A stretch of DNA of 64,000 nt, taken from assembly GCA_001029295.1 (NCBI GenBank), contig LDXJ01000063.1:186001-250000 (forward strand). Direction: 5' to 3'. A program made the translations under genes and the position numbers. This stretch comes from Peptococcaceae bacterium CEB3. GTDB lineage: Bacteria > Bacillota > Desulfitobacteriia > Desulfitobacteriales > Desulfitobacteriaceae. Below the pieces are notes generated by a model. It was not told the DNA's origin. It did not search any database and saw only the letters and a list, made by a program, of their open reading frames with translations. The number at the start of each line of letters is the position of its first letter. The first letter of the stretch is position 1. This document shows, piece by piece, positions 1 through 64,000 of this stretch.

Positions 1-115
1 CGGATTCGCTTTTCTCGCTGAACTTTTCCTTGGGGGAGCCACATTGGGGGCATTTATCGGGCGCTTCAGTTCCCTCATAGATGTAACCGCAGACTGAACA
101 GACAAACTTCTTCAT
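1..115 (-). CDS. rubredoxin-like protein (C-terminus outside window)
   Basis: The reverse strand encodes a protein beginning [15 protein letters not shown] and continuing to the window edge, with two CxxC pairs (CSVCG and CPQCG) about 17 residues apart. This is the iron-binding knuckle pattern of rubredoxin-like domains, which act in electron transfer or peroxide/oxygen detoxification. A good ribosome binding site (GGAAGGAAGG) precedes the ATG at 113-115. The visible 38 codons cannot tell a stand-alone small rubredoxin-like protein from the N-terminus of a longer redox enzyme. Confidence 0.8.
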
Positions 116-197
116 GATTTCTTTCCTTCCTTCCCGTCTTTAAACCTTTTGTTTACGGACTCGGCCTCTTAAGGCCGCTCTGCATTTGACATTGATT

Positions 198-226
198 ATC
201 TTATAGTATTTATTCTAAAGTGTCAA
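198..226 (-). promoter_or_regulatory. promoter for the rubredoxin-like gene
   Basis: On the minus strand a perfect TTGACA (221-226) and TAAGAT (198-203) are 17 bp apart. The spacer holds an imperfect palindrome, TAGAATA/AATACTA, which loosely resembles a PerR/Fur box. Peroxide control is only a guess. Confidence 0.55.
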
Positions 227-338
227 GGGGTATTTGCGAAATTTCTCGATGAGAAGCGCAGGAGAAGAAAGGGACTTCGGGCCGGGGATCAGAGAGGTTT
301 GCGAAGCTAGCTTTAAGGGAAAACTGTCTTCAGGGAAG

Positions 339-1256
339 CTAGGGAAACAACCTTTCGAAGGAAGACAGAGGCATTCCGCCGTAAATACGCAGGCGCTTCA
401 GGGTCAGGGGATTGTCTCCTACATGAACCCTGCCCGGACGGGTGGTGAAACCGATTCTATATCCCAGTTTGGACAGTAATTCCAGTGTGGTTGGATTGTA
501 ACGCCCTGACGGAAAGCAAAAGGCCCGGACGTCGAGGCCGAGGTGGTTTTTGATAGCCTGTTTCGATTGGGCCAGTTCATCTTCCTGTTCCTTGGCGGGA
601 AGCGCCGCCAGGTCCAAGTGGTGCACGGTATGGCTGCCGATGGAATTCCCCGCCCGAACCAGATCCGCGAGCCAGCTCCAGGTCATCATTCCCGGGCCGA
701 CGGAGTTCGTGATGATGAAGAAGGTCGCCCGAAAACCGTTAGCGCGAAGAATGGGCCAAGCCGCGTAATAATTGTCCGCGTATCCGTCATCAAATGTGAG
801 CAGAATCGGTTTCTCCGGGACTTTTCCCCCGGCAGTCAAGGCGCGGTACAACTCATCCGGGGACAGGGAGTGGTAGCCCCGGCGGTGCAGCCAGACCATC
901 TCGGCGGTGAACTGCTTGACGGGAACCCCCAACGTGTTGCCCGGTATGGTGCTGATGGAGTGATACATGAGGACGGGGATGCCCTCTTTCGGGAAGGGGG
1001 TCAGGGCTGGAGCCGCAGCCGGCGGATTTTTCTTCGGAAGCGTGCCTTTAGGGCCCGGCGGGTTACTTCTCGTTGCGGAAAGGGAAACGCCGGCCTTGAG
1101 GGGCTGCCCGGCGGAGGCGCTGTGAAGCCGAAGGTGCCCGGGAGATGAGGATCGCCAGACCAAGAAGAAACCTAAAACCAGTATGACGCTTAAAAAGATC
1201 CCAATGCCCCTAGATTTCTTAGTGCCTGAGCCGAACCGGCCATGCCAAAATCCCAC
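339..1256 (-). CDS. membrane-anchored polysaccharide deacetylase (NodB domain)
   Basis: About 305 residues. An N-terminal hydrophobic segment (about residues 18-36) serves as signal anchor and is followed by a Pro/Ala-rich linker. A NodB/CE4 deacetylase domain fills the C-terminal two thirds. The catalytic motifs are visible: LTFDDGY (metal-binding aspartates), SHTVHH (metal-binding histidines) and FCFPSGRYN. The family removes N-acetyl or O-acetyl groups from peptidoglycan or other extracellular glycans. The GTG at 1254-1256 is preferred because GGGAGGG lies 6 bases upstream of it, whereas it directly abuts the ATG two codons earlier. It is divergent from the Fur-family gene. The substrate is unknown. 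Confidence 0.9.
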   Translation of the reverse strand: MGFWHGRFGSGTKKSRGIGIFLSVILVLGFFLVWRSSSPGHLRLHSASAGQPLKAGVSLSATRSNPPGPKGTLPKKNPPAAAPALTPFPKEGIPVLMYHSISTIPGNTLGVPVKQFTAEMVWLHRRGYHSLSPDELYRALTAGGKVPEKPILLTFDDGYADNYYAAWPILRANGFRATFFIITNSVGPGMMTWSWLADLVRAGNSIGSHTVHHLDLAALPAKEQEDELAQSKQAIKNHLGLDVRAFCFPSGRYNPTTLELLSKLGYRIGFTTRPGRVHVGDNPLTLKRLRIYGGMPLSSFERLFP

Positions 1257-1474
1257 TGTCATCCCTCCCGGTGCATGTGGTGGTGTACGCTCGTATCATC
1301 AGCCAGTAGCATCCATCCGTATTCCGCGTGCCGTCTTTTACCCAACAGTATTTCCGGAGTGATCGTCCGCCGACCATCTGCTTTCACCGAGCAGGCACCG
1401 GCCTTTATGCCGCTGAATCCAGTGTGTCACAGGCCGCGCCCGGCTATGCGGGAAAGGCCAAAAAAATTGGTATC

Positions 1475-1503
1475 TTGACAAAAACAGGTATCGGCCTTAT
1501 CCT
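1475..1503 (+). promoter_or_regulatory. promoter for the Fur-family gene
   Basis: TTGACA (1475-1480) and TATCCT (1498-1503) are separated by 17 bp, 44 bases before the ATG at 1547. This is a good sigma-A type promoter. No obvious inverted repeat overlaps it. Confidence 0.6.
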
Positions 1504-1546
1504 AAAGAACGTTAGAGAAAATCGTTTCCTCTAAGGACGGGTTTAT

Positions 1547-2014
1547 ATGTATAACGACGGCAAAGAGCATCCGGTGGACATGCAGGAACTGATTGACTGG
1601 GTAAGCCAGCGGTTGCATGAGAAAAAAATGAGACTGACTCAACCCCGGCTGCGGCTATTGGAGACTTTTGCCCGGTCCGGGCGCCTGCTGAGCGCCCAGG
1701 AGCTTTACCGCGATGCCCGCGGCCAAGGGATCAACATCGGCTTGACAACGGTCTACCGGCTCTTGGAGGCATTGTCGGAACTTGGGTTGGCGCGGGCCTT
1801 TCTCCTTTCCGGAGAAATCAGATATACCTTTTGTTCCCCCCGTCATCACTATCATCTAATTTGTCACGGCTGCGGCAAGATTAAAGAAATCTTCGACTGT
1901 CCTGTCTTGCAGAACGTAACGGATGGCGAAGGGTTTCAATGCGACGGGCATCAATTGGATTTCTTCGGTCTCTGCCGTCAATGCCAGGACCAAACAAAAA
2001 GCCCGGAGCAGTAA
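1547..2014 (+). CDS. Fur-family metal-responsive regulator
   Basis: A 155-residue protein with the Fur/Zur/PerR layout. A winged helix occupies about residues 20-95 (KKMRLTQPRLRLLETF and TTVYRLLEALSELGLA match the family's DNA-binding region). The dimerisation/metal domain carries HHYHLICHGCGK and a second CxxC near the end (LCRQCQ), the structural zinc site. The family represses metal uptake or peroxide genes when loaded with Fe, Zn or Mn. An NicO-like transporter gene lies 145 bp downstream on the same strand, which makes nickel, cobalt or zinc sensing plausible, but the sequence does not settle the metal. Confidence 0.92.
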   Translation: MYNDGKEHPVDMQELIDWVSQRLHEKKMRLTQPRLRLLETFARSGRLLSAQELYRDARGQGINIGLTTVYRLLEALSELGLARAFLLSGEIRYTFCSPRHHYHLICHGCGKIKEIFDCPVLQNVTDGEGFQCDGHQLDFFGLCRQCQDQTKSPEQ

Positions 2015-2029
2015 AGCCGCGCTGCGTGT

Positions 2030-2080
2030 TCGATATCTCTACTGAAATCCGAAATCTGAAATCTAAAATCTGTTACTGTT
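2030..2080 (+). repeat. short heptamer-type repeat (AAATCTG/AAATCCG)
   Basis: Between the Fur-family and NicO-like genes there are about four near-identical tandem 7-8 bp units (GAAATCC, GAAATCT, GAAATCT, AAAATCT). It belongs to the class of degenerate intergenic repeats seen throughout the window. Confidence 0.55.
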
Positions 2081-2159
2081 CTCTGGCGAAGAGAATGCCC
2101 GTGCCGGGTCACGTAAGGGACCGGTTCCGGGGTGGTCACATTTTGCGGGAGGGATTCTC

Positions 2160-3053
2160 ATGGATCTTTGGTCTCCACAGGCCGGCATGTCTTTGATCAT
2201 GGTTTTACTTACAGCCTACGTGCTGGGGGTGGTGCATGGCATCACCCCGGATGAGCATACTTGGCCGATAACTTTCAGTTATGCCGTCGGCAGCTATTCC
2301 GTGCGCACGGGGATGAAAGTGGGGCTGGTCTTCTCTTTGGCCTTCACTATACAACGCTCGCTGATGAGCGAACTCGCCTATCTGGCCCTGGACGGGATTT
2401 TTCGCCTGCCTTCTATCGAATACATTGTTTACCTGGCGGTGGGTGTGGCCATGATCTTTGGCGGTCTCTATATTTTTCGCTCGAAGACTTCCTTCCACTT
2501 ACATTGGCATTCGTTGGCGGGCAGGCGCCGAGAACGGCCCGACCCGTTTCAAGCCCCGCGCTTACAGGGGATTCCGCTCAGGATGGCTGCGCTGCACGGT
2601 TTTATAGCCGGTTTTGGGTTTGGTTCTTTCGCCCTGATCCTGTATACTGTTTTAGCCCCCGCGATGCCAAACCCCTATCTGGCCTGGCTGCCCGGATTTC
2701 TCTTCGGCGTCGGTACCATGACCATGCAGATTATTCTTGGTGCGGCTTTCGGTTGGATCACCCGGCACCTGAACTTATCGCAGGAGGCTGTTGCCCGGGT
2801 CACCGGAATTACGGCCGGCCGGACGCTTTTGGGCGGCGGCCTTTTATTCATGCTCATGGGAATCTTGGGTTTGACGGCCCCGGCCCTGGTCGAGTGGCAA
2901 GTCACTACTCCGATTTACGTTCATAATCTTCACCATCTCGGTGCCGCTTTTCTCTTGGTCGTGGTGGTCGTGATGGGCATCGGCCTGGGCAGCCTGTTTT
3001 GGGAAACGCGCCGGGCCTCGGCCTGGGAAAGGGCTCGCAGCGGAGCGCGTTGA
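2160..3053 (+). CDS. NicO/UreH-like membrane protein, putative metal transporter
   Basis: A 297-residue polytopic membrane protein with six or seven hydrophobic segments. Near the N-terminus it has H26-G-I-T-P-D31-E-H33, close to the HX4DH metal-binding signature of nickel/cobalt transporters but with one extra residue between D and H. A second histidine cluster (HNLHH) occurs near residue 260, and a GRTLLGGG segment resembles UreH/NicO/RcnA proteins. These move Ni, Co or related ions across the cytoplasmic membrane. The start has a GGGAGGGA ribosome binding site 5 bases upstream. Its position after a Fur-family regulator supports metal homeostasis. The direction and ion are unknown. Confidence 0.7.
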   Translation: MDLWSPQAGMSLIMVLLTAYVLGVVHGITPDEHTWPITFSYAVGSYSVRTGMKVGLVFSLAFTIQRSLMSELAYLALDGIFRLPSIEYIVYLAVGVAMIFGGLYIFRSKTSFHLHWHSLAGRRRERPDPFQAPRLQGIPLRMAALHGFIAGFGFGSFALILYTVLAPAMPNPYLAWLPGFLFGVGTMTMQIILGAAFGWITRHLNLSQEAVARVTGITAGRTLLGGGLLFMLMGILGLTAPALVEWQVTTPIYVHNLHHLGAAFLLVVVVVMGIGLGSLFWETRRASAWERARSGAR

Positions 3054-3183
3054 CAGAACCAAACGCATTACGTGACATACGTGACAAAGGTAAACCCCGG
3101 TCTTCACTTCGCGGAGCTCATTGGGCCTGCGCAGTGTCAGCCGGGGATTTTCATTTCTTGTGTTTGCGGTTGGGCGTCTCCCT

Positions 3184-4434
3184 TTAATGCACGGCAACCT
3201 TGGTGCCTTTCAAGCGTAGGACGAAGGGAATGCTGAGAAGTACGGCGGCCGCGGAAATATAAAGCCCCGCCGTGATGGAATAGCGGTCGGCGATGAGACC
3301 GATGACGCTCACGCCTAAGGCGCCCAGAGTGTTTCCAACGCCCAATGTCAGGCCTGAGGCCATCCCCTTGTTTGTCGGGAAGAGGGCCTGACCGAACACC
3401 ATGACTACGGAACTGGTGGAATAGAGGGAAGCGCCGAGCAGAGCGATTAGGACGAAAGAAAGAACTAAAGTATGCACATTCAGAAAGAGGAAAAGCCAGA
3501 GACTGGACAAGAGCGCCGAACTGATGAGGACAGGCTTGGGACCGATGATGTCGGATAAAGTGCCGCCCGCCACATTGCCGAAACTCCCGGCGATGAACTG
3601 GAGGGCCAACAAGTCGGCCGTGAGGGTCATGGAATAGTGCAGGGAGTGCCAAAGGATGGGAACGAGTGTCAATACTGCCATGGAGGTCATATTACGCAAG
3701 GCGACAACGGTCAAAAGGCTCCCCGCCCGCCTGAGGCCGCCGCGAAATTCCGGAGTGAAAATCTTTCCTTCGCGTGGTTTGGGCGGTGGCGGGGGAGACA
3801 TGGCCCAGGCCATGATGAGCGCCATGACCAACCCCGGAAGGGCGACGAAGAAAAGACCCGGGCGGCCGCCCAACAGGAAGGCGGTGCTGGCGAGCAGGGG
3901 TGCCAACCCCCGGCCGAAATTGCCTCCGATCATGAACAGGCTCATGCCCAACCCTTTGCGTTTACCCGTCATTTCACTGACCAAGGCCGCGGCGTGAGGG
4001 TGAAAAGCGGCATTGCCCAGACCGCTGATGAGCAAAAGAATGAGCAAAATGGAATAAGAAGGAGCCCAACCGAAGGCGAAGGCTGCCAAAACGCTGCCTA
4101 AGGCAAGTCCCCCCACGACGAATTTTCTTCCTCCGGACCGATCGGCCCAAAAGCCCATGAGCGGCTGTAAGAGTTGGGCACTGAGCGCGGAAACGGTGCT
4201 GATCAGCCCGGCCGCCGCCGTGTTAAAATTAAGCGCGGCCATTAAAGCCGGCAGAAGCACGGGGTAAAGGTTTGGATAGGTGTCGTTAATCACGTGACTG
4301 ACTGTGAAAATGAGTGTCCGGCCGATGGAAGGGTTTTCGGGAACGGATGTACCCCCCCGGGGCGGCTGGGTGCTTTGTGGAGGAACATCCTTCAGAAGGG
4401 GTTCTTTCTGTTCAGTAATTTCTCTCTTTTCCAT
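3184..4434 (-). CDS. MFS efflux transporter, fosmidomycin-resistance (Fsr) type
   Basis: 416 residues with about 12 transmembrane helices after a roughly 35-residue polar N-terminus. FTVSHVINDTYPNLYPVLLP at the first helix and GLGNAAFHPHAAALV in the fourth/fifth helix region are characteristic of the Fsr branch of the major facilitator superfamily, proton-driven drug exporters. It is the second gene of an operon: the PadR gene ends 7 bp upstream. It should be induced when the PadR repressor leaves its operator at 5045-5077. The substrate cannot be told from the sequence. Confidence 0.9.
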   Translation of the reverse strand: MEKREITEQKEPLLKDVPPQSTQPPRGGTSVPENPSIGRTLIFTVSHVINDTYPNLYPVLLPALMAALNFNTAAAGLISTVSALSAQLLQPLMGFWADRSGGRKFVVGGLALGSVLAAFAFGWAPSYSILLILLLISGLGNAAFHPHAAALVSEMTGKRKGLGMSLFMIGGNFGRGLAPLLASTAFLLGGRPGLFFVALPGLVMALIMAWAMSPPPPPKPREGKIFTPEFRGGLRRAGSLLTVVALRNMTSMAVLTLVPILWHSLHYSMTLTADLLALQFIAGSFGNVAGGTLSDIIGPKPVLISSALLSSLWLFLFLNVHTLVLSFVLIALLGASLYSTSSVVMVFGQALFPTNKGMASGLTLGVGNTLGALGVSVIGLIADRYSITAGLYISAAAVLLSIPFVLRLKGTKVAVH

Positions 4435-4441
4435 GAAATCT

Positions 4442-4996
4442 CTATCTCTCCTTAATCGAGTCCCCAGTGGCTTTTGTACCCTGGGGGGCAGGGAAGCTTG
4501 TTATTGGTTTGCGGGTCTCGAAATCGGCGGAAGTCTCACCTTCAGTTGCCGTCTCAGCAGGGTGGGCGACCTCACTCTCAGAAAGGACGGAGGCCCTAGA
4601 TTTAGGTACAGTCCCGGCAAGGGCCGAGCCGCAGTCTTCCGTTGCCCTTTGGCGGGTTTGCCGGGCAGCCTCCAGAGAAGTCAGGAAAAAACGAAAGTTT
4701 TCCAAGCGCATCTGGATATCGGCAGCATATTCCTCAAGGCGCTGCCAGCCCTTGGGGGTAAGGGAATAGATTCTTTTCGGCCGGCCCGTCTGTCGGACTT
4801 TCCATCGCGACACAATGCATTCTTCCTTTTCCAAGCTGCGCAGCGCGCGGTAGGTCGCGGCGCTGTCTCCGAAGAAGTGTGGCATTTCCCGTCGCATGGC
4901 GGTCAGGAGAGATCCCCCGTAGTCACAGCCGCGGGCCAAGAAAAGCAGGATGAAGGCGGGAGCGTGACGGGAAACGTGTTCCTTTTTGCGCGGCAT
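4442..4996 (-). CDS. PadR-family transcriptional repressor
   Basis: 184 residues from the ATG at 4994-4996, chosen because GAGGGGGA lies 7 bases upstream; a GTG five codons earlier has no such site. The N-terminal winged helix (about residues 10-95) shows the PadR pattern: FGDSAATYRALRSLEKEECI followed by a wing with GRPKRIYSLTPKGWQRL. The C-terminal part is a helical dimerisation region with an acidic, low-complexity tail. PadR proteins usually repress a neighbouring efflux gene and themselves. The linked MFS gene and palindromic operator fit that model exactly. Confidence 0.93.
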   Translation of the reverse strand: MPRKKEHVSRHAPAFILLFLARGCDYGGSLLTAMRREMPHFFGDSAATYRALRSLEKEECIVSRWKVRQTGRPKRIYSLTPKGWQRLEEYAADIQMRLENFRFFLTSLEAARQTRQRATEDCGSALAGTVPKSRASVLSESEVAHPAETATEGETSADFETRKPITSFPAPQGTKATGDSIKER

Positions 4997-5044
4997 GAAA
5001 TTCCCCCTCACGGCAGAGTGAAGTATGTTAGTGAATCATGTTAG

Positions 5045-5078
5045 TGACAGTATAGTGTTTTTAACAGTATACTGTCAA
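5045..5078 (-). promoter_or_regulatory. padR promoter with palindromic operator
   Basis: Two perfect 10-bp inverted arms, TGACAGTATA (5045-5054) and TATACTGTCA (5068-5077), lie 13 bp apart. On the minus strand they overlap a promoter with TTGACA (5073-5078) and TATACT (5049-5054), spacer 18 bp. A bound dimer would cover both promoter boxes, so autorepression of the padR-MFS operon is the natural reading. Confidence 0.75.
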
Positions 5079-5089
5079 GCGGCAAATAT

Positions 5090-5124
5090 CGCTATAATGC
5101 CGAATGGCGCTATAATGCCGAATG
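5090..5124. repeat. 17-bp direct repeat, two copies
   Basis: CGCTATAATGCCGAATG occurs at 5090-5106 and again at 5108-5124, one base apart. Each copy contains TATAAT. The role is unknown. Confidence 0.7.
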
Positions 5125-5180
5125 CTGCCGTTCTCTCTCGGCTGCTCCATTGGGAGGTTCCCAAACGACGTTAAGGGCCC

Positions 5181-5228
5181 CTATTGGCAATAGGTAAAAC
5201 AGATTGGTAACATACCGATTGCCTATAG
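5181..5228. promoter_or_regulatory. inverted-repeat operator candidate upstream of the SulP locus
   Basis: CTATTGGCAATAGGT (5181-5195) and ACCGATTGCCTATAG (5214-5228) are inverted repeats matching at 13 of 15 positions, 18 bp apart. The left arm is itself a palindrome, CTATTG-G-CAATAG. A weak promoter, TTGGCA (5184-5189) and TAACAT (5208-5213) with 18 bp spacing, lies within the structure. It could be a repressor or activator site for the small peptide and SulP genes. The cognate regulator is not identified. Confidence 0.45.
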
Positions 5229-5287
5229 ACGGCGGCTAACACCCATGTTATCGTAAATGTGAAATAAATAACGAGGAGGTGAGCAGA

Positions 5288-5392
5288 GTGATTACAGGAG
5301 TTTTGGCCATAGTCGCGACGGTGATTAGTTTGGGGATTATTTGTCAGGATCATTGCGCCTACAGAAAAAAAGCAGCCCTGCAAGGCCGCTAA
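5288..5392 (+). CDS. 34-residue single-span membrane peptide
   Basis: A GTG start at 5288 follows a strong AGGAGGTG ribosome binding site 6 bases upstream. The frame is open for 34 codons to TAA at 5390-5392. The peptide has one hydrophobic helix (about residues 2-19, VLAIVATVISLGII) followed by a short polar tail with CQDHCAYRKK, typical of small membrane proteins with the basic end in the cytoplasm. It lies 318 bp upstream of the SulP gene and downstream of an inverted repeat. It could be a small regulatory subunit of the transporter or a leader peptide. No family recognised. Confidence 0.6.
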   Translation: MITGVLAIVATVISLGIICQDHCAYRKKAALQGR

Positions 5393-5710
5393 GAAGTGAG
5401 ACTAGAACCATTATAACACAGAATATTCCCGAAAGCATGCCTTAAAGGCCTCAAAGGCCTTAAAACTGAGCCTGCGTCCATGCGGATGGAGTGAAGCCCG
5501 GACAAGAAAATCCGGTGAATCGTGGCGGCGTCGGAGAGAGATGCTCCGGAGAGAGGTTTTTGAAGGGGTGTTCCGGAGAGAGGCTCGGAAGAGAGGTCTC
5601 GGAGGGACGCTCCGGAGAGAGATTCCGGAGAAGATGCTCCGGCGCCGGCTTAAGCCGGCCCGAGGACGACGGAGAGCCGCGCACCGCAAAGACAGAAAGG
5701 TGGATTAAAA
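5393..5710. repeat. 318-bp gap with purine-rich degenerate tandem repeats
   Basis: From about 5510 to 5655 the sequence is built of imperfect units around GCTCCGGAGAGAG (seen near 5544, 5572, 5610, 5626 and 5636). Short frames stay open through it on both strands because the repeat lacks stops, but none has a credible ribosome binding site or protein-like composition. No gene called here. Confidence 0.6.
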
Positions 5711-7432
5711 ATGTCAGGTTTAGCACTGAGTAAATATATTCCCCTGCTGGCGACCCTGAAAGGGTACAAAAAGGAGTATTTCGGTAAAGACTTGGTCGCG
5801 GCTTTAACGGTGGCTGTGGTAGGGGTGCCGCAGTCGATGGCCTACGCTCTGATTGCCGGTGTCAACCCGGTCTACGGCCTCTATACCTCGATCGTAGCCT
5901 CCATCTTCGGTTCCGCCTTCGGCAGTTCACAACAGTTGGTTACCGGACCGACCAATGCCATCTGCCTTCTCGTGGCCGGAGCGATGAGAAACTATATGGG
6001 GTTAACGAACGCCTATCAGCTGTTGTTTCTCATGACTTTTTTGGTTGGGGTCATCCAAATTGTTTGCGGGGTTGTCAAGCTGGGTAAGGCGCTGAATTTT
6101 GTTTCCCATACCGTGATTGTGGGTTTTACGGCGGGAGCGGGTGTTTTGATTGCTTTGGGGCAGATCAATACTTTCCTGGGCATATCGATAAAAAACTCGG
6201 CTCAAATGGCTACAATGGATAAATTGTATTATGTGGTCACTCATTTGCCGTCGACGAACCTCTATGCCTTGGGTCTGGGCCTCATGACCGTAGCCATCCT
6301 TCTGATTTGCAAGCGGGTCAACAAAAACCTGCCTGGGGCTTTGATTGGTATCATCGTCCCCATCTTGTTCGTCGTCCTGTTCTCCTTGCAAAGACAGGGG
6401 GTCTCTCTGGTCGGGCATATGGACTCTTCCTTGCCTCCCTTTACAATGGTGCAATTCAGCTTCGGGGCTGTCAGCCATGTTTTTAGCGGAGCCGTGGCTG
6501 TCGCCATTATCGGGCTGGTCGAAGCGATCTCGATCTCCAAGGCTATCGCCAGCAACACACGACAGAAAATCGACGCCAGCCAGGAATTTGTCGGGCAGGG
6601 TATTGCCAATCTCGTCGCATCCTTCTTCCAGTGCCTGCCCTCATCAGGTTCTTTCACCCGCTCCGCTATCAATTACACTAGCGGAGCCGTCAGCAAAATC
6701 TCCGGAATGCTCTCCGGGGTAACGGTTGCCTTGGTGTTGCTCTTTTTTGCTCCTTATGCGAAGTTTATTCCCAATCCCTGTCTGGCAGGCGTGATCATTC
6801 TGACCGGGTACAGCCTGATCGATAAGAAAGAAGTGAAGAAGATTGCCAAGGCGGGCCGATGGAGCTCCGACGCGATAGCCATGTGGGTCACCTTCGCCGC
6901 GACCGTTTTAATGCCCAACCTCGATTATGCCATCTATTCGGGCATTGCCTTGTCTCTCATTCTGTATCTGAAAGACACTGACAAGGCATCTGTTAAAGTG
7001 TTCATTCCGTTGCAAGGCCGAGAGCGCGAGATTCCCCTTAGGGAAGTCAAAGCCGGCGGAGAACGGGTTGACGTTTTACTTGTGGAACTGTCCGGCAACC
7101 TTTACTTTGTATCCGCCGCGGATCTGGAGGAAAAACTCGACAGTCTAATCGACAGGGCCGAGGGTTTCATCTTGCGCATGAATGACGTAAACGATATTGA
7201 CGCCACTTCTCTCAACGCCTTGGAGGTGTTCGCCAGGAACGTGGCGGCAGCCGGCGGAACGGTTGTTATGAGCGGTCTCAAGCCGAGAGTCGAGTCACGG
7301 TTTAAACGCTCCACATTGGTGGCGGCCGGGCAAATCAAAGTGGTGGCTGATGAAACCTATGCCCCAGGACCGCTGACCCTGGCGAAACAGGAATCCGAAA
7401 AAACAGCAATGTCCGTAGCCATCCTCAGATAA
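5711..7432 (+). CDS. SulP-family anion transporter with STAS domain
   Basis: 573 residues. The N-terminal 420 residues contain 10-14 hydrophobic helices, with the SulP signature near residues 30-60 (AALTVAVVGVPQSMAYALIAG, then NPVYGLYTS). A cytoplasmic STAS domain occupies about residues 440-550 (VLLVELSGNLYFVSAADLEEKL, with NDVNDIDATSLNALE near the usual phosphorylation/nucleotide site). SulP proteins carry sulfate, bicarbonate or other anions, often with H+ or Na+. In a likely sulfur-metabolising anaerobe sulfate is the first guess, but bicarbonate or molybdate are not excluded. ATG at 5711 preceded by AAAGGTGG. Confidence 0.93.
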   Translation: MSGLALSKYIPLLATLKGYKKEYFGKDLVAALTVAVVGVPQSMAYALIAGVNPVYGLYTSIVASIFGSAFGSSQQLVTGPTNAICLLVAGAMRNYMGLTNAYQLLFLMTFLVGVIQIVCGVVKLGKALNFVSHTVIVGFTAGAGVLIALGQINTFLGISIKNSAQMATMDKLYYVVTHLPSTNLYALGLGLMTVAILLICKRVNKNLPGALIGIIVPILFVVLFSLQRQGVSLVGHMDSSLPPFTMVQFSFGAVSHVFSGAVAVAIIGLVEAISISKAIASNTRQKIDASQEFVGQGIANLVASFFQCLPSSGSFTRSAINYTSGAVSKISGMLSGVTVALVLLFFAPYAKFIPNPCLAGVIILTGYSLIDKKEVKKIAKAGRWSSDAIAMWVTFAATVLMPNLDYAIYSGIALSLILYLKDTDKASVKVFIPLQGREREIPLREVKAGGERVDVLLVELSGNLYFVSAADLEEKLDSLIDRAEGFILRMNDVNDIDATSLNALEVFARNVAAAGGTVVMSGLKPRVESRFKRSTLVAAGQIKVVADETYAPGPLTLAKQESEKTAMSVAILR

Positions 7433-7435
7433 AAG

Positions 7436-7525
7436 CGATGCCTGCGGCTATGCTAAGATAAGAGCGGTACCCGCGGCTACGCAGAGATAACGGTGGTTCC
7501 CGGCTATGCCGAGTTCAGGGGTTTA
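7436..7525. repeat. three degenerate tandem units of about 29 bp
   Basis: After the SulP stop the sequence repeats three times in the pattern GATAA-AGCG-TGCC-GCGGCTATGC with drifted bases (starting near 7430, 7459 and 7487). It is another member of the intergenic repeat class of this window. Confidence 0.55.
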
Positions 7526-7559
7526 CGTCTTGGGGCCGCCGCCGGGTGGCCGGGATGGC

Positions 7560-8051
7560 CTACCGCACATTCAAATGAATGAGAAGAATTACGATGAAAC
7601 AAACCAGTCCGCCGATGTGCCACTTATAGGAGGGTTCGTGCGGACGGGTTTGAAGTGAAAGAGCCCGGCCGCTGGATAAAATGAGCAGGGTGGCCAAGAG
7701 CGAAAAAACGCCTGTCAGCGTGACAGGGAGAGCGGTAGAATGTATAATTTGCCAGTAGTAATAGACATAATAGGCGCTATGATAGCCTGCCGGCAACAAA
7801 ATCAGCCAGCCCAACGCTTTGTGCATGAACAGGAAAACCTTATTTCCGCGGCTGCGCGCGTGCGCTGCCTTACTCCCGGAAGCCAACTCAAGATAGGCGA
7901 ACTTGAATCCGGAGAGGATGAGAACCAGCGCGACCAAGAAAACCGCGCTTCCCCCGGTCATTTGCGCCAGCGCTAATGACCGGGCTGCCGGCAGCAGGAG
8001 GACACCGAGCCATAAGCCGGCCAAGACCGCGAGTTGAAGCCATAGGGTCAT
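7560..8051 (-). CDS. small polytopic membrane protein, possibly heme-binding
   Basis: 163 residues with four predicted membrane helices (about residues 3-25, 33-55, 78-105 and 110-165 with a break). Histidines lie near helix ends (FMHKALGW, GYHSAYYVYYYW, YKWHIGG, LIHLNVR). That spacing resembles small b-type cytochrome or cytochrome b561-like proteins, but no diagnostic motif is complete. It converges with the SulP gene and faces away from the PucR gene. Function unassigned. Confidence 0.75.
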   Translation of the reverse strand: MTLWLQLAVLAGLWLGVLLLPAARSLALAQMTGGSAVFLVALVLILSGFKFAYLELASGSKAAHARSRGNKVFLFMHKALGWLILLPAGYHSAYYVYYYWQIIHSTALPVTLTGVFSLLATLLILSSGRALSLQTRPHEPSYKWHIGGLVCFIVILLIHLNVR

Positions 8052-8321
8052 CTTTGCGCACTCCTCTTTTTTTGCTCCGGAACCATCACATAGGCTTGCC
8101 GGGTTTCTGTTTACGCTTCTTTAAAGGGAATTCGTAAAGAGAATTCGTGTCTCGCCCTAAACGTTCCTTTGGACGGCGGTACAAGAAAACGGGCTTTCTT
8201 TTGTTCTGCCCGAAAGTATAGGCCGGAGTCTTCCGCGAAGTGCTGATAAAGTGCTGATAAAGAAAGCACCGGAGCACTCGCTGCGGCGCCGAGTTGTTTT
8301 ACAGAGATTGGGGGTTAAGCG

Positions 8322-9986
8322 ATGCCCAGCCGTTTACCCCGGGGAATTACCCTGGGGGACCTCAGCGAAAGTTTTAAACTGGAGCTCGTCTCTCTCTCCG
8401 GAGCGGGAAGCGAACCCCAGCCGGCTCAAGAGGAAGTTTACGCTTTTCCCGTCCACATCTTGCGGCTGGACCGGAAAGAGCATGTTCTCCCGTTTCCCGG
8501 CGGCGAATTGGTCTTCACTGAGCAGGATTCCCTGCTGGAGGTGGAACTGGGTTTTCCGACCCCGGCAGCGGCTGCGGTGGTTGTGACGCCGAACGCGACC
8601 CCGGCGGCGACTGCGACTGCGGCGACGGTGGTTGCGAAAAAGGTCCGAGTTCTGTTCGCGCGTCCCAAATCCCCGTGGGCCGGGTTTTGTTTGGCTGTGG
8701 AAGATTGGCTGACGCGGGAAGAGGGACACATCCTGACAGCTTGTGAGACATACTTTTCCTCACTTTCACAGGATCCGTCTTATCGCTACGGCCGTTCGGT
8801 TGTGCCCGCACTGAAAGAGATTTTGGACTGCGGAGTTTTCCTGGCCGACAACCGGCAGGAAGTTTTAGAATGGGCCGGGGGGAATGGGTTACCGGAAAGA
8901 CCTCTCCCGTTTGTGGCTCCTCCGGTAGATTCGGTGAATTCGGCCTTAGTCTCATCCGTCGATGTTCCCGTCTTCCCCGGCTTTTGGCAAGAAGAGGAGG
9001 GCTGGGACAGCCCTTTGAGCCTATGCCCGCTTTTTGGGGAACAGGGTCTCTTGGGCTATTTGGGTTTGGGGGTTTCCGAGTCGGCTTTTGGCAGTGTCGA
9101 ACGTTATTTTGTCGGCAAAACAGGCCCTCTCGTCGCCCTGGAGTTGTTGAAAAACCAGTGCGTTAGGGACAGCGAGCGTCAGCATCACCGTGATTTCCTC
9201 TTTGATCTCCTCTACAACAACTTTGATTCCTTAGAGGTGATCTGTTCGCGGGGAAAACTGTGGGGCTGGGATTTCAGCAAGCCCCACGTGATTGCGGTGG
9301 CAGAGGCCGAGGGATTTTCCGCTCTTCCGGCGGAAAGACAGCGCCTCGCCGGCTTAATCAGCCAGGTTTCCCACTCTTTGTCCAATTTTCGTCCCGGCTC
9401 CATCTGCCTGGAACGGAATGATCAGCCTGTTTTCCTCTTTCCTCTCAAAGAGAGCATTGCTCAATCCCAGGCAGCCTCCGCCGCGGAGGAATTCCTTAAA
9501 CCGGTCTGGAAAGCGGCTGAGCGGTTTTTTCCCGGGCGGAAGATTTACGTGGGCGTGGGTTCCCTCTATCCCACAGCCCGTGAGATTCCCAGGAGTTTTC
9601 AGGAGGCTAGGGCCGCGTTGGAATTGGGCCGGCTTTTGTTTCCGGATAAACGGCTGACAACTTTCGCCGAACTTGGGATTATGCGCCTGCTTCAGAAGTT
9701 GGACCACCAGGAACTTGAGGACTTCCGCCAGGAAACCGTGGGTTCCTTGTTAGCGTTTGATCGCGAGGGCAACCTGGATTTGGAGCAGACTTTGCTCACC
9801 TATTTTCTCTGCAGCGGTGATTTGAATTTAGCCGCCCAAAAACTCTTCCTTCACCCGAATACCCTGCGTTACCGTTTGAAAAAAGCGGCTGAAGTCCTGG
9901 ACAAGGATATTTTTCGTTTGGACAATCAGGTCAGCCTGTTTATCGGCCTTCAGATTGGCCGGCTTAAAGCCTTGTGGTCGGAGTGA
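8322..9986 (+). CDS. PucR/CdaR-type transcriptional regulator
   Basis: 554 residues. The first 90 resemble a PucR N-terminal ligand-binding region (GITLGDL start). An Ala/Thr/Val-rich low-complexity stretch (about residues 85-108) encoded by GCG/ACT repeats follows. The middle is GAF-like, and the C-terminus has the PucR helix-turn-helix: LTYFLCSGDLNLAAQKLFLH followed by PNTLRYRLKKAAEVL. Such proteins activate catabolic or redox operons in response to a small molecule. It sits 200 bp upstream of the TorD/molybdoenzyme operon on the same strand, so it is the likely regulator. GGGGG precedes the ATG. Confidence 0.88.
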   Translation: MPSRLPRGITLGDLSESFKLELVSLSGAGSEPQPAQEEVYAFPVHILRLDRKEHVLPFPGGELVFTEQDSLLEVELGFPTPAAAAVVVTPNATPAATATAATVVAKKVRVLFARPKSPWAGFCLAVEDWLTREEGHILTACETYFSSLSQDPSYRYGRSVVPALKEILDCGVFLADNRQEVLEWAGGNGLPERPLPFVAPPVDSVNSALVSSVDVPVFPGFWQEEEGWDSPLSLCPLFGEQGLLGYLGLGVSESAFGSVERYFVGKTGPLVALELLKNQCVRDSERQHHRDFLFDLLYNNFDSLEVICSRGKLWGWDFSKPHVIAVAEAEGFSALPAERQRLAGLISQVSHSLSNFRPGSICLERNDQPVFLFPLKESIAQSQAASAAEEFLKPVWKAAERFFPGRKIYVGVGSLYPTAREIPRSFQEARAALELGRLLFPDKRLTTFAELGIMRLLQKLDHQELEDFRQETVGSLLAFDREGNLDLEQTLLTYFLCSGDLNLAAQKLFLHPNTLRYRLKKAAEVLDKDIFRLDNQVSLFIGLQIGRLKALWSE

Positions 9987-10111
9987 ACTCGTTCGGCAGA
10001 AGCTGAACAAAAACTGATTGACCCAAGCCTTCCCATGGTGCAGATAAAAAATCACGGGAGGGCATTGTTTTTTTTGACAAAAAAACGGTCAGCGCTTTGG
10101 TTGTTCTGCCA

Positions 10112-10140
10112 ACGACAAGGGAAAAAAAGCAGATTATACT
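10112..10140 (+). promoter_or_regulatory. possible promoter of the molybdoenzyme operon
   Basis: ACGACA (10112-10117) and TATACT (10135-10140) are 17 bp apart, 47 bases before the TorD start. The -35 box matches only four of six, which would suit an activated promoter. Weak evidence. Confidence 0.35.
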
Positions 10141-10186
10141 TTCTATAAGAAAGTGAGTGCTTGCACAAACGCAAGGGGGATAAATC

Positions 10187-10807
10187 ATGGACAAAACGGC
10201 GGCCCTGGTGGGAGTTCTGGCGGCGCTGAGCGGCTTGTTTTCGGGCGGTGGCGAGAATATGGCAGACACTGTGCCTGAGCTGGGAAAAGCATACCGGGAG
10301 TTCGTCCGGGCTTGGGGCGAAGAAAAAGATCGCCAGTGGTTTGAGGAGTTTTTTAACCCCTGTACGGCGGAACGGACCGAAATGTGTTTCGAATTTAACC
10401 GTCTCTTTGTCGGCCCCACTCCGCCGGTCGCCCCACCCTATGAATCCGTTTATCTCTCACCCGAACCCTGTGTCATGCAGGCACAGACACTGGAAGTCAG
10501 GCGGCTGTATCAGAGTGAAGGGCTCATGGCGGCCGCGCAGGGTGAAATTCCCGATGACTTCATAGGGACGGAACTCGAATTTGCCGCTTACCTGCTTAAA
10601 GAGGCCGGAGAAGAGGCGGCGGCGGGGAAGGAAAGAGAAAGTCAAGCCCACCTTGAACTCTTTAACCTGTTTATCTCGGAGCATCTGCTCCGCTGGCAGG
10701 ATCCTTTTTGCCGGGACGTTTGTGAAAATACCCGCCATCCCTTTTTTCCATTTCTAATGGAGATACTTCTCAACGTGCTTAGGACTTGTCTAACTGTCGG
10801 GCCCTAG
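10187..10807 (+). CDS. TorD/DmsD-family molybdoenzyme maturation chaperone
   Basis: 206 residues, all-helical in character, with the family's landmarks: EFNRLFVGP followed by PPYESVYLS, and an acidic stretch EFAAYLLKEAGEEAAAGKE before the C-terminal helices. These chaperones bind the Tat signal and apo-form of a DMSO-reductase-family enzyme until the molybdopterin guanine dinucleotide cofactor is inserted. It lies 53 bp upstream of a catalytic subunit with a Tat signal, its obvious client. AAGGGGGAT lies 6 bases before the ATG. Confidence 0.9.
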   Translation: MDKTAALVGVLAALSGLFSGGGENMADTVPELGKAYREFVRAWGEEKDRQWFEEFFNPCTAERTEMCFEFNRLFVGPTPPVAPPYESVYLSPEPCVMQAQTLEVRRLYQSEGLMAAAQGEIPDDFIGTELEFAAYLLKEAGEEAAAGKERESQAHLELFNLFISEHLLRWQDPFCRDVCENTRHPFFPFLMEILLNVLRTCLTVGP

Positions 10808-10860
10808 CGCGGAAACGACAGCGAACTCACGCGACACTATGATCATGAAGGAGGGCTACC

Positions 10861-13059
10861 ATGAGAATTTCCAGACGCCAATTCATCGGGGGCACAGCGG
10901 CCCTCGCAGCCGGCACCGGGCTTTTCAGCTTTAGAATGCTGACTAAACTGGATCCGGCCGCGGCCGCCCAAAGCTCGGCCGAGCCCGTGCTTTACCGCAA
11001 CGTTTGTCCGCGCAATTGTTATGACACGTGCAGCCAAATCTCCTACGTCCAGGATGGGGTTTTGCAACGGGTCGAAGGCGATCCCAAACAAACCTATACC
11101 AACGGTAAACTGTGTGTCAAAGGATACACCTACACCCGCCGGGTTTACAGCCCCGACCGGGTAAAATATCCGATGAAACAGACTTCCCGCGGTTCCGGCC
11201 ACTGGACCCGCATCAGTTGGGACGAGGCTATGGATACCATTGCCAAGAAGATACTGGACTTGAAAAAGCGTTACGGTTCCACTTTACCCATCTGTTTTGA
11301 CAAGTACTCAGGCAATTTCGGCATCCTGCACTATGCCGCCGACGGAACGATGTCCAGTATCGGTTATACGACCAGAGCCTTGGGAACACCGTGCTGGCCG
11401 GCCGGCATCGATGCCCAGACCTATGATTTCGGGACGCTCTACAGCAACGATCCGGAAGACATGGGCAACGCCAACTATATCATCCTCTGGGGAAGCAACG
11501 CGGCTTGGACCGCCGTTCACACCTTTCCTTTTATTAATCAAGCCCGTGAGCGCGGGGCTAAAGTGGTCGTGATCGATCCCATCGTGACTTCGACCGCCTC
11601 CAAAGCGGATCTCTATATCCAGATTAAGCCCAGCACGGACGGGGCCCTGGCTCTGGGCATGGCTCGCCATATCTTGGACAACAACTGGGTCGACTGGAAC
11701 TATGCGCACGCCAACAGCGTCGGTTTTGACGAATGGGTCAGCTACCTTAAAAACAACGTGACCTTAGAGTGGGCCGCGGCCAAGAGCGGGGTGCCCGTAG
11801 ATATTATTAAAGAACTCGCCCGGGAATACGCCACCACCAAACCGGCCTCTATGTGGGTCTCCTATGGGATGCAGCGGCACACGAACGGCGGGCAGAACGT
11901 TCGGATTATCGACGCCCTGGGGGTGATGACCGGGAATGTCGGCAAATCCGGCGGCGGCGTCAACTACGGGCAACTGGAAACTTGGGGTTTCAATTATTAC
12001 GCCATGACTCATCCGGCACCCAACGGCTCCAAAGGTTTCATCGGCCCGGACGGCAAAGAAGGGGACCGTATGATCAATATGAATAACTTTGCCCACGACG
12101 TCATGGCCCAGAAAGATCCCCCGGTCAAAATGCTCTGGCTGGCTTGTCGTAATCCAGGTTCACAAGATCCGGACACGACCGCGATAGAGAAAATGTTTGC
12201 CTCAATGGAATTTGTGGTTTCCGTGGACTCTTTCTTCAACAAGACGGTCCAGATGTCGGACATCGTGCTTCCGGCCACGACCCAGTTTGAGAACTGGGAC
12301 GTGAACGCGGGTTATTGGCACTATTGGGTCGGGATTAACCAGAAGGCGATCAAGCCGATGTACGAGACCAAGAGCGACCTGGAGATCGCCATGCTCCTCT
12401 CGCAGAAAATGAACGCCCTGTCGTCCGGTTCCTGTACCTTTCCCACCAGCGGCAGTGAGGAAGAGTGGTTGGGCAAAGAGTTCAGCCCCGCCATGTACCA
12501 CCTGCTGGGGATTACAAATTGGCAAGCATTGATCGACAGCCCGCGCAAAGCCAAGATGCCTCCGGCTTCCTGGGCGGACGGCAAATTCCGCACTCCTTCG
12601 AAAAAAATAGAAATCCACAGCGACTTGGCCGCCAAAAATGGTTTGCCGGCTCTGCCCATCTGGGTGGAGGAAATGAAAGCACCGGCGAAATACCCGGTCC
12701 GCTTCATTACGGCTCATCCGCAGCACGGGCTCCACTCTCAGTTCCAAAACCTGGACTGGATGATGGTCGCCAATCCCGAACCGAAATTGGAGATCCACCC
12801 GAATTTGGCGGCCAAATACGGCATTCGGGAGGGCGACATGGTCAAAGTGTTCAATGATCTGGGTTCGGTGACCATCAAAGCTCATTTGACCAGGACTACC
12901 TCGGAAGATGTCGTCGTTTCCTATGAAGCGTGGTACAAGGGCTCTAATTACGATGTTAACTACACGGTCAAGGCCATACCCAGCGACATGGGGAAACAGG
13001 CGACAGGCAATAACGGTCTGGCTTTTCACGATAACTTTGTCAGCTTGCAAAAAGTTTGA
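10861..13059 (+). CDS. Tat-exported molybdopterin oxidoreductase, catalytic subunit (DMSO reductase family)
   Basis: 732 residues. A twin-arginine signal (SRRQFIGG then a hydrophobic stretch, residues 4-25) directs folded export. Cysteines C49, C53, C57 and C85 (CPRNCYDTC ... KLCVKG) bind a [4Fe-4S] cluster. At the place where the protein ligand to Mo or W is expected there is a cysteine, C178, in GTPCWPAG, rather than the serine of DmsA. The C-terminal domain (about 615-732) is the cofactor-binding barrel, with the TAHPQHGLHSQ segment. The substrate is unknown; thiosulfate, polysulfide, tetrathionate, arsenate or an S/N-oxide are all possible. It is followed by matching iron-sulfur and anchor genes. 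Confidence 0.93.
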   Translation: MRISRRQFIGGTAALAAGTGLFSFRMLTKLDPAAAAQSSAEPVLYRNVCPRNCYDTCSQISYVQDGVLQRVEGDPKQTYTNGKLCVKGYTYTRRVYSPDRVKYPMKQTSRGSGHWTRISWDEAMDTIAKKILDLKKRYGSTLPICFDKYSGNFGILHYAADGTMSSIGYTTRALGTPCWPAGIDAQTYDFGTLYSNDPEDMGNANYIILWGSNAAWTAVHTFPFINQARERGAKVVVIDPIVTSTASKADLYIQIKPSTDGALALGMARHILDNNWVDWNYAHANSVGFDEWVSYLKNNVTLEWAAAKSGVPVDIIKELAREYATTKPASMWVSYGMQRHTNGGQNVRIIDALGVMTGNVGKSGGGVNYGQLETWGFNYYAMTHPAPNGSKGFIGPDGKEGDRMINMNNFAHDVMAQKDPPVKMLWLACRNPGSQDPDTTAIEKMFASMEFVVSVDSFFNKTVQMSDIVLPATTQFENWDVNAGYWHYWVGINQKAIKPMYETKSDLEIAMLLSQKMNALSSGSCTFPTSGSEEEWLGKEFSPAMYHLLGITNWQALIDSPRKAKMPPASWADGKFRTPSKKIEIHSDLAAKNGLPALPIWVEEMKAPAKYPVRFITAHPQHGLHSQFQNLDWMMVANPEPKLEIHPNLAAKYGIREGDMVKVFNDLGSVTIKAHLTRTTSEDVVVSYEAWYKGSNYDVNYTVKAIPSDMGKQATGNNGLAFHDNFVSLQKV

Positions 13060-13072
13060 GGAGGGATGAGGT

Positions 13073-13639
13073 TTGAGCAAGCAACTAGGCTTCTTGCACA
13101 ACTCGAAGAAATGCGTCGGCTGCCGCGGCTGTGAAATGGCCTGTAAAAACCTGTACCAGCCCTACGCTAAACTGCGTTGGCGCCAGGTCTTCCAGATTAA
13201 CGAAAACAGCTATCCCCTGCCCACCCGGATGTTTTTTTCCATGGCCTGCAACCATTGTGCCGAACCCCAATGTTTAAAAGTCTGTCCGGTGGGGGCGTAC
13301 ACTAAGCGCTCTGACGGAGTGGTGATTCACGACGATTCCCGCTGCATTGGCTGTCGCCTGTGTGCCATGGCCTGCCCCTATGACCGACCTCAGTTTAACC
13401 CGGAGATGGGCATTGTGCAAAAATGTAATTTGTGTTTTCAACGATTGGATCAAGGAAAAAAACCGGCCTGCGTGGAGGCCTGCATTCCGGGTGCTTTGGA
13501 ACTGGTCGAGATCGACGGCAAGTTGGATAGTCAGACAGGTGTTCTTAAGACCTTGCCGGGATTGCCCAGCCCGTCCATCACCCATCCGTCTATTCGTTTT
13601 ATCGGGCCGACGCAAGGAAAGCAAGTTAGGAGGGATTAA
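13073..13639 (+). CDS. DmsB-like four-cluster ferredoxin subunit
   Basis: 188 residues from a TTG start with GGAGGGATGAGG upstream. Sixteen cysteines fall in four groups (CVGCRGCEMACK, CNHCAEPQCLKVCP, CIGCRLCAMACP, CNLCFQ plus CVEAC), giving four [4Fe-4S] clusters as in DmsB, NrfC and PsrB. It passes electrons between the membrane anchor and the molybdenum subunit. It starts 13 bp after the catalytic gene and ends 2 bp before the anchor gene, so translation is probably coupled. Confidence 0.94.
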   Translation: MSKQLGFLHNSKKCVGCRGCEMACKNLYQPYAKLRWRQVFQINENSYPLPTRMFFSMACNHCAEPQCLKVCPVGAYTKRSDGVVIHDDSRCIGCRLCAMACPYDRPQFNPEMGIVQKCNLCFQRLDQGKKPACVEACIPGALELVEIDGKLDSQTGVLKTLPGLPSPSITHPSIRFIGPTQGKQVRRD

Positions 13640-13641
13640 AA

Positions 13642-14484
13642 ATGGGAACTCTGGAATGGCCGCTCGTAGTGTTTACTGTCGTGGGGGAGGCCGCGATCGG
13701 GATTGTTCTCGCCCTGTGGTGGCTCGATCGTCCCAAGGCCGATTCCGCGCTGGACTCCGCTTTGTATAAGAAGGCGACCCTCGTGTCCGGAGGACTCTTG
13801 GTCCTCGCCTTGGTCGCGTCCCTTTTTCACCTGGGTCGTCCGGAATACGCCTATCGCACCCTGTCTCATCTGGACTCCTCCTGGCTCAGCCGGGAAATCC
13901 TCTTTTTCCTGTTGGCCTCCGCGGCTTGGCTCTATCTCTTTGTCCAAGCGCGCCAGAGCCAGGGCAAGCGCCGCTTGGCGGCCGGCCTCACCGGTATTCT
14001 CGGTCTCTTAGGTATACTCAGCAGCTCCATGATCTACGTTTTGCCGCGGGTTCCGGCCTGGGACAGTGTGCAAACTCCACTCTTTTTCCTCCTGACCGCC
14101 GGACTCTTGGGGGGACTCGTCCTCTTGGTGTTGGGGCAAAAAGCCTTAAACGCGGCCCAGTCTAAGAAGCTCTTGCAGGCCTTGGCGGTCATCGTGCTGA
14201 CGAGTTTCCTTTCCTTCCTGGTTTATCTCTCCATGCTCAATGCCGCCGGTCCGGAAGGAATGTCCACGGTTCAATTGTTGCTGAACAGTCCGCTCTTTTG
14301 GCTCAGGGTCGTCACGAATTGGCTGATTCCGATGCTTTTGCTTCTCCCTTTGGCGTGGCGCAAGAAGGCTCTCAACCCGACATGGATCCTGACGGCCCTA
14401 ATCGCCGGAGGGCTGGGGGAATTTCTGGGACGCGCTCTATTCTATTTAACCGCGGTGGGGATTCAGATTACCGCCATGAAATAG
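13642..14484 (+). CDS. DmsC-like membrane anchor subunit
   Basis: 280 residues with eight predicted transmembrane helices. The opening WPLVVFTVVGEAAIGIVLAL and the SLFHLGRPEYAYRTLSHLDSSW segment after helix 2 are typical of DmsC anchors, which hold the complex in the membrane and oxidise menaquinol. ATG at 13642 with AGGAGGG upstream. It is the third subunit of the Tat-exported enzyme. The companion set downstream has no anchor of its own. Confidence 0.93.
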   Translation: MGTLEWPLVVFTVVGEAAIGIVLALWWLDRPKADSALDSALYKKATLVSGGLLVLALVASLFHLGRPEYAYRTLSHLDSSWLSREILFFLLASAAWLYLFVQARQSQGKRRLAAGLTGILGLLGILSSSMIYVLPRVPAWDSVQTPLFFLLTAGLLGGLVLLVLGQKALNAAQSKKLLQALAVIVLTSFLSFLVYLSMLNAAGPEGMSTVQLLLNSPLFWLRVVTNWLIPMLLLLPLAWRKKALNPTWILTALIAGGLGEFLGRALFYLTAVGIQITAMK

Positions 14485-14981
14485 AAGCAGAAAGCACTTC
14501 CCCAAAGATGGTTCTTGCCTTTATAATTTAATAGAAGCGCCGTCCGACCATGCCGGCGAGAGGGTGGAACCGGCACCCGACATTTTACCAAAGAAGACAT
14601 CGCTGATGCTATCCGCCACCGAACGACTGGTTGCCCCGAGGGGGGATAAACGGGACTGCGGGCGGGAACACTTATCCGGACGTATAAACAGTAGGCGAAA
14701 ACACTCATCCGGGCGGTGGGCGTCAACCGAAGACACTCATCCGGACGCTAAGCAGTAGCCGAAAACACACTGCCGATTGGACGCGGAAACTTGGTATCTT
14801 GGTCAGGATTCAGGGGTGGCAGCGGGGAACTGTTTCGCCCGCGCACCCGTTGAGTCGGGGAGCGTTTTCGGATGCGAAGGTTAGGATTCGAAAGCGGCGG
14901 GGCCCGGCTACGTTTCTGTAAGCCGGCGGTGGCGGCGAAAGGCGGGAAGGTTTCCCGTTTGGCGGAAGAGGGAGAGGCCGG
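14485..14981. repeat. 497-bp gap with degenerate repeats
   Basis: No gene recognised. Around 14650-14770 there are three imperfect copies of a unit of roughly 40-45 bp containing GAAAACACTCATCCGGACG (variants at about 14665, 14697 and 14731). The rest is G-rich with no clear promoter. It separates the two molybdoenzyme sets. Confidence 0.55.
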
Positions 14982-17021
14982 GTGTCAGAGAAACATCAGC
15001 ACATTTGCCCGCGCAATTGTTACGATACCTGCAGCTTAATCAGTACGACGGTGGACGGCCGGCTGGTTTCCGTCGAGGGCAATCCGGCCCATGATTACAC
15101 CAGGGGCAGAGTTTGCCCAAAAATAATGAACGATGTCGCCAAAGTCTACAGTCCCGCGCGCATTCGTTATCCCATGCGCCAAAAGCACCGCTTCCAAGGG
15201 GATTGGGAACGGATCGGCTGGGAAGAAGCTTTGACGATGATCGCCGGAACGGTTTTGGCCCTCAAAGAGAAATATGGGAGCACCTTGCCGCTCGCTCTCA
15301 ATAAATACTCCGGCAACTTCGGTTTTCTCCACAATGCCATGGAATGGCTCTTTACCGGGATCGGGCCGACGACGAGGGCTGTGGGCTCCCCCTGTTGGTC
15401 CGCCGGGGTCGAAGCGCAGGCTTTTGATTTTGGCCGCTTTGTCTGTTCTGACCCTTTGGAAATGGCCCAAGCACGACTCATCTGGCTCTGGGGTGTCAAC
15501 CCGGCCTGGACGGCGGTGCATCAAATGCCTATCATCTTTGAGGCTATGGATCGCGGTGCCAAGGTGGTCTGCTTTGACACGTATTTCAGCGCCACCGCCG
15601 CGCGCTCGCACCGGTTCGTTCAGGTACGTCCGGGTACGGACGGGCTGTTGGCCCTGGCAATGGGCAAGGTCCTGGTAGAGGAAAACCTGGTCGATCCGGA
15701 ATTAGAAAACTATTCTCTCGGTCTCCCGGAGTTTACCTCCTACCTCAAGTCGGAGATCGATCTGACCCAAGCCGCTGCTCTGACCGGGGTAGGAGCCGAG
15801 ACCATACGTGAACTGGCGCTCTCCTACGGCCAAACCCACCCAGCCTGTATCTGGGCGGGTTTTGGTCTCCAGCGCTATGTCAACGGCGGCCAGACCCTGC
15901 GGGCGATTGATGCCCTGGGGGCTCTGGCGGGGCATATCGGGGAGCGGGGGGGCGGTGTGAACTACGGCCACTTCGAGACCTGGAACGTGCCCGGTTTCCC
16001 TCCGCCTGAGGGACAACCCCCGGACCGCCTGCTCGACATGAACCGGTTTGCCGAAGAGGCCTTGGCTTGCGGTGAACCGCCGCTAAAAATGCTCTGGCTG
16101 GCGGGGAGAAACCCTCTTTCGCAGGACGCGGACCTTGAACTCTGGCGGAAATTAGTGGGACAGCTGGAACTCGTCATCGTCAGCGACCTGTTCCTGACAA
16201 AGTCGGCGGAAGCCGCGGACCTCTTTCTGCCCGTGACCACCCATTACGAGCACTGGGATCTCAATGCCGGTTACTGGCATTACTGGGTGGGGGTGAACGA
16301 GCCGGCCATTTCCCCGCTGGGCGAAGCCAAATCCGACCTGGAGATTGCCTGGGATCTGGCGCGGCGGCTGAACGAACTGGAGCCGGGCAGCTGTGCCTTT
16401 CCGGGCCGCGGTTCGGAAAAAGAGACAGTGTTCTCCCTCATGACTCCGGACATGCTCACCTTGCTCGGGCTGAATAAGCCGGAGGACATCCTGGCCGGTC
16501 CGGTCAGGGCCCGCCTGCCCGCCGTGGCTTGGTCTGAGCGTAAGTTCGCCACTCCTTCGGGGAGGTTCGAATTTTTCTCAGACAGGGCAGCGGCGGCGGG
16601 ATTGCCGGCGCTGCCGGTTTACATCCCTGCTCTCAATCCTCCCGGAGAGGCTCCTCTGCGCCTCTTGACACCCCATCATGCCTCTTCGATTAATTCTCAA
16701 TCCTATCTTGACGAAGCAAAGGATTATTATGAACTCCATGTCAATCCGAAAGTCCTGCAAGAATACGAGTTCCGGGAAAATGAGGAGGCGGAGATCTACA
16801 ACGATTCCGGTCGTTTGCCGGTGAAACTCCGCGTCGATCCGACGATCCCGGAGGGCCTGGCAATTATCTACCCGCAAGATTCCGGATCCGGACACCCGGG
16901 TCTGAATGTTTTGCTCAAGTCTCGCGGCACGGATATGGGGAAGCTTGCGACCGGGGCACCGGGGCTCGCCCTCAACGAGACCTTCGTCAACCTGCGGAAG
17001 CCTCTGAGCAAAGGAGCTTGA
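14982..17021 (+). CDS. molybdopterin oxidoreductase catalytic subunit without Tat signal
   Basis: 679 residues from a GTG start with GGAAGAGGGAGAGG upstream. It is clearly related to the exported enzyme upstream: same cluster motif (C9, C13, C17, C45 in CPRNCYDTC ... RVCPK), same KYSGNFGFLHNAM region, and the same putative metal-ligand cysteine, C138, in GSPCWSAG. It lacks any twin-arginine leader and begins only eight residues before the first cluster cysteine, so it should stay in the cytoplasm. The tail (LRLLTPHHASSINSQ onward) is the cofactor-binding barrel. Likely a soluble paralogue working with the next gene. Substrate unknown. Confidence 0.93.
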   Translation: MSEKHQHICPRNCYDTCSLISTTVDGRLVSVEGNPAHDYTRGRVCPKIMNDVAKVYSPARIRYPMRQKHRFQGDWERIGWEEALTMIAGTVLALKEKYGSTLPLALNKYSGNFGFLHNAMEWLFTGIGPTTRAVGSPCWSAGVEAQAFDFGRFVCSDPLEMAQARLIWLWGVNPAWTAVHQMPIIFEAMDRGAKVVCFDTYFSATAARSHRFVQVRPGTDGLLALAMGKVLVEENLVDPELENYSLGLPEFTSYLKSEIDLTQAAALTGVGAETIRELALSYGQTHPACIWAGFGLQRYVNGGQTLRAIDALGALAGHIGERGGGVNYGHFETWNVPGFPPPEGQPPDRLLDMNRFAEEALACGEPPLKMLWLAGRNPLSQDADLELWRKLVGQLELVIVSDLFLTKSAEAADLFLPVTTHYEHWDLNAGYWHYWVGVNEPAISPLGEAKSDLEIAWDLARRLNELEPGSCAFPGRGSEKETVFSLMTPDMLTLLGLNKPEDILAGPVRARLPAVAWSERKFATPSGRFEFFSDRAAAAGLPALPVYIPALNPPGEAPLRLLTPHHASSINSQSYLDEAKDYYELHVNPKVLQEYEFRENEEAEIYNDSGRLPVKLRVDPTIPEGLAIIYPQDSGSGHPGLNVLLKSRGTDMGKLATGAPGLALNETFVNLRKPLSKGA

Positions 17022-17026
17022 TCCTC

Positions 17027-17581
17027 ATGATTAAACAACTCGGATTCGTGCTCGACCCCAACCGCTGCTTGGGCTGCGGCGCCTGTGTGCAGGCCTGCCA
17101 AATAAATCATCCCTCATCCCCCCTGGCCTGGCGCGCCATCCGCACGGTGGAGGAGCAAGGGCCGGAGGGCAGGCGCCGGTTCTATCTTTCCACTGCCTGT
17201 AACCACTGCGCGAACCCCGAATGCATGCGGGTTTGCCCCCAAGGTGCTTACTCCAAAAGGCGGGACGGGATTGTCGTGCACTCGGCGGCCAAATGCACAG
17301 GGTGCAAATCCTGTGTGGCGGCCTGTCCCTTCGGTGCTCCGCGCCTCAATCCGCTGACAGGGAAAGCGGCCAAGTGCCAGCTTTGTTATGAGCGGGTTGA
17401 CCAAGGGCAGGCGCCCCATTGCGTCAGGGCCTGTCCGACGCGGGCCCTGCAGCTGCAAGAGATTCAATCCCTGGCTTTAGATAGGTTGGTGCGTTTGACC
17501 GCCCCCCTTCCGGGTTTGAAACTAACCAATCCTTCCGTGTATTACAAGGATCCCAGGATGGTGCGCACTGAGCAAAAATAA
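17027..17581 (+). CDS. DmsB-like four-cluster ferredoxin subunit (second set)
   Basis: 184 residues. The ATG at 17027 is chosen because AAGGAG lies 10 bases upstream; an in-frame TTG at 17018 is too close to it. It contains CLGCGACVQACQ, CNHCANPECMRVCP, CTGCKSCVAACP and CQLCYE plus CVRACP, giving four [4Fe-4S] clusters. It starts 5 bp after the soluble catalytic subunit and presumably is its electron partner. No TorD or DmsC gene follows, so the pair either uses the first set's anchor or takes electrons from a cytoplasmic donor. Confidence 0.93.
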   Translation: MIKQLGFVLDPNRCLGCGACVQACQINHPSSPLAWRAIRTVEEQGPEGRRRFYLSTACNHCANPECMRVCPQGAYSKRRDGIVVHSAAKCTGCKSCVAACPFGAPRLNPLTGKAAKCQLCYERVDQGQAPHCVRACPTRALQLQEIQSLALDRLVRLTAPLPGLKLTNPSVYYKDPRMVRTEQK

Positions 17582-17682
17582 TGGACCATCCGAAGGCCCG
17601 GACTCAGTTGTATTTTGGGGCTCGTCGGACAGCTTAAGAACCGGACGGCTCTGAAACGCTTCCTTTGTAGTTTTATACAAAA

Positions 17683-17723
17683 AAAAGAGGCTTTTTTCGT
17701 AGAAACGAACAAAAGCCTCTTTT
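17683..17723 (-). terminator. intrinsic terminator of the LysR gene, bidirectional stem
   Basis: Perfect 13-bp inverted arms, AAAAGAGGCTTTT (17683-17695) and AAAAGCCTCTTTT (17711-17723), with a 15-base loop. On the minus strand the stem runs into at least eight T, just downstream of the LysR gene. On the plus strand it could also end the molybdoenzyme transcript, with a poorer T tract. Confidence 0.8.
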
Positions 17724-17875
17724 GTGACATTCCGTATTTTCAATGCCCGATTTATCATTCCTAATTATAACATGCCCGATCAAGCCCGGCAACCAGCTGA
17801 AAGCATGGAGGTTCCATTTTTCTTCTATGTCTTGCCTAGTAGCAACAATGACGTCCTTTGGGATACCGAAGCCTT

Positions 17876-18766
17876 TTAGCCGGGCAGGGAGGCGCCGAAA
17901 TGTCCCAGGACAAACTCCCGGAAATGTTGGGCGGCCGGGGTAAGGTGACGTTCCTCTACCCAGGCGATCCCGATCACGCGCTGACATTTCGGTTGGGAAA
18001 CCGGTACTTGGACGACTCCCGTGCTTTCGGCTCCGCGACAGCGGGGGACCAGGGCGATGCCGAGTTTGGCGGCGACGAGTCCGGTGACGGTGCCCACCTC
18101 TTCTCCCTCGAAGGTGGCTTTGGGCGTGAAGCCTGCCTCATGGCAAAGCCCGTAAATAATTTCCCCCAAAGAAACGTCCTTCTTAAAAAGAATAAAGGGC
18201 TCGCCGGCCAATTCGGCCAAATTGACTGAGGCACGGCTGGCCAGGGGGTGTTCAGCCGGAACGATCAAGACGATCTCTTCAGTGAACAAATGGGCCCAGC
18301 GGATGTGTTCATGGGCGGAGGGCTGTGAACAAAAACAAAAGTCAATGTCCGCGGTTTCCAGACTGTCCAGGAGGCGGTGAGCCGTATTTTGGTGGAGCTG
18401 AAACCGAACGAGCGGGAATTTCCGGCGGAATGACCCGAGTAAGTCCGGCACCAAGTTTGAACCTTGCGAATGGATGAAGCCCAAAGCCACGCTGCCTTTG
18501 AACGGATCAAGCAAATCTTGAAGCTCTTGTTTTCCCAAGGAGATTTCCTGCAAGGCACGATTGACCCGCTTAAGAAAGATCTGGCCATAAGAACTCAGGG
18601 CGACCCGGCGTCCTTGGCGTTCAAACAGTGGTACGCCCAATTCATCTTCCAAACGGGCCATCGAACGGCTGAGGGCCGGTTGGGAAATTGAGAGAACGTT
18701 CGCCGCTTGGGTAAAGTGCTGTAATTGAGCGACGGTTTGAAAGTAGTGGAGCTGGTCCCATTCCAT
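17876..18766 (-). CDS. LysR-family transcriptional regulator
   Basis: 296 residues from the ATG at 18764-18766, with GGGGGAA 8 bases upstream. The N-terminal helix-turn-helix (LQHFTQAANVLSISQPALSR ... LEDELGVPLFER) is diagnostic. The remaining two thirds form the effector-binding fold (DIDFCFCSQP ... LIVPAEHPLAS). LysR proteins activate a divergent or nearby operon in response to a metabolite. The nearest genes are the molybdoenzyme sets (convergent) and the AAA ATPase (divergent), neither a convincing target. A related MFS gene lies 2.5 kb away. Target unresolved. Confidence 0.92.
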   Translation of the reverse strand: MEWDQLHYFQTVAQLQHFTQAANVLSISQPALSRSMARLEDELGVPLFERQGRRVALSSYGQIFLKRVNRALQEISLGKQELQDLLDPFKGSVALGFIHSQGSNLVPDLLGSFRRKFPLVRFQLHQNTAHRLLDSLETADIDFCFCSQPSAHEHIRWAHLFTEEIVLIVPAEHPLASRASVNLAELAGEPFILFKKDVSLGEIIYGLCHEAGFTPKATFEGEEVGTVTGLVAAKLGIALVPRCRGAESTGVVQVPVSQPKCQRVIGIAWVEERHLTPAAQHFREFVLGHFGASLPG

Positions 18767-19109
18767 GTAAGGATTCCCCCCGTAAAGCTTGCCAGCAGGC
18801 ATTATTTCAGCACGCAACAGCTTGGCCGCCTAAGCTCTAATCGCTAATGATGATAAGCCCTAATCGCTAACGATGATCAGGTCCATTGCCCGTAATCTTT
18901 AACCCACAACAGTATTTTAACATAGCTAACGGTAAGTCCCAATTCTCTGATGAGATGGGTTTGGGCGAATCACTATGTGGTAAGCCACAGGAAATCTATG
19001 GATCCAAACAAAATATTCTGATATAATCGGGGTATATTGGGTTGGCGTGAGTGGATATGTGTGCGGTGGGAAAATATATGGGTAAAATAGAATTTGGGAG
19101 GTGAATTAA
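18767..19109. repeat. 343-bp divergent intergenic region with a 23-bp tandem repeat
   Basis: TAAGCTCTAATCGCTAATGATGA (18831-18853) is repeated directly at 18854-18876 with two mismatches. The rest becomes AT-rich toward the ATPase gene. No additional gene recognised. Confidence 0.6.
19019..19027 (+). promoter_or_regulatory. extended -10 promoter for the AAA ATPase gene
   Basis: TGATATAAT gives a perfect TATAAT (19022-19027) with the TG extension, about 83 bases before the GTG start. The -35 region (TGGATC) is poor, as is usual for extended -10 promoters. Confidence 0.5.
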
Positions 19110-20207
19110 GTGATAACGAGAGCAGTGGTAAAGAATTACAAGAACCATGCCCATACGGAAATACCTCTGAGCAGAGTTACCTTATTGGGTGGGCGCAATA
19201 ATGTGGGTAAGACTAACCTTTTAGAAGCATTATTTTTGCACCACGATAGAAAGAATCCCCAGTTTATAATAAGACAATATGCCTTTCGCGGATTGGAACA
19301 GTTATATACGATCCCCGAAACGGCGTGGGCACCCATTTTTAGGGACTACGACATTGGTAAAAAATGCAGTATCAGTGTTACCCGTGATGGAAGGGAAGAA
19401 GTTTTAGAAATACAATTCAATCCGTCATTTTCCACGACGAAGCCGATTAACCGTTTTGTTACTGTTGAACAAACCAATATTGCAAGCAGCCAGGCACTTA
19501 AGACTATTACAGCCTTGGATATAACTTTCAAGATCCAAGGAAAGAAAGTCCAAGATAACCACTTGGTTTTGGATCATATGGGATATGGTGTCGTATTTGA
19601 TCTGATGGAAAGCAATATTACGGCGCCGGCGGTCTTTATGGCTTCAAGGGCCAGATCAAACCAAAATGAAGATGCCATGAGGTTTGGAGTTCTGGATATA
19701 GATAATAAGACCGAATCCATTACAGAAATACTGAGAGCGATAGAACCGAAGTTAAAAAATCTTTCGGCTGTTTCCACGGGCTTGTTTTCTGTTATGTATG
19801 CAGATATCTCCGGAAATAAACAAAAGATGCCGGTGGCGATGTTGGGGGATGGGGTTTCGAGGCTTCTTTCCATTATCCTGGCAATTGCCAATTCAAAAAA
19901 TGGGATCGTTTTTATTGATGAAATAGAAAATGGAATACATTATTCGGTTATGCCGAAGGTTTGGGAAGGAATTGCCCAAGCAGCCGACCGTTTTAATTGT
20001 CAAATTGTCGCCACTACCCATAGCTACGAATGCCTCAAAGCAGCTTATGAGGGTTTTTCAGCTAGAAGAGAGGATTTCAGTTACATCAGGTTAGATCTTT
20101 CCCAAAGCAAAAATAACAATAATACTATCGTTAATACTATTGTTCCACGGAAGTTTAGTTACGAATCTCTGGGTGAAGCCCTCTCCAATGATTGGGAGGT
20201 TCGGTAA
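19110..20207 (+). CDS. AAA/OLD-like ATPase, candidate anti-phage module
   Basis: 365 residues from a GTG start with GGGAGGTG 6 bases upstream. Walker A is G28-RNNVG-K34-T35. The ABC-type signature region LGDGVSRLL is at 246-253. Walker B is IVFIDE, with D270 and E271. An H-loop histidine (H304, ATTHSYECL) follows. This is the SMC/RecF/OLD-type AAA_15/AAA_21 layout without the TOPRIM nuclease domain of OLD. The TOPRIM-like function is instead encoded by the next gene, one base after this stop. Base composition is visibly more AT-rich than the flanking genes, which suggests transfer. The split ATPase plus nuclease design matches known bacterial defence systems, but the activity is inferred. Confidence 0.85.
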   Translation: MITRAVVKNYKNHAHTEIPLSRVTLLGGRNNVGKTNLLEALFLHHDRKNPQFIIRQYAFRGLEQLYTIPETAWAPIFRDYDIGKKCSISVTRDGREEVLEIQFNPSFSTTKPINRFVTVEQTNIASSQALKTITALDITFKIQGKKVQDNHLVLDHMGYGVVFDLMESNITAPAVFMASRARSNQNEDAMRFGVLDIDNKTESITEILRAIEPKLKNLSAVSTGLFSVMYADISGNKQKMPVAMLGDGVSRLLSIILAIANSKNGIVFIDEIENGIHYSVMPKVWEGIAQAADRFNCQIVATTHSYECLKAAYEGFSARREDFSYIRLDLSQSKNNNNTIVNTIVPRKFSYESLGEALSNDWEVR

Positions 20208-20208
20208 A

Positions 20209-20835
20209 ATGCCTGTCAATATCACCGGTCGTAGGCTGCTATTGGTTGAAGGAAAAGATGAATTAAATTTTTTCGAGGCTCTGTTGAACCGTGTTGGTTT
20301 GCTTGACCCCCGTACTCAGATAATTTCCGTTGAAGGGAAGGATAGGTTTAAGACACAATTAAGGGCATTAACTCTTTCAACAGGTTTTGATAATGTCAAT
20401 GAATTAGCAATCATAAGGGATGCGGATAGAAACCCCGGTGCAAGTTTTGAGAGCGTCGCAAGTCTTCTCAGGGAAAATCATTTGCCCACACCGGAGTTCG
20501 CAAACACATTTGCCCATAGTGGTAAGCCAAAAGTCGGCGTGTTTATAATGCCGGGAAATAATGAGGAAGGTATGCTTGAAGACCTTTGCCTTAAGTCTCA
20601 AAGAGACCATCCTGTGATGGAATGCGTTGAAGCATTTATCCAGTGCGCCGCAAGCAAGACTTCTGAACTTCCTAGGGTGCTTTCTAAGGCTAAGGCCCAT
20701 GCTTTTCTTTCGGTAATGCCGGTGCTGGTAACCAGTGTGGGAATTGGGGCTAAGAATGGCTATTGGAATTTTGAGCATGATTGTATGGCAAACGTGGTAG
20801 ATTTCCTTAGGCAATTCGCCGCTAATGAATTATAG
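20209..20835 (+). CDS. DUF3226/TOPRIM-like protein, partner of the ATPase
   Basis: 208 residues. The ATG at 20209 has GGGAGG 9 bases upstream, inside the end of the ATPase gene, so the two are translationally linked. It shows the TOPRIM-type pattern: LLLVEGKDE (E14), an acidic pair IIRDADRNP (D71, D73) after the expected beta strand, and the DUF3226 signature MPGNNEEGMLEDL (114-126). TOPRIM domains bind Mg2+ and cut or join nucleic acid in OLD nucleases, primases and topoisomerases. It shares the low GC of its partner. The likely role is an effector nuclease regulated by the ATPase. Confidence 0.83.
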   Translation: MPVNITGRRLLLVEGKDELNFFEALLNRVGLLDPRTQIISVEGKDRFKTQLRALTLSTGFDNVNELAIIRDADRNPGASFESVASLLRENHLPTPEFANTFAHSGKPKVGVFIMPGNNEEGMLEDLCLKSQRDHPVMECVEAFIQCAASKTSELPRVLSKAKAHAFLSVMPVLVTSVGIGAKNGYWNFEHDCMANVVDFLRQFAANEL

Positions 20836-21243
20836 GAGGCGCGGACAAAAAGCAGCGTACACCGGTTCATCCCACCATTTCTCCAGATGTGTTGAATGGG
20901 TTTAGGTGTCTCATCCAACACTGTCACATGCCGGATTGGGTCTTACACAATCTTCACAGGGGTAACTTCGGGCGGTCTCCATCGAGCACCCTTGTTTGCG
21001 GACTGCGGGAAAAGGATGGAGAATTAACAGAGAGTGGATGGGAATTGACAGAGAGTGGATCCGGTACTTGGCACGCCACCCACACCGATCAATTACTAGC
21101 ATGCATCAAATCAATGCAAATGATAAATTAGACATCAGGTCTTGTCAAGGTGTAAGATAAAGCCTGGAGTTGAAGTGGACCGGATGATTTACGTTTTGCG
21201 TTTCACGTTTCGGTTTTCCGGCCCTGAACTGAGGTGAGTATCC
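20836..21243. other. 408-bp gap, no recognised gene, one 21-bp repeat
   Basis: Both strands were scanned and no credible product found. GAATTAACAGAGAGTGGATGG (21021-21041) is followed directly by a second copy with three changes (21042-21062). The region could contain the decayed edge of the transferred ATPase module, but no mobile-element signature was identified. Confidence 0.45.
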
Positions 21244-22479
21244 TTGACATATATCCGAAGAGGAACGGCGGCTTTCCGCAAGACCAATATTGCCTTGTTT
21301 TTCGGCGGTTTTAACACCTTTGCCATTATGTACAGCACCCAACCGCTCCTGCCGGATTTTTCCCGGGAGTTTCATATTTCGCCGGCTATGGCCAGTCTGT
21401 CTCTCTCGCTGACGACGATCGCTCTGGCCGTAGGTATGCTGTTGGTCGGTTCGATCTCTGAGGTGCGGGGGCGGAAACCGATCATGATCTTTTCGCTGGT
21501 GGCGGCGTCCGTGCTGGCGCTCCTGACGGCTTTTGTTCCCGATTACCGGGACCTGCTCGTCCTGCGCGTTCTGCAGGGGATCGTGCTCGCGGGCCTGCCG
21601 GCGGTGGCGATGGCCTATCTCAGTGAGGAGATCGAGCCCTCCAGCCTGGGGATTGCCATGGGGCTTTACATCAGCGGAAATTCCGTCGGGGGCATGAGCG
21701 GGCGCATCATCATCGGCATGTTGACCGACTATTATGGCTGGCGGGTGGCCTTGGGCAGTATCGGACTTTTGAGCGTTTTGGCCAGCCTGCTCTTTTGGTA
21801 CCTATTGCCAGCGTCGGAGAATTTCCAAGCGCGTACGTTTGACTTGGCCAAATTGTCTAAGTCGATGCTCAACCATCTCAAAGACCCGGGTTTACTCAGC
21901 CTTTATGGTGTCGGGTTTGCCTTGATGGGGAGTTTTGTCACCCTTTACAACTACATCGGGTTTCAATTGATCATCCCTCCTTATTCCCTCAGCCAGGCCC
22001 TCGTGGGCTGGATCTTTATCCTCTACCTCACGGGAACCTTCAGTTCGGCTTGGTTGGGCCGCTTGGCGGATAAATACGGCCGGCAGAAGATGCTGGGAAT
22101 CGCGGTCCTGATCATGGCTTCCGGTGCGGTCGTTACTTTGGGCGGGCCCCTGGTACTCAAGATTTTGGGCATCGCCGTATTCACCTTTGGTTTCTTCGGC
22201 GGGCATTCGGTGGCGAGCGGCTGGGTCGGGCGGCGCGCTCAACATGACAAGGCCCAGGCTTCTTCTCTCTACCTCTTTTTCTACTATGCCGGTTCGAGTG
22301 TCGGGGGAACGGCCGGGGGTGTCTTTTGGAGTGCCTGGGGTTGGGGTGGTGTCATCGGCATGATATTGGTCTTCTTGCTTCTGGCTCTTGCCCTCTCGCG
22401 GCACCTTCGTTCGATTCCCCCGCTCATTTCCGGCGCGCGGGCCAAACTCGAGCCGCAGAAAGCGCAGGCGCAGGGTTAA
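21244..22479 (+). CDS. MFS transporter, YnfM-like
   Basis: 411 residues from a TTG start with a TGAGGTGAG ribosome binding site. Twelve transmembrane helices. The opening ALFFGGFNTFAIMYSTQPLLP, the loop SEVRGRKPIMIFSL (MFS motif A) and AMAYLSEEI are typical of the YnfM/arabinose-efflux-like branch of the major facilitator superfamily, usually proton-driven exporters. In many genomes this family is controlled by a LysR regulator, and one is present 2.5 kb away but not adjacent. The substrate is unknown. Confidence 0.9.
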   Translation: MTYIRRGTAAFRKTNIALFFGGFNTFAIMYSTQPLLPDFSREFHISPAMASLSLSLTTIALAVGMLLVGSISEVRGRKPIMIFSLVAASVLALLTAFVPDYRDLLVLRVLQGIVLAGLPAVAMAYLSEEIEPSSLGIAMGLYISGNSVGGMSGRIIIGMLTDYYGWRVALGSIGLLSVLASLLFWYLLPASENFQARTFDLAKLSKSMLNHLKDPGLLSLYGVGFALMGSFVTLYNYIGFQLIIPPYSLSQALVGWIFILYLTGTFSSAWLGRLADKYGRQKMLGIAVLIMASGAVVTLGGPLVLKILGIAVFTFGFFGGHSVASGWVGRRAQHDKAQASSLYLFFYYAGSSVGGTAGGVFWSAWGWGGVIGMILVFLLLALALSRHLRSIPPLISGARAKLEPQKAQAQG

Positions 22480-22520
22480 GGGGAGTCGAGAGTGTGCGCG
22501 CGAAAATGCAGAAACCAGCA

Positions 22521-22555
22521 TTCATCTCCCGCTTTAGAAGTGGGAGTCTTCTGCT
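22521..22555. mobile_element. hairpin resembling an IS200/IS605-type element end
   Basis: TTCATCTCCCGCTTTAGAAG then TGGGAGTCTTCTGCT forms a 9-bp stem (22526-22534 with 22538-22546) with a 3-base loop. The flanking TTCAT and GTCTTCTGCT words are those often found next to the right end of TnpB-carrying IS605 elements. No transposase or TnpB gene is nearby, so at most this is a remnant. It could simply be a terminator-like stem between convergent genes, though it has no T tract. Confidence 0.35.
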
Positions 22556-22985
22556 AGGTGCTGATAAGTTCTTCAATGCGATGAATTCCGGGTATTCGGT
22601 CAAAGTGCCGATCAAAGGTGTAAATATCGGTGTATCCCCACTCAAACATTCTGGCAACAATGAGTGCGTCAGACCACTTAATGTTCTTGTCGACGAACAG
22701 GTCTAGAGAAGTATGGACTACCTCAGCGTTAATCCCTAACGGGACTATGCCAGGTAAGTTTAGCCAAGCCCTTATAGTGCCGGCTATTTCATTTTTGGGG
22801 ATTTTCAGGCCGGAAAGGACATAAACGACGTCGGAAAGCACGGGCTCGGGGATGAGTAAGACTACGCTCCCCGCTTCAGCCTGATGCAGGAGGAAGTTAA
22901 CCTTCTCGGCTTGTTCCGGGATATCGTTTAGGACGGCGCGGAGGATAATACTAGCGTCAATAACCAAGTTCTTTGGTTCTGTCAT
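22554..22985 (-). CDS. PIN-domain toxin (VapC-like RNase)
   Basis: 143 residues. The four acidic positions expected of a PIN nuclease are present: D10 (LVIDAS), E47 (PEPVLSDVVY), D106 (KWSDALIVA) and D125 (YTFDRHFDR). These proteins cleave RNA in a Mg2+-dependent way and are held inactive by a cognate antitoxin. The ATG at 22983-22985 lies inside the end of the upstream AbrB-type gene, a 29-bp overlap typical of toxin-antitoxin operons. Longer upstream starts would overlap nearly the whole antitoxin and were not used. Confidence 0.9.
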   Translation of the reverse strand: MTEPKNLVIDASIILRAVLNDIPEQAEKVNFLLHQAEAGSVVLLIPEPVLSDVVYVLSGLKIPKNEIAGTIRAWLNLPGIVPLGINAEVVHTSLDLFVDKNIKWSDALIVARMFEWGYTDIYTFDRHFDRIPGIHRIEELIST

Positions 22986-23253
22986 GTTCCATCTTCTCCC
23001 TCGCGGTATAGGCATCGACCGGATTACCGGGGCTGGCGTATGTTTGTAACCTCCCCGTAATCTGGTTGGCAGTCGATGGCGTTTCCACAACGATAATCCC
23101 GTCATATCGGCGGCGAAATCGAATTTTACCGCCATGGGGAATACCCAATTCGTCGCGAATTGCCTTCGGAATTGTGACTTGTCCCTTCTCTGTTACTGTA
23201 GCCCAGTTTTCATAGCCGGGAGCGTTCATCCTTGACATTTCCATTACCCCCAT
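22957..23253 (-). CDS. AbrB/MazE/SpoVT-type antitoxin
   Basis: 98 residues from the ATG at 23251-23253, preceded by AAGGAT and lying about 13 bases after the predicted transcription start. The swapped-hairpin AbrB domain is clear (WATVTEKGQVTIPKAIRDEL ... GIPHGGKIRFRR). The C-terminal half presumably binds and blocks the PIN toxin. Antitoxins of this type also bind their own promoter, and a perfect inverted repeat covers the -10 box upstream. Pairing of an AbrB-fold antitoxin with a PIN toxin is a known combination. Confidence 0.9.
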   Translation of the reverse strand: MGVMEMSRMNAPGYENWATVTEKGQVTIPKAIRDELGIPHGGKIRFRRRYDGIIVVETPSTANQITGRLQTYASPGNPVDAYTAREKMEHDRTKELGY

Positions 23254-23261
23254 ACAGGTAT

Positions 23262-23301
23262 CCTTACTTAGAAATATAAAGTAAGGGACCGGTGAGGTCA
23301 A
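23262..23301 (-). promoter_or_regulatory. toxin-antitoxin promoter and operator
   Basis: Minus-strand TTGACC (23296-23301) and TATATT (23273-23278) are 17 bp apart. Perfect 8-bp inverted arms CCTTACTT (23262-23269) and AAGTAAGG (23279-23286) flank the -10 box, a likely autoregulatory site for the AbrB-type antitoxin. Confidence 0.7.
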
Positions 23302-23422
23302 GGTCAGGCAAAAGCATCACCGCGCTGTAGGGGAAAATGCCGGCGCGGTCGGTGGATAATAGGTGGATGATCTTGGCCGTATTAGAGTGTCAAGGTATCA
23401 GTGGGAAAAAATGCCGGCCCTG

Positions 23423-23451
23423 TTGCCGGCGGATCCCGTACATAATATAAT
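23423..23451 (+). promoter_or_regulatory. dapL promoter
   Basis: TTGCCG (23423-23428), a 17-bp spacer and a perfect TATAAT (23446-23451), 36 bases before the dapL ATG. Confidence 0.65.
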
Positions 23452-23486
23452 AGGGACAGCCGGAAAGAAAGGAGACCCGTTGAGAG

Positions 23487-24719
23487 ATGGCTTTGGTCAA
23501 TGAAAATTACTTAAAACTTCCCGGAAGTTACCTTTTTTCCGAAATCGCCCGCAGGGTCGGCGACTTTAAAGAGAAAAACCCCGAGGCGGATGTTATCCGC
23601 CTCGGCATCGGGGATGTTACCCGCCCTCTGCCTCAGGCGGTGGTGGAGGCCATGAAAGGGGCCGCGACCGAGATGGGGCGGCCGGAGACTTTCCGCGGCT
23701 ACGGGCCCGAGCAGGGATACAGCTTTCTCATCGAAAAAATCATCGCCCATGACTTTGCGCCCCGGGGAATCGAACTGGACGAGAGCGAGGTTTTCATCAG
23801 TGACGGGGCCAAGAGCGACACGGCCAATTTCCAGGAACTTTTTGCCACCGGCAATGTGGTGGCCGTCAGCGATCCTGTCTATCCGGTCTATGTCGACAGC
23901 AATGTCATGGCGGGCCGCACCGGAGGGCTGGATGGACAAGGGAAATATGACCGCCTGGTTTATCTTCCCTGCACGGAGAATAACGGCATGAAGCCGGACC
24001 TGCCGCGCGAGAAGGTCGACCTGATCTACCTTTGCTATCCCAATAACCCGACGGGTATGACCCTTTCCAAAGCGGAGCTGAAGAGATGGGTGGATTTTGC
24101 CCGGGAGAAGCGGGCCCTCATTCTGTTTGACGCGGCCTATGAGGCTTACATTCAGGAAACGGGAATTCCGCACAGTATTTTCGAGATCGAAGGGGCGCGC
24201 GAGGTCGCGATCGAATTTCGCAGCTTTTCCAAGACCGCGGGTTTCACCGGCACCCGCTGCGGCTACACTATCGTGCCCAAAGAGGTTAAGGTTTACGATG
24301 CTCAAGGGCAGGCCCACGGATTGAACGCCCTTTGGCTGAGAAGACAGACCACCAAGTTTAACGGAGTCTCTTACCCCGTTCAGGTGGGTGCGGCGGCGGT
24401 GTTTTCGCCGGAGGGCCAAAGACAGGTGCGAGAAACCATCAGTTATTACATGGAAAACGCCCGCATCATCCGGGAAGGTTTGCGAGAAGCGGGTTATACG
24501 GTGTTCGGAGGAGTTAACGCCCCTTATATCTGGCTCAAAACCCCGGACAACATGCCCTCCTGGGACTTCTTCGACTTCCTGATGCGGGAGGCCAACGTGG
24601 TAGGAACCCCAGGAGCCGGTTTTGGCTTCAGCGGCGAAGGGTATTTCAGACTCACGGCTTTCGGCACTCGGGAAAACACCGAAAAGGCGCTGGCCAGGAT
24701 CAAGGGAGTACAAGCATAG
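23487..24719 (+). CDS. dapL: LL-diaminopimelate aminotransferase
   Basis: 410 residues, the usual family length. The start [20 protein letters not shown] and [20 protein letters not shown] are diagnostic for DapL. The PLP lysine lies in [15 protein letters not shown], and YPNNPTG is the fold-type I signature. It converts tetrahydrodipicolinate directly to LL-diaminopimelate using glutamate, the one-step route to lysine and peptidoglycan diaminopimelate found in many anaerobic Bacillota. ATG at 23487 with a GGAG site about 13 bases upstream. It is transcribed from its own promoter. Confidence 0.97.
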
Positions 24720-24745
24720 ACATCATATCCAAAGGGGCAGCACTT

Positions 24746-25486
24746 ATGGAAGACAGACCGTTATTGGAACTCCTGCAGGAAGAGATGGAAATGAGGCTTA
24801 AGGGGGGTCTGTATCACCAGACCCAAATTAAGCTTGCCTATAATTCCAATCGTATCGAAGGCAGCACCTTATCCGAAGATCAGACACGGCATATTTTCGA
24901 AACAAATACCCTTACTGTGAACCTGCCGGAAACCGTCAATGTTGATGACATCATTGAAACAGTGAACCACTTCACTTGCTTTGATTTTATGCTGAGCCAC
25001 GCCAAGGAAACACTGACCGAGGAAATGATTAAGGACTTCCACCGCATCCTGAAGAGAAACACTTCCGATGAACGAAAAGAGTGGTTCAGGGTGGGTGACT
25101 ACAAAACCAGGCCGAATATTGTCGGGGATAGGGAAACTACCGCGCCGGGCAACGTCAAAAGCGCAATGAGAGAATTGCTAAGGATCTACCAGCGGAAACC
25201 AAACACTTTAAAAGACGATATTATTGACGTTCATCACAAAATTGAAGGTATACATCCTTTTCAGGATGGTAACGGACGTGTCGGAAGAATCATTATGTTC
25301 AAGGAATGTCTGAAAAATGACATTACCCCGTTTATCATTGACCACGAACATAAGCTCTTCTACTATCGCGGCCTCAAAGAATACAGCAGGGAAAAAGGGT
25401 ATCTCACAGATACTTGTCTCTCAGCCAAGGACCGATACCAAGCCCTTGTCTCTTACTTCTTTCCGGAGAGAGATGGGAACAAGTGA
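24746..25486 (+). CDS. Fic-domain protein (class II inhibitory motif)
   Basis: 246 residues. The catalytic Fic loop HPFQDGNGRVGR (170-181) is complete, including the histidine that transfers AMP or a related nucleotide group to target protein side chains. Near the N-terminus SNRIEG (34-39) fits the inhibitory helix motif of class II Fic proteins, whose glutamate blocks ATP binding until displaced. No DNA-binding domain is visible. It is more AT-rich than dapL, 26 bp upstream, and may be an acquired gene. The target is unknown. Confidence 0.92.
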   Translation: MEDRPLLELLQEEMEMRLKGGLYHQTQIKLAYNSNRIEGSTLSEDQTRHIFETNTLTVNLPETVNVDDIIETVNHFTCFDFMLSHAKETLTEEMIKDFHRILKRNTSDERKEWFRVGDYKTRPNIVGDRETTAPGNVKSAMRELLRIYQRKPNTLKDDIIDVHHKIEGIHPFQDGNGRVGRIIMFKECLKNDITPFIIDHEHKLFYYRGLKEYSREKGYLTDTCLSAKDRYQALVSYFFPERDGNK

Positions 25487-25541
25487 AGCCGTTCAGCTTG
25501 CAAGCTTTGTTAAAACTCTCTACGCTTAGAAATTCCGCGTG

Positions 25542-25557
25542 TGTGACTTTTATCACA
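25542..25557. promoter_or_regulatory. CRP/FNR-type palindrome upstream of hcp
   Basis: TGTGACTTTTATCACA is a perfect TGTGA-N6-TCACA palindrome, 107 bp before the hcp start. CRP/FNR-family regulators, including the HcpR group that controls hybrid cluster protein genes in anaerobes, bind sites of this shape. Assignment to HcpR is inference. Confidence 0.55.
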
Positions 25558-25663
25558 GTATAGTCCGTACTTCAATCACGATCCTGCATTTCGAAATAGG
25601 CTAAGATGGGTTCAGCGGTCGGGACGAGAAACCAAAAAAAACGAAGTGGAGGAAAAAACAGCG

Positions 25664-27313
25664 ATGAGTATGTTTTGTTTTCAATGCCAAGAAACAGCCA
25701 AAGGCAGCGGTTGCACCATCAAGGGAGTTTGCGGCAAGACGGACGATGTGGCCAATCTGCAAGACCTTTTAATCTATGTTCTGAAGGGAATTTCCATTTA
25801 TGCCAACCAAGCGCGCGGCTTGGGTGTGGTTCGCCCGGATGTGAACAAATTTGTCATGGAAAGCTTGTTTGCCACCATTACCAACGCCAATTTTGACAGG
25901 CAAGTCTTCATCGACCGGGTGCGCCAAGGGCTGAAGATCCGGGAAAGCCTCAAGGAGGATATTGTCACGGCAGGCGGCCGGATTCCCGAAAACCTGCACG
26001 ATTCCGCCGTCTGGTCCGCGGATAGCGTAGCTGAGTTTGAAGCTAAAGCGGCTCAAGTGGGTGTTCTCGCTACGGCCAACGAGGATGTGCGTTCCCTGCG
26101 CGAACTGCTCACCTACGGCTTGAAAGGGATGGCCGCTTATGCCGAGCACGCCCTGACTCTCGGCTACGATGACGACGGGATTTTCCAATTCATGCTCAAA
26201 GCTCTGGCGGCGATGACCGATGACAGCCTGAGCGCCGATGACATGGTGGCTCTGGTACTGGAGGCCGGTAAATATGGAGTGGGAGTCATGGCCCTCTTGG
26301 ATAAGGCCAACACCTCCACCTACGGCAATCCGGAACTGACCAAAGTTGAGATCGGGGTGCGCAACAACCCGGGGATTCTGATCAGCGGTCATGACCTGAA
26401 AGACCTGGAAGAACTCCTGCAACAGACAGAAGGCAGCGGGGTGGACGTTTACACCCACGGCGAGATGCTGCCGGCTCATTACTATCCCGCTTTTAAGAAG
26501 TACGCTCATTTCGCCGGCAACTACGGCAACGCTTGGTGGAAACAGGACAAGGAATTCGATTCTTTCAATGGCCCTATCCTCTTGACGACCAATTGTCTGA
26601 CTCCCCCGAAAGATTCCTATAAAGATCGTCTCTACACGACAGGGGTTGTCGGCTTTGCCGGGGTGAAGCACATCGCTGACCGCAAGAACGGTCAGCCGAA
26701 GGATTTCTCAGCGATCATCGAGCAAGCCAAGAAATGCCCGCCTCCGACCGAGATCGAGAGCGGGGAGATTGTGGGCGGTTTTGCCCATGCCCAAGTGCTG
26801 AGCCTGGCCGACAAAGTAGTCGAGGCGGTGAAGTCCGGAGCCATTAAACGTTTCTTCGTCATGGCCGGTTGTGACGGCCGTATGAAGAGCCGCGAATACT
26901 ATACCAACTTCGCCCAAGCTCTGCCCTCAGATACCGTGATCCTGACGGCCGGCTGTGCCAAGTATAAGTACAACAAATTGAACCTGGGCGATATCGGCGG
27001 GATTCCCAGGGTCCTGGATGCCGGGCAGTGCAACGATTCTTACTCTCTGGCGGTCATCGCGCTCAAGCTGAAAGAAGTGTTCGGTCTGGACGATGTCAAT
27101 GAACTCCCGATTTCCTATAATATTGCCTGGTATGAGCAAAAGGCGGTCATCGTTCTCCTGGCGCTGCTCTATTTGGGTGTGAAGAAGATCCACCTCGGAC
27201 CCACCCTGCCGGCTTTTCTCTCACCCAATGTGCTCAACGTCTTGGTGGAGAAGTTTGGCATCGGCGGAATCAGCAACGTGGAAGACGACCTCAAGATGTT
27301 CATGACGGTGTAA
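25664..27313 (+). CDS. hcp: hybrid cluster protein (hydroxylamine reductase)
   Basis: 549 residues, standard for Hcp. The N-terminal cluster cysteines C5, C8, C17 and C23 have the C-x2-C-x8-C-x5-C spacing. Downstream ligand regions of the hybrid Fe-S-O cluster are present: [38 protein letters not shown] and [10 protein letters not shown]. Hcp acts in nitric oxide and nitrosative stress, and can reduce NO or hydroxylamine. The ATG at 25664 is chosen for GGAGG 11 bases upstream. It is monocistronic: a regulatory palindrome lies upstream and a terminator downstream. Confidence 0.96.
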
Positions 27314-27440
27314 AAGTTTCTGCGCACAGACGGGATGTCTCTTACAGGCGGGATGCCCCTTACAGACGGAATGCCCCTTTATAGAGATCGGTTGCGTGCC
27401 GCATTCCTTTGAATTTATTCAGGGGTCGGACACCAATGAC

Positions 27441-27481
27441 AGCCAAGCGACGGCCGGGTAAGCCGCCTGCTTGGCTTTTTT
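27441..27481 (+). terminator. intrinsic terminator after hcp
   Basis: AGCCAAGC (27441-27448) pairs with GCTTGGCT (27469-27476), with additional GGC/GCC pairing inside, and runs into a tract of T. Confidence 0.75.
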
Positions 27482-27807
27482 CCAATTTCTTTTCCAATCA
27501 GACCCCCATGCCGCATCGCGGCACTGTTTTTCAGGGTGGCAAGGTTTGCTCATTGACGAGGTATTGTGCATTGAGCGAGGTATTGCGCATTGGGGAGGGT
27601 ATGCCCGTTGAGCAGGATCTTGGTCACTGAGCGGGGCTTTGGGTCTTGCGCAGGGCATTCCCGTCTTGAGCAGGATTTTGGCCATTCAGTGTGGAATCTA
27701 TCTAAGCGGGAATTCTCTGGCTCCGCTCGGCTTCAGTCGGGGGAGGGTCAAAAGGCGGGGGACTCCTCGCAAGCTACGTAAAATCTTTGCACTGGGAGGA
27801 CAAATTC
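27482..27807. repeat. gap filled with degenerate tandem repeats
   Basis: From about 27540 to 27700 the sequence drifts through units of about 20-25 bp around GCATTGAGCGAGGTATT and GTTGAGCAGGATCTTGG. The stretch 27320-27380 has three smaller units with GACGGGATGCCCCTTACA. No credible gene. Confidence 0.55.
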
Positions 27808-28533
27808 TTGGATCAGCGCGATCAAATTCTGGATGAAAACAGTGAGTTTAATTTCCATTGCCATGACGGGCTGGATTGTTTCGGGACATGCTGCCGGGAT
27901 ATCAACATTTTTCTTACCCCTTACGACGTCCTGCGCCTGAAGAACTTCCTCCGCCTCTCTTCGGGGGAATTTCTGGCGAAATACGCCCTCAGGGTGCCGG
28001 TTCATCAATCCGGCTTTTCTTTCGTGCAAATCAAGATGTCCGAAGAGGATAGCCTAAAGTGCCCCTTTATTACCCCAAAAGGGTGCCGGGTTTACCCGGA
28101 GCGGCCGTGGGCCTGCCGGATTGCTCCGATGAAAATGCTGGACGGGGGCAAGTATTCCTTCTGTTTTGAGAGTTCCTTCTGTCATGGCTTAAGTGAGCCA
28201 AAGGCCCAGACCGTCAAAGAATGGCTTAGTGATCAGGGCTTGGAGATTTATGGAGAAATGGAACAGGAGTTTGGCCAAATACCTCAACGGGTGAAACTCA
28301 GCGGGGACCGGGGAACGGACGAGAAATTTGCCGGTTTTTTCTTTATGGTTTGTTATGATCTCGATAGATTCAGGGATTATCTGAAGCAGAGGCCGGCCTT
28401 ATTTAAAAAGACGGTTGTCGATGGGAAAGGGCCGGAGCCGACCGGGCTTGATGACGTTCAATTGATGAAACTCGGTTTTGAGCTCCTCGCGGAGGGTCCC
28501 GAAAGGCTGAAAACCCTGGCGCCGGCGGAGTAA
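27808..28533 (+). CDS. YkgJ-family cysteine-cluster protein
   Basis: 241 residues from a TTG start with GGGAGGA 10 bases upstream. The N-terminal half has the YkgJ/CxxCxxCC pattern: NFHCHDGLDCFGTCCRDINI, then LTPYDVLRL, CPFITPKGCRVYPERPWACR and a final cysteine pair (CFESSFC). Eight or more conserved cysteines probably bind zinc or an iron-sulfur cluster. The C-terminal part is lineage-specific. Members are often annotated as Fe-S oxidoreductases, but no reaction is firmly known. It precedes the serine T-box region without obvious connection. Confidence 0.85.
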   Translation: MDQRDQILDENSEFNFHCHDGLDCFGTCCRDINIFLTPYDVLRLKNFLRLSSGEFLAKYALRVPVHQSGFSFVQIKMSEEDSLKCPFITPKGCRVYPERPWACRIAPMKMLDGGKYSFCFESSFCHGLSEPKAQTVKEWLSDQGLEIYGEMEQEFGQIPQRVKLSGDRGTDEKFAGFFFMVCYDLDRFRDYLKQRPALFKKTVVDGKGPEPTGLDDVQLMKLGFELLAEGPERLKTLAPAE

Positions 28534-28659
28534 AGTAGGCACAAGCCTGTAACCCGGCACCTGTTTTCATGCTCTGTCGGCTGCTCTTGGCGGCACGGTA
28601 ATCTACCCCCGAAGAGCCGCAAGCCTGTTACAGTACAGAGGATATTTCGCCAAAAGTGA

Positions 28660-28688
28660 TTGACAAACGAGGCCGGATCCGCTATCAT
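28660..28688 (+). promoter_or_regulatory. promoter of the serine T-box operon
   Basis: TTGACA (28660-28665), a 17-bp spacer and TATCAT (28683-28688), about 70 bases before Stem I of the T-box leader. Confidence 0.75.
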
Positions 28689-28758
28689 TAAGAACAGCAA
28701 AGGGAAACGTTAAGCTGAGGTCAAATGAACTGAGATAAGAACAGTTAACTGAACAGAG

Positions 28759-28978
28759 TATAACGCGATGAAGGGAAGTCCCGGGGCTGGGTAGATCAGA
28801 GAGCTGACGGTTGGTGCGAGTCAGTCTATAGGCCGCAGGGTTCCGTCCCGGAGCGGCCGATGATGAATTGTGACGGGTTCCGCCCGATAGCGCGGACATA
28901 AGTTGGCCGGTTTGGCAACATGGGTGGCAACGCGGGAAATAACCTCTCGTCCCTGATTGGGATGAGGGGTTTTATTTA
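28759..28978 (+). promoter_or_regulatory. T-box riboswitch with serine (UCC) specifier, first terminator module
   Basis: Stem I is recognisable: GCGATGAAGGGAAGT on the 5' side, then AGAGAGCTGACGGTTGGTGC with GAGTCAG (the AG bulge/distal loop), then the return strand with TTCCGTCCCGGAGC. The specifier is read as UCC (28842-28844), a serine codon. The T-box GGGTGGCAACGCGG (28922-28935) carries TGGC, pairing with the GCCA 3' end expected of tRNA-Ser, and CGTCCC completes the antiterminator. The competing terminator (28943-28974, 11 bp plus TTTT) follows. Uncharged tRNA-Ser should allow read-through into serC and serA. Confidence 0.9.
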
Positions 28979-29106
28979 TTCCCGTTGGCAGGGGATGGCA
29001 GTGCCGTTGGCGGCGATCCCTCTTCACCTGAACCCAGAACGAACCGGCAAGCCATTGGGTGGCACCGCGGACATACCCGCCCCAAATTTTGGGGTGGGTT
29101 TTAATT
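28979..29106 (+). promoter_or_regulatory. second T-box antiterminator/terminator module
   Basis: A second T-box sequence GGGTGGCACCGCGG (29057-29070), again with TGGC, is followed by CGCCCC for antiterminator pairing and a second terminator, ACCCGCCCC/GGGGTGGGTTTT (29075-29102). The 75 bases before it hold a hairpin (GGGAT ... ATCCC, about 28992-29020) but none of the standard Stem I signatures. The leader therefore seems to have one full Stem I and two tRNA 3'-end sensing modules in series. Confidence 0.75.
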
Positions 29107-29169
29107 GTTTTCTCATGTATTCTCACGTATTCTCAGAAATCTAAGTGAAAAAGGAAAGGGGTTTTAAGG

Positions 29170-30258
29170 ATGGCAAGGGTGTACAATTTTGCGGCGGGTC
29201 CGGCTGTATTGCCGGAGGAGGTGCTGAAGGAAGCAGCGGAGGAGATGTTGGAGTACAAAAACACGGGCATGTCGGTTATGGAAATGAGCCACCGGTCTCA
29301 GGCTTTTGCCGCCATCATCGAGGAGGCGGAACAAGCGTTGCGGAATTTGATGGGGATACCGGACAGTTACAAGGTGCTTTTCCTGCAAGGAGGCGCTTCC
29401 CAGCAGTTTGCCATGGTGCCCATGAACTTGATGAGAAACAGGATGGCAGACCACATCAATACGGGACAGTGGGCTAAAAAGGCCATTGCGGAAGGGAAAC
29501 TCTTCGGCCGGGTCAACGTCATCGCCACCTCCGAAGATAAGACTTTTTCGTATATACCCGACTTGAAAGACCTGAAAGTCTCGGAGGATGCCGACTACGT
29601 TTATATCTGCCACAACAACACGATCTACGGCACTAAGTTTAACGAACTTCCGGAGACCGGCGGTAAAACCCTGGTGGCGGACATGTCTTCCGACATCCTT
29701 TCCGAACCGGTCGATGTCACACAATACGGCCTCATTTTCGCGGGTGCGCAGAAAAATATCGGTCCGGCCGGGGTCGTGGTGGTGATCATGCGGGAGGATT
29801 TGATCAGAGACGATGTCTTGCCCGGCACGCCGACCATGTTGAAATACAAGACTCATGCTGATAACAAATCCCTCTACAACACCCCGCCCGCTTACGGGAT
29901 CTATATTTGCGGCAAAGTATTCAAATGGGTCGAGAAAATGGGCGGGCTCACGGCCATGAAGCGGCGCAACGAGGAGAAGGCCGCGCTCCTTTATGATTAT
30001 CTGGACGGGAGTACTCTCTTCAGAGGAACCGTCGTCAAGAAGGACCGCTCACTTATGAATGTGCCTTTCGTCATAGGTTCGGCGGAACTGGAAGCAAAAT
30101 TCGTGAAAGAAGCCAAAGCGGCCGGTTTGGAAAATCTTAAAGGACACAGAACGGTGGGGGGTATGAGAGCGAGCATTTACAACGCCATGCCGGTTGAGGG
30201 TGTGGAAGCTTTGGTGGAATTCATGAGGAAATTCGAAGCGGAGAATTCGGGGTCTTGA
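29170..30258 (+). CDS. serC: phosphoserine aminotransferase
   Basis: 362 residues. The opening VYNFAAGPAVLPEEVLKEA is the SerC signature. LFLQGGASQQFAMVPMNL and the PLP lysine region FAGAQKNIGPAGV follow. It converts 3-phosphohydroxypyruvate and glutamate to phosphoserine and 2-oxoglutarate, the second step of serine synthesis. It is the first gene after the serine-specific T-box leader and is followed by serA, so the operon responds to uncharged tRNA-Ser. Confidence 0.97.
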   Translation: MARVYNFAAGPAVLPEEVLKEAAEEMLEYKNTGMSVMEMSHRSQAFAAIIEEAEQALRNLMGIPDSYKVLFLQGGASQQFAMVPMNLMRNRMADHINTGQWAKKAIAEGKLFGRVNVIATSEDKTFSYIPDLKDLKVSEDADYVYICHNNTIYGTKFNELPETGGKTLVADMSSDILSEPVDVTQYGLIFAGAQKNIGPAGVVVVIMREDLIRDDVLPGTPTMLKYKTHADNKSLYNTPPAYGIYICGKVFKWVEKMGGLTAMKRRNEEKAALLYDYLDGSTLFRGTVVKKDRSLMNVPFVIGSAELEAKFVKEAKAAGLENLKGHRTVGGMRASIYNAMPVEGVEALVEFMRKFEAENSGS

Positions 30259-30520
30259 GCAGAGAATTCGAGATCTTGAGCCGGAAATTCAGGATCCTGA
30301 GCCGGGAATGAGGAATCGTGCGTTGGCATGGCGCCGCGGTGACACGTGCTCAATCCGCAAAGGGATGAGGAGGGACGCGGGCATCCTAACTTTTGGCAGC
30401 CTGAGAAGGATTGAGGAGCGGCGCGGGAATTGGTACTTTTGGCAGCCTGAAAAGGGTTGAGGAAAGACGCAAGAATCAGTACTTTTGGCAGTTAGGAAAA
30501 AAGAAGGAAGAGGTGCAACT
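30259..30520. repeat. two families of degenerate tandem repeats between serC and serA
   Basis: 30243-30310 holds three units of about 23 bp around GAATTC-GG-TCTTGAGC. 30365-30500 holds three units of about 57 bp, each ending in TACTTTTGGCAG or a close variant and starting with TGAGGA. No gene is present and the operon probably reads through. Confidence 0.65.
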
Positions 30521-31684
30521 ATGTTTAAGATCAACTGCTTAAACCCCATTGCCGGGGTGGGCTTGGACCTTTTAGCGGAAAACTATGAGAATGTCGGCAG
30601 CTTCCGCGAGGCGGACGCGCTCCTGGTCCGGAGTGCCAGTGTGCATGAACTGGAATTGCCTGCCTCGGTGCTCGCTATCGCCCGGGCCGGTGCCGGGGTG
30701 AATAATATCCCTTTGGAAAAATGCGCGGAAAGCGGTGTGGTCGTCTTCAACACCCCGGGGGCCAATGCCAACGCGGTCAAAGAGATTATTATCGCCAGCC
30801 TGCTCCTGGCCTCCCGGGATATAGTGGCCGGAATTAACTGGGTGAATTCGATGAAGGATGATCCGGACCTGGCTAAGCTGGTGGAAAAGACCAAGGCGAA
30901 GTTTGCCGGCACGGAAATCAAGGGCAAAAGGCTGGGCGTTATAGGGCTGGGGGCGGTCGGGGTTCTCGTCGCCAACGCGGCCAACCGGCTGGGGCTGGAG
31001 GTCTACGGATACGATCCCTTCATTTCCGTCAGGGCCGCCTGGAATCTTTCCCGGCATATTAAGCCGATCAAATCACTGGATGAGTTATACCGGACCTGTG
31101 ATTTTATCACGGTTCACGTTCCTTTGGCGGATTCGACCAAAGGCATGCTCAACGGAGAGGCTTTTGCGCTCATGCAGGAAGGCGTCAAGATCCTGAATTT
31201 TTCCCGCGACGCCATCGTCAACGAAGACGATATGATCGAAGCCCTGCGCTCCGGACGGGTCAAGAGGTATGTGACCGATTTCCCGAATCCCAAGATCGCG
31301 GGGGTGGAAGGGGTCATCGCTATTCCCCACCTGGGGGCTTCCACCGCCGAGTCGGAGGACAACTGCGCGATTATGGCTGTGGAGCAGTTGATGGATTACC
31401 TGGAAAACGGAAATATTAAAAACTCGGTCAACTACCCCAACTGTGACATGGGGGTTTGTGGCCAAGTGGGGCGCATCGCCATTCATCATAAAAACATCCC
31501 GAACATGCTCAGCCAATTCACGTCCACATTTGCCCGGGAGGACATCAATATTTCAGACATGACCAACAAGAGCAAGGGCAAATGGGCCTATACCCTGCTC
31601 GATATAGACGCGCCCTCCACTCCGGCCATGGCGGAGGGAATGGCTAAAATTGACGGAGTCCTAAGAGTCCGGATCGTGGTCTGA
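30521..31684 (+). CDS. serA: D-3-phosphoglycerate dehydrogenase
   Basis: 387 residues from the ATG at 30521 with GGAAGAGGTG upstream. The NAD-binding fold has RLGVIGLGAVGVLVANAA. The catalytic arginine lies in NFSRDAIVNEDDM and the catalytic histidine in IPHLGASTAESEDN. A C-terminal ACT domain (from NMLSQFTSTFAREDINIS) suggests feedback by serine. The segment before the histidine reads YVTDFPNPKI instead of the usual DVFEEEP, so the conserved glutamate is displaced or missing, as in a clostridial subgroup of the family. It makes 3-phosphohydroxypyruvate, the SerC substrate. Confidence 0.95.
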   Translation: MFKINCLNPIAGVGLDLLAENYENVGSFREADALLVRSASVHELELPASVLAIARAGAGVNNIPLEKCAESGVVVFNTPGANANAVKEIIIASLLLASRDIVAGINWVNSMKDDPDLAKLVEKTKAKFAGTEIKGKRLGVIGLGAVGVLVANAANRLGLEVYGYDPFISVRAAWNLSRHIKPIKSLDELYRTCDFITVHVPLADSTKGMLNGEAFALMQEGVKILNFSRDAIVNEDDMIEALRSGRVKRYVTDFPNPKIAGVEGVIAIPHLGASTAESEDNCAIMAVEQLMDYLENGNIKNSVNYPNCDMGVCGQVGRIAIHHKNIPNMLSQFTSTFAREDINISDMTNKSKGKWAYTLLDIDAPSTPAMAEGMAKIDGVLRVRIVV

Positions 31685-32169
31685 GACGCGGGTTGCCGGC
31701 GAGGACCGCTGTCCAAGACGTCAGTGGCAGAACCGTAACCCGTCGCAAGCCCCATGGTTTATACACGAGAGGCAGCGGCTGGCTAGGCCGCAAATACTTC
31801 CGGTATCGCTTACCCACGGGCAGCCCGAAGAAAAGAAGCTGCATGGCTTTAGCGAAATCTTGCAAGAGGAGGTGAAAAGCCCGGTTCCCGGCGGGAACGC
31901 CGCAAGTCCGTTTTCCTTGAAATTCCCGGGCAGACCCCATGGCTCGATGGTATCATTCGAAAACTACAAGGCAAAGATCTCAATGGTACCATCTGAGCGT
32001 CAAATCCTACTGGTTGAGCGTCGAATCCCAATGGCCGGAAAGTTACCGGAGTTTGCCGAAGCTAAGGAGTTTGCGCCAGTTAGGGAGTTCGCGAGAGTTG
32101 AGGAGTTTGCCGGAGTTGAGGGAGTAGCGGGGGTAGCGGGAGTTTGCGGAGCGGAAACCGGGCGAAATC
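31685..32169. repeat. 485-bp gap with degenerate repeats
   Basis: No gene recognised. 32035-32155 consists of drifting units of about 15-18 bp around GAGTTTGCCGGAGTTGAGG. Around 31950-32030 there are paired ATGGTA(T/C)CAT words. Frames remain open through the repeats but have no ribosome binding site. Confidence 0.5.
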
Positions 32170-33405
32170 TTGGCTATTGTGAGACCCTTTAGGGCAGTGA
32201 GGCCGCGTGCTGACGCGGCTGCCCGCGTGGCGGCCCTTCCTTATGACGTCTTTAACCGGGAAGAGGCACTGGCAGAAGTGCGCAAAGAGCCTCTTTCATT
32301 TCTCAAAGTCGACAGGGCGGAGACACAATTTAACGGGGAGATTGATCCTTATGATTCCCGGGTCTATGAGCGGGCCGGGGAGACACTGCGGGAAATGATG
32401 CGGGACGGCGTCCTCATCCCGGAAAGCGGGGATTCCTACTATATCTATGAACTGACCGGGGCCGGACACACTCAAACCGGCATCGTGGGTTGTGTGGCCG
32501 TGGACGATTATCTCGGCCATGTGATCAAGAAACATGAGAACACGCGCGCCGATAAAGAAGCCGACCGCGTCAACCATGTGGAGGCCTGCCGGGCGCAAAC
32601 CGGGCCCATATTCCTAGCCTATCGTTCCCGGGAAGCGATCACTCGGGTGGTCGCCCGGATTAAAGGGGAGCCCCCTCTCTGCGATTTTATGGCGGCGGAC
32701 GGAGTCCGGCATACGGTCTGGAAAATAGGCGGGCAAACTGAGCGGGAAGAGATCAGGGCAGGTTTTGACCGGGTACAAAGTGTCTATATAGCCGATGGGC
32801 ACCACCGGGCGGCCGCGGCCGTAAAATTGGCCCTCAAGAGGAGAAAAGAAAATCCCGCTTACTCCGGCGGCGAGGAGTTTAACTTCTTCCTCAGTGTACT
32901 CTTCCCTCACGACCAACTGAGAATCTTGCCTTACAACCGGGTCGTCAGGGATCTGGGCGGTTACAGTGAGGAAGAGTTCCTCCGGGCGCTGGCCGGGGCT
33001 TTTCGGGTTAAGAAGATCGGAAGCGAGCCCTATCAGCCGGAGGAAAAGGCGACTTTCGGCATGTACCTCGGGGGCGTGTGGTACGAACTCAGGGCCGGGG
33101 AGGAGATTCGCTCCCCGGATCCTGTGGAGGGGCTGGATGTCTCCCTCTTGCAAAATCACTTGCTCGCTCCTCTGCTCAAAATTGCGGATGTCAGAACGGA
33201 CCCCAGGATAGATTTTGTCGGCGGGATCCGGGGGCTTCCGGAGCTCGAAAGGAGAGCCCGGACCGATATGAAACTCGCCCTCTCTCTCTATCCCACTTCT
33301 CTGCAAGACTTGTTCGACGTGGCGGATGCCGGCCAACTGATGCCGCCGAAGTCCACTTGGTTTGAACCCAAGCTCAGGAGCGGCTTGTTCATCCACGAAA
33401 TTTGA
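32170..33405 (+). CDS. DUF1015-family protein linked to serine synthesis genes
   Basis: 411 residues from a TTG start. It matches DUF1015 proteins: the N-terminus IVRPFRAVRPRAD ... ALPYDVFNREEA, the charged motif KKHENTRADKEADRVNH (about 118-134), and ADGHHRAAAAVKLAL (about 207-221). These motifs suggest a phosphate- or nucleotide-handling active site, but the reaction is not established. The family often sits beside serA and serC, as here, so a role in serine or phosphoserine metabolism is a reasonable inference. The ribosome binding site is weak. Confidence 0.85.
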   Translation: MAIVRPFRAVRPRADAAARVAALPYDVFNREEALAEVRKEPLSFLKVDRAETQFNGEIDPYDSRVYERAGETLREMMRDGVLIPESGDSYYIYELTGAGHTQTGIVGCVAVDDYLGHVIKKHENTRADKEADRVNHVEACRAQTGPIFLAYRSREAITRVVARIKGEPPLCDFMAADGVRHTVWKIGGQTEREEIRAGFDRVQSVYIADGHHRAAAAVKLALKRRKENPAYSGGEEFNFFLSVLFPHDQLRILPYNRVVRDLGGYSEEEFLRALAGAFRVKKIGSEPYQPEEKATFGMYLGGVWYELRAGEEIRSPDPVEGLDVSLLQNHLLAPLLKIADVRTDPRIDFVGGIRGLPELERRARTDMKLALSLYPTSLQDLFDVADAGQLMPPKSTWFEPKLRSGLFIHEI

Positions 33406-33435
33406 CAACAGGCCACTCAAGAACTCCCAAAAGTA

Positions 33436-33465
33436 TTTGACCTTTATTGACCTTTGTACTAAAAT
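33436..33465. promoter_or_regulatory. clpP promoter overlapped by a CtsR-type operator
   Basis: Plus-strand TTGACC (33437-33442) and TAAAAT (33460-33465) are 17 bp apart. On the minus strand 33436-33452 reads GGTCAAT-AAA-GGTCAAA, matching the CtsR heptad direct repeat RGTCAAA-NAN-RGTCAAA at 16 of 17 positions. Heat-shock control by CtsR follows from known biology of clp genes in Bacillota. Confidence 0.75.
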
Positions 33466-33494
33466 AGAGCGCAGAGGGAAGAATAGAAGGCGGA

Positions 33495-33572
33495 CAGTCA
33501 GAAGTGAGAAGTCGGAGGTCAGAAATCAGAAATCAAAGGTCAGAAGTCTGAAGGTCAAAGGTCGGAACATAT
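33495..33572 (+). repeat. heptamer repeat array (GTCAGAA/GGTCAGA type)
   Basis: About ten imperfect 7-bp units (AGTCAGA, AGTGAGA, AGTCGGA, GGTCAGA, AATCAGA and so on) lie between the clpP promoter and its ribosome binding site, so they are in the transcribed leader. The same family recurs at 57371-57440 and, inverted, at 60936-60980. Confidence 0.7.
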
Positions 33573-33591
33573 TGAAGGGGGTATGGGCAAA

Positions 33592-34212
33592 ATGGGTTAT
33601 CTCGTGCCAATGGTCGTTGAACAGACAAATCGGGGAGAGCGGGCTTATGACATTTATTCCCGCCTCTTGAAAGACCGGATCATATTTTTGGGCGGGCCGA
33701 TCGATGACGATGTGGCCAATCTGATAGTTGCTCAGATGCTTTTCTTAGAGGCCGAGGATCCGGAGAAAGAAATCTTCCTATATATCAACAGCCCCGGGGG
33801 ATCGATCACAGCCGGCATGGCCGTTTACGACACGATGCAGTACATCCGCCCGGACGTACATACCATTTGCGTGGGTATGGCGGCCAGTATGGGCGCCTTT
33901 CTCCTGGCGGCCGGGGCCAAAGGGAAACGGAGTGCTCTGCCTAATTCCGAAATTCTCATCCACCAACCGCTCATCGGCGGGCACGGGCTTTCGGGACAGG
34001 CGACGGAAATCGAGATTCACACCCGGCAATTGCTGCGCACGCGTGAAAAGATGAATAAGATTTTGGCGGAGCGGACCGGTCAGTCGATCGAAAAAATCAC
34101 GGCCGATACGGATCGGGATCATTACATGACGGCCGGAGAGGCCAAGGAATACGGCCTTGTCGACGAAGTCATCGACAAGATCCCGGCGAAGGAGGGGAAA
34201 AAGGCGGAGTAA
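33592..34212 (+). CDS. clpP: ATP-dependent Clp protease proteolytic subunit
   Basis: 206 residues from the ATG at 33592 ([20 protein letters not shown]), chosen over an ATG three codons upstream because GAAGGGGG lies about 10 bases before it and the family starts here. The catalytic triad is visible: S99 in [12 protein letters not shown]124 in ILIHQP and D172 in ADTDRDHYM. It forms the barrel-shaped protease that degrades proteins unfolded by ClpX or ClpC. No clpX follows in the window, and the gene seems to stand alone under a CtsR-type promoter. Confidence 0.97.
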
Positions 34213-34281
34213 CGCCTGGCCCCTGGATGTAACCAAGCCCTGTATGAGGCGCGGAAAGCTTATGTTTCCCCGAAAAGGACA

Positions 34282-34320
34282 CACCCCCTGTGGTCGGACA
34301 AGGATCGATCATAGGGGGTG
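34282..34320 (+). terminator. hairpin after clpP, weak terminator
   Basis: CACCCCCT (34282-34289) pairs with AGGGGGTG (34313-34320) around a 23-base loop. The following sequence, CTTATATT, is only moderately T-rich. It plausibly ends the clpP transcript. Confidence 0.45.
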
Positions 34321-34529
34321 CTTATATTAGGAATAAAGGGTGGGAGAAGCGAGTGAAGTTGGCGAAATAGAGCGAGTTTTTTCGTTTTAGGGAAAATATT
34401 TTCCTGTACTTAAAGGAAACTGTCGCAGGGGCGTAGAATAAATCCTCAATAAATACTCAATAAATCTTCAGTAAATCCTCAGTCGAGGGTTCAGCCGTTG
34501 CGCGGCCCATACCCTCTTGGAAGGAAAGG
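34321..34529. repeat. gap before the chemoreceptor with AT-rich short repeats
   Basis: 34440-34482 contains four imperfect units of about 10-11 bp around CTCAATAAAT. No gene is present. Confidence 0.45.
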
Positions 34530-36260
34530 GTGACGGGTTTGCAGGCGCAAAGATGGAGTTTGGGAATTCAGCTCAAGGTGCTGCTCCTGGCCATAGCCTT
34601 GGCCGCGGGAGTCGTGGGGGGCGTCGGCGTGTACGGCACGTACAAAATGTATGCCAACTCCCTTATGGTTTATCAGCATGACGTGGTCCCCATGAATCTT
34701 CTCTCAGACATACGTTATCACGCTTTGGTCTACCGTGCGGATGTCATTTTGCTGGTGGAATCGGGCACGGCGGCAGAACGGCAAAACTATCAAAACTCGG
34801 TTCAAAACGAAGAGAACGCTGTTATCAAGGACATGAGCCTTTACCAGAAGCACCCGCGCACTCCGCAGGAAAACGCGTCCTGGGAGGAGTTTAATAAGGC
34901 TTGGAATAATTATATCGAGTCTTCCCAGTTTTCGGGGGAGAATGCTTTGGCCGGGCAGCTGGAGGCGGCGAAGAAGAATCTGATGGGTGACGCGATGACA
35001 AAATACGAGAAGGCTGACGGCATCCTGGAAAAGATGGTCAACGACAAACTGGCCGCGGTCAACCGGGACAGTGGCGTTAAGACTCAACAGATGTTTGCCG
35101 TGACTTCCCGCTTGTCCTTAATTCTCGTCCTGGCGGATGTCTTGGTCAGTCTCTTCCTCGGCTTTGTCTTCAGCCGGCTTCTAACCAACATGATGCATCA
35201 CTTGGTGGCCAACGCCCAAGAGATTGCCGCCGGAAATATCGAGCGCAAGAAAAAAACGCCCTGGAAAGCCTGGAACCGGGAGAGTGTCGAGCTGCAGCAG
35301 GCTTTCGGCGACATGGTCGTTTCCCTGCGCCGGACCATCACTCAAGTGGTGGAGGCCGCGGGCCGGTTGGTGAGCACGGCGGAGGAAATGCGCCAGGGGG
35401 CGGAACAGTCCGCCAAAGCGGCTGAGCTCGTGGCCCAGTCCGCCACGGAAATTGCCGGCGAGGCCGAGTCCCAGGTCACGGAGATGGAAGCCAGCATGGA
35501 ACGCATGGATCATGTGATGAATGAAATGAGCCGCACAGAGCAACAGGCGGAAAAGGTAAGCCTCGCTTCCCGGCGTTCGGCCCAGCTCGCCCGCCGGGGT
35601 TCGGACTCCCTGGGGCAAGTAGTGGCCCAAATGGAAGAGATCGAAAGTCAGGTTCATAATCTAAGTGGGACCATCGGGGACGTGGAGCAAAAGTCGGAGG
35701 AGATCGCCTCGACGGTACAGATCATCGACGATATTGCCCAACAAACAAATCTCCTGGCACTGAACGCGGCCATCGAAGCGGCGCGCGCCGGGGAGAACGG
35801 CCGGGGGTTCGCGGTGGTGGCCGAGGAAGTGCGCAAATTGGCCGAACAAGTCCAGCTCAGCCTGATTGACATTTCCAAAAGGGTCCAGGAGATGCAAGAG
35901 GCTTCCCGCAGTGCCCACCGGGGCATGAACGCCGGCGTGGCCAGCGTGAACCGGGGAAGCGCCTCCCTCAGGGACATTGCGGCCGGCTTTGGGACCATTC
36001 TGCAGGCGGTCGAGGAGAGTGCCAACTTGGCTCAAGGGATTGAAACCTCGGTCCGGGAGGTGCAGAATGAGGGAGAGGCCATGCTGGCCGGGATGCGCAC
36101 CGTGGTCAAAGAAGCGGAAGCCGCCTCAGCCGGAACTCAGACCACCGCGGCGGCCGCGGAGGAGCAAAACGCCTCGGTGGAGGAGCTCTTTGCCTCATCC
36201 GAGTCCGTGGATCAATTGGCCAACAACTTACAGGTTCTGGTGGGACAGTTCAAGCTTTGA
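34530..36260 (+). CDS. methyl-accepting chemotaxis protein
   Basis: 576 residues from a GTG with GGAAGGAAAGG upstream. Two transmembrane segments (about residues 10-32 and 190-215) flank a helical extracytoplasmic sensor of about 155 residues, resembling the four-helix-bundle MCP sensor. The long cytoplasmic coiled coil has the signalling hairpin [20 protein letters not shown] followed by [20 protein letters not shown]. It senses a ligand or redox change and controls CheA. The degenerate HAMP region lacks strong consensus. The 3' end overlaps the convergent membrane-protein gene by 11 bp. No other che genes are nearby. Confidence 0.94.
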
Positions 36261-36651
36261 GCCGGACGCGGCCGAGGACGTCATGCAGCCACTCGAAGCC
36301 CAGGCCCGCCAGAAACCAGTCGGGAGCCATGCGCAGGGTGATATAGCCGTTAATATTGAGAGAATCCGTATAGTACCAGGGACTGTGCCCTAAGAGGACG
36401 GTGAAAGCCGCCCCACTCAGGTATTCAATTCCCCAGATCAAAACCAGGTAAATTACCCCCCGCAGCCACCAGGGATAGGGCCGGACGCGTTCGTGCACCG
36501 GCTCCAGTAAAACGGCCAAACCGTAGATGGGGAACATCACCAAAAAGGTGAACCCTTGCATGCTCCAGTCCCCTTTCAACAGGGAGGCCAAGCCGGTGTA
36601 GACGACTTCGAGCGCCAAGCCCGTCAGCCCATAGATAAAGAAGCGTGTCAT
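36250..36651 (-). CDS. small membrane protein of the putative 'ABC transporter type IV' family
   Basis: 133 residues from the ATG at 36649-36651, with AGGTG 10 bases upstream; an ATG three codons earlier is too close to that site. Four hydrophobic helices with the conserved words [29 protein letters not shown] and [10 protein letters not shown] match a widespread Firmicutes family named as an ABC-transporter-type membrane protein but of unproven role. It overlaps the chemoreceptor gene tail to tail by 11 bp. Confidence 0.75.
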
Positions 36652-37026
36652 CTTATTCATGCACCTAGTATGGATGCGGCGGGAAAACCCCATGCAATCT
36701 TGCTTCAGGTATATTGAGGGAAAGGTGGTAACGATAGGAACGACAGAAGGAAATAATCTATTTTGTCAGGTGAGATAATAGGATGGTAATTAGGATGGTA
36801 ATATAGAAGAGTAACCAAGGGGGGAGACAAGGAAGAGAAACAGTCGGGGCCTTTAATTCCGACAGCGCAGGCATTCCCATTTGACGGGAGGTGTCAAGAG
36901 ACACTGTCGGGGGAGACTGGGAAGAGAAACTGTTAAGGGAGAATGTCGGGAGAAAGCACGAAGAGGACCGAAGAAAGACCAAGGAGAAGCCGAAGAAAGA
37001 CTAAGGAGAGACCAAGGAGAGAGAAT
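36652..37026. repeat. gap upstream of galU with purine-rich repeats
   Basis: 36950-37025 is made of units around GACCAAGGAGA/GCCGAAGAAA. A short GGATGGTAAT direct repeat lies at 36781-36800. A weak promoter, TTGTCA (36763-36768) with TAATTA (36787-36792, 18-bp spacer), may serve galU. No other gene was seen. Confidence 0.45.
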
Positions 37027-37914
37027 ATGAGAAAAATCCGTAAAGCCATCATTCCGGCCGCCGGCTTGGGGACAAGGTTCCTGCCCGCGACTAAAGCCCA
37101 ACCCAAAGAGATGCTGCCCATCGTGGATACACCCACTATTCAGTACATTGTGGAGGAAGCCATCCGTTCGGGAATTGAGGATATCATCATCGTGACCGGA
37201 CGGAATAAACGGGCGATCGAGGATCATTTTGACCGTTCCGTCGAATTGGAGATGTTCTTGGAAAAAGGGGACAAAGAAGAACTTTTGGACCTGGTACAGG
37301 GGATTGGCTGCATGGTGGACATTTATTATGTGAGGCAAAAAGAAGCCCTGGGGCTTGGCCACGCCATTTACAGCGCCCGCAAGTTTATTGGCGACGAGCC
37401 TTTCGCCGTCCTCTTGGGTGACGACGTTATTTATTCGGAAGTTCCTTGTCTGCGCCAGATGATGAACATTTATGAACGGCATGGGGCCAGTCTGGTGGGG
37501 GTCCAGCAGGTGCCTTTGGAGGACACGCCCAAGTACGGGATTGTCGACGGAGAGCTCTTTTCCGACCGGCTGTACCGGGCGCATGACTTGGTGGAAAAGC
37601 CCCAGCCCGAGGACGCGCCTCCGACCCGCTTGGCTATTATGGGGCGTTACATCCTCAATCCGGATATTTTCGCCATCTTGGAAAACCTCACCCCCGGCAA
37701 GGGCGGGGAAATCCAGTTGACGGACGGCCTCAGGGAGCTCAGCCGCTATCAGGAAATTATGGCTTACGACTTCGAGGGCCGGCGCTACGATGTGGGGGAT
37801 AAACTGGGTTTTGTTGAGGCCACGATTGAATATGCCCTGCGCCGGGAGGATCTTCACGAAGATTTGATGCGCTACTTGACAAAGCTTATAAGCCAGGAGG
37901 GAACGGCGGACTGA
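37027..37914 (+). CDS. galU: UTP-glucose-1-phosphate uridylyltransferase
   Basis: 295 residues from the ATG at 37027 with AGGAGAG upstream. The nucleotide-binding signature [20 protein letters not shown] leads into [39 protein letters not shown] and [14 protein letters not shown] are GalU hallmarks. It makes UDP-glucose from UTP and glucose-1-phosphate, the precursor for surface polysaccharide sugars. Its place at the head of the polysaccharide region fits. A terminator follows, so it is a separate transcription unit. Confidence 0.96.
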
Positions 37915-38305
37915 CATTCGAGCCGTATTAAGCAGCTTGTCTGAACGCCGCGGGCAGACCTCCGGATATCCGAGAAGAATCCGAAACCGGTGCCTGAGGC
38001 GCGCGTGCCGCAGGCTCGTTCCGGTGTGCCCCGCGGACCCGGCATGTCCGGCAAACCAGATGTGTAGCAAACCTGACGAATTTTTCTGTGTCGAAAACCC
38101 GGATGCTAGAGCGTCTGGGTTTTTATCTTTAATTTTTCGGGTAAGCGGGCCGTTTGTCGGGAAAATAAGCAGAAAATCCGGGCTCGCGGCGATCACCGGC
38201 CGGGAATGACGGAAAATAGTTTGGACAAATCAGATAAAGCGACACTCTTCTTTCCTAATAAATGGTAAAATACCAAGGAAAATCCAAGTAAGGAGGGAAA
38301 GAGCC
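37915..38305. other. 391-bp gap between galU and the next gene
   Basis: It holds the galU terminator at 38094-38130 and nothing else convincing. The 40 bases before the next ATG contain AAGTAAGGAGGGAAAGAG, a strong ribosome binding site. Confidence 0.5.
38094..38130 (+). terminator. intrinsic terminator after galU
   Basis: AAAACCC (38094-38100) with inner GA pairs with TC-GGGTTTT (38114-38123), followed by a T-rich tail TTATCTTT. Confidence 0.75.
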
Positions 38306-39100
38306 ATGGACTTTGATCAAAGAAAGGTTGTAACCTTGGTCGGAACGTTGGTTTTGGCCGGAGCCGTCATTGCCGCCGGAGTTTACGGTCCCAGCGCCTG
38401 GAAAGTATTAAGGTCGCAATCTCCCAAAGCGGCCGGCGACCAAGTTCTCATCCAAAACCCCCCCATCAATGGAGGGGGCTCGGCGGCAGGGGCCGTAGCC
38501 GGGCAAGGGACCCAGTCGGCCCCGAATGTGCAAGCTCCTGGGAATTCCAACACAGGTACATCCCAGCAAGGTAAACCCGGCCAGTCATCGCCGACAGCCA
38601 CAGCACCGTCTACTGATCAGAACACTCAGCCCCAAGGAGACACTTCCGGCCCCAAAAAGTACGTGGCGCCGGATCTGAAGCTCATTGACCTCGCGCCTTC
38701 TATTGCGGGTTTCTTTGACCCCAATAACGGCGGACTGAGCCAGACGGCGGAAACCAAGGCGTTCAGTGCCTGCTGGGATATTCATCAGTATGTTGACGGT
38801 TACCTTTACGGACCGACGGCCGGTCCCCAGATGAACGCACAGGACATCAAAAAGTATATTATCTTTTTCAAAACGGTCTGGGACAGTCAGCTCAAGAAGG
38901 AGCCCGGGGCGGCCAAGGCGGCGGTATTCTGCAACTACATGGATGAGATGTTCAACCGGGGGATTGACGCTTTTAATTCCCAGGACAAAGTGCGGATTGA
39001 AGAGTTCCATCAGGAGATCCATGACATGGACCAGCACCTGTTCCGCAACAATCCGAACGCCAAGGTTTACGGGGCGACTCCTTTCGCCACTAAACGTTAG
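38306..39100 (+). CDS. membrane-anchored protein with disordered linker, unknown C-terminal domain
   Basis: 264 residues. An N-terminal membrane anchor (about 8-30), then a Gly/Ser/Gln/Pro-rich linker (about 48-115), then a folded C-terminal domain (about 118-264) with SACWDIHQYVDGYLYGP and a helical, acidic second half. It probably sits outside the cytoplasmic membrane. No family recognised. A second protein of similar design but a different C-terminal domain is encoded at 39975-40862. Both lie between galU and the polysaccharide genes, so an envelope or export role is possible. Confidence 0.8.
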   Translation: MDFDQRKVVTLVGTLVLAGAVIAAGVYGPSAWKVLRSQSPKAAGDQVLIQNPPINGGGSAAGAVAGQGTQSAPNVQAPGNSNTGTSQQGKPGQSSPTATAPSTDQNTQPQGDTSGPKKYVAPDLKLIDLAPSIAGFFDPNNGGLSQTAETKAFSACWDIHQYVDGYLYGPTAGPQMNAQDIKKYIIFFKTVWDSQLKKEPGAAKAAVFCNYMDEMFNRGIDAFNSQDKVRIEEFHQEIHDMDQHLFRNNPNAKVYGATPFATKR

Positions 39101-39137
39101 ACAGCGGGAAGGAGGGCAGGCAGATGCCTGAAGTGCG

Positions 39138-39239
39138 ACGCTGCCGACGGGAACCGAAAGCTGCGAGAAATATCGATGTTGCGGTCCGCACCCGAATAGT
39201 GCGGCATTGCAGAGGGGAACCTCCCTAAGTCGGCAGCGT
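39138..39239 (+). ncRNA. candidate structured RNA of unknown family
   Basis: A perfect 11-bp closing stem, ACGCTGCCGAC (39138-39148) with GTCGGCAGCGT (39229-39239), encloses about 80 bases that fold into further hairpins: CCGCAC/GTGCGG with a 7-base loop (39186-39204), GAGG-GGAA-CCTC (39212-39223), and possibly CGA/TCG near 39164-39175. The multibranch layout is riboswitch- or sRNA-like, but none of the known consensus cores I could recall fits. The strand is assumed from the neighbouring genes. Confidence 0.4.
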
Positions 39240-39842
39240 GCAAGAGGCCGCTTAGAAATGCTTAAAGAGCGCACAAAGGGGGCTTGGCCTAAGAATATAA
39301 CTAAGAGAGAATAACCGGGAGCCGCGGACACGGCGTGACGGGTGAGCTTCGAGGGTGAGCTTCGAGAAAGAAAGCAATGCGGGAGCGCAGCGGCAGACAG
39401 AAAAAAAGAGAGAACGTTGTTAAAAGCATTGCCAAGACAAAGAACCGCCTCAAGCGGGGCGAAAGCGCGGCGAGCGGGCCGGAAACCGTATCAAGCGGGG
39501 GAGACCGCTGCTAACGGGGCAGAGGCCGCGGCCAGCGCGGGAAAACTGAATAAGGCTGAAGAAAAAAACTAAATAGCGCCGACAAGATTAGAGTGACCAG
39601 AAAACGCATAGGCGGACAAAGACCGCATCCATACCCTCGAAAGCCGTGTCAGGCGGGAGCCGGTTATGCGCCACACGCGTCCCGTCTGCCCATTCGGGAT
39701 TTACTCTGCTCATTGAGCATTTGCTCATTGAACATTCCCCTAAAACCCGTTCAGTCTCCGAAGCGGCATCTGGTTTTCCCAGCAAGGAAACAGGGACCGC
39801 CGCTATTCCCCGTATCCCGCTCAGCTCTCGGAGCGGGTTCGC
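39240..39842. repeat. gap with degenerate GC-rich repeats
   Basis: 39340-39570 is composed of drifting units such as AGCGGGGCGAAAGCGCGG and TCAAGCGGGGGAGACCG; 39345-39365 is a 14-bp repeat of GGGTGAGCTTCGAG. A pair of TGCTCATTGA words lies near 39715-39735. No gene accepted. Confidence 0.45.
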
Positions 39843-39870
39843 AAAAAGCCTGTCAGACGACGGGCTTTTT
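39843..39870 (+). terminator. strong intrinsic terminator
   Basis: AAAAAGCCTGTC (39843-39854) pairs over 12 bp with GACGGGCTTTTT (39859-39870) around the tetraloop AGAC. It ends whatever is transcribed from the 38.3-39.8 kb region before the next gene. Confidence 0.85.
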
Positions 39871-39974
39871 CGTGTTATCATTTTCTCTTGTGATTTTGTC
39901 ATCATCTCAGTCCGAATGTCTAAGATTCCCTTTATCCGGTTATTCTATGAGTAAAAAACCTGGTAAAGGGGATT

Positions 39975-40862
39975 ATGGTCTTTATGGTTAAGAAACACCT
40001 TGTCGTAAGCCTCACATCGTTAGGTTTGGGAATTCTCATCGGGATTGGGAGCTCCCTGCTCGTTTCGAGTTCCGCCTCCCCGGCCCGGCTGTTCTCCAAG
40101 CTCCATTTCGGAACGGGCAGCCTGACCGCGACAAGCCAGCCGGGCGGCGGCCAAACCTCGCCGGGGGACGCGGCCCAAGCCCCGGGCTCGGACCGCCCGC
40201 AACTGTCTCTTAACGCCCCGGGAAACGGCGGCAACGCGGTTAATGGGGCGGGTACGTCGGGCACGGGTTCCGCCACCGACCCCGGCTCGGGGTCGGCTTC
40301 CGCCGGGTCAGACGCGGTGCCCTCTCCCAGTTCCGGGCCGGCGCCATCCGGGTCCTCGGGTACAAGCGGTCAGGGATCCCAGTCAGCCGGATCAGCCTCC
40401 GGAGCTTCGGGGCAGGGCTCTCAATCCCCGGCCTCTGGGACCGGTTCGGCGGAACCGGTTCCCCCGGCCGCGGCGCAGGCAATAATCGCGGACTATAAGC
40501 AAGACATCGGGACCTTCTTTGATGCCTGGAAGTGCCAAAATGTCAAGGCCTTTAAAGCCGAATTGGCCAAGGGGTATGCCGGTCCCCTGCTTGATAGCCA
40601 TGTCAAGCAGGCGGAACCGTACATTACCCGGGGCGTGGGTATTGACGCCCGGAGCATCACGTTTGACAGTGTCACGGTCGAAAACGCCAACGCCGACTCC
40701 GCCACCTTGCGGGCCGACTATCGCTATACGGCCGGCGACTGCAATCTGAAAGACGGTAAGGGGACCGGCGTTCCTACGGATCACAGTGTTCACGTCCGCG
40801 TAAATCTGGTCAAGATAAACCAGAGATGGATCATAACCGGTGAGACCCCCCTAAACGCCTGA
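39975..40862 (+). CDS. membrane-anchored protein with long Ser/Gly linker and NTF2-like C-terminal domain
   Basis: 295 residues. A membrane anchor (about 8-30) is followed by a very low-complexity linker (about 50-165) rich in Ser, Gly, Ala and Pro, with repeated SGASGQGSQS-type words, then a compact domain (about 168-295). That domain opens ADYKQDIGTFFDAWKCQNVKAF and ends VNLVKINQRWIITGETPL, which resembles the cone-shaped NTF2/ARC6-IMS fold by pattern only. Probably extracytoplasmic. An ATG three codons in is an equally good start. Confidence 0.8.
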   Translation: MVFMVKKHLVVSLTSLGLGILIGIGSSLLVSSSASPARLFSKLHFGTGSLTATSQPGGGQTSPGDAAQAPGSDRPQLSLNAPGNGGNAVNGAGTSGTGSATDPGSGSASAGSDAVPSPSSGPAPSGSSGTSGQGSQSAGSASGASGQGSQSPASGTGSAEPVPPAAAQAIIADYKQDIGTFFDAWKCQNVKAFKAELAKGYAGPLLDSHVKQAEPYITRGVGIDARSITFDSVTVENANADSATLRADYRYTAGDCNLKDGKGTGVPTDHSVHVRVNLVKINQRWIITGETPLNA

Positions 40863-41254
40863 GCCGGGCCAACCGGCGGCAGGCCGGAGGCGCGGAGGGT
40901 GCGGGGGGGCCGCCAAGGCTGAAGCACAGCGGCTGGGAAGGCCGGCGCATGGGGGTCGGGAAACGGGGCCGGAAACGAGGCACGGAGACGAGGTCGGGAA
41001 GCGGAGTCGGGGCTTGAAGGCCGCGCGTCTCGCCTCCCGGCTCTTTCTTTGTCCTATGATATGTGATAAGCGAGCGTTTGTCTGAGCAGCCTGGACGCGA
41101 ACGTATGTGATGTTGTAAAAGCGCGCAAACTGTAGTAAACTGTAAGACGGTGATTTTGGACAACGCGCTCAAGCTGTCCTGTTCCAAGGCCTTTCTACAT
41201 ATATAAATGCGTTTATAAATGCTTTTGCATTACATTAAGAGGAAGGGATTCGGT
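40863..41254. other. 392-bp gap ahead of the polysaccharide operon
   Basis: 40880-41010 is G-rich degenerate repeat sequence (units near GAGGCACGGAGACGAGGTCGG). A weak hairpin, GAG-CGGG/CCCG-CTC, near 41005-41045 is followed by CTTTCTTTG. A possible promoter lies at 41113-41141. No gene is present. Confidence 0.45.
41113..41141 (+). promoter_or_regulatory. possible promoter of the polysaccharide operon
   Basis: TTGTAA (41113-41118) and TAAACT (41136-41141) with 17-bp spacing, 114 bases before the ATG at 41255. Modest match. Confidence 0.35.
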
Positions 41255-43126
41255 ATGATTTTGCGTAAACGAACGCTTCTCCTCATGCTGATTGACGCGG
41301 TGCTCGTCAATCTGGCCGCTTTTTTGAGTTTTTATATCCGCTTTGAAGGGACGATCCCGGGCGAATACTACCTGACACTTTACCATACCGCTTGGGCCGC
41401 CACATTGATTTCATTGGCGGTTTTCTATGTTTTTGGCCTCTATAACCGGCTTTGGCAGTATGCCAGCACCGGGGAACTCCTTTCTATCCTGTTTGCTGTC
41501 ACCGTCAGCACCCTGGCTACGGTGACGGCGGTCTTCTTCCTGGCACCCATGCGTCTCCCTCACTCGGTGGCCGCATTGCTCTGGTTTACGACAGTCCTGC
41601 TGGTGGGAGGCTCCCGCTTTACCTGGCGCATTGTTCTCGACAATATCGCCAGTCCGCATGTGCCGGGCTCACAGAAACAGGTCTTAATTGTCGGAGCGGG
41701 AGACGCCGGGGTTCTCACGGCGCGGGAGCTAAAAAACCACAACTTCCGCGAGGGACGTCCTGTCGGTTTCGTTGACGACGACCGGGCCAAACAAAGGCTG
41801 CATCTGATGGGTATGCCCATTTTGGGGATGCGCAAGGACATTCCCAAGGTTGTCAAGAACCATAGCATCGACGAGGTCATCATCGCCATGCCCTCGGCTT
41901 CGGGGGATGCCGTCAGGGACATTGTGCAGATTTGTGAAAAGACGGGTGTCGGGCTCAAAATCATGCCTGGAGTCTATGATATGCTGAGCGACAGGGTGAA
42001 CACCGCCGCCATCCGGCAGGTCCAGGTGGAGGATCTCCTGGGCAGGGAACCGGTCAGCGTGGATTTGGAAGAGGTTTCGGGCTACTTGAGCGGGGAGACG
42101 ATTCTCGTCACAGGGGGCGGCGGCTCTATCGGCTCCGAGATCTGCCGCCAAGTGGCGAAATTCAGCCCTGGCAGACTCGTGATCGCCGGGCACGGGGAGA
42201 ACACCATTTTTGACATCGAGCAGGAACTGCGCTCAGAGTATCCCCAACTGGAGTTGACGACCGAAATTTTCGACGTCAAAGACCGGGAAAAGGTTGGGAT
42301 CGTCTTTCAGAAATACCGGCCCGGGGTTGTTTATCATGCCGCGGCCCACAAACATGTTCCGCTCATGGAAAAAAATCCGGAAGAAGCGCTGAAGAACAAT
42401 ATTGTGGGGACGAACAATTTGGTCGAAGCCGCCGACGCGGTCGGAGTCAAAACCTTCGTCATGATTTCCACTGACAAAGCGGTGAATCCCACCAGTGTCA
42501 TGGGTACGACCAAACGGGTGGGCGAGATGATCATTCAGAGCATGGACAAGCACTCGGGGACCAAGTTTGTGGCCGTGCGGTTCGGCAACGTCTTGGGCAG
42601 CCGGGGGAGTGTGATTCCGACCTTCAAGCGCCAGATTGCCAAAGGGGGGCCGGTAACGGTTACACATCCCGAAATGGTGCGTTTCTTCATGATCATTCCC
42701 GAAGCGGCACAACTGGTGATCCAGGCCGGCGCCATGGCCCGCGGAGGGGAAATCTTTATTTTGGACATGGGCAAACCGGTGAAAATCCTCGATTTGGCTC
42801 GCGACCTCATCCGTCTCTCGGGCTTTGAGCCGGATGTGGACATTCCGATCAAATTCACCGGCATGCGCCCCGGGGAAAAGCTCTATGAAGAACTGCTCAC
42901 GGCAGAGGAGGGAACCTCGGCTACCAAACACAAGCGGATTTTCGTGGCCAAGCCGAATACCATCGACGTCAAAAAACTGCAGGAACTTATCCAGACGATT
43001 AAGGAGCGAGGTTCCTACATGACGAAAGAAGAGGTCGTCGGAGCACTTCAAACCGTTGTGCCGACATTCCGCAAGTCCGCGCCGAGGCCCGCACTCAGGG
43101 TCGTGGCCCGGGCCGGCGGCGAGTAA
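41255..43126 (+). CDS. CapD/PglF/EpsC-type UDP-N-acetylhexosamine 4,6-dehydratase
   Basis: 623 residues from the ATG at 41255 with GAGGAAGG upstream. Four transmembrane helices (about 5-125) precede a CoA-binding-like Rossmann domain (LIVGAGDAGVLTAREL). A second short-chain dehydratase domain has VTGGGGSIGSEICRQV, YHAAAHKHVPLME and STDKAVNPTSVMGTTKRVGE (the catalytic Lys with Met in the usual Tyr position). It removes water from UDP-GlcNAc to give a 4-keto-6-deoxy sugar. The aminotransferase at 62334 could act next to make a 4-amino-6-deoxy sugar such as in bacillosamine. Confidence 0.93.
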   Translation: MILRKRTLLLMLIDAVLVNLAAFLSFYIRFEGTIPGEYYLTLYHTAWAATLISLAVFYVFGLYNRLWQYASTGELLSILFAVTVSTLATVTAVFFLAPMRLPHSVAALLWFTTVLLVGGSRFTWRIVLDNIASPHVPGSQKQVLIVGAGDAGVLTARELKNHNFREGRPVGFVDDDRAKQRLHLMGMPILGMRKDIPKVVKNHSIDEVIIAMPSASGDAVRDIVQICEKTGVGLKIMPGVYDMLSDRVNTAAIRQVQVEDLLGREPVSVDLEEVSGYLSGETILVTGGGGSIGSEICRQVAKFSPGRLVIAGHGENTIFDIEQELRSEYPQLELTTEIFDVKDREKVGIVFQKYRPGVVYHAAAHKHVPLMEKNPEEALKNNIVGTNNLVEAADAVGVKTFVMISTDKAVNPTSVMGTTKRVGEMIIQSMDKHSGTKFVAVRFGNVLGSRGSVIPTFKRQIAKGGPVTVTHPEMVRFFMIIPEAAQLVIQAGAMARGGEIFILDMGKPVKILDLARDLIRLSGFEPDVDIPIKFTGMRPGEKLYEELLTAEEGTSATKHKRIFVAKPNTIDVKKLQELIQTIKERGSYMTKEEVVGALQTVVPTFRKSAPRPALRVVARAGGE

Positions 43127-43181
43127 AGGCGAGCCTAATTAAGGGAGACAGAAAAGTTTTGTTTGAAGGGAGCAGCATTTC

Positions 43182-44537
43182 ATGATCACGGTTCCACAAG
43201 TCATCACAGACCAGGACACTTTGGCTCAGGCTCTGAAAGATAAAATCGAACGCCATACGGCTGGGATCGGGGTCATCGGACTCGGCTATGTCGGCCTGCC
43301 GCTGGCGGTGGAAAAAGGCAAAGTTGGTTTTCCCGTGATCGGTTTTGACATTAACCCCAAACGGGTGGACAAAGTCAATGCCGGCGACAATTACATAGCA
43401 GATGTCAAAGACATCGAACTTCAGGACCTGGTCCGGCGCGGAGTTCTCAAAGCGACGACGGATTTTGCCTTATTGGCCGAATGCGACGTGATCATCATCT
43501 GTGTGCCCACACCCTTAACCATAACCCGCGATCCGGACATTTCCTATATTGAGGCTTCGACCCGGGCCATTGCCAAGTATTTGCGCCCCGGGCAGCTTGT
43601 GACTTTGGAAAGCACTACTTATCCCGGGACGACCCAGGAGGTTATTCTGCCACTCTTGGCAGAACGCGGTCTCAAAGTCGGTCAGGATTTCTTCCTCGCC
43701 TTCTCGCCGGAACGCGTGGATCCCGGAAACAAGCGCTTTTCCACGAAAAACACCTCCAAAGTGGTGGGCGGCGTGACACCGGTCTGCCTGGAGATCGCTT
43801 ATACCCTTTACGCTCAGACCATTGTCAATGTCGTGCCCGTCTCTTCTCCGGCGGCGGCCGAACTTACCAAGGTTTTCGAAAATACCTACCGGGCCGTGAA
43901 TATCGCTTTAGTCAACGAACTCATGCTCCTCTGTGACCGCATGGGCTTAGATATCTGGGAAGTGGTGGAAGCCGCCGGGACCAAGCCTTTCGGCATTCAG
44001 ACTTTCTTCCCGGGTCCGGGCGTCGGCGGCCACTGTATTCCCATCGATCCGTTCTACCTCACCTGGAAAGCTCGGGAATACGACTTCCACACCCGCTTCA
44101 TTGAACTGGCCGGGGAAATTAACGTGGAAGTTTCTTACTATGTGGTCAACCGGGTCATCAGGGCCCTGAACTCAGAGAACAAAAGCTTGAAAGACGCCAA
44201 GGTTTTGGTGTTGGGGGTCGCCTACAAGAAAGACATCGACGATGTCCGGGAATCTCCGGCTCTGAAAATCATGGAACTGCTGCGCCGCGAAGGGGCCACC
44301 ATCAGCTACCACGATCCCTTTATTCCGGTCATCGAGCCCCACGGAGGCAGCACTGTGCGTCTGGAAAGCACGCCGCTCAGCGACGCGGTTGTAGCGGAAG
44401 CGGATTGCGTGCTCATTCTCACCGACCACAGTTCGGTCGATTATGAGCGCGTGGTTGAACAGGCCCGGGTGGTTGTGGATACTCGGAACGCGACCAAACA
44501 CGTGGCGAAAAACCGGGACAAGATCGCTAAGATCTGA
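43182..44537 (+). CDS. wbpA: UDP-N-acetylglucosamine 6-dehydrogenase (WbpA-type)
   Basis: 451 residues. The NAD-binding motif GVIGLGYVGLPLAVEKGK is near the N-terminus, and the catalytic cysteine lies in FPGPGVGGHCIPIDPFYL (about residue 286). SPERVDPGN and YKKDIDDVRESPALK match UDP-sugar dehydrogenases of the WbpA/WbpO group. It oxidises C6 of UDP-GlcNAc to a carboxylate in two NAD-dependent steps. It is the first of five consecutive genes that match the WbpA-B-D-I-E pathway. Confidence 0.92.
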   Translation: MITVPQVITDQDTLAQALKDKIERHTAGIGVIGLGYVGLPLAVEKGKVGFPVIGFDINPKRVDKVNAGDNYIADVKDIELQDLVRRGVLKATTDFALLAECDVIIICVPTPLTITRDPDISYIEASTRAIAKYLRPGQLVTLESTTYPGTTQEVILPLLAERGLKVGQDFFLAFSPERVDPGNKRFSTKNTSKVVGGVTPVCLEIAYTLYAQTIVNVVPVSSPAAAELTKVFENTYRAVNIALVNELMLLCDRMGLDIWEVVEAAGTKPFGIQTFFPGPGVGGHCIPIDPFYLTWKAREYDFHTRFIELAGEINVEVSYYVVNRVIRALNSENKSLKDAKVLVLGVAYKKDIDDVRESPALKIMELLRREGATISYHDPFIPVIEPHGGSTVRLESTPLSDAVVAEADCVLILTDHSSVDYERVVEQARVVVDTRNATKHVAKNRDKIAKI

Positions 44538-44738
44538 GAGACGGCGCGGCGGAAAGTGCGCGGCGACCGGATAAAGGCGGCTGTCGGATGAGCGCTCTGC
44601 CGGAAAGACTTGGTAAGAGACTGACAGCGGGAAAACCGTGACGAAAGGGACCCCTCGGCTGAAGGGAAGGCCTAAGAGACGGTTCGCCTTCGGGTCTGGC
44701 TCGGAACGGGAGTAGAGCTTGAAAGGAGCGGCTTACTT

Positions 44739-45836
44739 TTGCGAGATAAAGATCGAGATATATTTTTGCGAGATCAAAAGAAGGATAAAAATAAGGTCCT
44801 GAGATTTGCTATCATCGGTTGCGGGCGAATCGCGCCCAAGCACGCGGAATCTATCGTGGCCCTGCCTGAGGCCGAACTCGCCGCCGTTTGCGATATTATT
44901 CCGGAGAAGGCCCGGGCTTTTGCGGACAAATATGGGGGAAAGCCTTATACCGATTACCTGACAATGCTGCGGGAAGCCGATATTGACGTGGTCACAGTGG
45001 CGACCCCGAGTGATCTCCATGCCCCCATCGGAATCGCGGCGGCCCAAGCCGGCAAGCACGTTATGGTGGAAAAACCGATGGCGATGACGTTAGAGAGTGC
45101 GGATGGGATGATTGCCGCTTGCCGGGAGGCGGGGGTTAAATTGGCGGTCATCCACCAAAACCGCTTTAACAAATCCGTCAAGCGCATGCGCCAGGCCCTG
45201 GAAGCAGGCCGTTTCGGCCCGCTGACGCACGGCCAGGCCACGATCCGTTGGAACCGCAATGATGAGTATTATGCCCAAGCCCCCTGGCGCGGAACCAAGC
45301 TCCGGGACGGCGGGGTTTTGATGAATCAGTCCATTCACAATATCGACCTCTTACAGTGGACTTTTGGTCCGGTAGAGTCGGTTTTCGGTTATACGGCCAC
45401 GCGTTTGCGCAAGATAGAAATGGAAGATGTGGCAGGCGCCGTCGTCAAGTTCAGAAATGGCGCCATCGGCCTGATTGAGGCGGCTTCCACGATTTATCCA
45501 CGCAACATTGAGGAGACTTTAAACATCTTCGGTGAGACGGGTTCCGTCATCATCGGCGGGATCGCCGTCAATCGCATTGAGACCTGGGAGTTTCCGGGCA
45601 GCGAAAAGGAAAAAGAGGAACTCTTCGCTTCCCAGGAAAGCGACCCTCCCACAGTTTACGGCTTCGGCCACCGCGAAATCATTCAGGACATGATCCGGGC
45701 GGTCAGGGAAGACAGAACTCCGGCTGTCCCCGGTGAGGAAGGCCGCAAGGCCTTGGAGATCATCCTGGCCATTTACAAATGCCAGGAAACGGGACAACCC
45801 GTCATCTTCCCGCCGCGGGAAAGCGCGGCAGAGTAG
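44739..45836 (+). CDS. wbpB: Gfo/Idh/MocA oxidoreductase, WbpB-like
   Basis: 365 residues from a TTG with GAAAGGAG 10 bases upstream. The Rossmann motif FAIIGCGRIAPKHAESI, the EKPMAMTLESAD motif and RWNRNDEYYAQAPWRGTK, GGVLMNQSIHNIDLLQW match WbpB, which oxidises C3 of UDP-GlcNAc uronate in Pseudomonas. The first 16 residues are a charged, partly repeated tail (RDKDRDIFLRDQKKDK) encoded by a short DNA repeat. Flanking genes strongly support the assignment. Confidence 0.88.
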   Translation: MRDKDRDIFLRDQKKDKNKVLRFAIIGCGRIAPKHAESIVALPEAELAAVCDIIPEKARAFADKYGGKPYTDYLTMLREADIDVVTVATPSDLHAPIGIAAAQAGKHVMVEKPMAMTLESADGMIAACREAGVKLAVIHQNRFNKSVKRMRQALEAGRFGPLTHGQATIRWNRNDEYYAQAPWRGTKLRDGGVLMNQSIHNIDLLQWTFGPVESVFGYTATRLRKIEMEDVAGAVVKFRNGAIGLIEAASTIYPRNIEETLNIFGETGSVIIGGIAVNRIETWEFPGSEKEKEELFASQESDPPTVYGFGHREIIQDMIRAVREDRTPAVPGEEGRKALEIILAIYKCQETGQPVIFPPRESAAE

Positions 45837-45951
45837 GCTTTAGCACAGCGGCCGCGGGCGGGAGTGGACTATCGAAAAGGCGGCGCCATTAGGGAGCGAG
45901 GACTGCGGATGTGAGTCCGTTAAAGTCCCCAGACTGAGGACGGGTGATAAT

Positions 45952-47019
45952 GTGGCAAATGACCACGACCATAATAACGACCACGACCATCATAATGTGG
46001 TAAACGACTGGGACACGGCCGCGGGCAGCGGAGGCGGGTCACGTGATCGCACCCAAGGGTTAAGCGGTCAGCGGGACGGAGCAGCTGAAAACTTCCAAGG
46101 ACTGCTTGACAATACTCACGGGCCCGCCGGCAACAGTCGGGGGGCAGCGGCCGGTAAGACCGCGGACGCGCACCCGCTGAGCTGGGTGGCGGCGACGGCG
46201 GTGATTCCGGAGAGTGTGACGCTGGGTCCCTTTTGTTCCATCGGCGAGGATGTGGTTCTGGGTGCGGGGGTTGTCCTGGGCTCGGGCTGCGTTCTGGAAG
46301 AAGGGGCCGTCCTCGGGGATGGCTGCCGAATCGGGCACCATGTCACCGTCCATCGGGGCGTACATGTGGGCGCACGGGTTCAGGTTGGGGATCACAGCAC
46401 CCTCTATGAGGAAGCGGAGTTGGGAGAGGCTTGTTTTATCGGAGGTAACTCCTCTCTCGGTCGGAGACCTAAGCCGGCGGCTGCCAGTACGGTAAAAGTA
46501 CAAGCCGACCTGCCGCCTCTGAAAATGGGCCCCGGTTGTACGGTCGGCTGTGCGGCGGTTCTCTACGCGGGAACCGTGTTTGGGGACCGAAGTTTCGTGG
46601 GAGACGGGGCTATCGTCCGAGAACGCTGTCTCGTCGGTGAAGGGGTCATTGTCGGGAGCGGTGTCACCGTAGAAAACGACACCCGGATCGGGGCCTTGAC
46701 CAAGATCCAGACCGGATCCTACATCACAGCCTATATGGAGATCGAGGAGCGGGCCTTCATCGCCCCCATGGTGACGACGACAAACGATAACTTCATGGGA
46801 CGCACCGAGAAGCGGTTTAAGCTGGTGAAGGGACCGCATATCGGGCGCGCGGCTCGGGTCGGCGGGGGAGCGATCCTCCTGCCCGGAGTGCGAGTCGCGG
46901 AAGAAACTTTTGTGGCGGCGGGAGCCTTGGTCAGTAAAGACACGGAGGCCCGGCGGGTGGTCAAGGGGTTTCCGGCCCAGGACGTCCGGCCCGTGCCCGA
47001 GGAAGAACTCCTGCCGTAG
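45952..47019 (+). CDS. wbpD: left-handed beta-helix N-acetyltransferase, WbpD-like, with His/Asp-rich N-terminus
   Basis: 355 residues from a GTG with GAGGACGG upstream. Residues about 75-335 are hexapeptide repeats (LGPFCSIGEDVVLGAGVVLG and similar) with TTTNDNFMGRT, typical of WbpD/WlbB enzymes that N-acetylate the 3-amino group of the uronic sugar. The first 70 residues are unusual: a His/Asp/Asn run (NDHDHNNDHDHH) encoded by repeated GACCACGACCAT-type DNA, then Gly/Ala-rich sequence. That tail could bind metal, or be a repeat-born extension. No better internal start with a ribosome binding site was found. Confidence 0.85.
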   Translation: MANDHDHNNDHDHHNVVNDWDTAAGSGGGSRDRTQGLSGQRDGAAENFQGLLDNTHGPAGNSRGAAAGKTADAHPLSWVAATAVIPESVTLGPFCSIGEDVVLGAGVVLGSGCVLEEGAVLGDGCRIGHHVTVHRGVHVGARVQVGDHSTLYEEAELGEACFIGGNSSLGRRPKPAAASTVKVQADLPPLKMGPGCTVGCAAVLYAGTVFGDRSFVGDGAIVRERCLVGEGVIVGSGVTVENDTRIGALTKIQTGSYITAYMEIEERAFIAPMVTTTNDNFMGRTEKRFKLVKGPHIGRAARVGGGAILLPGVRVAEETFVAAGALVSKDTEARRVVKGFPAQDVRPVPEEELLP

Positions 47020-47165
47020 GAAGAGGACAGGACTTCGGCCGCACGGCCGGGGAAAGAACCTCTGCCGCGGAGCCTGAGGAAGAACCCCTAGCGTGAAACC
47101 GGAACTTTGGCTAAGTAAAGGTCACTGCGGAATTGGCGCAGGGCCGGGAAAGGTTTAATCTGTCG

Positions 47166-48230
47166 ATGAAGATAGCGACCATAGTGGGTGCAAGGCCCCA
47201 ATTTATCAAGGCGGCTGCGGTGTCGAGAGTTTTACGCCTTGAGCATCAGGAAACGCTCATCCACACGGGGCAGCATTATGACTCTAATATGTCGGATATT
47301 TTCTTTACTGAGTTACATATTCCCCGTCCGGACTATAACCTGGGCGTCGGGTCCGGCCGCCAGGGGGAGCAGACCGGGGCCATTTTGCAGGCTGTGGAAG
47401 AAGTCCTCTTGCAAGCGAAGCCGGACGCCGTTTTGGTTTACGGAGACACAAATTCTACCCTGGGAGGGGCTCTGGCGGCCGCCAAATTGCACATCCCGGT
47501 CTTTCATATCGAAGCGGGCTTGCGCAGCTTTAACCGCGACATGCCGGAAGAAATTAACCGGGTGTTAACGGATCATCTGAGCATGCTCTTGCTTTGTCCG
47601 ACCCAGACGGCGGTGAACAATTTGTCGGCGGAAGGCATCCAAAAGGGGGTTCATCTCAGCGGCGACGTGATGTACGACGCCTTTCGCTACAATAGCCGCC
47701 TGGCGCGTCAGAGCCTCTCCCTGCCGGAGAAGTTGGGGCTAGCGCCTGGGAGCTATATTCTAGGCACGATCCACCGGGCCGAGAACACGGATGATCCCCA
47801 GCGCTTGAAAGGAATTCTTCGGGCCCTGGGGCAAGCGGGCAGACCGGTGATCCTGCCCCTGCATCCCCGCACCCGGAAAGTCATGGACGATCAAGGATTT
47901 GGCGATTTGCTCGAGGGTTCGCAGGTGCGAATCCTCGAACCGGTTGGTTACTTGGACATGATCTGCTTGGAAGAGAATGCCTGGAAGATCCTGACTGATT
48001 CCGGAGGGGTCCAGAAAGAGGCGTACTTCGCGGGAGTTCCGTGTATCACGCTGCGGGATGAAACTGAATGGACGGAGACAGTGGCGGCCGGTTGGAATGT
48101 TTTGGTCGGGGCTGATACACAGTCCATTCTCAAGGCTGTGATAGAGTTTGCGCCGCCACCCGGGCGCCCTCAGATATTTGGCGACGGGGACGCGGCTGGA
48201 AAGTTTCTTAGCGTTTTGAAAGGAGACTGA
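47166..48230 (+). CDS. wbpI: UDP-N-acetylglucosamine 2-epimerase family, WbpI-like
   Basis: 354 residues from the ATG at 47166 with GGAAAGGT upstream. The family motifs are clear: ATIVGARPQFIKAAAVSR, IHTGQHYDSNMSDIFF, VYGDTNSTLGGALAA, HIEAGLRSFNRDMPEEINR, and SGGVQKEAYFAGVPCITLRDETEWTE split by a few residues. In this context it most likely epimerises C2 of UDP-2,3-diacetamido-glucuronate to the manno form (WbpI) rather than acting as WecB on UDP-GlcNAc. Confidence 0.9.
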   Translation: MKIATIVGARPQFIKAAAVSRVLRLEHQETLIHTGQHYDSNMSDIFFTELHIPRPDYNLGVGSGRQGEQTGAILQAVEEVLLQAKPDAVLVYGDTNSTLGGALAAAKLHIPVFHIEAGLRSFNRDMPEEINRVLTDHLSMLLLCPTQTAVNNLSAEGIQKGVHLSGDVMYDAFRYNSRLARQSLSLPEKLGLAPGSYILGTIHRAENTDDPQRLKGILRALGQAGRPVILPLHPRTRKVMDDQGFGDLLEGSQVRILEPVGYLDMICLEENAWKILTDSGGVQKEAYFAGVPCITLRDETEWTETVAAGWNVLVGADTQSILKAVIEFAPPPGRPQIFGDGDAAGKFLSVLKGD

Positions 48231-48234
48231 AAGG

Positions 48235-49335
48235 ATGGCTATTCCGCTGTTGGATCTGAAGGCTCAATATCTGACTATTAAAGAGGAAATCGATGCGGCG
48301 ATTCAGAGCGTTCTGGATTCGGCCAGATTCATCCTCGGCCCGCAGATGAAGGCGCTGGAGCAGGAGACGGCCCAGTATTGCGGGGTCAAAGAAGCGGTGG
48401 CGGTTGGGAACGGGACGGATGCGCTGCTATTGGCCCTGGAGGCTTTGGGTGTCGGCGCCGGGGACGAGGTGATCACCACGCCTTTCACTTTCTTCGCCAC
48501 GGCCGAGACGGTGGCTCTCTTGGGGGCGAAGCCTGTTTTTGCAGATATTGATCCTGTGACCCTGAATCTGGATTTGGCTCAATTGGAAGAGAAAATTACG
48601 GCTAAAACCAAAGCTATCATTCCTGTGCACATCTTTGGCCAGATGATGGATGTGGAGCGGGTTATGGAGATTGCCGCCCGCTACGACCTCAAAGTCATCG
48701 AGGACGCGGCTCAGGCCATGGGGGCGGAATACAACGGGAGGAAGGCGGGCTCGATCGGGCACGCCGGTACTTTCAGCTTCTTCCCGACCAAGAACCTGGG
48801 TGCTTACGGAGACGGCGGCATGGTCATCACGGATGACGAACACCTGGCGGCTCAACTTCGGATGCTGCGTTTTCATGGCTGCCGGACCAAGTATTATCAC
48901 GAAGAGATCGGTCATAACAGCCGTCTTGATGAGATTCAAGCCGCGATTTTGAGGGTGAAGTTCAGATACCTCGATCAATGGAATGAGGCGCGCCGCCAAG
49001 CGGCGTCCGGATATGACAAATTGCTCGAAGATCTGCCCCTGACACTTCCGGGACGGGACCCGAAGGCTAAGCCGATTTACCATCTCTACGTGGTGAGGAC
49101 GGATAGAAGGCAGCAGGTGATGGAACAGCTGGCCGAGGCAGACATCGCCAGTGCTATTTATTATCCTGTGCCTCTTCACTTACAGAAAGCCCTGCGGAAT
49201 CTCGGTTATCAGGAGGGGGATTTCCCCGCGGCCGAGGGTGCTGCCCGGGAGGCTGTGGCTATACCCTGCTATCCGGAGCTCACACGGGAGCAGCAGGAAC
49301 ATATCGCTAGGGTGATGCGTAAAGCTTTGGCGTAG
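48235..49335 (+). CDS. wbpE: DegT/DnrJ/EryC1/StrS sugar aminotransferase, WbpE-like
   Basis: 366 residues, starting 5 bp after the epimerase stop with AAAGGAG upstream. VGNGTDALLLALEALGVG, VIEDAAQAMGA and the PLP lysine in SFFPTKNLGAYGDGGM are typical. FHGCRTKYYHEEIGHNSRLDE fits the WbpE/PglE/PseC group. It should transfer an amino group from glutamate to C3 of the 3-keto uronate produced by the WbpB-like enzyme. It completes the five-gene set. Confidence 0.92.
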   Translation: MAIPLLDLKAQYLTIKEEIDAAIQSVLDSARFILGPQMKALEQETAQYCGVKEAVAVGNGTDALLLALEALGVGAGDEVITTPFTFFATAETVALLGAKPVFADIDPVTLNLDLAQLEEKITAKTKAIIPVHIFGQMMDVERVMEIAARYDLKVIEDAAQAMGAEYNGRKAGSIGHAGTFSFFPTKNLGAYGDGGMVITDDEHLAAQLRMLRFHGCRTKYYHEEIGHNSRLDEIQAAILRVKFRYLDQWNEARRQAASGYDKLLEDLPLTLPGRDPKAKPIYHLYVVRTDRRQQVMEQLAEADIASAIYYPVPLHLQKALRNLGYQEGDFPAAEGAAREAVAIPCYPELTREQQEHIARVMRKALA

Positions 49336-49384
49336 GTCTCTCGTTTAGTGTGAAAGCCCAGATAGATTTAGGAGGAGGATTAAC

Positions 49385-50902
49385 TTGAATTGGACCCGTG
49401 ACAACAAGAAACTTGCCTACAGTGTCATCTACAGCTTGTTCATCCTCGGCAATCTACTGCTGGGCGTGCAGCTCTGGGCTGTCGATCTCTACGCGTTTGT
49501 ATTCGGCTTGCTGATTATTAACAAGTTGCAGTGGGAGAGCAAGTCGGAACTCCTTTACAATTTTGTGCTGCTTTTTGCGATCACGGACTTCACCTTTAAT
49601 CTGCCGGTAGGACATTTCAACATCTATTATCTGCACATTACGCTCTTTATCCTGACGGTGAGCATGTTCGTCGAGTTCATGCGCCGCAGGAAAACGTGGA
49701 GTCTCAAAAGCCTTGCCCAGAACCGCTATGTGCTTTTCTTGAGCATATTTATCCTATACATGATTCTCTCTTTGCTCTGGGTAACGCACCTAAAAGCGGC
49801 CCTGAAATACATGGTCGATTATGCCATTATGATCTGCTTCACCTTAGCGGTTTATCGCTACAACCCCAATCTGGCCAAACTGAAGCAGACCGTGAAATTT
49901 CTTTTTTTCCTTGCGGTTCCGGCGATATTCATGGGGTTGCTGGAAATCCTGGATATTCGCATGCCGGTGCGGAACATCTTTATGGACGAAGGATGGTATG
50001 CGAAAGGCCCCTATTACCTGAAAACCATCCCTACGGTGTTCTGGTACAACCCGAACAATTTCGGTACCTTCCTCGTTTTGGCTATGTCCTTTATTTTAGT
50101 GGGAATTGCTTTTGCCAAAGACAGGAGAATCCGTTGGGGTCTGGGTATTCTGCAGGTGGCGATCCTGCTCAACATCATCTTTTCCACTTCCCGAACGGCT
50201 TACATCACGATGCTGGTCACCATGCTGGGGTTTCTTATCTACTTCAGCGTCACCCGGGAGAAGGAGAAGCGCAAACGAGTGTTTGCCTGGATTCTGGTGA
50301 CTCTGGTTGTCTTCTACAGCCTTTCCTTTGTGCCGCAGCTTGACGTCTATTTTGGCAAGTTTAATAATACCGAGTTCCTGAACAAGCTGAGCTTTCATGG
50401 TTCTTACCATCCGACGCCCATCGTAGCTTACGGTGACCAGGGTTCGACCAGTGAACGTTACACCATCCTGGTGGATGTAGTTAAGGGAGTGCTGCTCAAA
50501 GGGCATCCGGAAGGTTTTGGGGTGGCCAATACTCCCTTCTATATCGGCAGCAAAGAAAACACTTTCGGTATCACGAACGTTCACAGTCTATGGTTCGAGA
50601 TTCTGGGGGATTTCGGTATTGGGATTTTCTTGTATTGGATCTTTATCTATCTGAGTTTGCTTTGGGACTTGCTCAAGAGCTGCAAGCTGAGCCGAACCCG
50701 AGCCCCCTACAGTTTTATGAGTTTCCTCTATCTGGGCTTGCTGGCAGCCCTGGCGGGTTTCATTCTCACCTCTTTCGCCCCAAGTTCAGTGATCAACTTT
50801 ACTGAAATGTGGCTCTTACTCAGTCTGGCGGTTCTTGTGGTCAACAAACGTGAGAAATTCCTGGCGGAGGACAAAGGAGAGATCTTCGAAAGGTCTCTTT
50901 AG
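49385..50902 (+). CDS. O-antigen polymerase/ligase-like membrane protein (Wzy-like, first copy)
   Basis: 505 residues from a TTG with a strong AGGAGGAGG ribosome binding site. Eleven or twelve predicted membrane helices. The large loop and following helices carry the Wzy_C pattern (STSRTAYITMLV, KGHPEGFGVANT, NVHSLWFEILGDFGIGIFLY) of O-antigen ligases and polymerases. It probably joins lipid-linked repeat units outside the membrane. A second protein of this superfamily is encoded at 53954. Confidence 0.85.
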   Translation: MNWTRDNKKLAYSVIYSLFILGNLLLGVQLWAVDLYAFVFGLLIINKLQWESKSELLYNFVLLFAITDFTFNLPVGHFNIYYLHITLFILTVSMFVEFMRRRKTWSLKSLAQNRYVLFLSIFILYMILSLLWVTHLKAALKYMVDYAIMICFTLAVYRYNPNLAKLKQTVKFLFFLAVPAIFMGLLEILDIRMPVRNIFMDEGWYAKGPYYLKTIPTVFWYNPNNFGTFLVLAMSFILVGIAFAKDRRIRWGLGILQVAILLNIIFSTSRTAYITMLVTMLGFLIYFSVTREKEKRKRVFAWILVTLVVFYSLSFVPQLDVYFGKFNNTEFLNKLSFHGSYHPTPIVAYGDQGSTSERYTILVDVVKGVLLKGHPEGFGVANTPFYIGSKENTFGITNVHSLWFEILGDFGIGIFLYWIFIYLSLLWDLLKSCKLSRTRAPYSFMSFLYLGLLAALAGFILTSFAPSSVINFTEMWLLLSLAVLVVNKREKFLAEDKGEIFERSL

Positions 50903-50929
50903 GCGGGCGGCTCCGGCGACGGGAGCGGT

Positions 50930-51107
50930 GGCGGGGCGATCCTCGGGCTCGCGGAGAGCTTGCATGGAGAGGGCTTTCACGGAGGGGTTTCCGCGGAGTC
51001 TCTGTGACGAGGGTGGAGCATGCAGCGAAGGTGAAGCCTGGGGCGAAAGCGGAGCATGTAGCGAAAGCGGAGTCTGTAGCGAAGGTGGAGCCTGGGGCGA
51101 AGGTGGG
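50930..51107. repeat. degenerate 15-18-bp tandem repeats before a glycosyltransferase
   Basis: About seven units of the pattern GGTGGAGCCTGGGGCGAA (with T/A and C/G drift) run up to the ribosome binding site of the next gene. They are open in the same frame as the gene, which would give a Ser/Gly/Cys/Glu-rich extension, but the domain starts at 51114 and the array looks like the intergenic repeats elsewhere. Confidence 0.65.
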
Positions 51108-51113
51108 TTGAGT

Positions 51114-52451
51114 TTGCGGGTCCTGATATTGAGCAGTTGGTATCCGAACACACCGAACCCGGTCAAGGGAGTTTTTGTGCGCGAGCAAGCCAGGGCTCTG
51201 CGGGCGTGTGGGTTAGAAGTAGGGGTAGTTTATCCTTTTGACGAGGAGATTCCGGCGGGTGTCGTGCGTCGCGCTGACGAAGAGGGGATAGTCACCTGGC
51301 GGGCGAATTCTCTGGGCGGCCCGCTAAATTCTCGACAGCCGTTCCGGCGCCGCTGGGCCCGTCTCAGCAGCTACCACAGCGCGCTCAAGTTGCTGCGGCA
51401 GGCGGCGGGGCAATTTCAGCCGGATATCCTGCATGCGCATGTCGCTTATCCCGCCGGAATCCTCGCTTACTTTTTCACTCGCGGGCGAGAGTTGCCTTAT
51501 GTCGTCACGGAACACATGTCTTATCTCCGGGATTACACCGCGAAGTGGCAGCATCGCATCCTTCTTAAGGCGGCCTTTGAAAAAGCGCGGCTGGTTATCC
51601 CTGTGAGTCCGGCTTTGGCTGGGCAAATCGAGAGCCTCGGCTGGAATTTGAATCTGAGGGTGCTGCCGAATGTCGTGGATACCGCGCGTTTCACCCCGAA
51701 CGGCGGGCGCGGGGCCGGAGAGGGCTCCGGCCGCAGAGGGACGGACGCGGAGCAAGACGGAGTGAATCCCGGACACAGAGGGACGGACGCAGAACAGGGA
51801 GGAGCGGGCTCCGAACGCAGAGGGACAGATCCCCGACAGGATGAGGCAGCTCCCGGACAGGACGGGGCAGACCGCGAGGGTGGGACGAAAGAGGGCATAG
51901 AAGGTCTTCGGCCGCTGAGACTTCTCTTTGTAGGCGGGATGGATGAGACCGAGGTCAAGGGGCTGCAATTTCTGCTGCCTGCCTTGGCCCGTTTTGCCCG
52001 GGAGCGCCGGTTCCGCCTGGAACTGATTGGGGATGGATCCATGCGAAAACATTATGAAGTGCGGGCACGGGAACTGGGGATCGAGGGAAGCTGCCGGTTC
52101 CGCGGGGTGCTGCCGCCGCAAAAGATGCCCGAACGCTACCGGGAAGCTGACTTCCTCGTGCTTTCCTCGTTGAAGGAGACTTTCGGCTGTGTCTTGATCG
52201 AAGCCATGGCTTCGGGCCTGCCGGTGCTGGCCACGGCCTGCGGAGGGCCGGAAAGTTTGGTTACAGGCGAGACCGGGCTCTTGGTCAAGCCGGGCAGCAG
52301 CGAAGCACTTCTGGACGGTATGCGAGAAATGGCCCGGAAACTTCCTGAATATGAGCCGGCGGTTCTCAGAGCCTATGCCGACGCACACTTCGGGCCGAAG
52401 GCTTTGGCACGAGAACTCAAAGGAATCTATCGGGATGCCCTGGTCAGGTGA
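51114..52451 (+). CDS. GT4-family glycosyltransferase with repeat-encoded linker insertion
   Basis: 445 residues from the TTG at 51114 with AAGGTGG 6 bases upstream. The N-terminal GT-B domain opens RVLILSSWYPNTPNPVKGVF and has HAHVAYPAGILAYF. The C-terminal domain has RLLFVGGMDETEVKGL and the donor-binding SLKETFGCVLIEAMASGLPV. Between the domains (51705-51893) lies a Gly/Arg/Asp-rich insert of about 63 residues with repeated RRGTDAEQ-type words, encoded by units near AGAGGGACGGACGCGGAGCA. The insert is absent from typical family members. It probably adds a sugar to the lipid-linked repeat unit. Confidence 0.88.
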   Translation: MRVLILSSWYPNTPNPVKGVFVREQARALRACGLEVGVVYPFDEEIPAGVVRRADEEGIVTWRANSLGGPLNSRQPFRRRWARLSSYHSALKLLRQAAGQFQPDILHAHVAYPAGILAYFFTRGRELPYVVTEHMSYLRDYTAKWQHRILLKAAFEKARLVIPVSPALAGQIESLGWNLNLRVLPNVVDTARFTPNGGRGAGEGSGRRGTDAEQDGVNPGHRGTDAEQGGAGSERRGTDPRQDEAAPGQDGADREGGTKEGIEGLRPLRLLFVGGMDETEVKGLQFLLPALARFARERRFRLELIGDGSMRKHYEVRARELGIEGSCRFRGVLPPQKMPERYREADFLVLSSLKETFGCVLIEAMASGLPVLATACGGPESLVTGETGLLVKPGSSEALLDGMREMARKLPEYEPAVLRAYADAHFGPKALARELKGIYRDALVR

Positions 52452-52513
52452 GTCTGCGGGACACTGGCGAGAGTGTGAGGTTCGACTTCCGTTTTAAGAG
52501 GAGAACAAACTGC

Positions 52514-53872
52514 ATGGGTTTTACGAAATCCGTCACCATTACTTTTTTGAGCAATATGTTTCTGTTTCTGCTTTCTTTCGTTTCGGCCACCCTCCTTTCC
52601 CGGGTGTTGGGACCGGCGGGAGCCGGGGTCTGGAATGTCGCCAGCAACTTTCTCACCTTTGGCACTTTGATTTTGGGTCTGGGTCTGGCGGCTGCCAACG
52701 TCTTTTTCTTGGGCAAGAATAGGCGGGATTTAGGCGGCATCGTCGGGAATAATATTGTTCTGACTCTGCTCAGTGCCATTATTCTGGTCCCGTTCTACTA
52801 TCTCAATACCCGCTTTCATTTCCAGTTTCTGCGCGGAGTGAGCGACGCGCAAATGCTGATGGTGCTCCTCGCCGTGCCCTTCATGAATTTAAAAGCCTCC
52901 CTGCTTAATGTTCTGCTTGGGTTGCAGGACGTTGTGACATATAATTGGGTTAATGTCGGAGATAAGGTTCTTAACCTCATCCTTTTGGTGGTTCTCTTTT
53001 TCTACCTGGCATCTCCCTCTTCCGCGATTCTGGCGGCCCTGGCGGGCACAGTCATAGTGAACGTCTGGGAGATGGCCATTTTGGTCAGGCTTGTAAGACA
53101 GCGGGATTTTCTCGAAGAAGTCTCAGGGACAGGGGGGCGGCCGAGGCGCGGCGCCCTGCGCTATTTATTTACCTTGGATTTCCCTCTCATGGGCCGGATG
53201 CTGGGCTATGGTCTCAAGGCCCAGGTGGGAAATTTCATCCAGAGACTCAATTACAGTTTGGACGTTTTCATCGTTAACTATTTTCTTCCGCTCAATCAGG
53301 TCGGCATGTACTGGGTCGCCGTGACGCTGGGGAAAACCCTGTGGGCAGTTTCCGGGAGCATCGCCACTGTCATACTGCCGGTTGCGTCCTCTGCCACGAA
53401 TAAAGGGGACCTGGATAGTTTTACGAATCGAGTGACACGGGTGAGCTTGGCCTTGATCATGCTTTTTTCGCTCATTCTTGGCTTAATCAGCAGACCGCTG
53501 ATTATCTGGTGGTTTACCTATCCCTTCGCCCCGGCGGCTGAGGCCTTTCTTTGGCTCTTGCCCGGTGTGGCCATTTTTTCGATTTCCAATATTCTGGCCA
53601 ACTACCTGGCCGGGATCGGCCTGGTGGAGAAGAACATTTATTCCGCGGTAATATCCGGCGTTGTTACGGTAGTGCTGGATTTTATCCTTATCCCGCGCAT
53701 CGGGATCAATGGTGCGTCCATAGCAACCAGCCTTTCCTATATCACATTTACGCTAACCACGCTGTATTTCTACGTCCGGCATACGCACTGCAGGTGGCAG
53801 GATGTTCTCATCCTGAAAGGTACGGACCTGGTACTTGTGCGTCAGACCTTGTTGCAGAGGTTTAAACGGTAA
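52514..53872 (+). CDS. Wzx-type oligosaccharide flippase
   Basis: 452 residues from the ATG at 52514 with AAGAGGAG upstream. About twelve to fourteen membrane helices. SATLLSRVLGPAGAGVWNVA and the later GLVEKNIYSAVISGVVTVVLDFILIP are the pattern of the polysaccharide-biosynthesis branch of the MATE/MVF superfamily. It should flip lipid-linked repeat units across the membrane for the Wzy-like polymerase. It is the only flippase candidate in the window. Confidence 0.9.
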   Translation: MGFTKSVTITFLSNMFLFLLSFVSATLLSRVLGPAGAGVWNVASNFLTFGTLILGLGLAAANVFFLGKNRRDLGGIVGNNIVLTLLSAIILVPFYYLNTRFHFQFLRGVSDAQMLMVLLAVPFMNLKASLLNVLLGLQDVVTYNWVNVGDKVLNLILLVVLFFYLASPSSAILAALAGTVIVNVWEMAILVRLVRQRDFLEEVSGTGGRPRRGALRYLFTLDFPLMGRMLGYGLKAQVGNFIQRLNYSLDVFIVNYFLPLNQVGMYWVAVTLGKTLWAVSGSIATVILPVASSATNKGDLDSFTNRVTRVSLALIMLFSLILGLISRPLIIWWFTYPFAPAAEAFLWLLPGVAIFSISNILANYLAGIGLVEKNIYSAVISGVVTVVLDFILIPRIGINGASIATSLSYITFTLTTLYFYVRHTHCRWQDVLILKGTDLVLVRQTLLQRFKR

Positions 53873-53953
53873 CAGGGCCGGCGGAAAAGTGTCAACTACC
53901 CCTGACTGAAGTCCAAGGAATTCCCGGCGACGATCTTAAAGGAGGCGTTTGTT

Positions 53954-55315
53954 GTGAGTTGGCTTCTGCTCATCCTGGCCGTGGCCCTGGTTATCGGGGG
54001 ATGGCGCTATCCGCGTCTGCTCGTTCCCTTGCTCATTGCCACTTTGCCCCTGGAGATATCCCGCACCTGGTTTCCCAAGTTCAAGCATCTGGAGAAACTC
54101 GGAGCTTCTGTGGGAGTTGTCGATCTCGGCAGGATCATGGCACTGGCCGTGGTTCTATACTTCCTTTATGCGGTATTGCGCACACACGGTCCGTGGGCCC
54201 GACATGGAGGCTTGGACGGTCACCTGAACGCGGGAACCTTTCTCCACCGGCCCCGGGCGGGTTGGCGGGACCGGCTGTTCTCCGTTTCAGGGATCTACAT
54301 TCTCTACGGGCTGCTCTCCGTGATTTGGTCGGTTGACCGACTTCATACCCTGACGGGCGCGGTCCGGCTGGGCCTCCTTTGGGTCTTGGGTCTGGCGGTT
54401 TACCGTATCCTAAGCGAAGACCGGGATTACTGGCTGGTGCCGCAGTCTTTTGCCGCAGTGGGTACGGCTTTGGGCGGAGTGGGAGTCTATGAAATGGTGA
54501 GCCGGCATTTTCTCTGGCTGGGGCAGATCTACCAGGTTTTGCACCGCTATAACGCGACCTTTGTGGACGCTAACATCTATGCGCGCTTTCTCGTCTTGGG
54601 CATGCTCGCTACTTTGGCTTGGCTGTTGACCACGGTTCCGCGCGCGGGTCGGGCCGTCGGCTATCTGGCGCTGGCAATTCAGCTGGCGGCGCTTTTGGGC
54701 ACGGGCTCACGCACAGGCTGGTTGGCCTGTGTCCTGGCCTTCATTCTCTTTGCCGTTCTTGTGCCCAGAAAACCCGTCTATGTGATTCTCGGGGGGGCTA
54801 TTCTCCTGGGGGGCGTGGCATTGCTCGTGGACCCGGCTGTTCTCCACCGGATTCAGGATTTGCGCCATGGCCTCTTAGCGGCTTCAACCGAACGCAGCTA
54901 TCTTTGGCGGGCGGGCTGGGACATGTTTGTCAAACACCCCGTCTTTGGAGTGGGGCTGGGTGGTTTCCAGAAGGTGATGTTGACCCACTATGCCGCCGTA
55001 ATTCGGAACGGGGTCAGCCTTTCTCACACGGCTCTGATCACTACGGCAGCGGAGTTGGGCATAATAGGCTTAGGTATCGTGCTCACTTTTCTATTGTTTC
55101 TCTTTTTCAGGGTTGGGCGCGCCGGGCACACGCTGCGCGTAGGAAGCGATTGGTCAGAAAGTTACCCGCGGGCTCTGCTGACGGTCTTTGCCGTTCTGGG
55201 AGTCTTGGTCGTGTTCGTCAGCGCCCAGGGGGAAGGCCGCTTCTGGGAAGACCCCTATCTATGGATTCTTCTCGGGTTGCTCGCGGCCCTGGCGGGTGCG
55301 GAGGAGGTGACCTAA
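53954..55315 (+). CDS. O-antigen ligase/polymerase-like membrane protein (second copy)
   Basis: 453 residues from a GTG with AAAGGAGG upstream. About ten to twelve membrane helices. The conserved core is ATFVDANIYARFLVLGML, GTGSRTGWLACVLAF and the periplasmic-loop motif HPVFGVGLGGFQKVMLTHYA followed by SLSHTALITTAAELGIIGLG, typical of the Wzy_C superfamily. It ends directly against the next gene, whose GTG follows its stop codon. Two such enzymes in one locus may mean one polymerase and one ligase that attaches the polymer to a surface acceptor. Confidence 0.88.
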   Translation: MSWLLLILAVALVIGGWRYPRLLVPLLIATLPLEISRTWFPKFKHLEKLGASVGVVDLGRIMALAVVLYFLYAVLRTHGPWARHGGLDGHLNAGTFLHRPRAGWRDRLFSVSGIYILYGLLSVIWSVDRLHTLTGAVRLGLLWVLGLAVYRILSEDRDYWLVPQSFAAVGTALGGVGVYEMVSRHFLWLGQIYQVLHRYNATFVDANIYARFLVLGMLATLAWLLTTVPRAGRAVGYLALAIQLAALLGTGSRTGWLACVLAFILFAVLVPRKPVYVILGGAILLGGVALLVDPAVLHRIQDLRHGLLAASTERSYLWRAGWDMFVKHPVFGVGLGGFQKVMLTHYAAVIRNGVSLSHTALITTAAELGIIGLGIVLTFLLFLFFRVGRAGHTLRVGSDWSESYPRALLTVFAVLGVLVVFVSAQGEGRFWEDPYLWILLGLLAALAGAEEVT

Positions 55316-56395
55316 GTGCGCCTGTGTTTTCTCGGCGATGCCGGCAGCATCCATCTGCAGCGTTGGCTGGCCTATTTTGTTTCCCTCGGTCATGAGGTTC
55401 ATGTCATCTCGTTTCGGGGCTGTCCAGTCGAGGGCGTTCAGGTGCACCTCTTGGCTTCGGGCCGCGAGGGACGGCTGGCCTATATGAAAGCTCTTACCCG
55501 GGTTAAAGGCATGGTGCGCCGGATTCACCCGGACATTTTGCACGCGCACTACGCCACGAGTTTTGGTCTGCTAGGCGTCATAAGCAAATTTCACCCCTTG
55601 ATCGTATCCGCTTGGGGTTCCGATGTCCTGGTGGCCCCGGTGCGGTCCTACTGGCTGAGAAAGGTGGTGGAGTGTGTTCTTGCAAGGGCAGACGCACTGA
55701 TCTCCGACTCCCTGTACATGTCAGGACGGATGGAAGAACTTTTGCATGGAGTTCCCAAACGCCTGTTGACGGTGACCATGGGCGTTTCCCGCGCTTGGTT
55801 CGACGGGATTGCGCCGGGGGACAAGAAGCCAACACAGATTTTGAGCTTGAGGGGGCACCAGCCCATCTATAATATTGACGTCATCCTGAGAGCGATACCG
55901 GAGACCGTGCGGGCAGTGCCGGAAGCGAGGCTGGTTTTGGCCGGGGAAGGGGAGGAGACCCCCAAGCTTAAGGCTCTGGCGGCCTCGCTCGGGATCGAGC
56001 CTTTTGTCAGGTTCGTGGGGCAGCTGCCACACAGTGAAGTTGAGGCTTATTTAAATGAGTCGGCCATCATGGTGAGTGTTCCCTCCTCTGACGCGACAGC
56101 GGTTTCCCTGCTCGAGGCCATGGCCTGCGGGTCATTCCCGGTGTTATCTGATCTCCCTGCCAATCGGGAATGGGTGAGCGACGGTTTTAACGGGCTGATC
56201 GTGCCGGCCAAAGACGCGGCCGCGCTGGCTGGGGCCATGATTCGCAGTCTGCGGGACGCGGGGCTGAGGGGGCGTGCGCTTGAACGCAACCGGAAAAAGA
56301 TCCTGGAGAGGGCAATTTGGGAGGATAATATGGCCGAGGTCCGGACCTTATACGGCGATTTGCTGGGGATAAATTTCAACAAGGGGTGGGTCTGA
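55316..56395 (+). CDS. GT4-family glycosyltransferase
   Basis: 359 residues from a GTG that immediately follows the previous stop codon; GGAGGTGA within the previous gene is the ribosome binding site. It opens RLCFLGDAGSIHLQRWLAYF. HAHYATSFGLLGVISKFHPL and SAWGSDVL mark the acceptor domain, and PSSDATAVSLLEAMACGSFPV the donor-binding site. Its HAHYATSFGLLG and SAWGSD words are shared with the transferase at 61002, so the two are probably paralogues. Confidence 0.92.
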   Translation: MRLCFLGDAGSIHLQRWLAYFVSLGHEVHVISFRGCPVEGVQVHLLASGREGRLAYMKALTRVKGMVRRIHPDILHAHYATSFGLLGVISKFHPLIVSAWGSDVLVAPVRSYWLRKVVECVLARADALISDSLYMSGRMEELLHGVPKRLLTVTMGVSRAWFDGIAPGDKKPTQILSLRGHQPIYNIDVILRAIPETVRAVPEARLVLAGEGEETPKLKALAASLGIEPFVRFVGQLPHSEVEAYLNESAIMVSVPSSDATAVSLLEAMACGSFPVLSDLPANREWVSDGFNGLIVPAKDAAALAGAMIRSLRDAGLRGRALERNRKKILERAIWEDNMAEVRTLYGDLLGINFNKGWV

Positions 56396-56398
56396 GGC

Positions 56399-57469
56399 AT
56401 GAACATCTACCAAATGTTTCGGGCCTATGGCGGTATGGTTTTCGGCAGGACGGATTACTGGCACCCTGACATGCCGGCCAATGCCGAGCTTACACCCGGG
56501 AGGGTTGCCAAATATCCGGTGGCCATGGGGAGCAAAGCCAACTATGCCGGGGAGTTCGATAGCGGGGCTATTCCTCTGGTCGAGATCGACGGGCATCTCT
56601 GTCACCTGCCCGTGACCATCGCTCAATGGGCTCTGGGACACTATGATGAATATGTAGATCATGGCGGGAACCTTCATCAAACCACTTTTCTTCTCGCTGC
56701 CGATTGGCTCATCGATAACCTAGCGGAGGTTCGGCCGGGTCTTTGGGGTTGGATCAATGAACACGATAAGGAGATCTACGCTCTTAAGGCACCCTGGCTG
56801 AGCGCACTTTCGCAGGGACAGGCCCTCTCTGTCCTGGCCCGGGCCTACCTGGAGACTAAGGACAGGAAATACTTGGCCGCCGGCGACAAGGCTCTGCGCG
56901 CATTTTCCGTGCCCGGGGCGGAGGGCGGCGTTCAGGCCATGCTGGAGGGAGGGGTCTTCTATGAAGAATACCCCTCTGCGATTCCGTCTTATGTTCTCAA
57001 CGGGTTTATTTTCGCGCTGTGGGGCTTGTGGGAGTTCTTTCTGGCCGGGGGAAATTCCGAAGCTAAAGCACTCTATGAGCAAGGTCTGGAGACCCTGAAA
57101 AAGAATGTGATGAGATTTGACGCGGGCCGGCTCAAATGGTCGCTTTATGACCTCTATCCCTTTCGGGTGGCAGACATTGCCAGTATCTTTTATCACAAAC
57201 TGCAAATAGAACAGCTCAGGGCCATGTTCCTGCTCAGTGGGGAGGAAGTCTTTACGGTTGTGGCGCGCCGCTGGCAAAAAGGGCGTCGCAGCCGCCTGAC
57301 CTATTTGCTGGCTACGGTTGCTAAAATACGGCACAAGCTTTCCATCAGACGCCAAAGCAGCTACGTGGCGAATCAGAAGTCAGAGGTCAGAGGTCAGAGG
57401 CAAACCAGAGGCCAGAGGTCAGAAGCCAGAGGTCGGAAGGGAAACGGGGGCGGAAGGGACTTCGAATAG
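56399..57469 (+). CDS. D-glucuronyl C5-epimerase-like protein
   Basis: 356 residues starting 3 bp after the previous gene. The body resembles the catalytic C-terminal domain of heparosan-glucuronate C5-epimerases: NYAGEFDSGAIPLVE, an alpha-barrel with LSALSQGQALSVLARAYLET, EEYPSAIPSYVLNGFIFALW, and SLYDLYPFRVADIASIFYHK near the C-terminal side. It could convert glucuronate to iduronate in the polymer, or act on the related amino-uronic residue made by the Wbp-type enzymes. The last 32 residues (NQKSEVRGQRQTRGQRSEAR onward) are encoded by the heptamer repeat and look added. No signal peptide was seen, so it may act on lipid-linked units inside the cell. Confidence 0.8.
   Translation: MNIYQMFRAYGGMVFGRTDYWHPDMPANAELTPGRVAKYPVAMGSKANYAGEFDSGAIPLVEIDGHLCHLPVTIAQWALGHYDEYVDHGGNLHQTTFLLAADWLIDNLAEVRPGLWGWINEHDKEIYALKAPWLSALSQGQALSVLARAYLETKDRKYLAAGDKALRAFSVPGAEGGVQAMLEGGVFYEEYPSAIPSYVLNGFIFALWGLWEFFLAGGNSEAKALYEQGLETLKKNVMRFDAGRLKWSLYDLYPFRVADIASIFYHKLQIEQLRAMFLLSGEEVFTVVARRWQKGRRSRLTYLLATVAKIRHKLSIRRQSSYVANQKSEVRGQRQTRGQRSEARGRKGNGGGRDFE
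57371..57440 (+). repeat. heptamer repeat array (GTCAGAG type) at the 3' end of a gene
   Basis: About ten 7-bp units of TCAGAGG with drift (CAGAAGT, CAGAGGT, CCAGAGG). It lies inside the last codons of the C5-epimerase-like gene and gives the Arg/Gln/Ser-rich tail. Same family as 33495-33572. Confidence 0.75.
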
Positions 57470-57532
57470 GGGACTACGAAGCCTGACGGAAAGGGAAGCC
57501 CGAGGGAATAAGGAAACCGGAGGATATTGTTG

Positions 57533-59140
57533 ATGGGCGAGCTGAGAGAGCCGCTGAAAAAACCGAAGAAAGTTTTGTTCATTGCGTACTTCTTCCCACC
57601 CTTGGGGGGGAGCGGAGTCCAGCGAACCCTGAAATTCGTAAAGTACCTGCCTCAATTTGGGGTTCAGCCGCTGGTCAGCACCGTGCGCAACGGACATAAT
57701 TTTGCTTATGATGAAAGTTTGCTGGGGGAGGTTCCGGCCTCGGTCCGGGTTTTTCGTTCGAACTCCCTGGAGACTTTGTGGTTGCGCAAGGTGATCGAAA
57801 AAGTAGCCCACAGGGGGCGGGGCACCCAGGCAGAAGCCAACGCAGCGAGTGCATCCGGCGCAGCGAGTGCATCTGGCGCAGCGAGTGCATCCGACGCAGG
57901 GGGTGCATCTGGCGCGCCGGCGCGGGTGGGTGCGATTGGTGTAAAGCTAAAGGGAACCGACGCCCAGGTAGAGGAGAAGGGGCCCGGCCCTTCGCTGCAA
58001 GCGGGGGCATCCGGGGTTCCGGCACGAGCGAAGGAGGACGCTACGGGGGTTCCGGCACGAGCGAAGGAGGACGCCTCCGGAACGATTAAACAGCGGATAT
58101 TCGATCTTATTGACGATTATCTGTTTATCCCGGATTCCAAGGTGCGCTGGCTGCCCCTGGGGTTTCTCTCCTCCGGCCGGGTGGCGCGCCGGGAGAAGAT
58201 CGATGTCCTTTTTTCCTCCTCCTACCCGTACACGGTGCATATCATGGCTCTGTTGGTTCAGAAGGTCCATCGTTGTCCCTGGATTGCCGATTTCCGGGAT
58301 CCCTGGGTGGGCAACGAAGCCATGGCTAAGGACATCGCTTTTCGCAGAAAGCTCGATGCTTGGCTGGAAGGCAAAGTTGTAAAAAACGCCTCGTATGTCG
58401 TCAACGTAACGCCGAGCATTACTGAGATGTACCGGGCGCGTTATCCCGAGTACAGGGAAAAGTTCGTCACGATTACGAATGGCTTTGATCCACAGGATTT
58501 TGCCCGTGTCGTCCCTCATGCCTTTGCCAAGTTTACCCTCATTCACACCGGGATCCTAAGCAAGAAGCGCAGCCCCGAGACTTTGGTCCGCGGACTGGAG
58601 GGTTTGGTGTCAGAGCGCCCGGAGCTGAGGGATAAGATCCAGGTTGTGTTTGTCGGCTATATTCCTGAGGAATTCCGGCAGATGTTCAAGGAGAGCGCGG
58701 TCGCCGACTTATTTGAGGTCTGGCCGTACGTTCCGCACAGCGTCTGTCTGAATTACCTGGCCGGGGCCCAGCTGCAACTGCTGATTTTTGACGATAGTCC
58801 GGAGACGAAGGCCGCCTACAGCGGTAAAATTTTCGATTATATCGGCGCCCAAAAACCCATCCTCGGTTTTCTGCCCGAAGGAGTCGCCGCTGATCTGATT
58901 CGAGAGAAAGGGATCGGCAGTGTCGTAGGGATCGGGGATGTGGAGGGGGCCCAGGCGGCCTTAGCCAGACATTATGAGGAATGGGCCAACGGTGTGCGGA
59001 CAATCGACTCGGTCGAGCGCTGTGCGGAGTTCAGCCGGGTGAGTTTGGCCGGACAGTTGGCCGAACTGATAGAGAGTGCGTCCCGGGCCGTTGAAGCCAA
59101 ACAACAGTACCGTAAGGCAAGGGAACCGGAACTAAGATAA
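57533..59140 (+). CDS. glycosyltransferase with repeat-encoded insertion
   Basis: 535 residues from the ATG at 57533 with GGAGGA 8 bases upstream. The GT4-like GT-B fold is recognisable: VLFIAYFFPPLGGSGVQRTL, SSYPYTVHIMALLVQKVHRC, IADFRDPWVGNEAM, ITNGFDPQDF, LIHTGILSKKRSPETLVRGL and GKIFDYIGAQKPILGF. About 85 residues (roughly 100-185) are an Ala/Ser/Gly-rich insert made by two DNA repeats: four 18-bp units at 57842-57913 and a 33-bp duplication at 58013-58074. Without the insert the length would match relatives. It presumably extends the polymer repeat unit. Confidence 0.88.
   Translation: MGELREPLKKPKKVLFIAYFFPPLGGSGVQRTLKFVKYLPQFGVQPLVSTVRNGHNFAYDESLLGEVPASVRVFRSNSLETLWLRKVIEKVAHRGRGTQAEANAASASGAASASGAASASDAGGASGAPARVGAIGVKLKGTDAQVEEKGPGPSLQAGASGVPARAKEDATGVPARAKEDASGTIKQRIFDLIDDYLFIPDSKVRWLPLGFLSSGRVARREKIDVLFSSSYPYTVHIMALLVQKVHRCPWIADFRDPWVGNEAMAKDIAFRRKLDAWLEGKVVKNASYVVNVTPSITEMYRARYPEYREKFVTITNGFDPQDFARVVPHAFAKFTLIHTGILSKKRSPETLVRGLEGLVSERPELRDKIQVVFVGYIPEEFRQMFKESAVADLFEVWPYVPHSVCLNYLAGAQLQLLIFDDSPETKAAYSGKIFDYIGAQKPILGFLPEGVAADLIREKGIGSVVGIGDVEGAQAALARHYEEWANGVRTIDSVERCAEFSRVSLAGQLAELIESASRAVEAKQQYRKAREPELR
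57842..58074 (+). repeat. in-frame tandem repeats inside a glycosyltransferase gene
   Basis: GCAGCGAGTGCATCCGGC-type 18-bp units occur four times in a row (57842, 57860, 57878, 57896), encoding AASASG. A 29-bp block starting GGGGTTCCGGCACGAGCG occurs at 58013 and 58046 (33-bp period), encoding GVPARAKED twice. Periods are multiples of three, so the frame is kept. Confidence 0.85.
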
Positions 59141-59322
59141 CCGTATGCAGGACCCACTGGAAATAAGAGCGGCGCAAGTCTAACCATATCGAGTGTAGGA
59201 TTAAGGGAAGTAAGAGCGTCGGAGGTCGGGTCTGCGCAAGCAGGATTAGCGCAAGCGCAAGCAAGATCGGCGCAACCGGGATAAACGGAAGCGAGACTGG
59301 GATCACTGAAGGAGATGTGGTC
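59141..59322. repeat. short degenerate repeats before a glycosyltransferase
   Basis: 59235-59300 contains units around GCGCAAGCAAGATCGG and GGGATAAACGGAAGCGAGACT. No gene is present. Confidence 0.5.
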
Positions 59323-60579
59323 GTGCGTATTCTCATGCTGACACAATATTTCCCCCCGGAGACCGGGGCGGCCCAGGTTCGGCTGCTGGAAATCGCCAAG
59401 GGGATCCGGGCGGCGGGGCACAAGGTGGAAGTGGTCACGGCCTTTCCCAACCACCCCGAAGGGATCATCCCGGCTCCCTACCGCGGGAGATTTTTCCGGC
59501 GGGACGAGGTGGAGGGAATACCCGTTTATCGCACCTGGATCTACCCGGTGCCTAGGGGAAGCTTCTGGAAACGGCTCCTCAATTATTTTTCCTTTGTCTT
59601 TTCCTCTGCTTGGGGGATTCTTAAGGCCGGTCCGGCCGATTACCTCTTTGTTGAAAGCCCTCCGCTCTTCCTCGGCTTCACGGCCATGTTTGCCAGACGG
59701 GTAAAAAAGGCCAAAGTAATTTTCAACGTCTCGGACCTCTGGCCGGAGTCGGCGGTTTCTCTGGGGCTCGTCACGAACACGACTTTGATCAGGCTTACCG
59801 GACTTTTGGAGGAACACCTTTACAAGATGGCCTGGCGGATTTCGACTCAGACTGAAGGAATCGTCCGGACTTTGCGGGAACGGGGGATTCCGGCGGAGAA
59901 GCTGGTTTTGCTGCCCAACGGGGTGGACCCCGATCTCTTTCAGCCGGGGGACCCCGAGCGGAGGCTGGCGGAAGAGCTGGACCTACAAGGTAAATTTGTC
60001 ATCCTTTACGCCGGGACAATGGGCTACGCGCACGGGTTGGAGGTGGCCCTGCGGGCGGCTGATATCCTGAGGAAAAAGGAAGAGGGAAGGGACGTCGTCT
60101 TTCTCTTCGTCGGAGACGGCTCAGAGCGGCCGCGGCTGGCGAAGACGGCTTGGGAACTGGGGCTTGACAACATCCGCTGGGTTCCGTTTCAGCCGCTCGG
60201 CGAGATCCACCGTTACTACAACCTGGCAGACGTCAACCTTTCTACGCTCAGACGCTACAAATTGGCGGAGGGAGTCCGTCCCTCCAAAGTTTTTCCGGGG
60301 CTCGCCAGTGCCAAACCTCTGATCTATGTGGGGGAAGGGGAAGGCGCGAAAATCGTCGAGGAAAGCGGCGGCGGGCTGATCCTGCCGCCGGAGGAGCCGG
60401 AGCGCTTGGCGGAGGCTGTGCTCACGCTTAAGTCCGATCCGCGGCTGCGTGAGGAAATGGGCCGGCGGGGCCGGGAATATGTGATCAAGCATTATGCCTG
60501 GCAGTCGCTCGTCCGGCGCTGGCTCGCGGACATGGGATTGCTGCGAGACGAAAACCGGTCGCCGCTGGCCGGTCGGTAG
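59323..60579 (+). CDS. WbuB-like GT4 glycosyltransferase
   Basis: 418 residues from the GTG at 59323 with GAAGGAG 8 bases upstream; a GTG two codons earlier is too near the site. RILMLTQYFPPETGAAQVRL, NHPEGIIPAPYRGRFFRRDE and SDLWPESAVSLGLV are typical of WbuB-type transferases (often adding FucNAc or a related sugar to an undecaprenyl-linked acceptor). GVRPSKVFPGLASAKPLIYV is the donor-side signature. It is part of the polysaccharide locus. Confidence 0.92.
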   Translation: MRILMLTQYFPPETGAAQVRLLEIAKGIRAAGHKVEVVTAFPNHPEGIIPAPYRGRFFRRDEVEGIPVYRTWIYPVPRGSFWKRLLNYFSFVFSSAWGILKAGPADYLFVESPPLFLGFTAMFARRVKKAKVIFNVSDLWPESAVSLGLVTNTTLIRLTGLLEEHLYKMAWRISTQTEGIVRTLRERGIPAEKLVLLPNGVDPDLFQPGDPERRLAEELDLQGKFVILYAGTMGYAHGLEVALRAADILRKKEEGRDVVFLFVGDGSERPRLAKTAWELGLDNIRWVPFQPLGEIHRYYNLADVNLSTLRRYKLAEGVRPSKVFPGLASAKPLIYVGEGEGAKIVEESGGGLILPPEEPERLAEAVLTLKSDPRLREEMGRRGREYVIKHYAWQSLVRRWLADMGLLRDENRSPLAGR

Positions 60580-61001
60580 CGGTCAGGAACCGGAGTCAGG
60601 CGTTGGGAAGGGAAAAAGCCCGAAATGGCGACGTCGGGACGCGGAAGGCCTAAACATTTGGTGACTTAGAAGACAGGTGTCCGGAAGTCGGAGTCAGAGC
60701 TTGAAGTTTGGAGTCAGAGCCTGGAATTTGGAGTTTGGAGTCAGGGTTTGGAGTTTGTGAGTTTGGAGTCAGCGCTCGGAGTTTGAAGTTAGAGTTCGGA
60801 GTTTGAAGTTAGAGTTCGGAGTTTGGAGTAAAGAGTCTGGAATTTGGAGTCGGAGCTTCGAACTAGAGTTTGGAGTTTGGAGTTAGAGTTTGGAGGCGGT
60901 GCTTAGAGCCCGAAATTTGGGGTTCGAGTGAGGGTTCTCTGGTTTCTGGCTTCTGGCTTCTGACCTCTGACCTCTGATTCCGGTAAGGGGGGTGAACGGG
61001 A
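60580..61001. repeat. 422-bp gap of degenerate GAGTTTGGAGTCAGAG repeats, ending in an inverted heptamer array
   Basis: 60670-60900 is almost entirely units of 12-20 bp built from GGAGTTTGGAGTCAGAGCTT with drift. 60936-60980 is the heptamer family in reverse orientation (TTCTGGC, TTCTGAC, CTCTGAC, CTCTGAT). No gene is present. The ribosome binding site of the next gene follows at once. Confidence 0.75.
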
Positions 61002-62126
61002 ATGGCGAAGTTGGTGCTGCTTGCCAATGCGGCAAGCCCTCATACGGAAAAATGGGCCTCAGAACTCGCCCGGCGGGGCTGGCAGGTTGAGATTATCAGT
61101 TTTCTGCCCGCATCCATTCCCTCGGTCAAAGTGCACGTCACCCCGCCGTTTTTTGGGGCCAAGGCGGATGTCGTCGTCCGCCGGAACTGGATCAAGAAAG
61201 AAATCGCCCACATCAGGCCGGACCTGGTGCACGCCCATTATGCCACCAGTTTCGGCTTGCTCGGGGCCTTGACCGGGCGTCACCCCTTGCTCATCTCAGC
61301 CTGGGGGAGCGACATTTTTTCCTTTCCCCGCAAATCCTTGTTACACCGCAAGCTCTTGGAATGGACGTTGAAGCGGGCGGACGTGCTTTGTTCCACCAGC
61401 CGGGTCATGGCCCGGGAGATGCAGCGCTACGTGGGCGAAGAGCGGGATATTGAGGTGATTCCCTTCGGAGTGGATGTCGAGAGCTTTGCCCCGTTACACT
61501 CCCGTACCGGTCCGACCGATGTTCGGATAGATACCGCGTACGCGGAGGGACATCCTGAGCCGGAGGGTCGTTCCGAGCACCCGGTGATCTTCGGGGTCGC
61601 CAAGTATCTGCAACCCGTTTACGGGCTGGATGTTTTACTCAGGGCCTTCGCCGAATTGGAACGGAGGCTGCCGGGGCGGGCCGTGCTCAGGATCGCCGGG
61701 GACGGGCCGGACAAAAACCGGCTGCACAAGCTGGCCAAGCACCTGGAGGTTTGGTCCAAAGTGGAATGGTCCGGACTCATTCCCAACCGCAGAGTAGCCG
61801 CTTTCTACCGGGAGCTGGACGTGGTGGTCGTCCCCTCCCATCAGGAGAGTTTTGGGGTGACGGCCGTCGAGGGATCCGCCTGCGGGCGCCCGATTATCGC
61901 CAGCAAAGTCGGCGGGCTGCCGGAAGTGGTGACTGATCATGAAACAGGTCTCCTCATTCCGCCTGGGAATGTGCGAGAACTCAGCGCCGCCATGGAATAC
62001 ATGGTCAGGCATCCCGTGGAGCGCCGGCTCTTCGGCGAGGCAGGAAGACGCTTTGTTTTGGCGAATTATAATTGGATGGAGAATGTCTCGCAGATGGAGC
62101 GGGTATACAGGCGGCTGCTGGGATAG
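61002..62126 (+). CDS. GT4-family glycosyltransferase
   Basis: 374 residues, ATG preceded by GGGGGGTGA. KLVLLANAASPHTEKWASEL, HAHYATSFGLLGALTGRHPL, ISAWGSDIF and the donor-binding SHQESFGVTAVEGSACGRPI are standard for GT4. Similarity to the protein at 55316 in the acceptor domain suggests an ancient duplication and a related acceptor. The segment around residues 165-185 (LHSRTGPTDVRIDTAYAEGH) is a variable loop. Confidence 0.92.
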   Translation: MAKLVLLANAASPHTEKWASELARRGWQVEIISFLPASIPSVKVHVTPPFFGAKADVVVRRNWIKKEIAHIRPDLVHAHYATSFGLLGALTGRHPLLISAWGSDIFSFPRKSLLHRKLLEWTLKRADVLCSTSRVMAREMQRYVGEERDIEVIPFGVDVESFAPLHSRTGPTDVRIDTAYAEGHPEPEGRSEHPVIFGVAKYLQPVYGLDVLLRAFAELERRLPGRAVLRIAGDGPDKNRLHKLAKHLEVWSKVEWSGLIPNRRVAAFYRELDVVVVPSHQESFGVTAVEGSACGRPIIASKVGGLPEVVTDHETGLLIPPGNVRELSAAMEYMVRHPVERRLFGEAGRRFVLANYNWMENVSQMERVYRRLLG

Positions 62127-62333
62127 GCTATCCCCAAGCGCCCGTTTTGAGAAACGCGGCTATACCCGGACAGGGTCGGGAGGCTCGTAATTTCCGTTGA
62201 CGTCCTTCCCGGACAAGTGACGGTACTCGAAGGATCCTACCGGGAAGGATCCTACCGGAACGATCCTACCCAGGCCAGGCCGGCCGAACCGTCTGCGGTT
62301 AAATATGCTTTTGCTTGAAAGGAGATTTGTCTT
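62127..62333. repeat. short gap with 15-bp repeats
   Basis: 62228-62272 contains three units of AAGGATCCTACCGGG with small changes. No gene is present. Confidence 0.6.
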
Positions 62334-63497
62334 ATGTCTCGTCAAGAGTTTTTACCTTATGCTTTACCATTGATTGAAGAGGATGATATTGCCGAAGTGG
62401 TGGACAGCCTGAAATCCAACTGGATCAGCAAAGGCCCCAAGACCGCGGAGTTCGAGAAGCGTTTTGCTGAATACGTGGGAGCTAAGCACGCTGCGGCCGT
62501 CAATTCCTGCACGGCCGGCCTCTATCTCTCCCTGGTGGCCGCGGGCATCGGGCCGGGGGACGAGGTTATTACCACGCCCATGACTTTCGTCGCTTCGGCT
62601 AACGTGGTACTCCATTGCGGAGCCAAGCCGGTCTTTGTCGATATCGATCCTGTGACCATGATTCTGGATGTGACCAAAATTGAGGCGGCTATCACCCCAC
62701 GCACCAAGGCCATTATCCCCGTGCATATCGCCGGGCACCCCTGCCCGATGGACGAAATTATGGCTCTCGCCAAGAAATACCGCCTCTTTGTGTTGGAGGA
62801 CGCGGCACACGCCGTCTATACTAAGTACAAAGGAAAACTGATAGGCACCCTGGGCAACGCCACCAGCTTTTCCTTTTATGCCACGAAGAACCTGGCGACC
62901 GGCGAAGGGGGCATGGTTACCACCGACGATGAGGCCCTGGCGGAGAAGATCCGGATCATGAGTCTGCACGGGATGAACCACACGGCTTGGAACCGCTACA
63001 GCTCGGCCGGTTCCTGGTACTATGAGGTCCTTTATCCCGGCTATAAGGACAATATGACGGATATTCAGGCGGGGCTGGGTTTGACCCAACTGGCCAAGCT
63101 GGAGAGAATGCAGGGCAGGCGGAAAGAGATCGCCGCCCGCTATAACGAAGCCTTCGGCCGCATGCCCGAACTGGAAACGCCGGTGGAGATGGAATATGCC
63201 CGTCACGCCTGGCACCTTTATATCATTAAACTCAACCTCGACAAGCTTACCATTGACCGGAACCGGTTTATTGAAGAGCTAAAGGGGCAAAATATCGGCA
63301 CAAGCGTACACTTCATTCCGGTGCATTTCCACCCCTACTACCGGGAGACCTTCGGCTACAAACCCGGGGATTATCCCCAGACGGAGGCCGTCTTCGAACG
63401 CATCATCTCTCTGCCGCTCTATCCCAGGATGACCGATCAGGATGTCGAAGACGTGATTGAGGCTGTGAGGGCGATTGTGGAGAAAGCGCGGCGCTGA
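62334..63497 (+). CDS. DegT/DnrJ/EryC1/StrS aminotransferase, PseC/ArnB-like
   Basis: 387 residues with GAAAGGAG upstream. SLKSNWISKGPKTAEFEKRF, VNSCTAGLYLSLVAAGIGPG, VLEDAAHAVYTKYKG and the PLP lysine in SFYATKNLATGEGGM are typical of aminotransferases that act at C4 of UDP-4-keto-6-deoxy sugars (PseC, PglE, ArnB). The likely substrate is the product of the 4,6-dehydratase encoded at 41255, at the other end of the locus. It differs clearly from the WbpE-like enzyme at 48235. Confidence 0.92.
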   Translation: MSRQEFLPYALPLIEEDDIAEVVDSLKSNWISKGPKTAEFEKRFAEYVGAKHAAAVNSCTAGLYLSLVAAGIGPGDEVITTPMTFVASANVVLHCGAKPVFVDIDPVTMILDVTKIEAAITPRTKAIIPVHIAGHPCPMDEIMALAKKYRLFVLEDAAHAVYTKYKGKLIGTLGNATSFSFYATKNLATGEGGMVTTDDEALAEKIRIMSLHGMNHTAWNRYSSAGSWYYEVLYPGYKDNMTDIQAGLGLTQLAKLERMQGRRKEIAARYNEAFGRMPELETPVEMEYARHAWHLYIIKLNLDKLTIDRNRFIEELKGQNIGTSVHFIPVHFHPYYRETFGYKPGDYPQTEAVFERIISLPLYPRMTDQDVEDVIEAVRAIVEKARR

Positions 63498-63736
63498 GGT
63501 TCTTGGCAAGGTTTCAGCCGGACAGGCGGGGTCGGGGAGGAGCTGCTTCCCCGGTCTGGTCTTGGCCAAGGAAGCGGAGACGGAGTTTATCCAGACGGCA
63601 AAATCGGTGAAAAGAAGCGATATGTGATAAAATAGAGAAAGAGGTATGTAGATATCCCTTCATGTGCCGATGGAGAACTCGGGCACGTGCAGTGAGAAGA
63701 AGAAAGTGAGGAATTTTCAAGAAGGGGGATGTCAGC

Positions 63737-64000
63737 GTGATACAGCTTGTGTGGCTGTCGTACGATCTGGGAATTGATGGGGACTACACGAGCCTCTATT
63801 ATTGGTTAGATTCCCGGAAAGCCAAGGAATGCGGGAACAGTGTGGCCGTCTTTTCCTACCAGTACGAAAAAGATTTGGTTGACGAGATAAAAAAGGATAT
63901 TCGAGCCACTGTGAAATTTCGTAAGACCGACAGGATCTACGCGGTGTATGGGGTAATGGTGGGTGGCAATAAGCATTATAAAGGCACTTTTCTGTTTGGC
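63737..64000 (+). CDS. protein of unknown function, cut by the window edge
   Basis: A GTG at 63737 follows AAGGGGG by 9 bases and the frame stays open for 88 codons to the end. The protein opens IQLVWLSYDLGIDGDYTSLY and then has YYWLDSRKAKECGNSVAVF and FRKTDRIYAVYGVMVGGNKH: a mixed alpha/beta, soluble, Tyr- and Asp-rich sequence without signal peptide. I do not recognise the family. It lies after the polysaccharide locus and may start a new unit. Confidence 0.7.
   Translation, partial: MIQLVWLSYDLGIDGDYTSLYYWLDSRKAKECGNSVAVFSYQYEKDLVDEIKKDIRATVKFRKTDRIYAVYGVMVGGNKHYKGTFLFG

Follow-up and report, generated by a model that had tools for sequence, protein, structure and literature searches.

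A conserved partial tandem serine T-box upstream of serC-serA with a predicted exchange of Stem III strands

Introduction

Transcriptional T-box leaders of the long Stem I class (RF00230) combine a Stem I that carries a specifier and the AGAGA/UGNRA motifs with a Stem III, a T-box, and an antiterminator that is opposed to a terminator. The serine leader described here has all of these elements and differs in that it adds a second antiterminator/terminator without its own Stem I. A single sensor followed by more than one discriminator/terminator module is also the arrangement of the kind named partially tandem T-boxes in PMC7583486. Fully tandem T-boxes and tandem riboswitch logic gates (PMC9481103 and PMC12452182) likewise make serial termination decisions in one leader, but they have two complete sensors, whereas the serine leader has one sensor and two expression platforms. 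In Desulfitobacterium hafniense, serC is preceded by a Ser(UCC) T-box according to PMC8002221, which does not describe two modules; this T-box shares the gene, the specifier, and the organism family with the serine leader and is probably orthologous to it.

Here, we report a real, conserved partial tandem serine T-box from Peptococcaceae bacterium CEB3. Its kind is ordinary, and its predicted mode of working sets it apart from most partial tandems. Coordinates are those of the window (i.e., the whole analysed stretch of 64,000 nucleotides of contig LDXJ01000063.1).

Results and Discussion

One Stem I and two antiterminator/terminator modules

The covariance model RF00230 covered positions 28759 to 28957 end to end (81.3 bits; E = 4e-18; Table 1), in agreement with a first-pass annotation that had proposed a full Stem I with a UCC specifier. 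The score lies below the Rfam gathering score for RF00230 (i.e., 93), as do those of the majority of the 13 RF00230 matches in the genome; this cut-off is a database convention and not a structural feature. The AGAGA and UGCGA sequences of the leader are motifs of long Stem I.

Table 1. Features of the serine leader and of the genes that follow it in the window
Feature	Positions	Strand	Details and basis
Promoter-like site	28660..28688	+	TTGACA-17-TATCAT; consensus scan, 11/12 matches
Stem I	28759..28860	+	UCC specifier 28842-28844, AGAGA 28798-28802, UGCGA 28815-28819; RF00230 alignment
Region between Stem I and Stem III (Stem II/IIA-B area)	28869..28899	+	kept in all relatives; 39/83 class genomes
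Stem III	28902..28919	+	5' arm and loop 28902-28914 predicted to pair also with 29040-29052 in the read-through fold
Antiterminator 1	28922..28953	+	partner CGUCCC 28948-28953; RF00230 alignment
Terminator 1	28941..28979	+	hairpin 28941-28971, then U-rich tail; consensus scan and folding
Intermodule strand	28979..29052	+	predicted antisense to module 1; no Stem I
Antiterminator 2	29055..29085	+	helices UUGGG/CCCAA and GCGG/CCGC; partial RF00230 match, 30 relatives
Terminator 2	29075..29109	+	hairpin 29075-29099, then U-rich tail; consensus scan and folding
serC, phosphoserine aminotransferase	29170..30258	+	Pfam Aminotran_5
serA, phosphoglycerate dehydrogenase	30485..31684	+	Pfam 2-Hacid_dh, 2-Hacid_dh_C

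T-box 1 reads GGGTGGCAACGCGG (28922-28935; bulge UGGCAAC, 28925-28931), and T-box 2 reads GGGTGGCACCGCGG (29057-29070; bulge UGGCACC, 29060-29066). That each has its own pairing partner and terminator was also part of the first-pass annotation, and alignment, consensus scan, and folding agree on it: two terminators were observed in the scan versus 0.7 expected, and the hairpins of terminators 1 and 2 had folding z scores of -5.8 and -3.3, respectively. Since CGUCCC in module 1 and CCGCCCC in module 2 are each used by both the antiterminator and the terminator fold, the two folds are mutually exclusive in both modules.

The tRNA-Ser(GGA) of this genome has an anticodon that matches the UCC specifier, discriminator G, and an encoded CCA (end, CTCTCC-GCCA). 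The UGGC of both bulges is complementary to its GCCA end, which bears out the earlier proposal that both modules fit a tRNA-Ser with discriminator G. When the segment from 28974 to 29110 was searched alone, no second Stem I was found in it, as had been expected; the segment matched RF00230 at antiterminator positions 185 to 216 only (29054-29084; 17.7 bits; E = 0.025). A fully tandem T-box, for which this segment would have to hold a further Stem I carrying a specifier of its own, was thus rejected. A transcript carrying module 2 alone was also considered, and the scan of 28550-29180 revealed no internal promoter, the sole plus-strand promoter-like site being the one upstream of Stem I.

The missing second Stem I and the complementarity of bulge 2, like that of bulge 1, to GCCA are what would be expected if a second, free tRNA were bound by the module 2 bulge alone, as a low-specificity sensor. 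Other tRNAs with discriminator G would fit such a bulge too, and weak tRNA binding is to be expected of a T-box bulge in the absence of anticodon reading. We consider this explanation improbable.

The leader lies upstream of serC and serA, which are serine-making genes. A DUF1015 gene (PF06245; E = 1e-112) follows them at 32170-33405 and may belong to the same operon.

Conservation of both modules

The SerC protein shares 94% identity with its counterpart in Acididesulfobacillus acetoxydans, and Desulfosporosinus provides the next relatives; the window genome is in the genus of A. acetoxydans. A family search identified SerC (E ≤ 1e-40) in 37 of 46 genomes, and every intact leader of the close SerC type in that family (i.e., identity of 77% or more) had two modules. 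A class-wide search with the Stem II-to-Stem III pattern detected the leader in 39 of 83 genomes. Removal of duplicates left 30 distinct two-module leaders, which span seven genera and two families, along with 8 leaders that have one module. The former all stand upstream of serC, except for L167, whose contig ends before the gene. Seven of the latter precede serA (L171, L173, L183, L189, L190, L191, and L192), and one precedes serC (L051). A phylum search limited to GTGGC motifs revealed no additional serine leaders of this type.

The 30 two-module leaders retain T-box 2 together with the associated antiterminator and terminator. The bulge of module 1 is UGGCAAC in all leaders, and that of module 2 is UGGCACC in 29 of 30. 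Helix A1 has 3 to 4 bp in module 1 versus 5 bp in module 2 (nine leaders measured). The distance between the T-boxes ranges from 92 to 173 nucleotides among the serine leaders, and the intermodule sequence diverges rapidly between genera. Outside the window's genus, nearly all leaders share GGY(N)nAACUU-like letters in its last segment, before T-box 2; this segment reads AGCCAAGAACUU in L167 and CGAACCGGCAAGC in the window's genus.

Both modules on one Stem I are therefore conserved by evolution. Because of this conservation, the constant bulges, and the absence of a second Stem I, the serine leader is a partial tandem T-box (i.e., one Stem I with two antiterminator/terminator modules).

The first-pass annotation had also raised the possibility of a decayed tandem copy, and it had named beforehand a recognisable second Stem I in 28979-29050, or loss of the second terminator in all relatives, as evidence against its account; no such Stem I was found, and that terminator is kept in the 30 two-module leaders. 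If module 2 were a duplicate in decay, or simply a second terminator without tRNA-dependent switching, this would account for the absence of Stem I before module 2, for the strong terminator 2 hairpin, and for the fact that seven serA leaders and L051 dispense with module 2. However, T-box 2, its bulge, and both antiterminator helices are nearly invariant across genera while their flanks diverge, and the A2 helix of L040 has changed from GCGG/CCGC to GCGA/UCGC with pairing retained. Module 2 is also nearer to the T-box consensus than module 1 is. Decay is contradicted by these observations, and we regard this explanation, in either form, as very improbable.

The one-module leaders include a case of apparent gene loss. 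Between the leader and serA of L171, a short frame (LLDAKFVREAKVIGLES) is similar to the C-terminal region of SerC, which in the window reads AKFVKEAKAAGLENL. This SerC-like remnant indicates that serC was lost by deletion in that lineage, and module 2 was probably lost along with it.

Partial tandem T-boxes in the phylum

Neither the partial tandem kind nor its association with serC is new. When the phylum was searched by pattern for pairs of T-box motifs 72 to 132 nucleotides apart, 85 of 398 genomes gave a match; some 25 of them were tRNA-Ala gene artefacts, judging from the matched letters, which leaves partial tandem T-boxes in about 60 of the 398 genomes. The CEB3 genome itself contains a second one, L002 (G000:C58:163018-163374, minus strand), located before a prephenate dehydratase gene (pheA), where module 2 comes with a Stem III hairpin of its own. 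This arrangement, for which we use the working label own-Stem-III type, was assessed in predicted ensembles against a comparison set of 51 other partial tandems (L002, L124-L146, and L200-L239): at least three local pairs before T-box 2 were present in 75% of the 51 and in none of the 30 serine leaders. Most partial tandems examined thus provide module 2 with a Stem III hairpin, whereas the serine leaders are predicted to share the 5' arm of Stem III and to have an antisense intermodule.

Two further observations were made in these surveys. Among the 51 other partial tandems, which are in part non-independent cases, AAC in module 1 was combined with ACC in module 2 (UGGUAAC/UGGUACC) 17 times, and the reverse combination occurred 0 times. 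A T-box antiterminator match, L013 (G000:C63:511862-511894), lies before a valS-like gene, and the Rfam model finds no Stem I there.

Predicted exchange of the Stem III strands

In folds computed without tRNA, Stem I, or transcription kinetics, imposing antiterminator 2 caused the Stem III region to pair with the segment before T-box 2, with loss of Stem III, in 29 of 30 optimal folds. In the predicted fold of the window, the 5' arm and loop of Stem III form a 9-bp helix with the segment before T-box 2 (28906-28914 with 29040-29048). Further predicted helices join 28921-28925 to 29032-29036, 28928-28932 to 28983-28987, and 28934-28937 to 28979-28982, with terminator 1 as a cap. T-box 1 is almost wholly paired in this fold because of its helices with 28979-28987 and 29032-29036.

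The predicted number of Stem III pairs in the serine leaders fell from 6.2 before the intermodule is made to 0.3 after, versus 5.3 with shuffled intermodules, and pairs between T-box 1 and the intermodule numbered 11.8 versus 5.6. The corresponding change in the 51 other partial tandems was from 7.0 to 5.9 Stem III pairs. In unconstrained ensembles of the growing transcript for ten representatives, the switch occurred in the last nucleotides before T-box 2 in nine. L198 is an exception that exhibits no clear exchange.

Fold energy was better than with dinucleotide-shuffled intermodules (z = -0.7 to -5.7; p ≤ 0.05 in 28 of 30 leaders); a measure of the duplex alone gave weaker results against such shuffles than the fold did, and the window itself was non-significant (p = 0.33). 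Own partners did better than swapped ones: for the fold, p was 0.0012 across 30 leaders and 0.0086 across 16 representatives; for the duplex, the values were 0.0040 and 0.0365, and for the exchange helix alone 0.015 to 0.066. These p values overstate independence because the leaders are related. In the alignment columns of the exchange helix, in-register pairing holds for 88% of cells versus 15 to 56% when slid, although the covariation score of this helix lies within the range of shuffled controls. The pattern recurs in groups whose intermodules are unalignable (i.e., the window's genus, Desulfosporosinus, the g2 genus [L115-L117], the Peptococcaceae MAGs L040 and L045, and L194-L197).

Several candidates were rejected. 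In Desulfosporosinus, inspection by eye suggested a local Stem III' hairpin, but the arms belonging to each serine leader paired no better than swapped ones (p = 0.75 to 0.96). Exchange likewise seemed likely by eye in the trpE leaders L218-L220, where folding retains Stem III; in L236, Stem III is retained and an own hairpin is present.

We predict that in the serine leaders the intermodule strand is antisense to module 1, in place of an own Stem III for module 2, and this feature is new here. A rival explanation is that two modules on one Stem I serve the same tRNA without a working exchange, by flexible tethering, and that the intermodule pairing does no more than clear module 1 away or stabilise the read-through mRNA. 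Conservation of both modules requires no exchange, the covariation score of the exchange helix, whose 5' arm is nearly invariant, was reached by 95 of 500 shuffles, and L198 partly keeps Stem III. Against this, the serine leaders are without the local Stem III' typical of other partial tandems, and the replacement pairing is predicted in nearly all of them. On balance, we consider this rival explanation rather unlikely.

A possible two-step test of one tRNA

The reading that we prefer, to which we assign an even chance, is that one Stem I serves two modules in series and that, through the Stem III exchange, the same tRNA-Ser(GGA) is tested twice. Stem I (UCC) would capture tRNA-Ser(GGA), which would meet antiterminator 1 first and, if uncharged, prevent terminator 1 from forming. 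Once the polymerase has passed and the intermodule has been transcribed, terminator 1 would fold harmlessly as a cap, and T-box 1 would be sealed by antisense pairing. The segment just before T-box 2 would then displace the 3' arm of Stem III from the 5' arm to form a long Stem III', which would set antiterminator 2 in the former place of antiterminator 1 relative to Stem I. The acceptor end of the same uncharged tRNA-Ser may thereby leave module 1 and meet module 2. Because module 2 would replace module 1 beside Stem I, the same tRNA could be tested twice in series.

With the modules arranged one after the other, transcription reaches serC-serA only if the polymerase gets past terminator 1 and, after it, terminator 2. 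Read-through would need two successes, so a lower leak and a sharper response may be expected; series action would multiply both leak rates. A double check of the tRNA 3' end, as proposed in the first-pass annotation, is consistent with the conservation and the folding and stands as a prediction; the interpretation given there is supported in part, and that annotation had missed both the Stem III strand exchange and the commonness of partial tandems.

More tentatively, and with somewhat more doubt than belief on our part, the leader may be viewed as a nested T-box, in which module 1 with its terminator is an insertion in the Stem III of a second T-box and which performs a two-step, RNA-only proofreading of aminoacylation. 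If one bound tRNA is indeed tested twice via strand exchange, this would be serial proofreading made of RNA alone. The serine leader offers a specific, testable mechanism together with a comparison class (i.e., partial tandems whose module 2 has its own Stem III), and its one-module relatives are natural controls.

The predicted behaviour may extend beyond serine. In L221 (argG), L222 (ABC substrate-binding protein), and L223 (class V aminotransferase), the predicted folds likewise give up Stem III in favour of the intermodule strand, and no local hairpin stands before T-box 2. Given this similarity in unrelated leaders, such T-boxes may constitute a second general class of partial tandem T-boxes.

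Follow-up and report, generated by a model that had tools for sequence, protein, structure and literature searches.

L-configured diacetamido-uronic acids are found in bacterial surface glycans. In Bordetella, L-GalNAc3NAcA comes from UDP-D-ManNAc3NAcA by way of WbmF, WbmG and WbmH, and the proposal is that SDR enzymes work here at the level of the nucleotide sugar, through a 4-keto intermediate (PMC2279256). The WbpA-B-E-D-I pathway of P. aeruginosa and T. thermophilus stops at UDP-D-ManNAc3NAcA, with no C5 step described for it in the available part of the source (PMC10622841). With regard to the C5-epimerases, the available part of a further source states that animal D-glucuronyl C5-epimerase (GLCE) acts on long chains and not on short lipid-linked ones, and that a single bacterial D-glucuronyl C5-epimerase had been identified by June 2026 (PMC13308652). 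The enzyme of Bermanella marisrubri (Raedts 2013, via PMC13308652) is likewise bacterial and was given the GLCE mechanism by the alignment there, although it was assayed on O-desulfated heparin; it is set beside the protein discussed here on the strength of that description. Agl32 of Halobacterium salinarum, according to the same available text, epimerises a uronate at C5 in a short glycan that is still on its lipid and has yet to cross the membrane, but on GlcA and with a different active site that lacks the GLCE residues (PMC13308652).

The window analysed in this study, a stretch of 64,000 nucleotides from Peptococcaceae bacterium CEB3, carries an intact open reading frame at exactly 56399-57469 on the forward strand, encoding a protein of 356 aa. 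It is compact and cytoplasmic and belongs to the D-glucuronyl C5-epimerase family. The PF06662 (C5-epim_C) profile covers residues 125-294 with an E-value of 1.3e-50 and a score of 171.9 bits (cut-off 23.3), and in a phmmer search of the PDB residues 91-294 resembled zebrafish and human GLCE (2e-30 to 3e-28); GLCE chains were the only significant matches, the fourth row, with an E-value of 0.55, being noise. None of the NCBIfam profiles matched the protein at E ≤ 0.01. The AlphaFold model, made from an alignment of seven sequences, is of moderate confidence (pTM 0.73, mean pLDDT 67.7), and its top Foldseek matches were human and zebrafish GLCE. VIA-align superposed it on the GLCE chains with Z-scores of 23.0-23.2 over 239-245 residues at 2.6-3.0 Å (for 6i01_B, Z 23.2 over 242 residues at 3.0 Å with 28% identity), and the next-best fold, a GH76 mannanase, reached a Z-score of 14.6. 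As middling Z-scores are common among helical folds, the fold is assigned from this gap of 8.6 together with the sequence match. Epimerisation is its likely activity. The glucuronyl C5-epimerase-like identity and the coordinates proposed in the preliminary description are borne out by the profile, PDB and fold matches, with the qualification that the protein ends in an unconserved tail of ~29 residues that derives from a repeat, most of which is missing from relatives. This tail is the translation of a 7-bp tandem repeat (TCAGAGG) at 57373-57434, and a similar repeat is present on the opposite strand at 60957-60978.

Five key residues are given for human GLCE in the available part of PMC13308652, namely E499, Y500, N510, Y560 and Y578. 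In the phmmer alignment these correspond by motif and spacing to E190, Y191, N201, Y250 and Y265 of the CEB3 epimerase, with the 10-residue spacing between Y500 and N510 preserved and the loop ahead of Y578 three residues shorter. The preliminary description had called for a check of the catalytic tyrosines and would have been contradicted by absence of the GLCE catalytic residues; all five align, Y191, Y250 and Y265 among them. Across the 13 aligned homologues E190, N201, Y250 and Y265 are invariant, and Y191 is present in 11, being replaced by Thr in G431 and by Val in G317. This counts against the main reading developed below, as these two lineages otherwise support it and may be altered or have a different mechanism. 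The aligned set leaves out the Strep_L093 row, a wrong-frame ORF, and the viral_contigs matches L133-L138 were used for the residue columns only, L136 and L137 having no frame. An Agl32-type enzyme was ruled out by the presence of the GLCE residues. Also counting against our main reading, the alignment behind the model is shallow, and pLDDT falls below 50 at residues 245-264 of the model, a segment with Y250 inside it and Y265 at its border.

A Kyte-Doolittle scan with 19-residue windows found no signal peptide or membrane helix in the epimerase, in agreement with the earlier remark that it lacks an obvious export signal. The best window of the N-terminal part scored 0.13 and no window of the whole protein exceeded 1.51, and the ATG used is the earliest start downstream of the preceding stop. 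Homologues in G056 (1.71), G369 (2.96) and G205 (2.42) do have N-terminal hydrophobic segments, so that PF06662 holds both exported and cytoplasmic branches. Compared with animal GLCE (human 6HZZ, zebrafish 4PW2), the catalytic domain is homologous (28% identity over 242 residues) and the five catalytic residues are shared, but the animal architecture of an N-terminal signal or anchor and an extra beta-domain in the middle was not found: the protein is cytoplasmic, has 356 aa against 617 in human numbering, and 242 residues within 23-307 of its model align across residues 159-617 of the human enzyme. It also differs in a gene context that gives a diacetamido-uronate and not GlcA.

The preliminary description placed the gene among glycosyltransferases beside a uronic-acid pathway, and profile matches agree, with the pathway upstream in the same direction and glycosyltransferases on both flanks. 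The names Wbp, Pgl, Wzx and Wzy are used here in part as labels for genes known by their family matches. All genes of the window named below are on the forward strand. A UDP-HexNAc 4,6-dehydratase (PglF/WbpM-like, 41219-43126) was identified by profile matches, and profile and PDB matches identified a WbpA-type UDP-HexNAc 6-dehydrogenase (43182-44537), a WbpB-type Gfo/Idh 3-dehydrogenase (44739-45836) and a WbpE-type DegT aminotransferase (48235-49335). A left-handed beta-helix (hexapeptide) transferase at 45952-47019, with QdtC as its best PDB match, takes the WbpD role by type and not by orthology, and a WbpI-type UDP-GlcNAc3NAcA 2-epimerase at 47133-48230 was recognised from PDB scores and diagnostic residues. 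With the acetyltransferase counted by type only (QdtC-like), all five enzyme types of the WbpA-B-E-D-I pathway are therefore together in the window, as are the WbpI specificity residues (PMC10622841, available part). There follow, each by a profile match, two Wzy_C polymerase/ligase-type proteins (49385-50902 and 53954-55315), a Wzx-type flippase (52448-53872) and five GT4-type glycosyltransferases, of which two lie further upstream and downstream (50835-52451 and 61002-62126), one ends 3 bp before the epimerase gene (55316-56395), one is its immediate 3' neighbor (57527-59140) and one comes after that (59317-60579). A DegT aminotransferase (PseC/PglE-like, 62334-63497) was found by profile matches, and an initiating sugar transferase (PF02397) by a profile match just beyond the window, at 250224-250922 of contig C63 of G000. 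The glycosyltransferase at 57527-59140 has an Ala/Ser/Gly-rich insert encoded by an 18-bp tandem repeat (4.2 copies, 57841-57915).

The uronic acid made by this cluster can be judged from its dehydrogenase and its 2-epimerase. The 43182 dehydrogenase scored higher with UDP-HexNAc models (293, 270 and 227 bits) than with UDP-Glc models (176 and 151 bits), and among PDB entries it matched a hypothetical UDP-ManNAcA dehydrogenase best. When the genome, which is 98.5% complete, was searched with TIGR03026, this gene was the only match above the cut-off, six others being weak and partial. A query with the TuaD-type Ugd of G001, a sister genome, which itself scores 525 bits to TuaD, found no Ugd in the CEB3 genome and matched only the 43182 paralogue, at 26%; with no Ugd found at this completeness, a route to a GlcA donor was not found either. 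For the 47133 2-epimerase the best PDB matches were the T. thermophilus UDP-GlcNAc3NAcA 2-epimerase (8sxv), at 420 bits compared with 147 for 1f6d. According to the available part of PMC10622841, specificity for UDP-GlcNAc3NAcA is marked by the changes Ala18, Tyr96 and Trp307, and all three equivalents are present in the 47133 protein. As a control, the Trp was conserved in 30/30 distinct homologues of at least 45% identity and the Tyr in all but one (Phe), whilst Arg replaced the Trp in 15/15 paralogues of 32-42% identity from GLCE-positive genomes. The first set has 31 rows, with the window locus entered twice, and L115, L121, L126 and L146, which gave no usable frame, were uncounted. NCBIfam calls the 47133 protein wecB (308 bits against a cut-off of 210), but a plain WecB was rejected in favor of the WbpI type on the specificity residues and PDB scores. 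The preliminary description had offered two substrates, and of these the diacetamido-uronic residue is favored; formation of IdoA from GlcA is unlikely in CEB3, because the WbpA-type enzyme is the single NDP-sugar dehydrogenase above the cut-off and no Ugd was found.

Eight genomes of the same family (G000, G001, G003, G005, G007, G013, G019 and G036) have the epimerase in a wbp-type cluster, and the same arrangement is found on a 10-kb contig (L006) of Desulfosporosinus SbF1. In the near relative Acididesulfobacillus acetoxydans the epimerase shares 87% identity with the CEB3 protein across the aligned part. A glycosyltransferase of the 57527 type is directly downstream of the epimerase in 9/9 of these related clusters, and was found in 0/6 wbp clusters that have no epimerase (G006, G012, G014, G037, G038 and G039; 18-20 kb each). 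In G005 and G013 the epimerase gene comes directly behind wbpA, yet is then followed by the same type of glycosyltransferase; in both genomes a single protein of ~725 aa (L075:2159-4336 and L080:2110-4275) is a fusion that corresponds to the 61002 and 55316 glycosyltransferases. Counting against the main reading, the WbpA-type gene of G007 is ~65 kb from the epimerase, and the epimerase cluster holds a WbpI-type gene in only 3/8 family genomes (G000, G001 and G003), which form one clade of the epimerase tree with a support of 0.997. The gene is absent from G005, G007, G013, G019 and G036, whose only 2-epimerases are paralogues of 35-42% identity, with Arg at the diagnostic position wherever a frame was obtained. 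The epimerase is thus retained with either a manno or a gluco donor, which predicts L-gulo or L-ido products.

Beyond the family, 398 genomes sampled evenly across the phylum were surveyed. PF06662 matched at E ≤ 0.001 in 20 of these, of which 13 were dropped, leaving seven clear cases; 12 of the dropped matches were at 2e-5 to 9e-4, mostly over ~50 profile positions, and the other was G358 (68 positions, 4e-12). G002 (8e-4) was left out. A WbpA-type dehydrogenase was present in 7/7 positive genomes and 89/391 others (96/398 overall; one-sided Fisher p = 4.0e-5), and a WbpI-type epimerase in 5/7 and 27/391 (32/398 overall; p = 4.6e-5), both tests ignoring phylogeny and richness in polysaccharide genes. 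The unrelated lineages G431, G317 and G205 have the PF06662 gene and WbpA/B/E/I-type genes in one locus, with a WbpD-type gene that is clear in G431 and G317 and a weak fragment match only in G205. Order-level searches around G431 (1/22) and G317 (1/14) found no further members. Two PF06662 stretches occur in a 918-aa protein of G205 (L089:8831-11584), which has a hydrophobic N-terminus and is encoded beside wbp genes and a WbpI-type epimerase. Against the main reading, the PF06662 gene and the wbp cluster of G369 are on different contigs. Two more genomes count against it: the PF06662 protein of G056 has a hydrophobic N-terminus and is encoded away from the wbp cluster, and the G394 epimerase is clustered with a Ugd (46% identical to that of G001, ~11 kb off), its wbp genes being on another contig. 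PF06662 is not uniform, therefore, since one lineage pairs the epimerase with Ugd.

Our best reading, which we hold with slightly better than even confidence, is that the protein works in the cytoplasm as a C5-epimerase of lipid-linked repeat units to give L-GulNAc3NAcA, or L-IdoNAc3NAcA where WbpI is lacking. The cluster would produce UDP-GlcNAc3NAcA, which the WbpI-type enzyme would convert to UDP-ManNAc3NAcA, and glycosyltransferases would place the 2,3-diacetamido-uronic residue in an undecaprenyl-linked repeat unit. Ahead of flipping by Wzx, the epimerase would use the Glu/Tyr/Tyr set familiar from animal GLCE to remove the C5 proton and return one on the opposite face, converting D-ManNAc3NAcA to L-GulNAc3NAcA; in relatives without WbpI the same enzyme would convert D-GlcNAc3NAcA to L-IdoNAc3NAcA. 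We infer the activity, which residue is the target and at what stage it is epimerised, the lipid-linked stage because no export route is visible, the cluster is of the Wzx/Wzy type, and known epimerases need surrounding sugars (PMC13308652, available part). For such a stage Agl32 is the best parallel in function. The preference of animal GLCE for long chains counts against this reading. The broader proposal, that a Bacillota branch of the heparan-epimerase family acts on lipid-linked 2,3-diacetamido-uronic residues to give L-GulNAc3NAcA or L-IdoNAc3NAcA, seems to us evenly balanced. We know of no precedent for a GLCE fold with so bulky a substrate, a further point against the main reading.

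The epimerase may instead have a nucleotide sugar as its substrate and convert UDP-ManNAc3NAcA to UDP-L-GulNAc3NAcA, with transfer of the L-sugar by the neighboring glycosyltransferase. A compact cytoplasmic protein without the animal beta-domain would suit such a role, as would the position of the gene directly behind wbpA in G005 and G013. The invariant partner of the gene is nevertheless a glycosyltransferase and not a pathway gene, the GLCE activities described in the available part of PMC13308652 concern in-chain residues, and even the unrelated archaeal Agl32 is said there to require sugars on both sides, so we consider this unlikely. The classical conversion of D-GlcA to L-IdoA within the repeat unit, as in the animal and Bermanella enzymes, has in its favor that the closest characterized relatives are GlcA epimerases (PMC13308652, available part), that the G394 cluster pairs PF06662 with a real Ugd, and that a TuaD-type Ugd is encoded at other genomic sites in several relatives. 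It is quite unlikely in CEB3, where no Ugd was found in the genome, the adjoining dehydrogenase scores as UDP-HexNAc and not UDP-Glc type, and the cluster has WbpB/D/E/I-type genes; it was rejected as the main reading on the first of these.

It is also conceivable that no epimer is made at all, the protein being glycan-binding or a lyase that uses the same abstraction of the C5 proton. The helical barrel is a fold common to hydrolases and other epimerases, and some homologues belong to the tail modules of phages, a setting in which a binding or cleaving protein is plausible. With catalytic-type residues intact, however, and with a lyase inside a cytoplasmic assembly cluster likely to be self-defeating, this seems very unlikely.

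Searches of the open-licence literature found no paper that connects PF06662 with a wbp pathway or deals with L-GulNAc3NAcA synthesis, and the findings suggest a known family in a setting that points to a new substrate. If action on lipid-linked units is true, a D-sugar donor would be made first and its stereochemistry fixed later on the lipid carrier, a different logic from the SDR route at the nucleotide-sugar level, and the enzyme would be a GLCE type that accepts an N-acetylated substrate, opening a second route to L-configured diacetamido-uronates that does not depend on SDR enzymes. Clusters that have WbpI and those that lack it, with manno and gluco substrates respectively, would then be a natural experiment on the tolerance of the active site. 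If the product is IdoA after all, the protein would be an ordinary further bacterial member of the family. For the production of heparin-like sugars, expression of a small soluble bacterial GLCE could in addition be easier than that of the animal enzyme.

The statement in the preliminary description that bacterial examples are few holds for characterized enzymes, of which the available part of PMC13308652 names one, but not for sequences, since PF06662 was also found on plasmids of Streptomyces, Deinococcus and Priestia and in phages. The Priestia megaterium plasmid (L090) carries the epimerase together with two DegT aminotransferases, a dehydrogenase of the UDP-HexNAc type and a WbpI-type enzyme, with no Gfo/Idh gene detected at the locus; the cluster adjoins spore-coat and exosporium genes and may thus make a glycan of the spore surface. 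Around the matches on Streptomyces (H1, H4) and Deinococcus (H6) plasmids no wbp cluster was recognisable within 12-20 kb on each side. Large PF06662 proteins of Streptomyces plasmids (L092, L093) follow FG-GAP repeat proteins near polymorphic-toxin-type genes. PF06662 is carried by 15 P. aeruginosa phage records. In tail modules, behind tape-measure or tail-tip-like genes, the domain occurs in proteins annotated as hypothetical in Pseudomonas phage vB_Pae_BR161a (L139:19752-21398, 4e-35) and Bradyrhizobium phage ppBeUSDA76-1 (L140:9587-10672, 1e-44), and these phage domains may act on glycans of the host surface by binding, epimerisation or cleavage.
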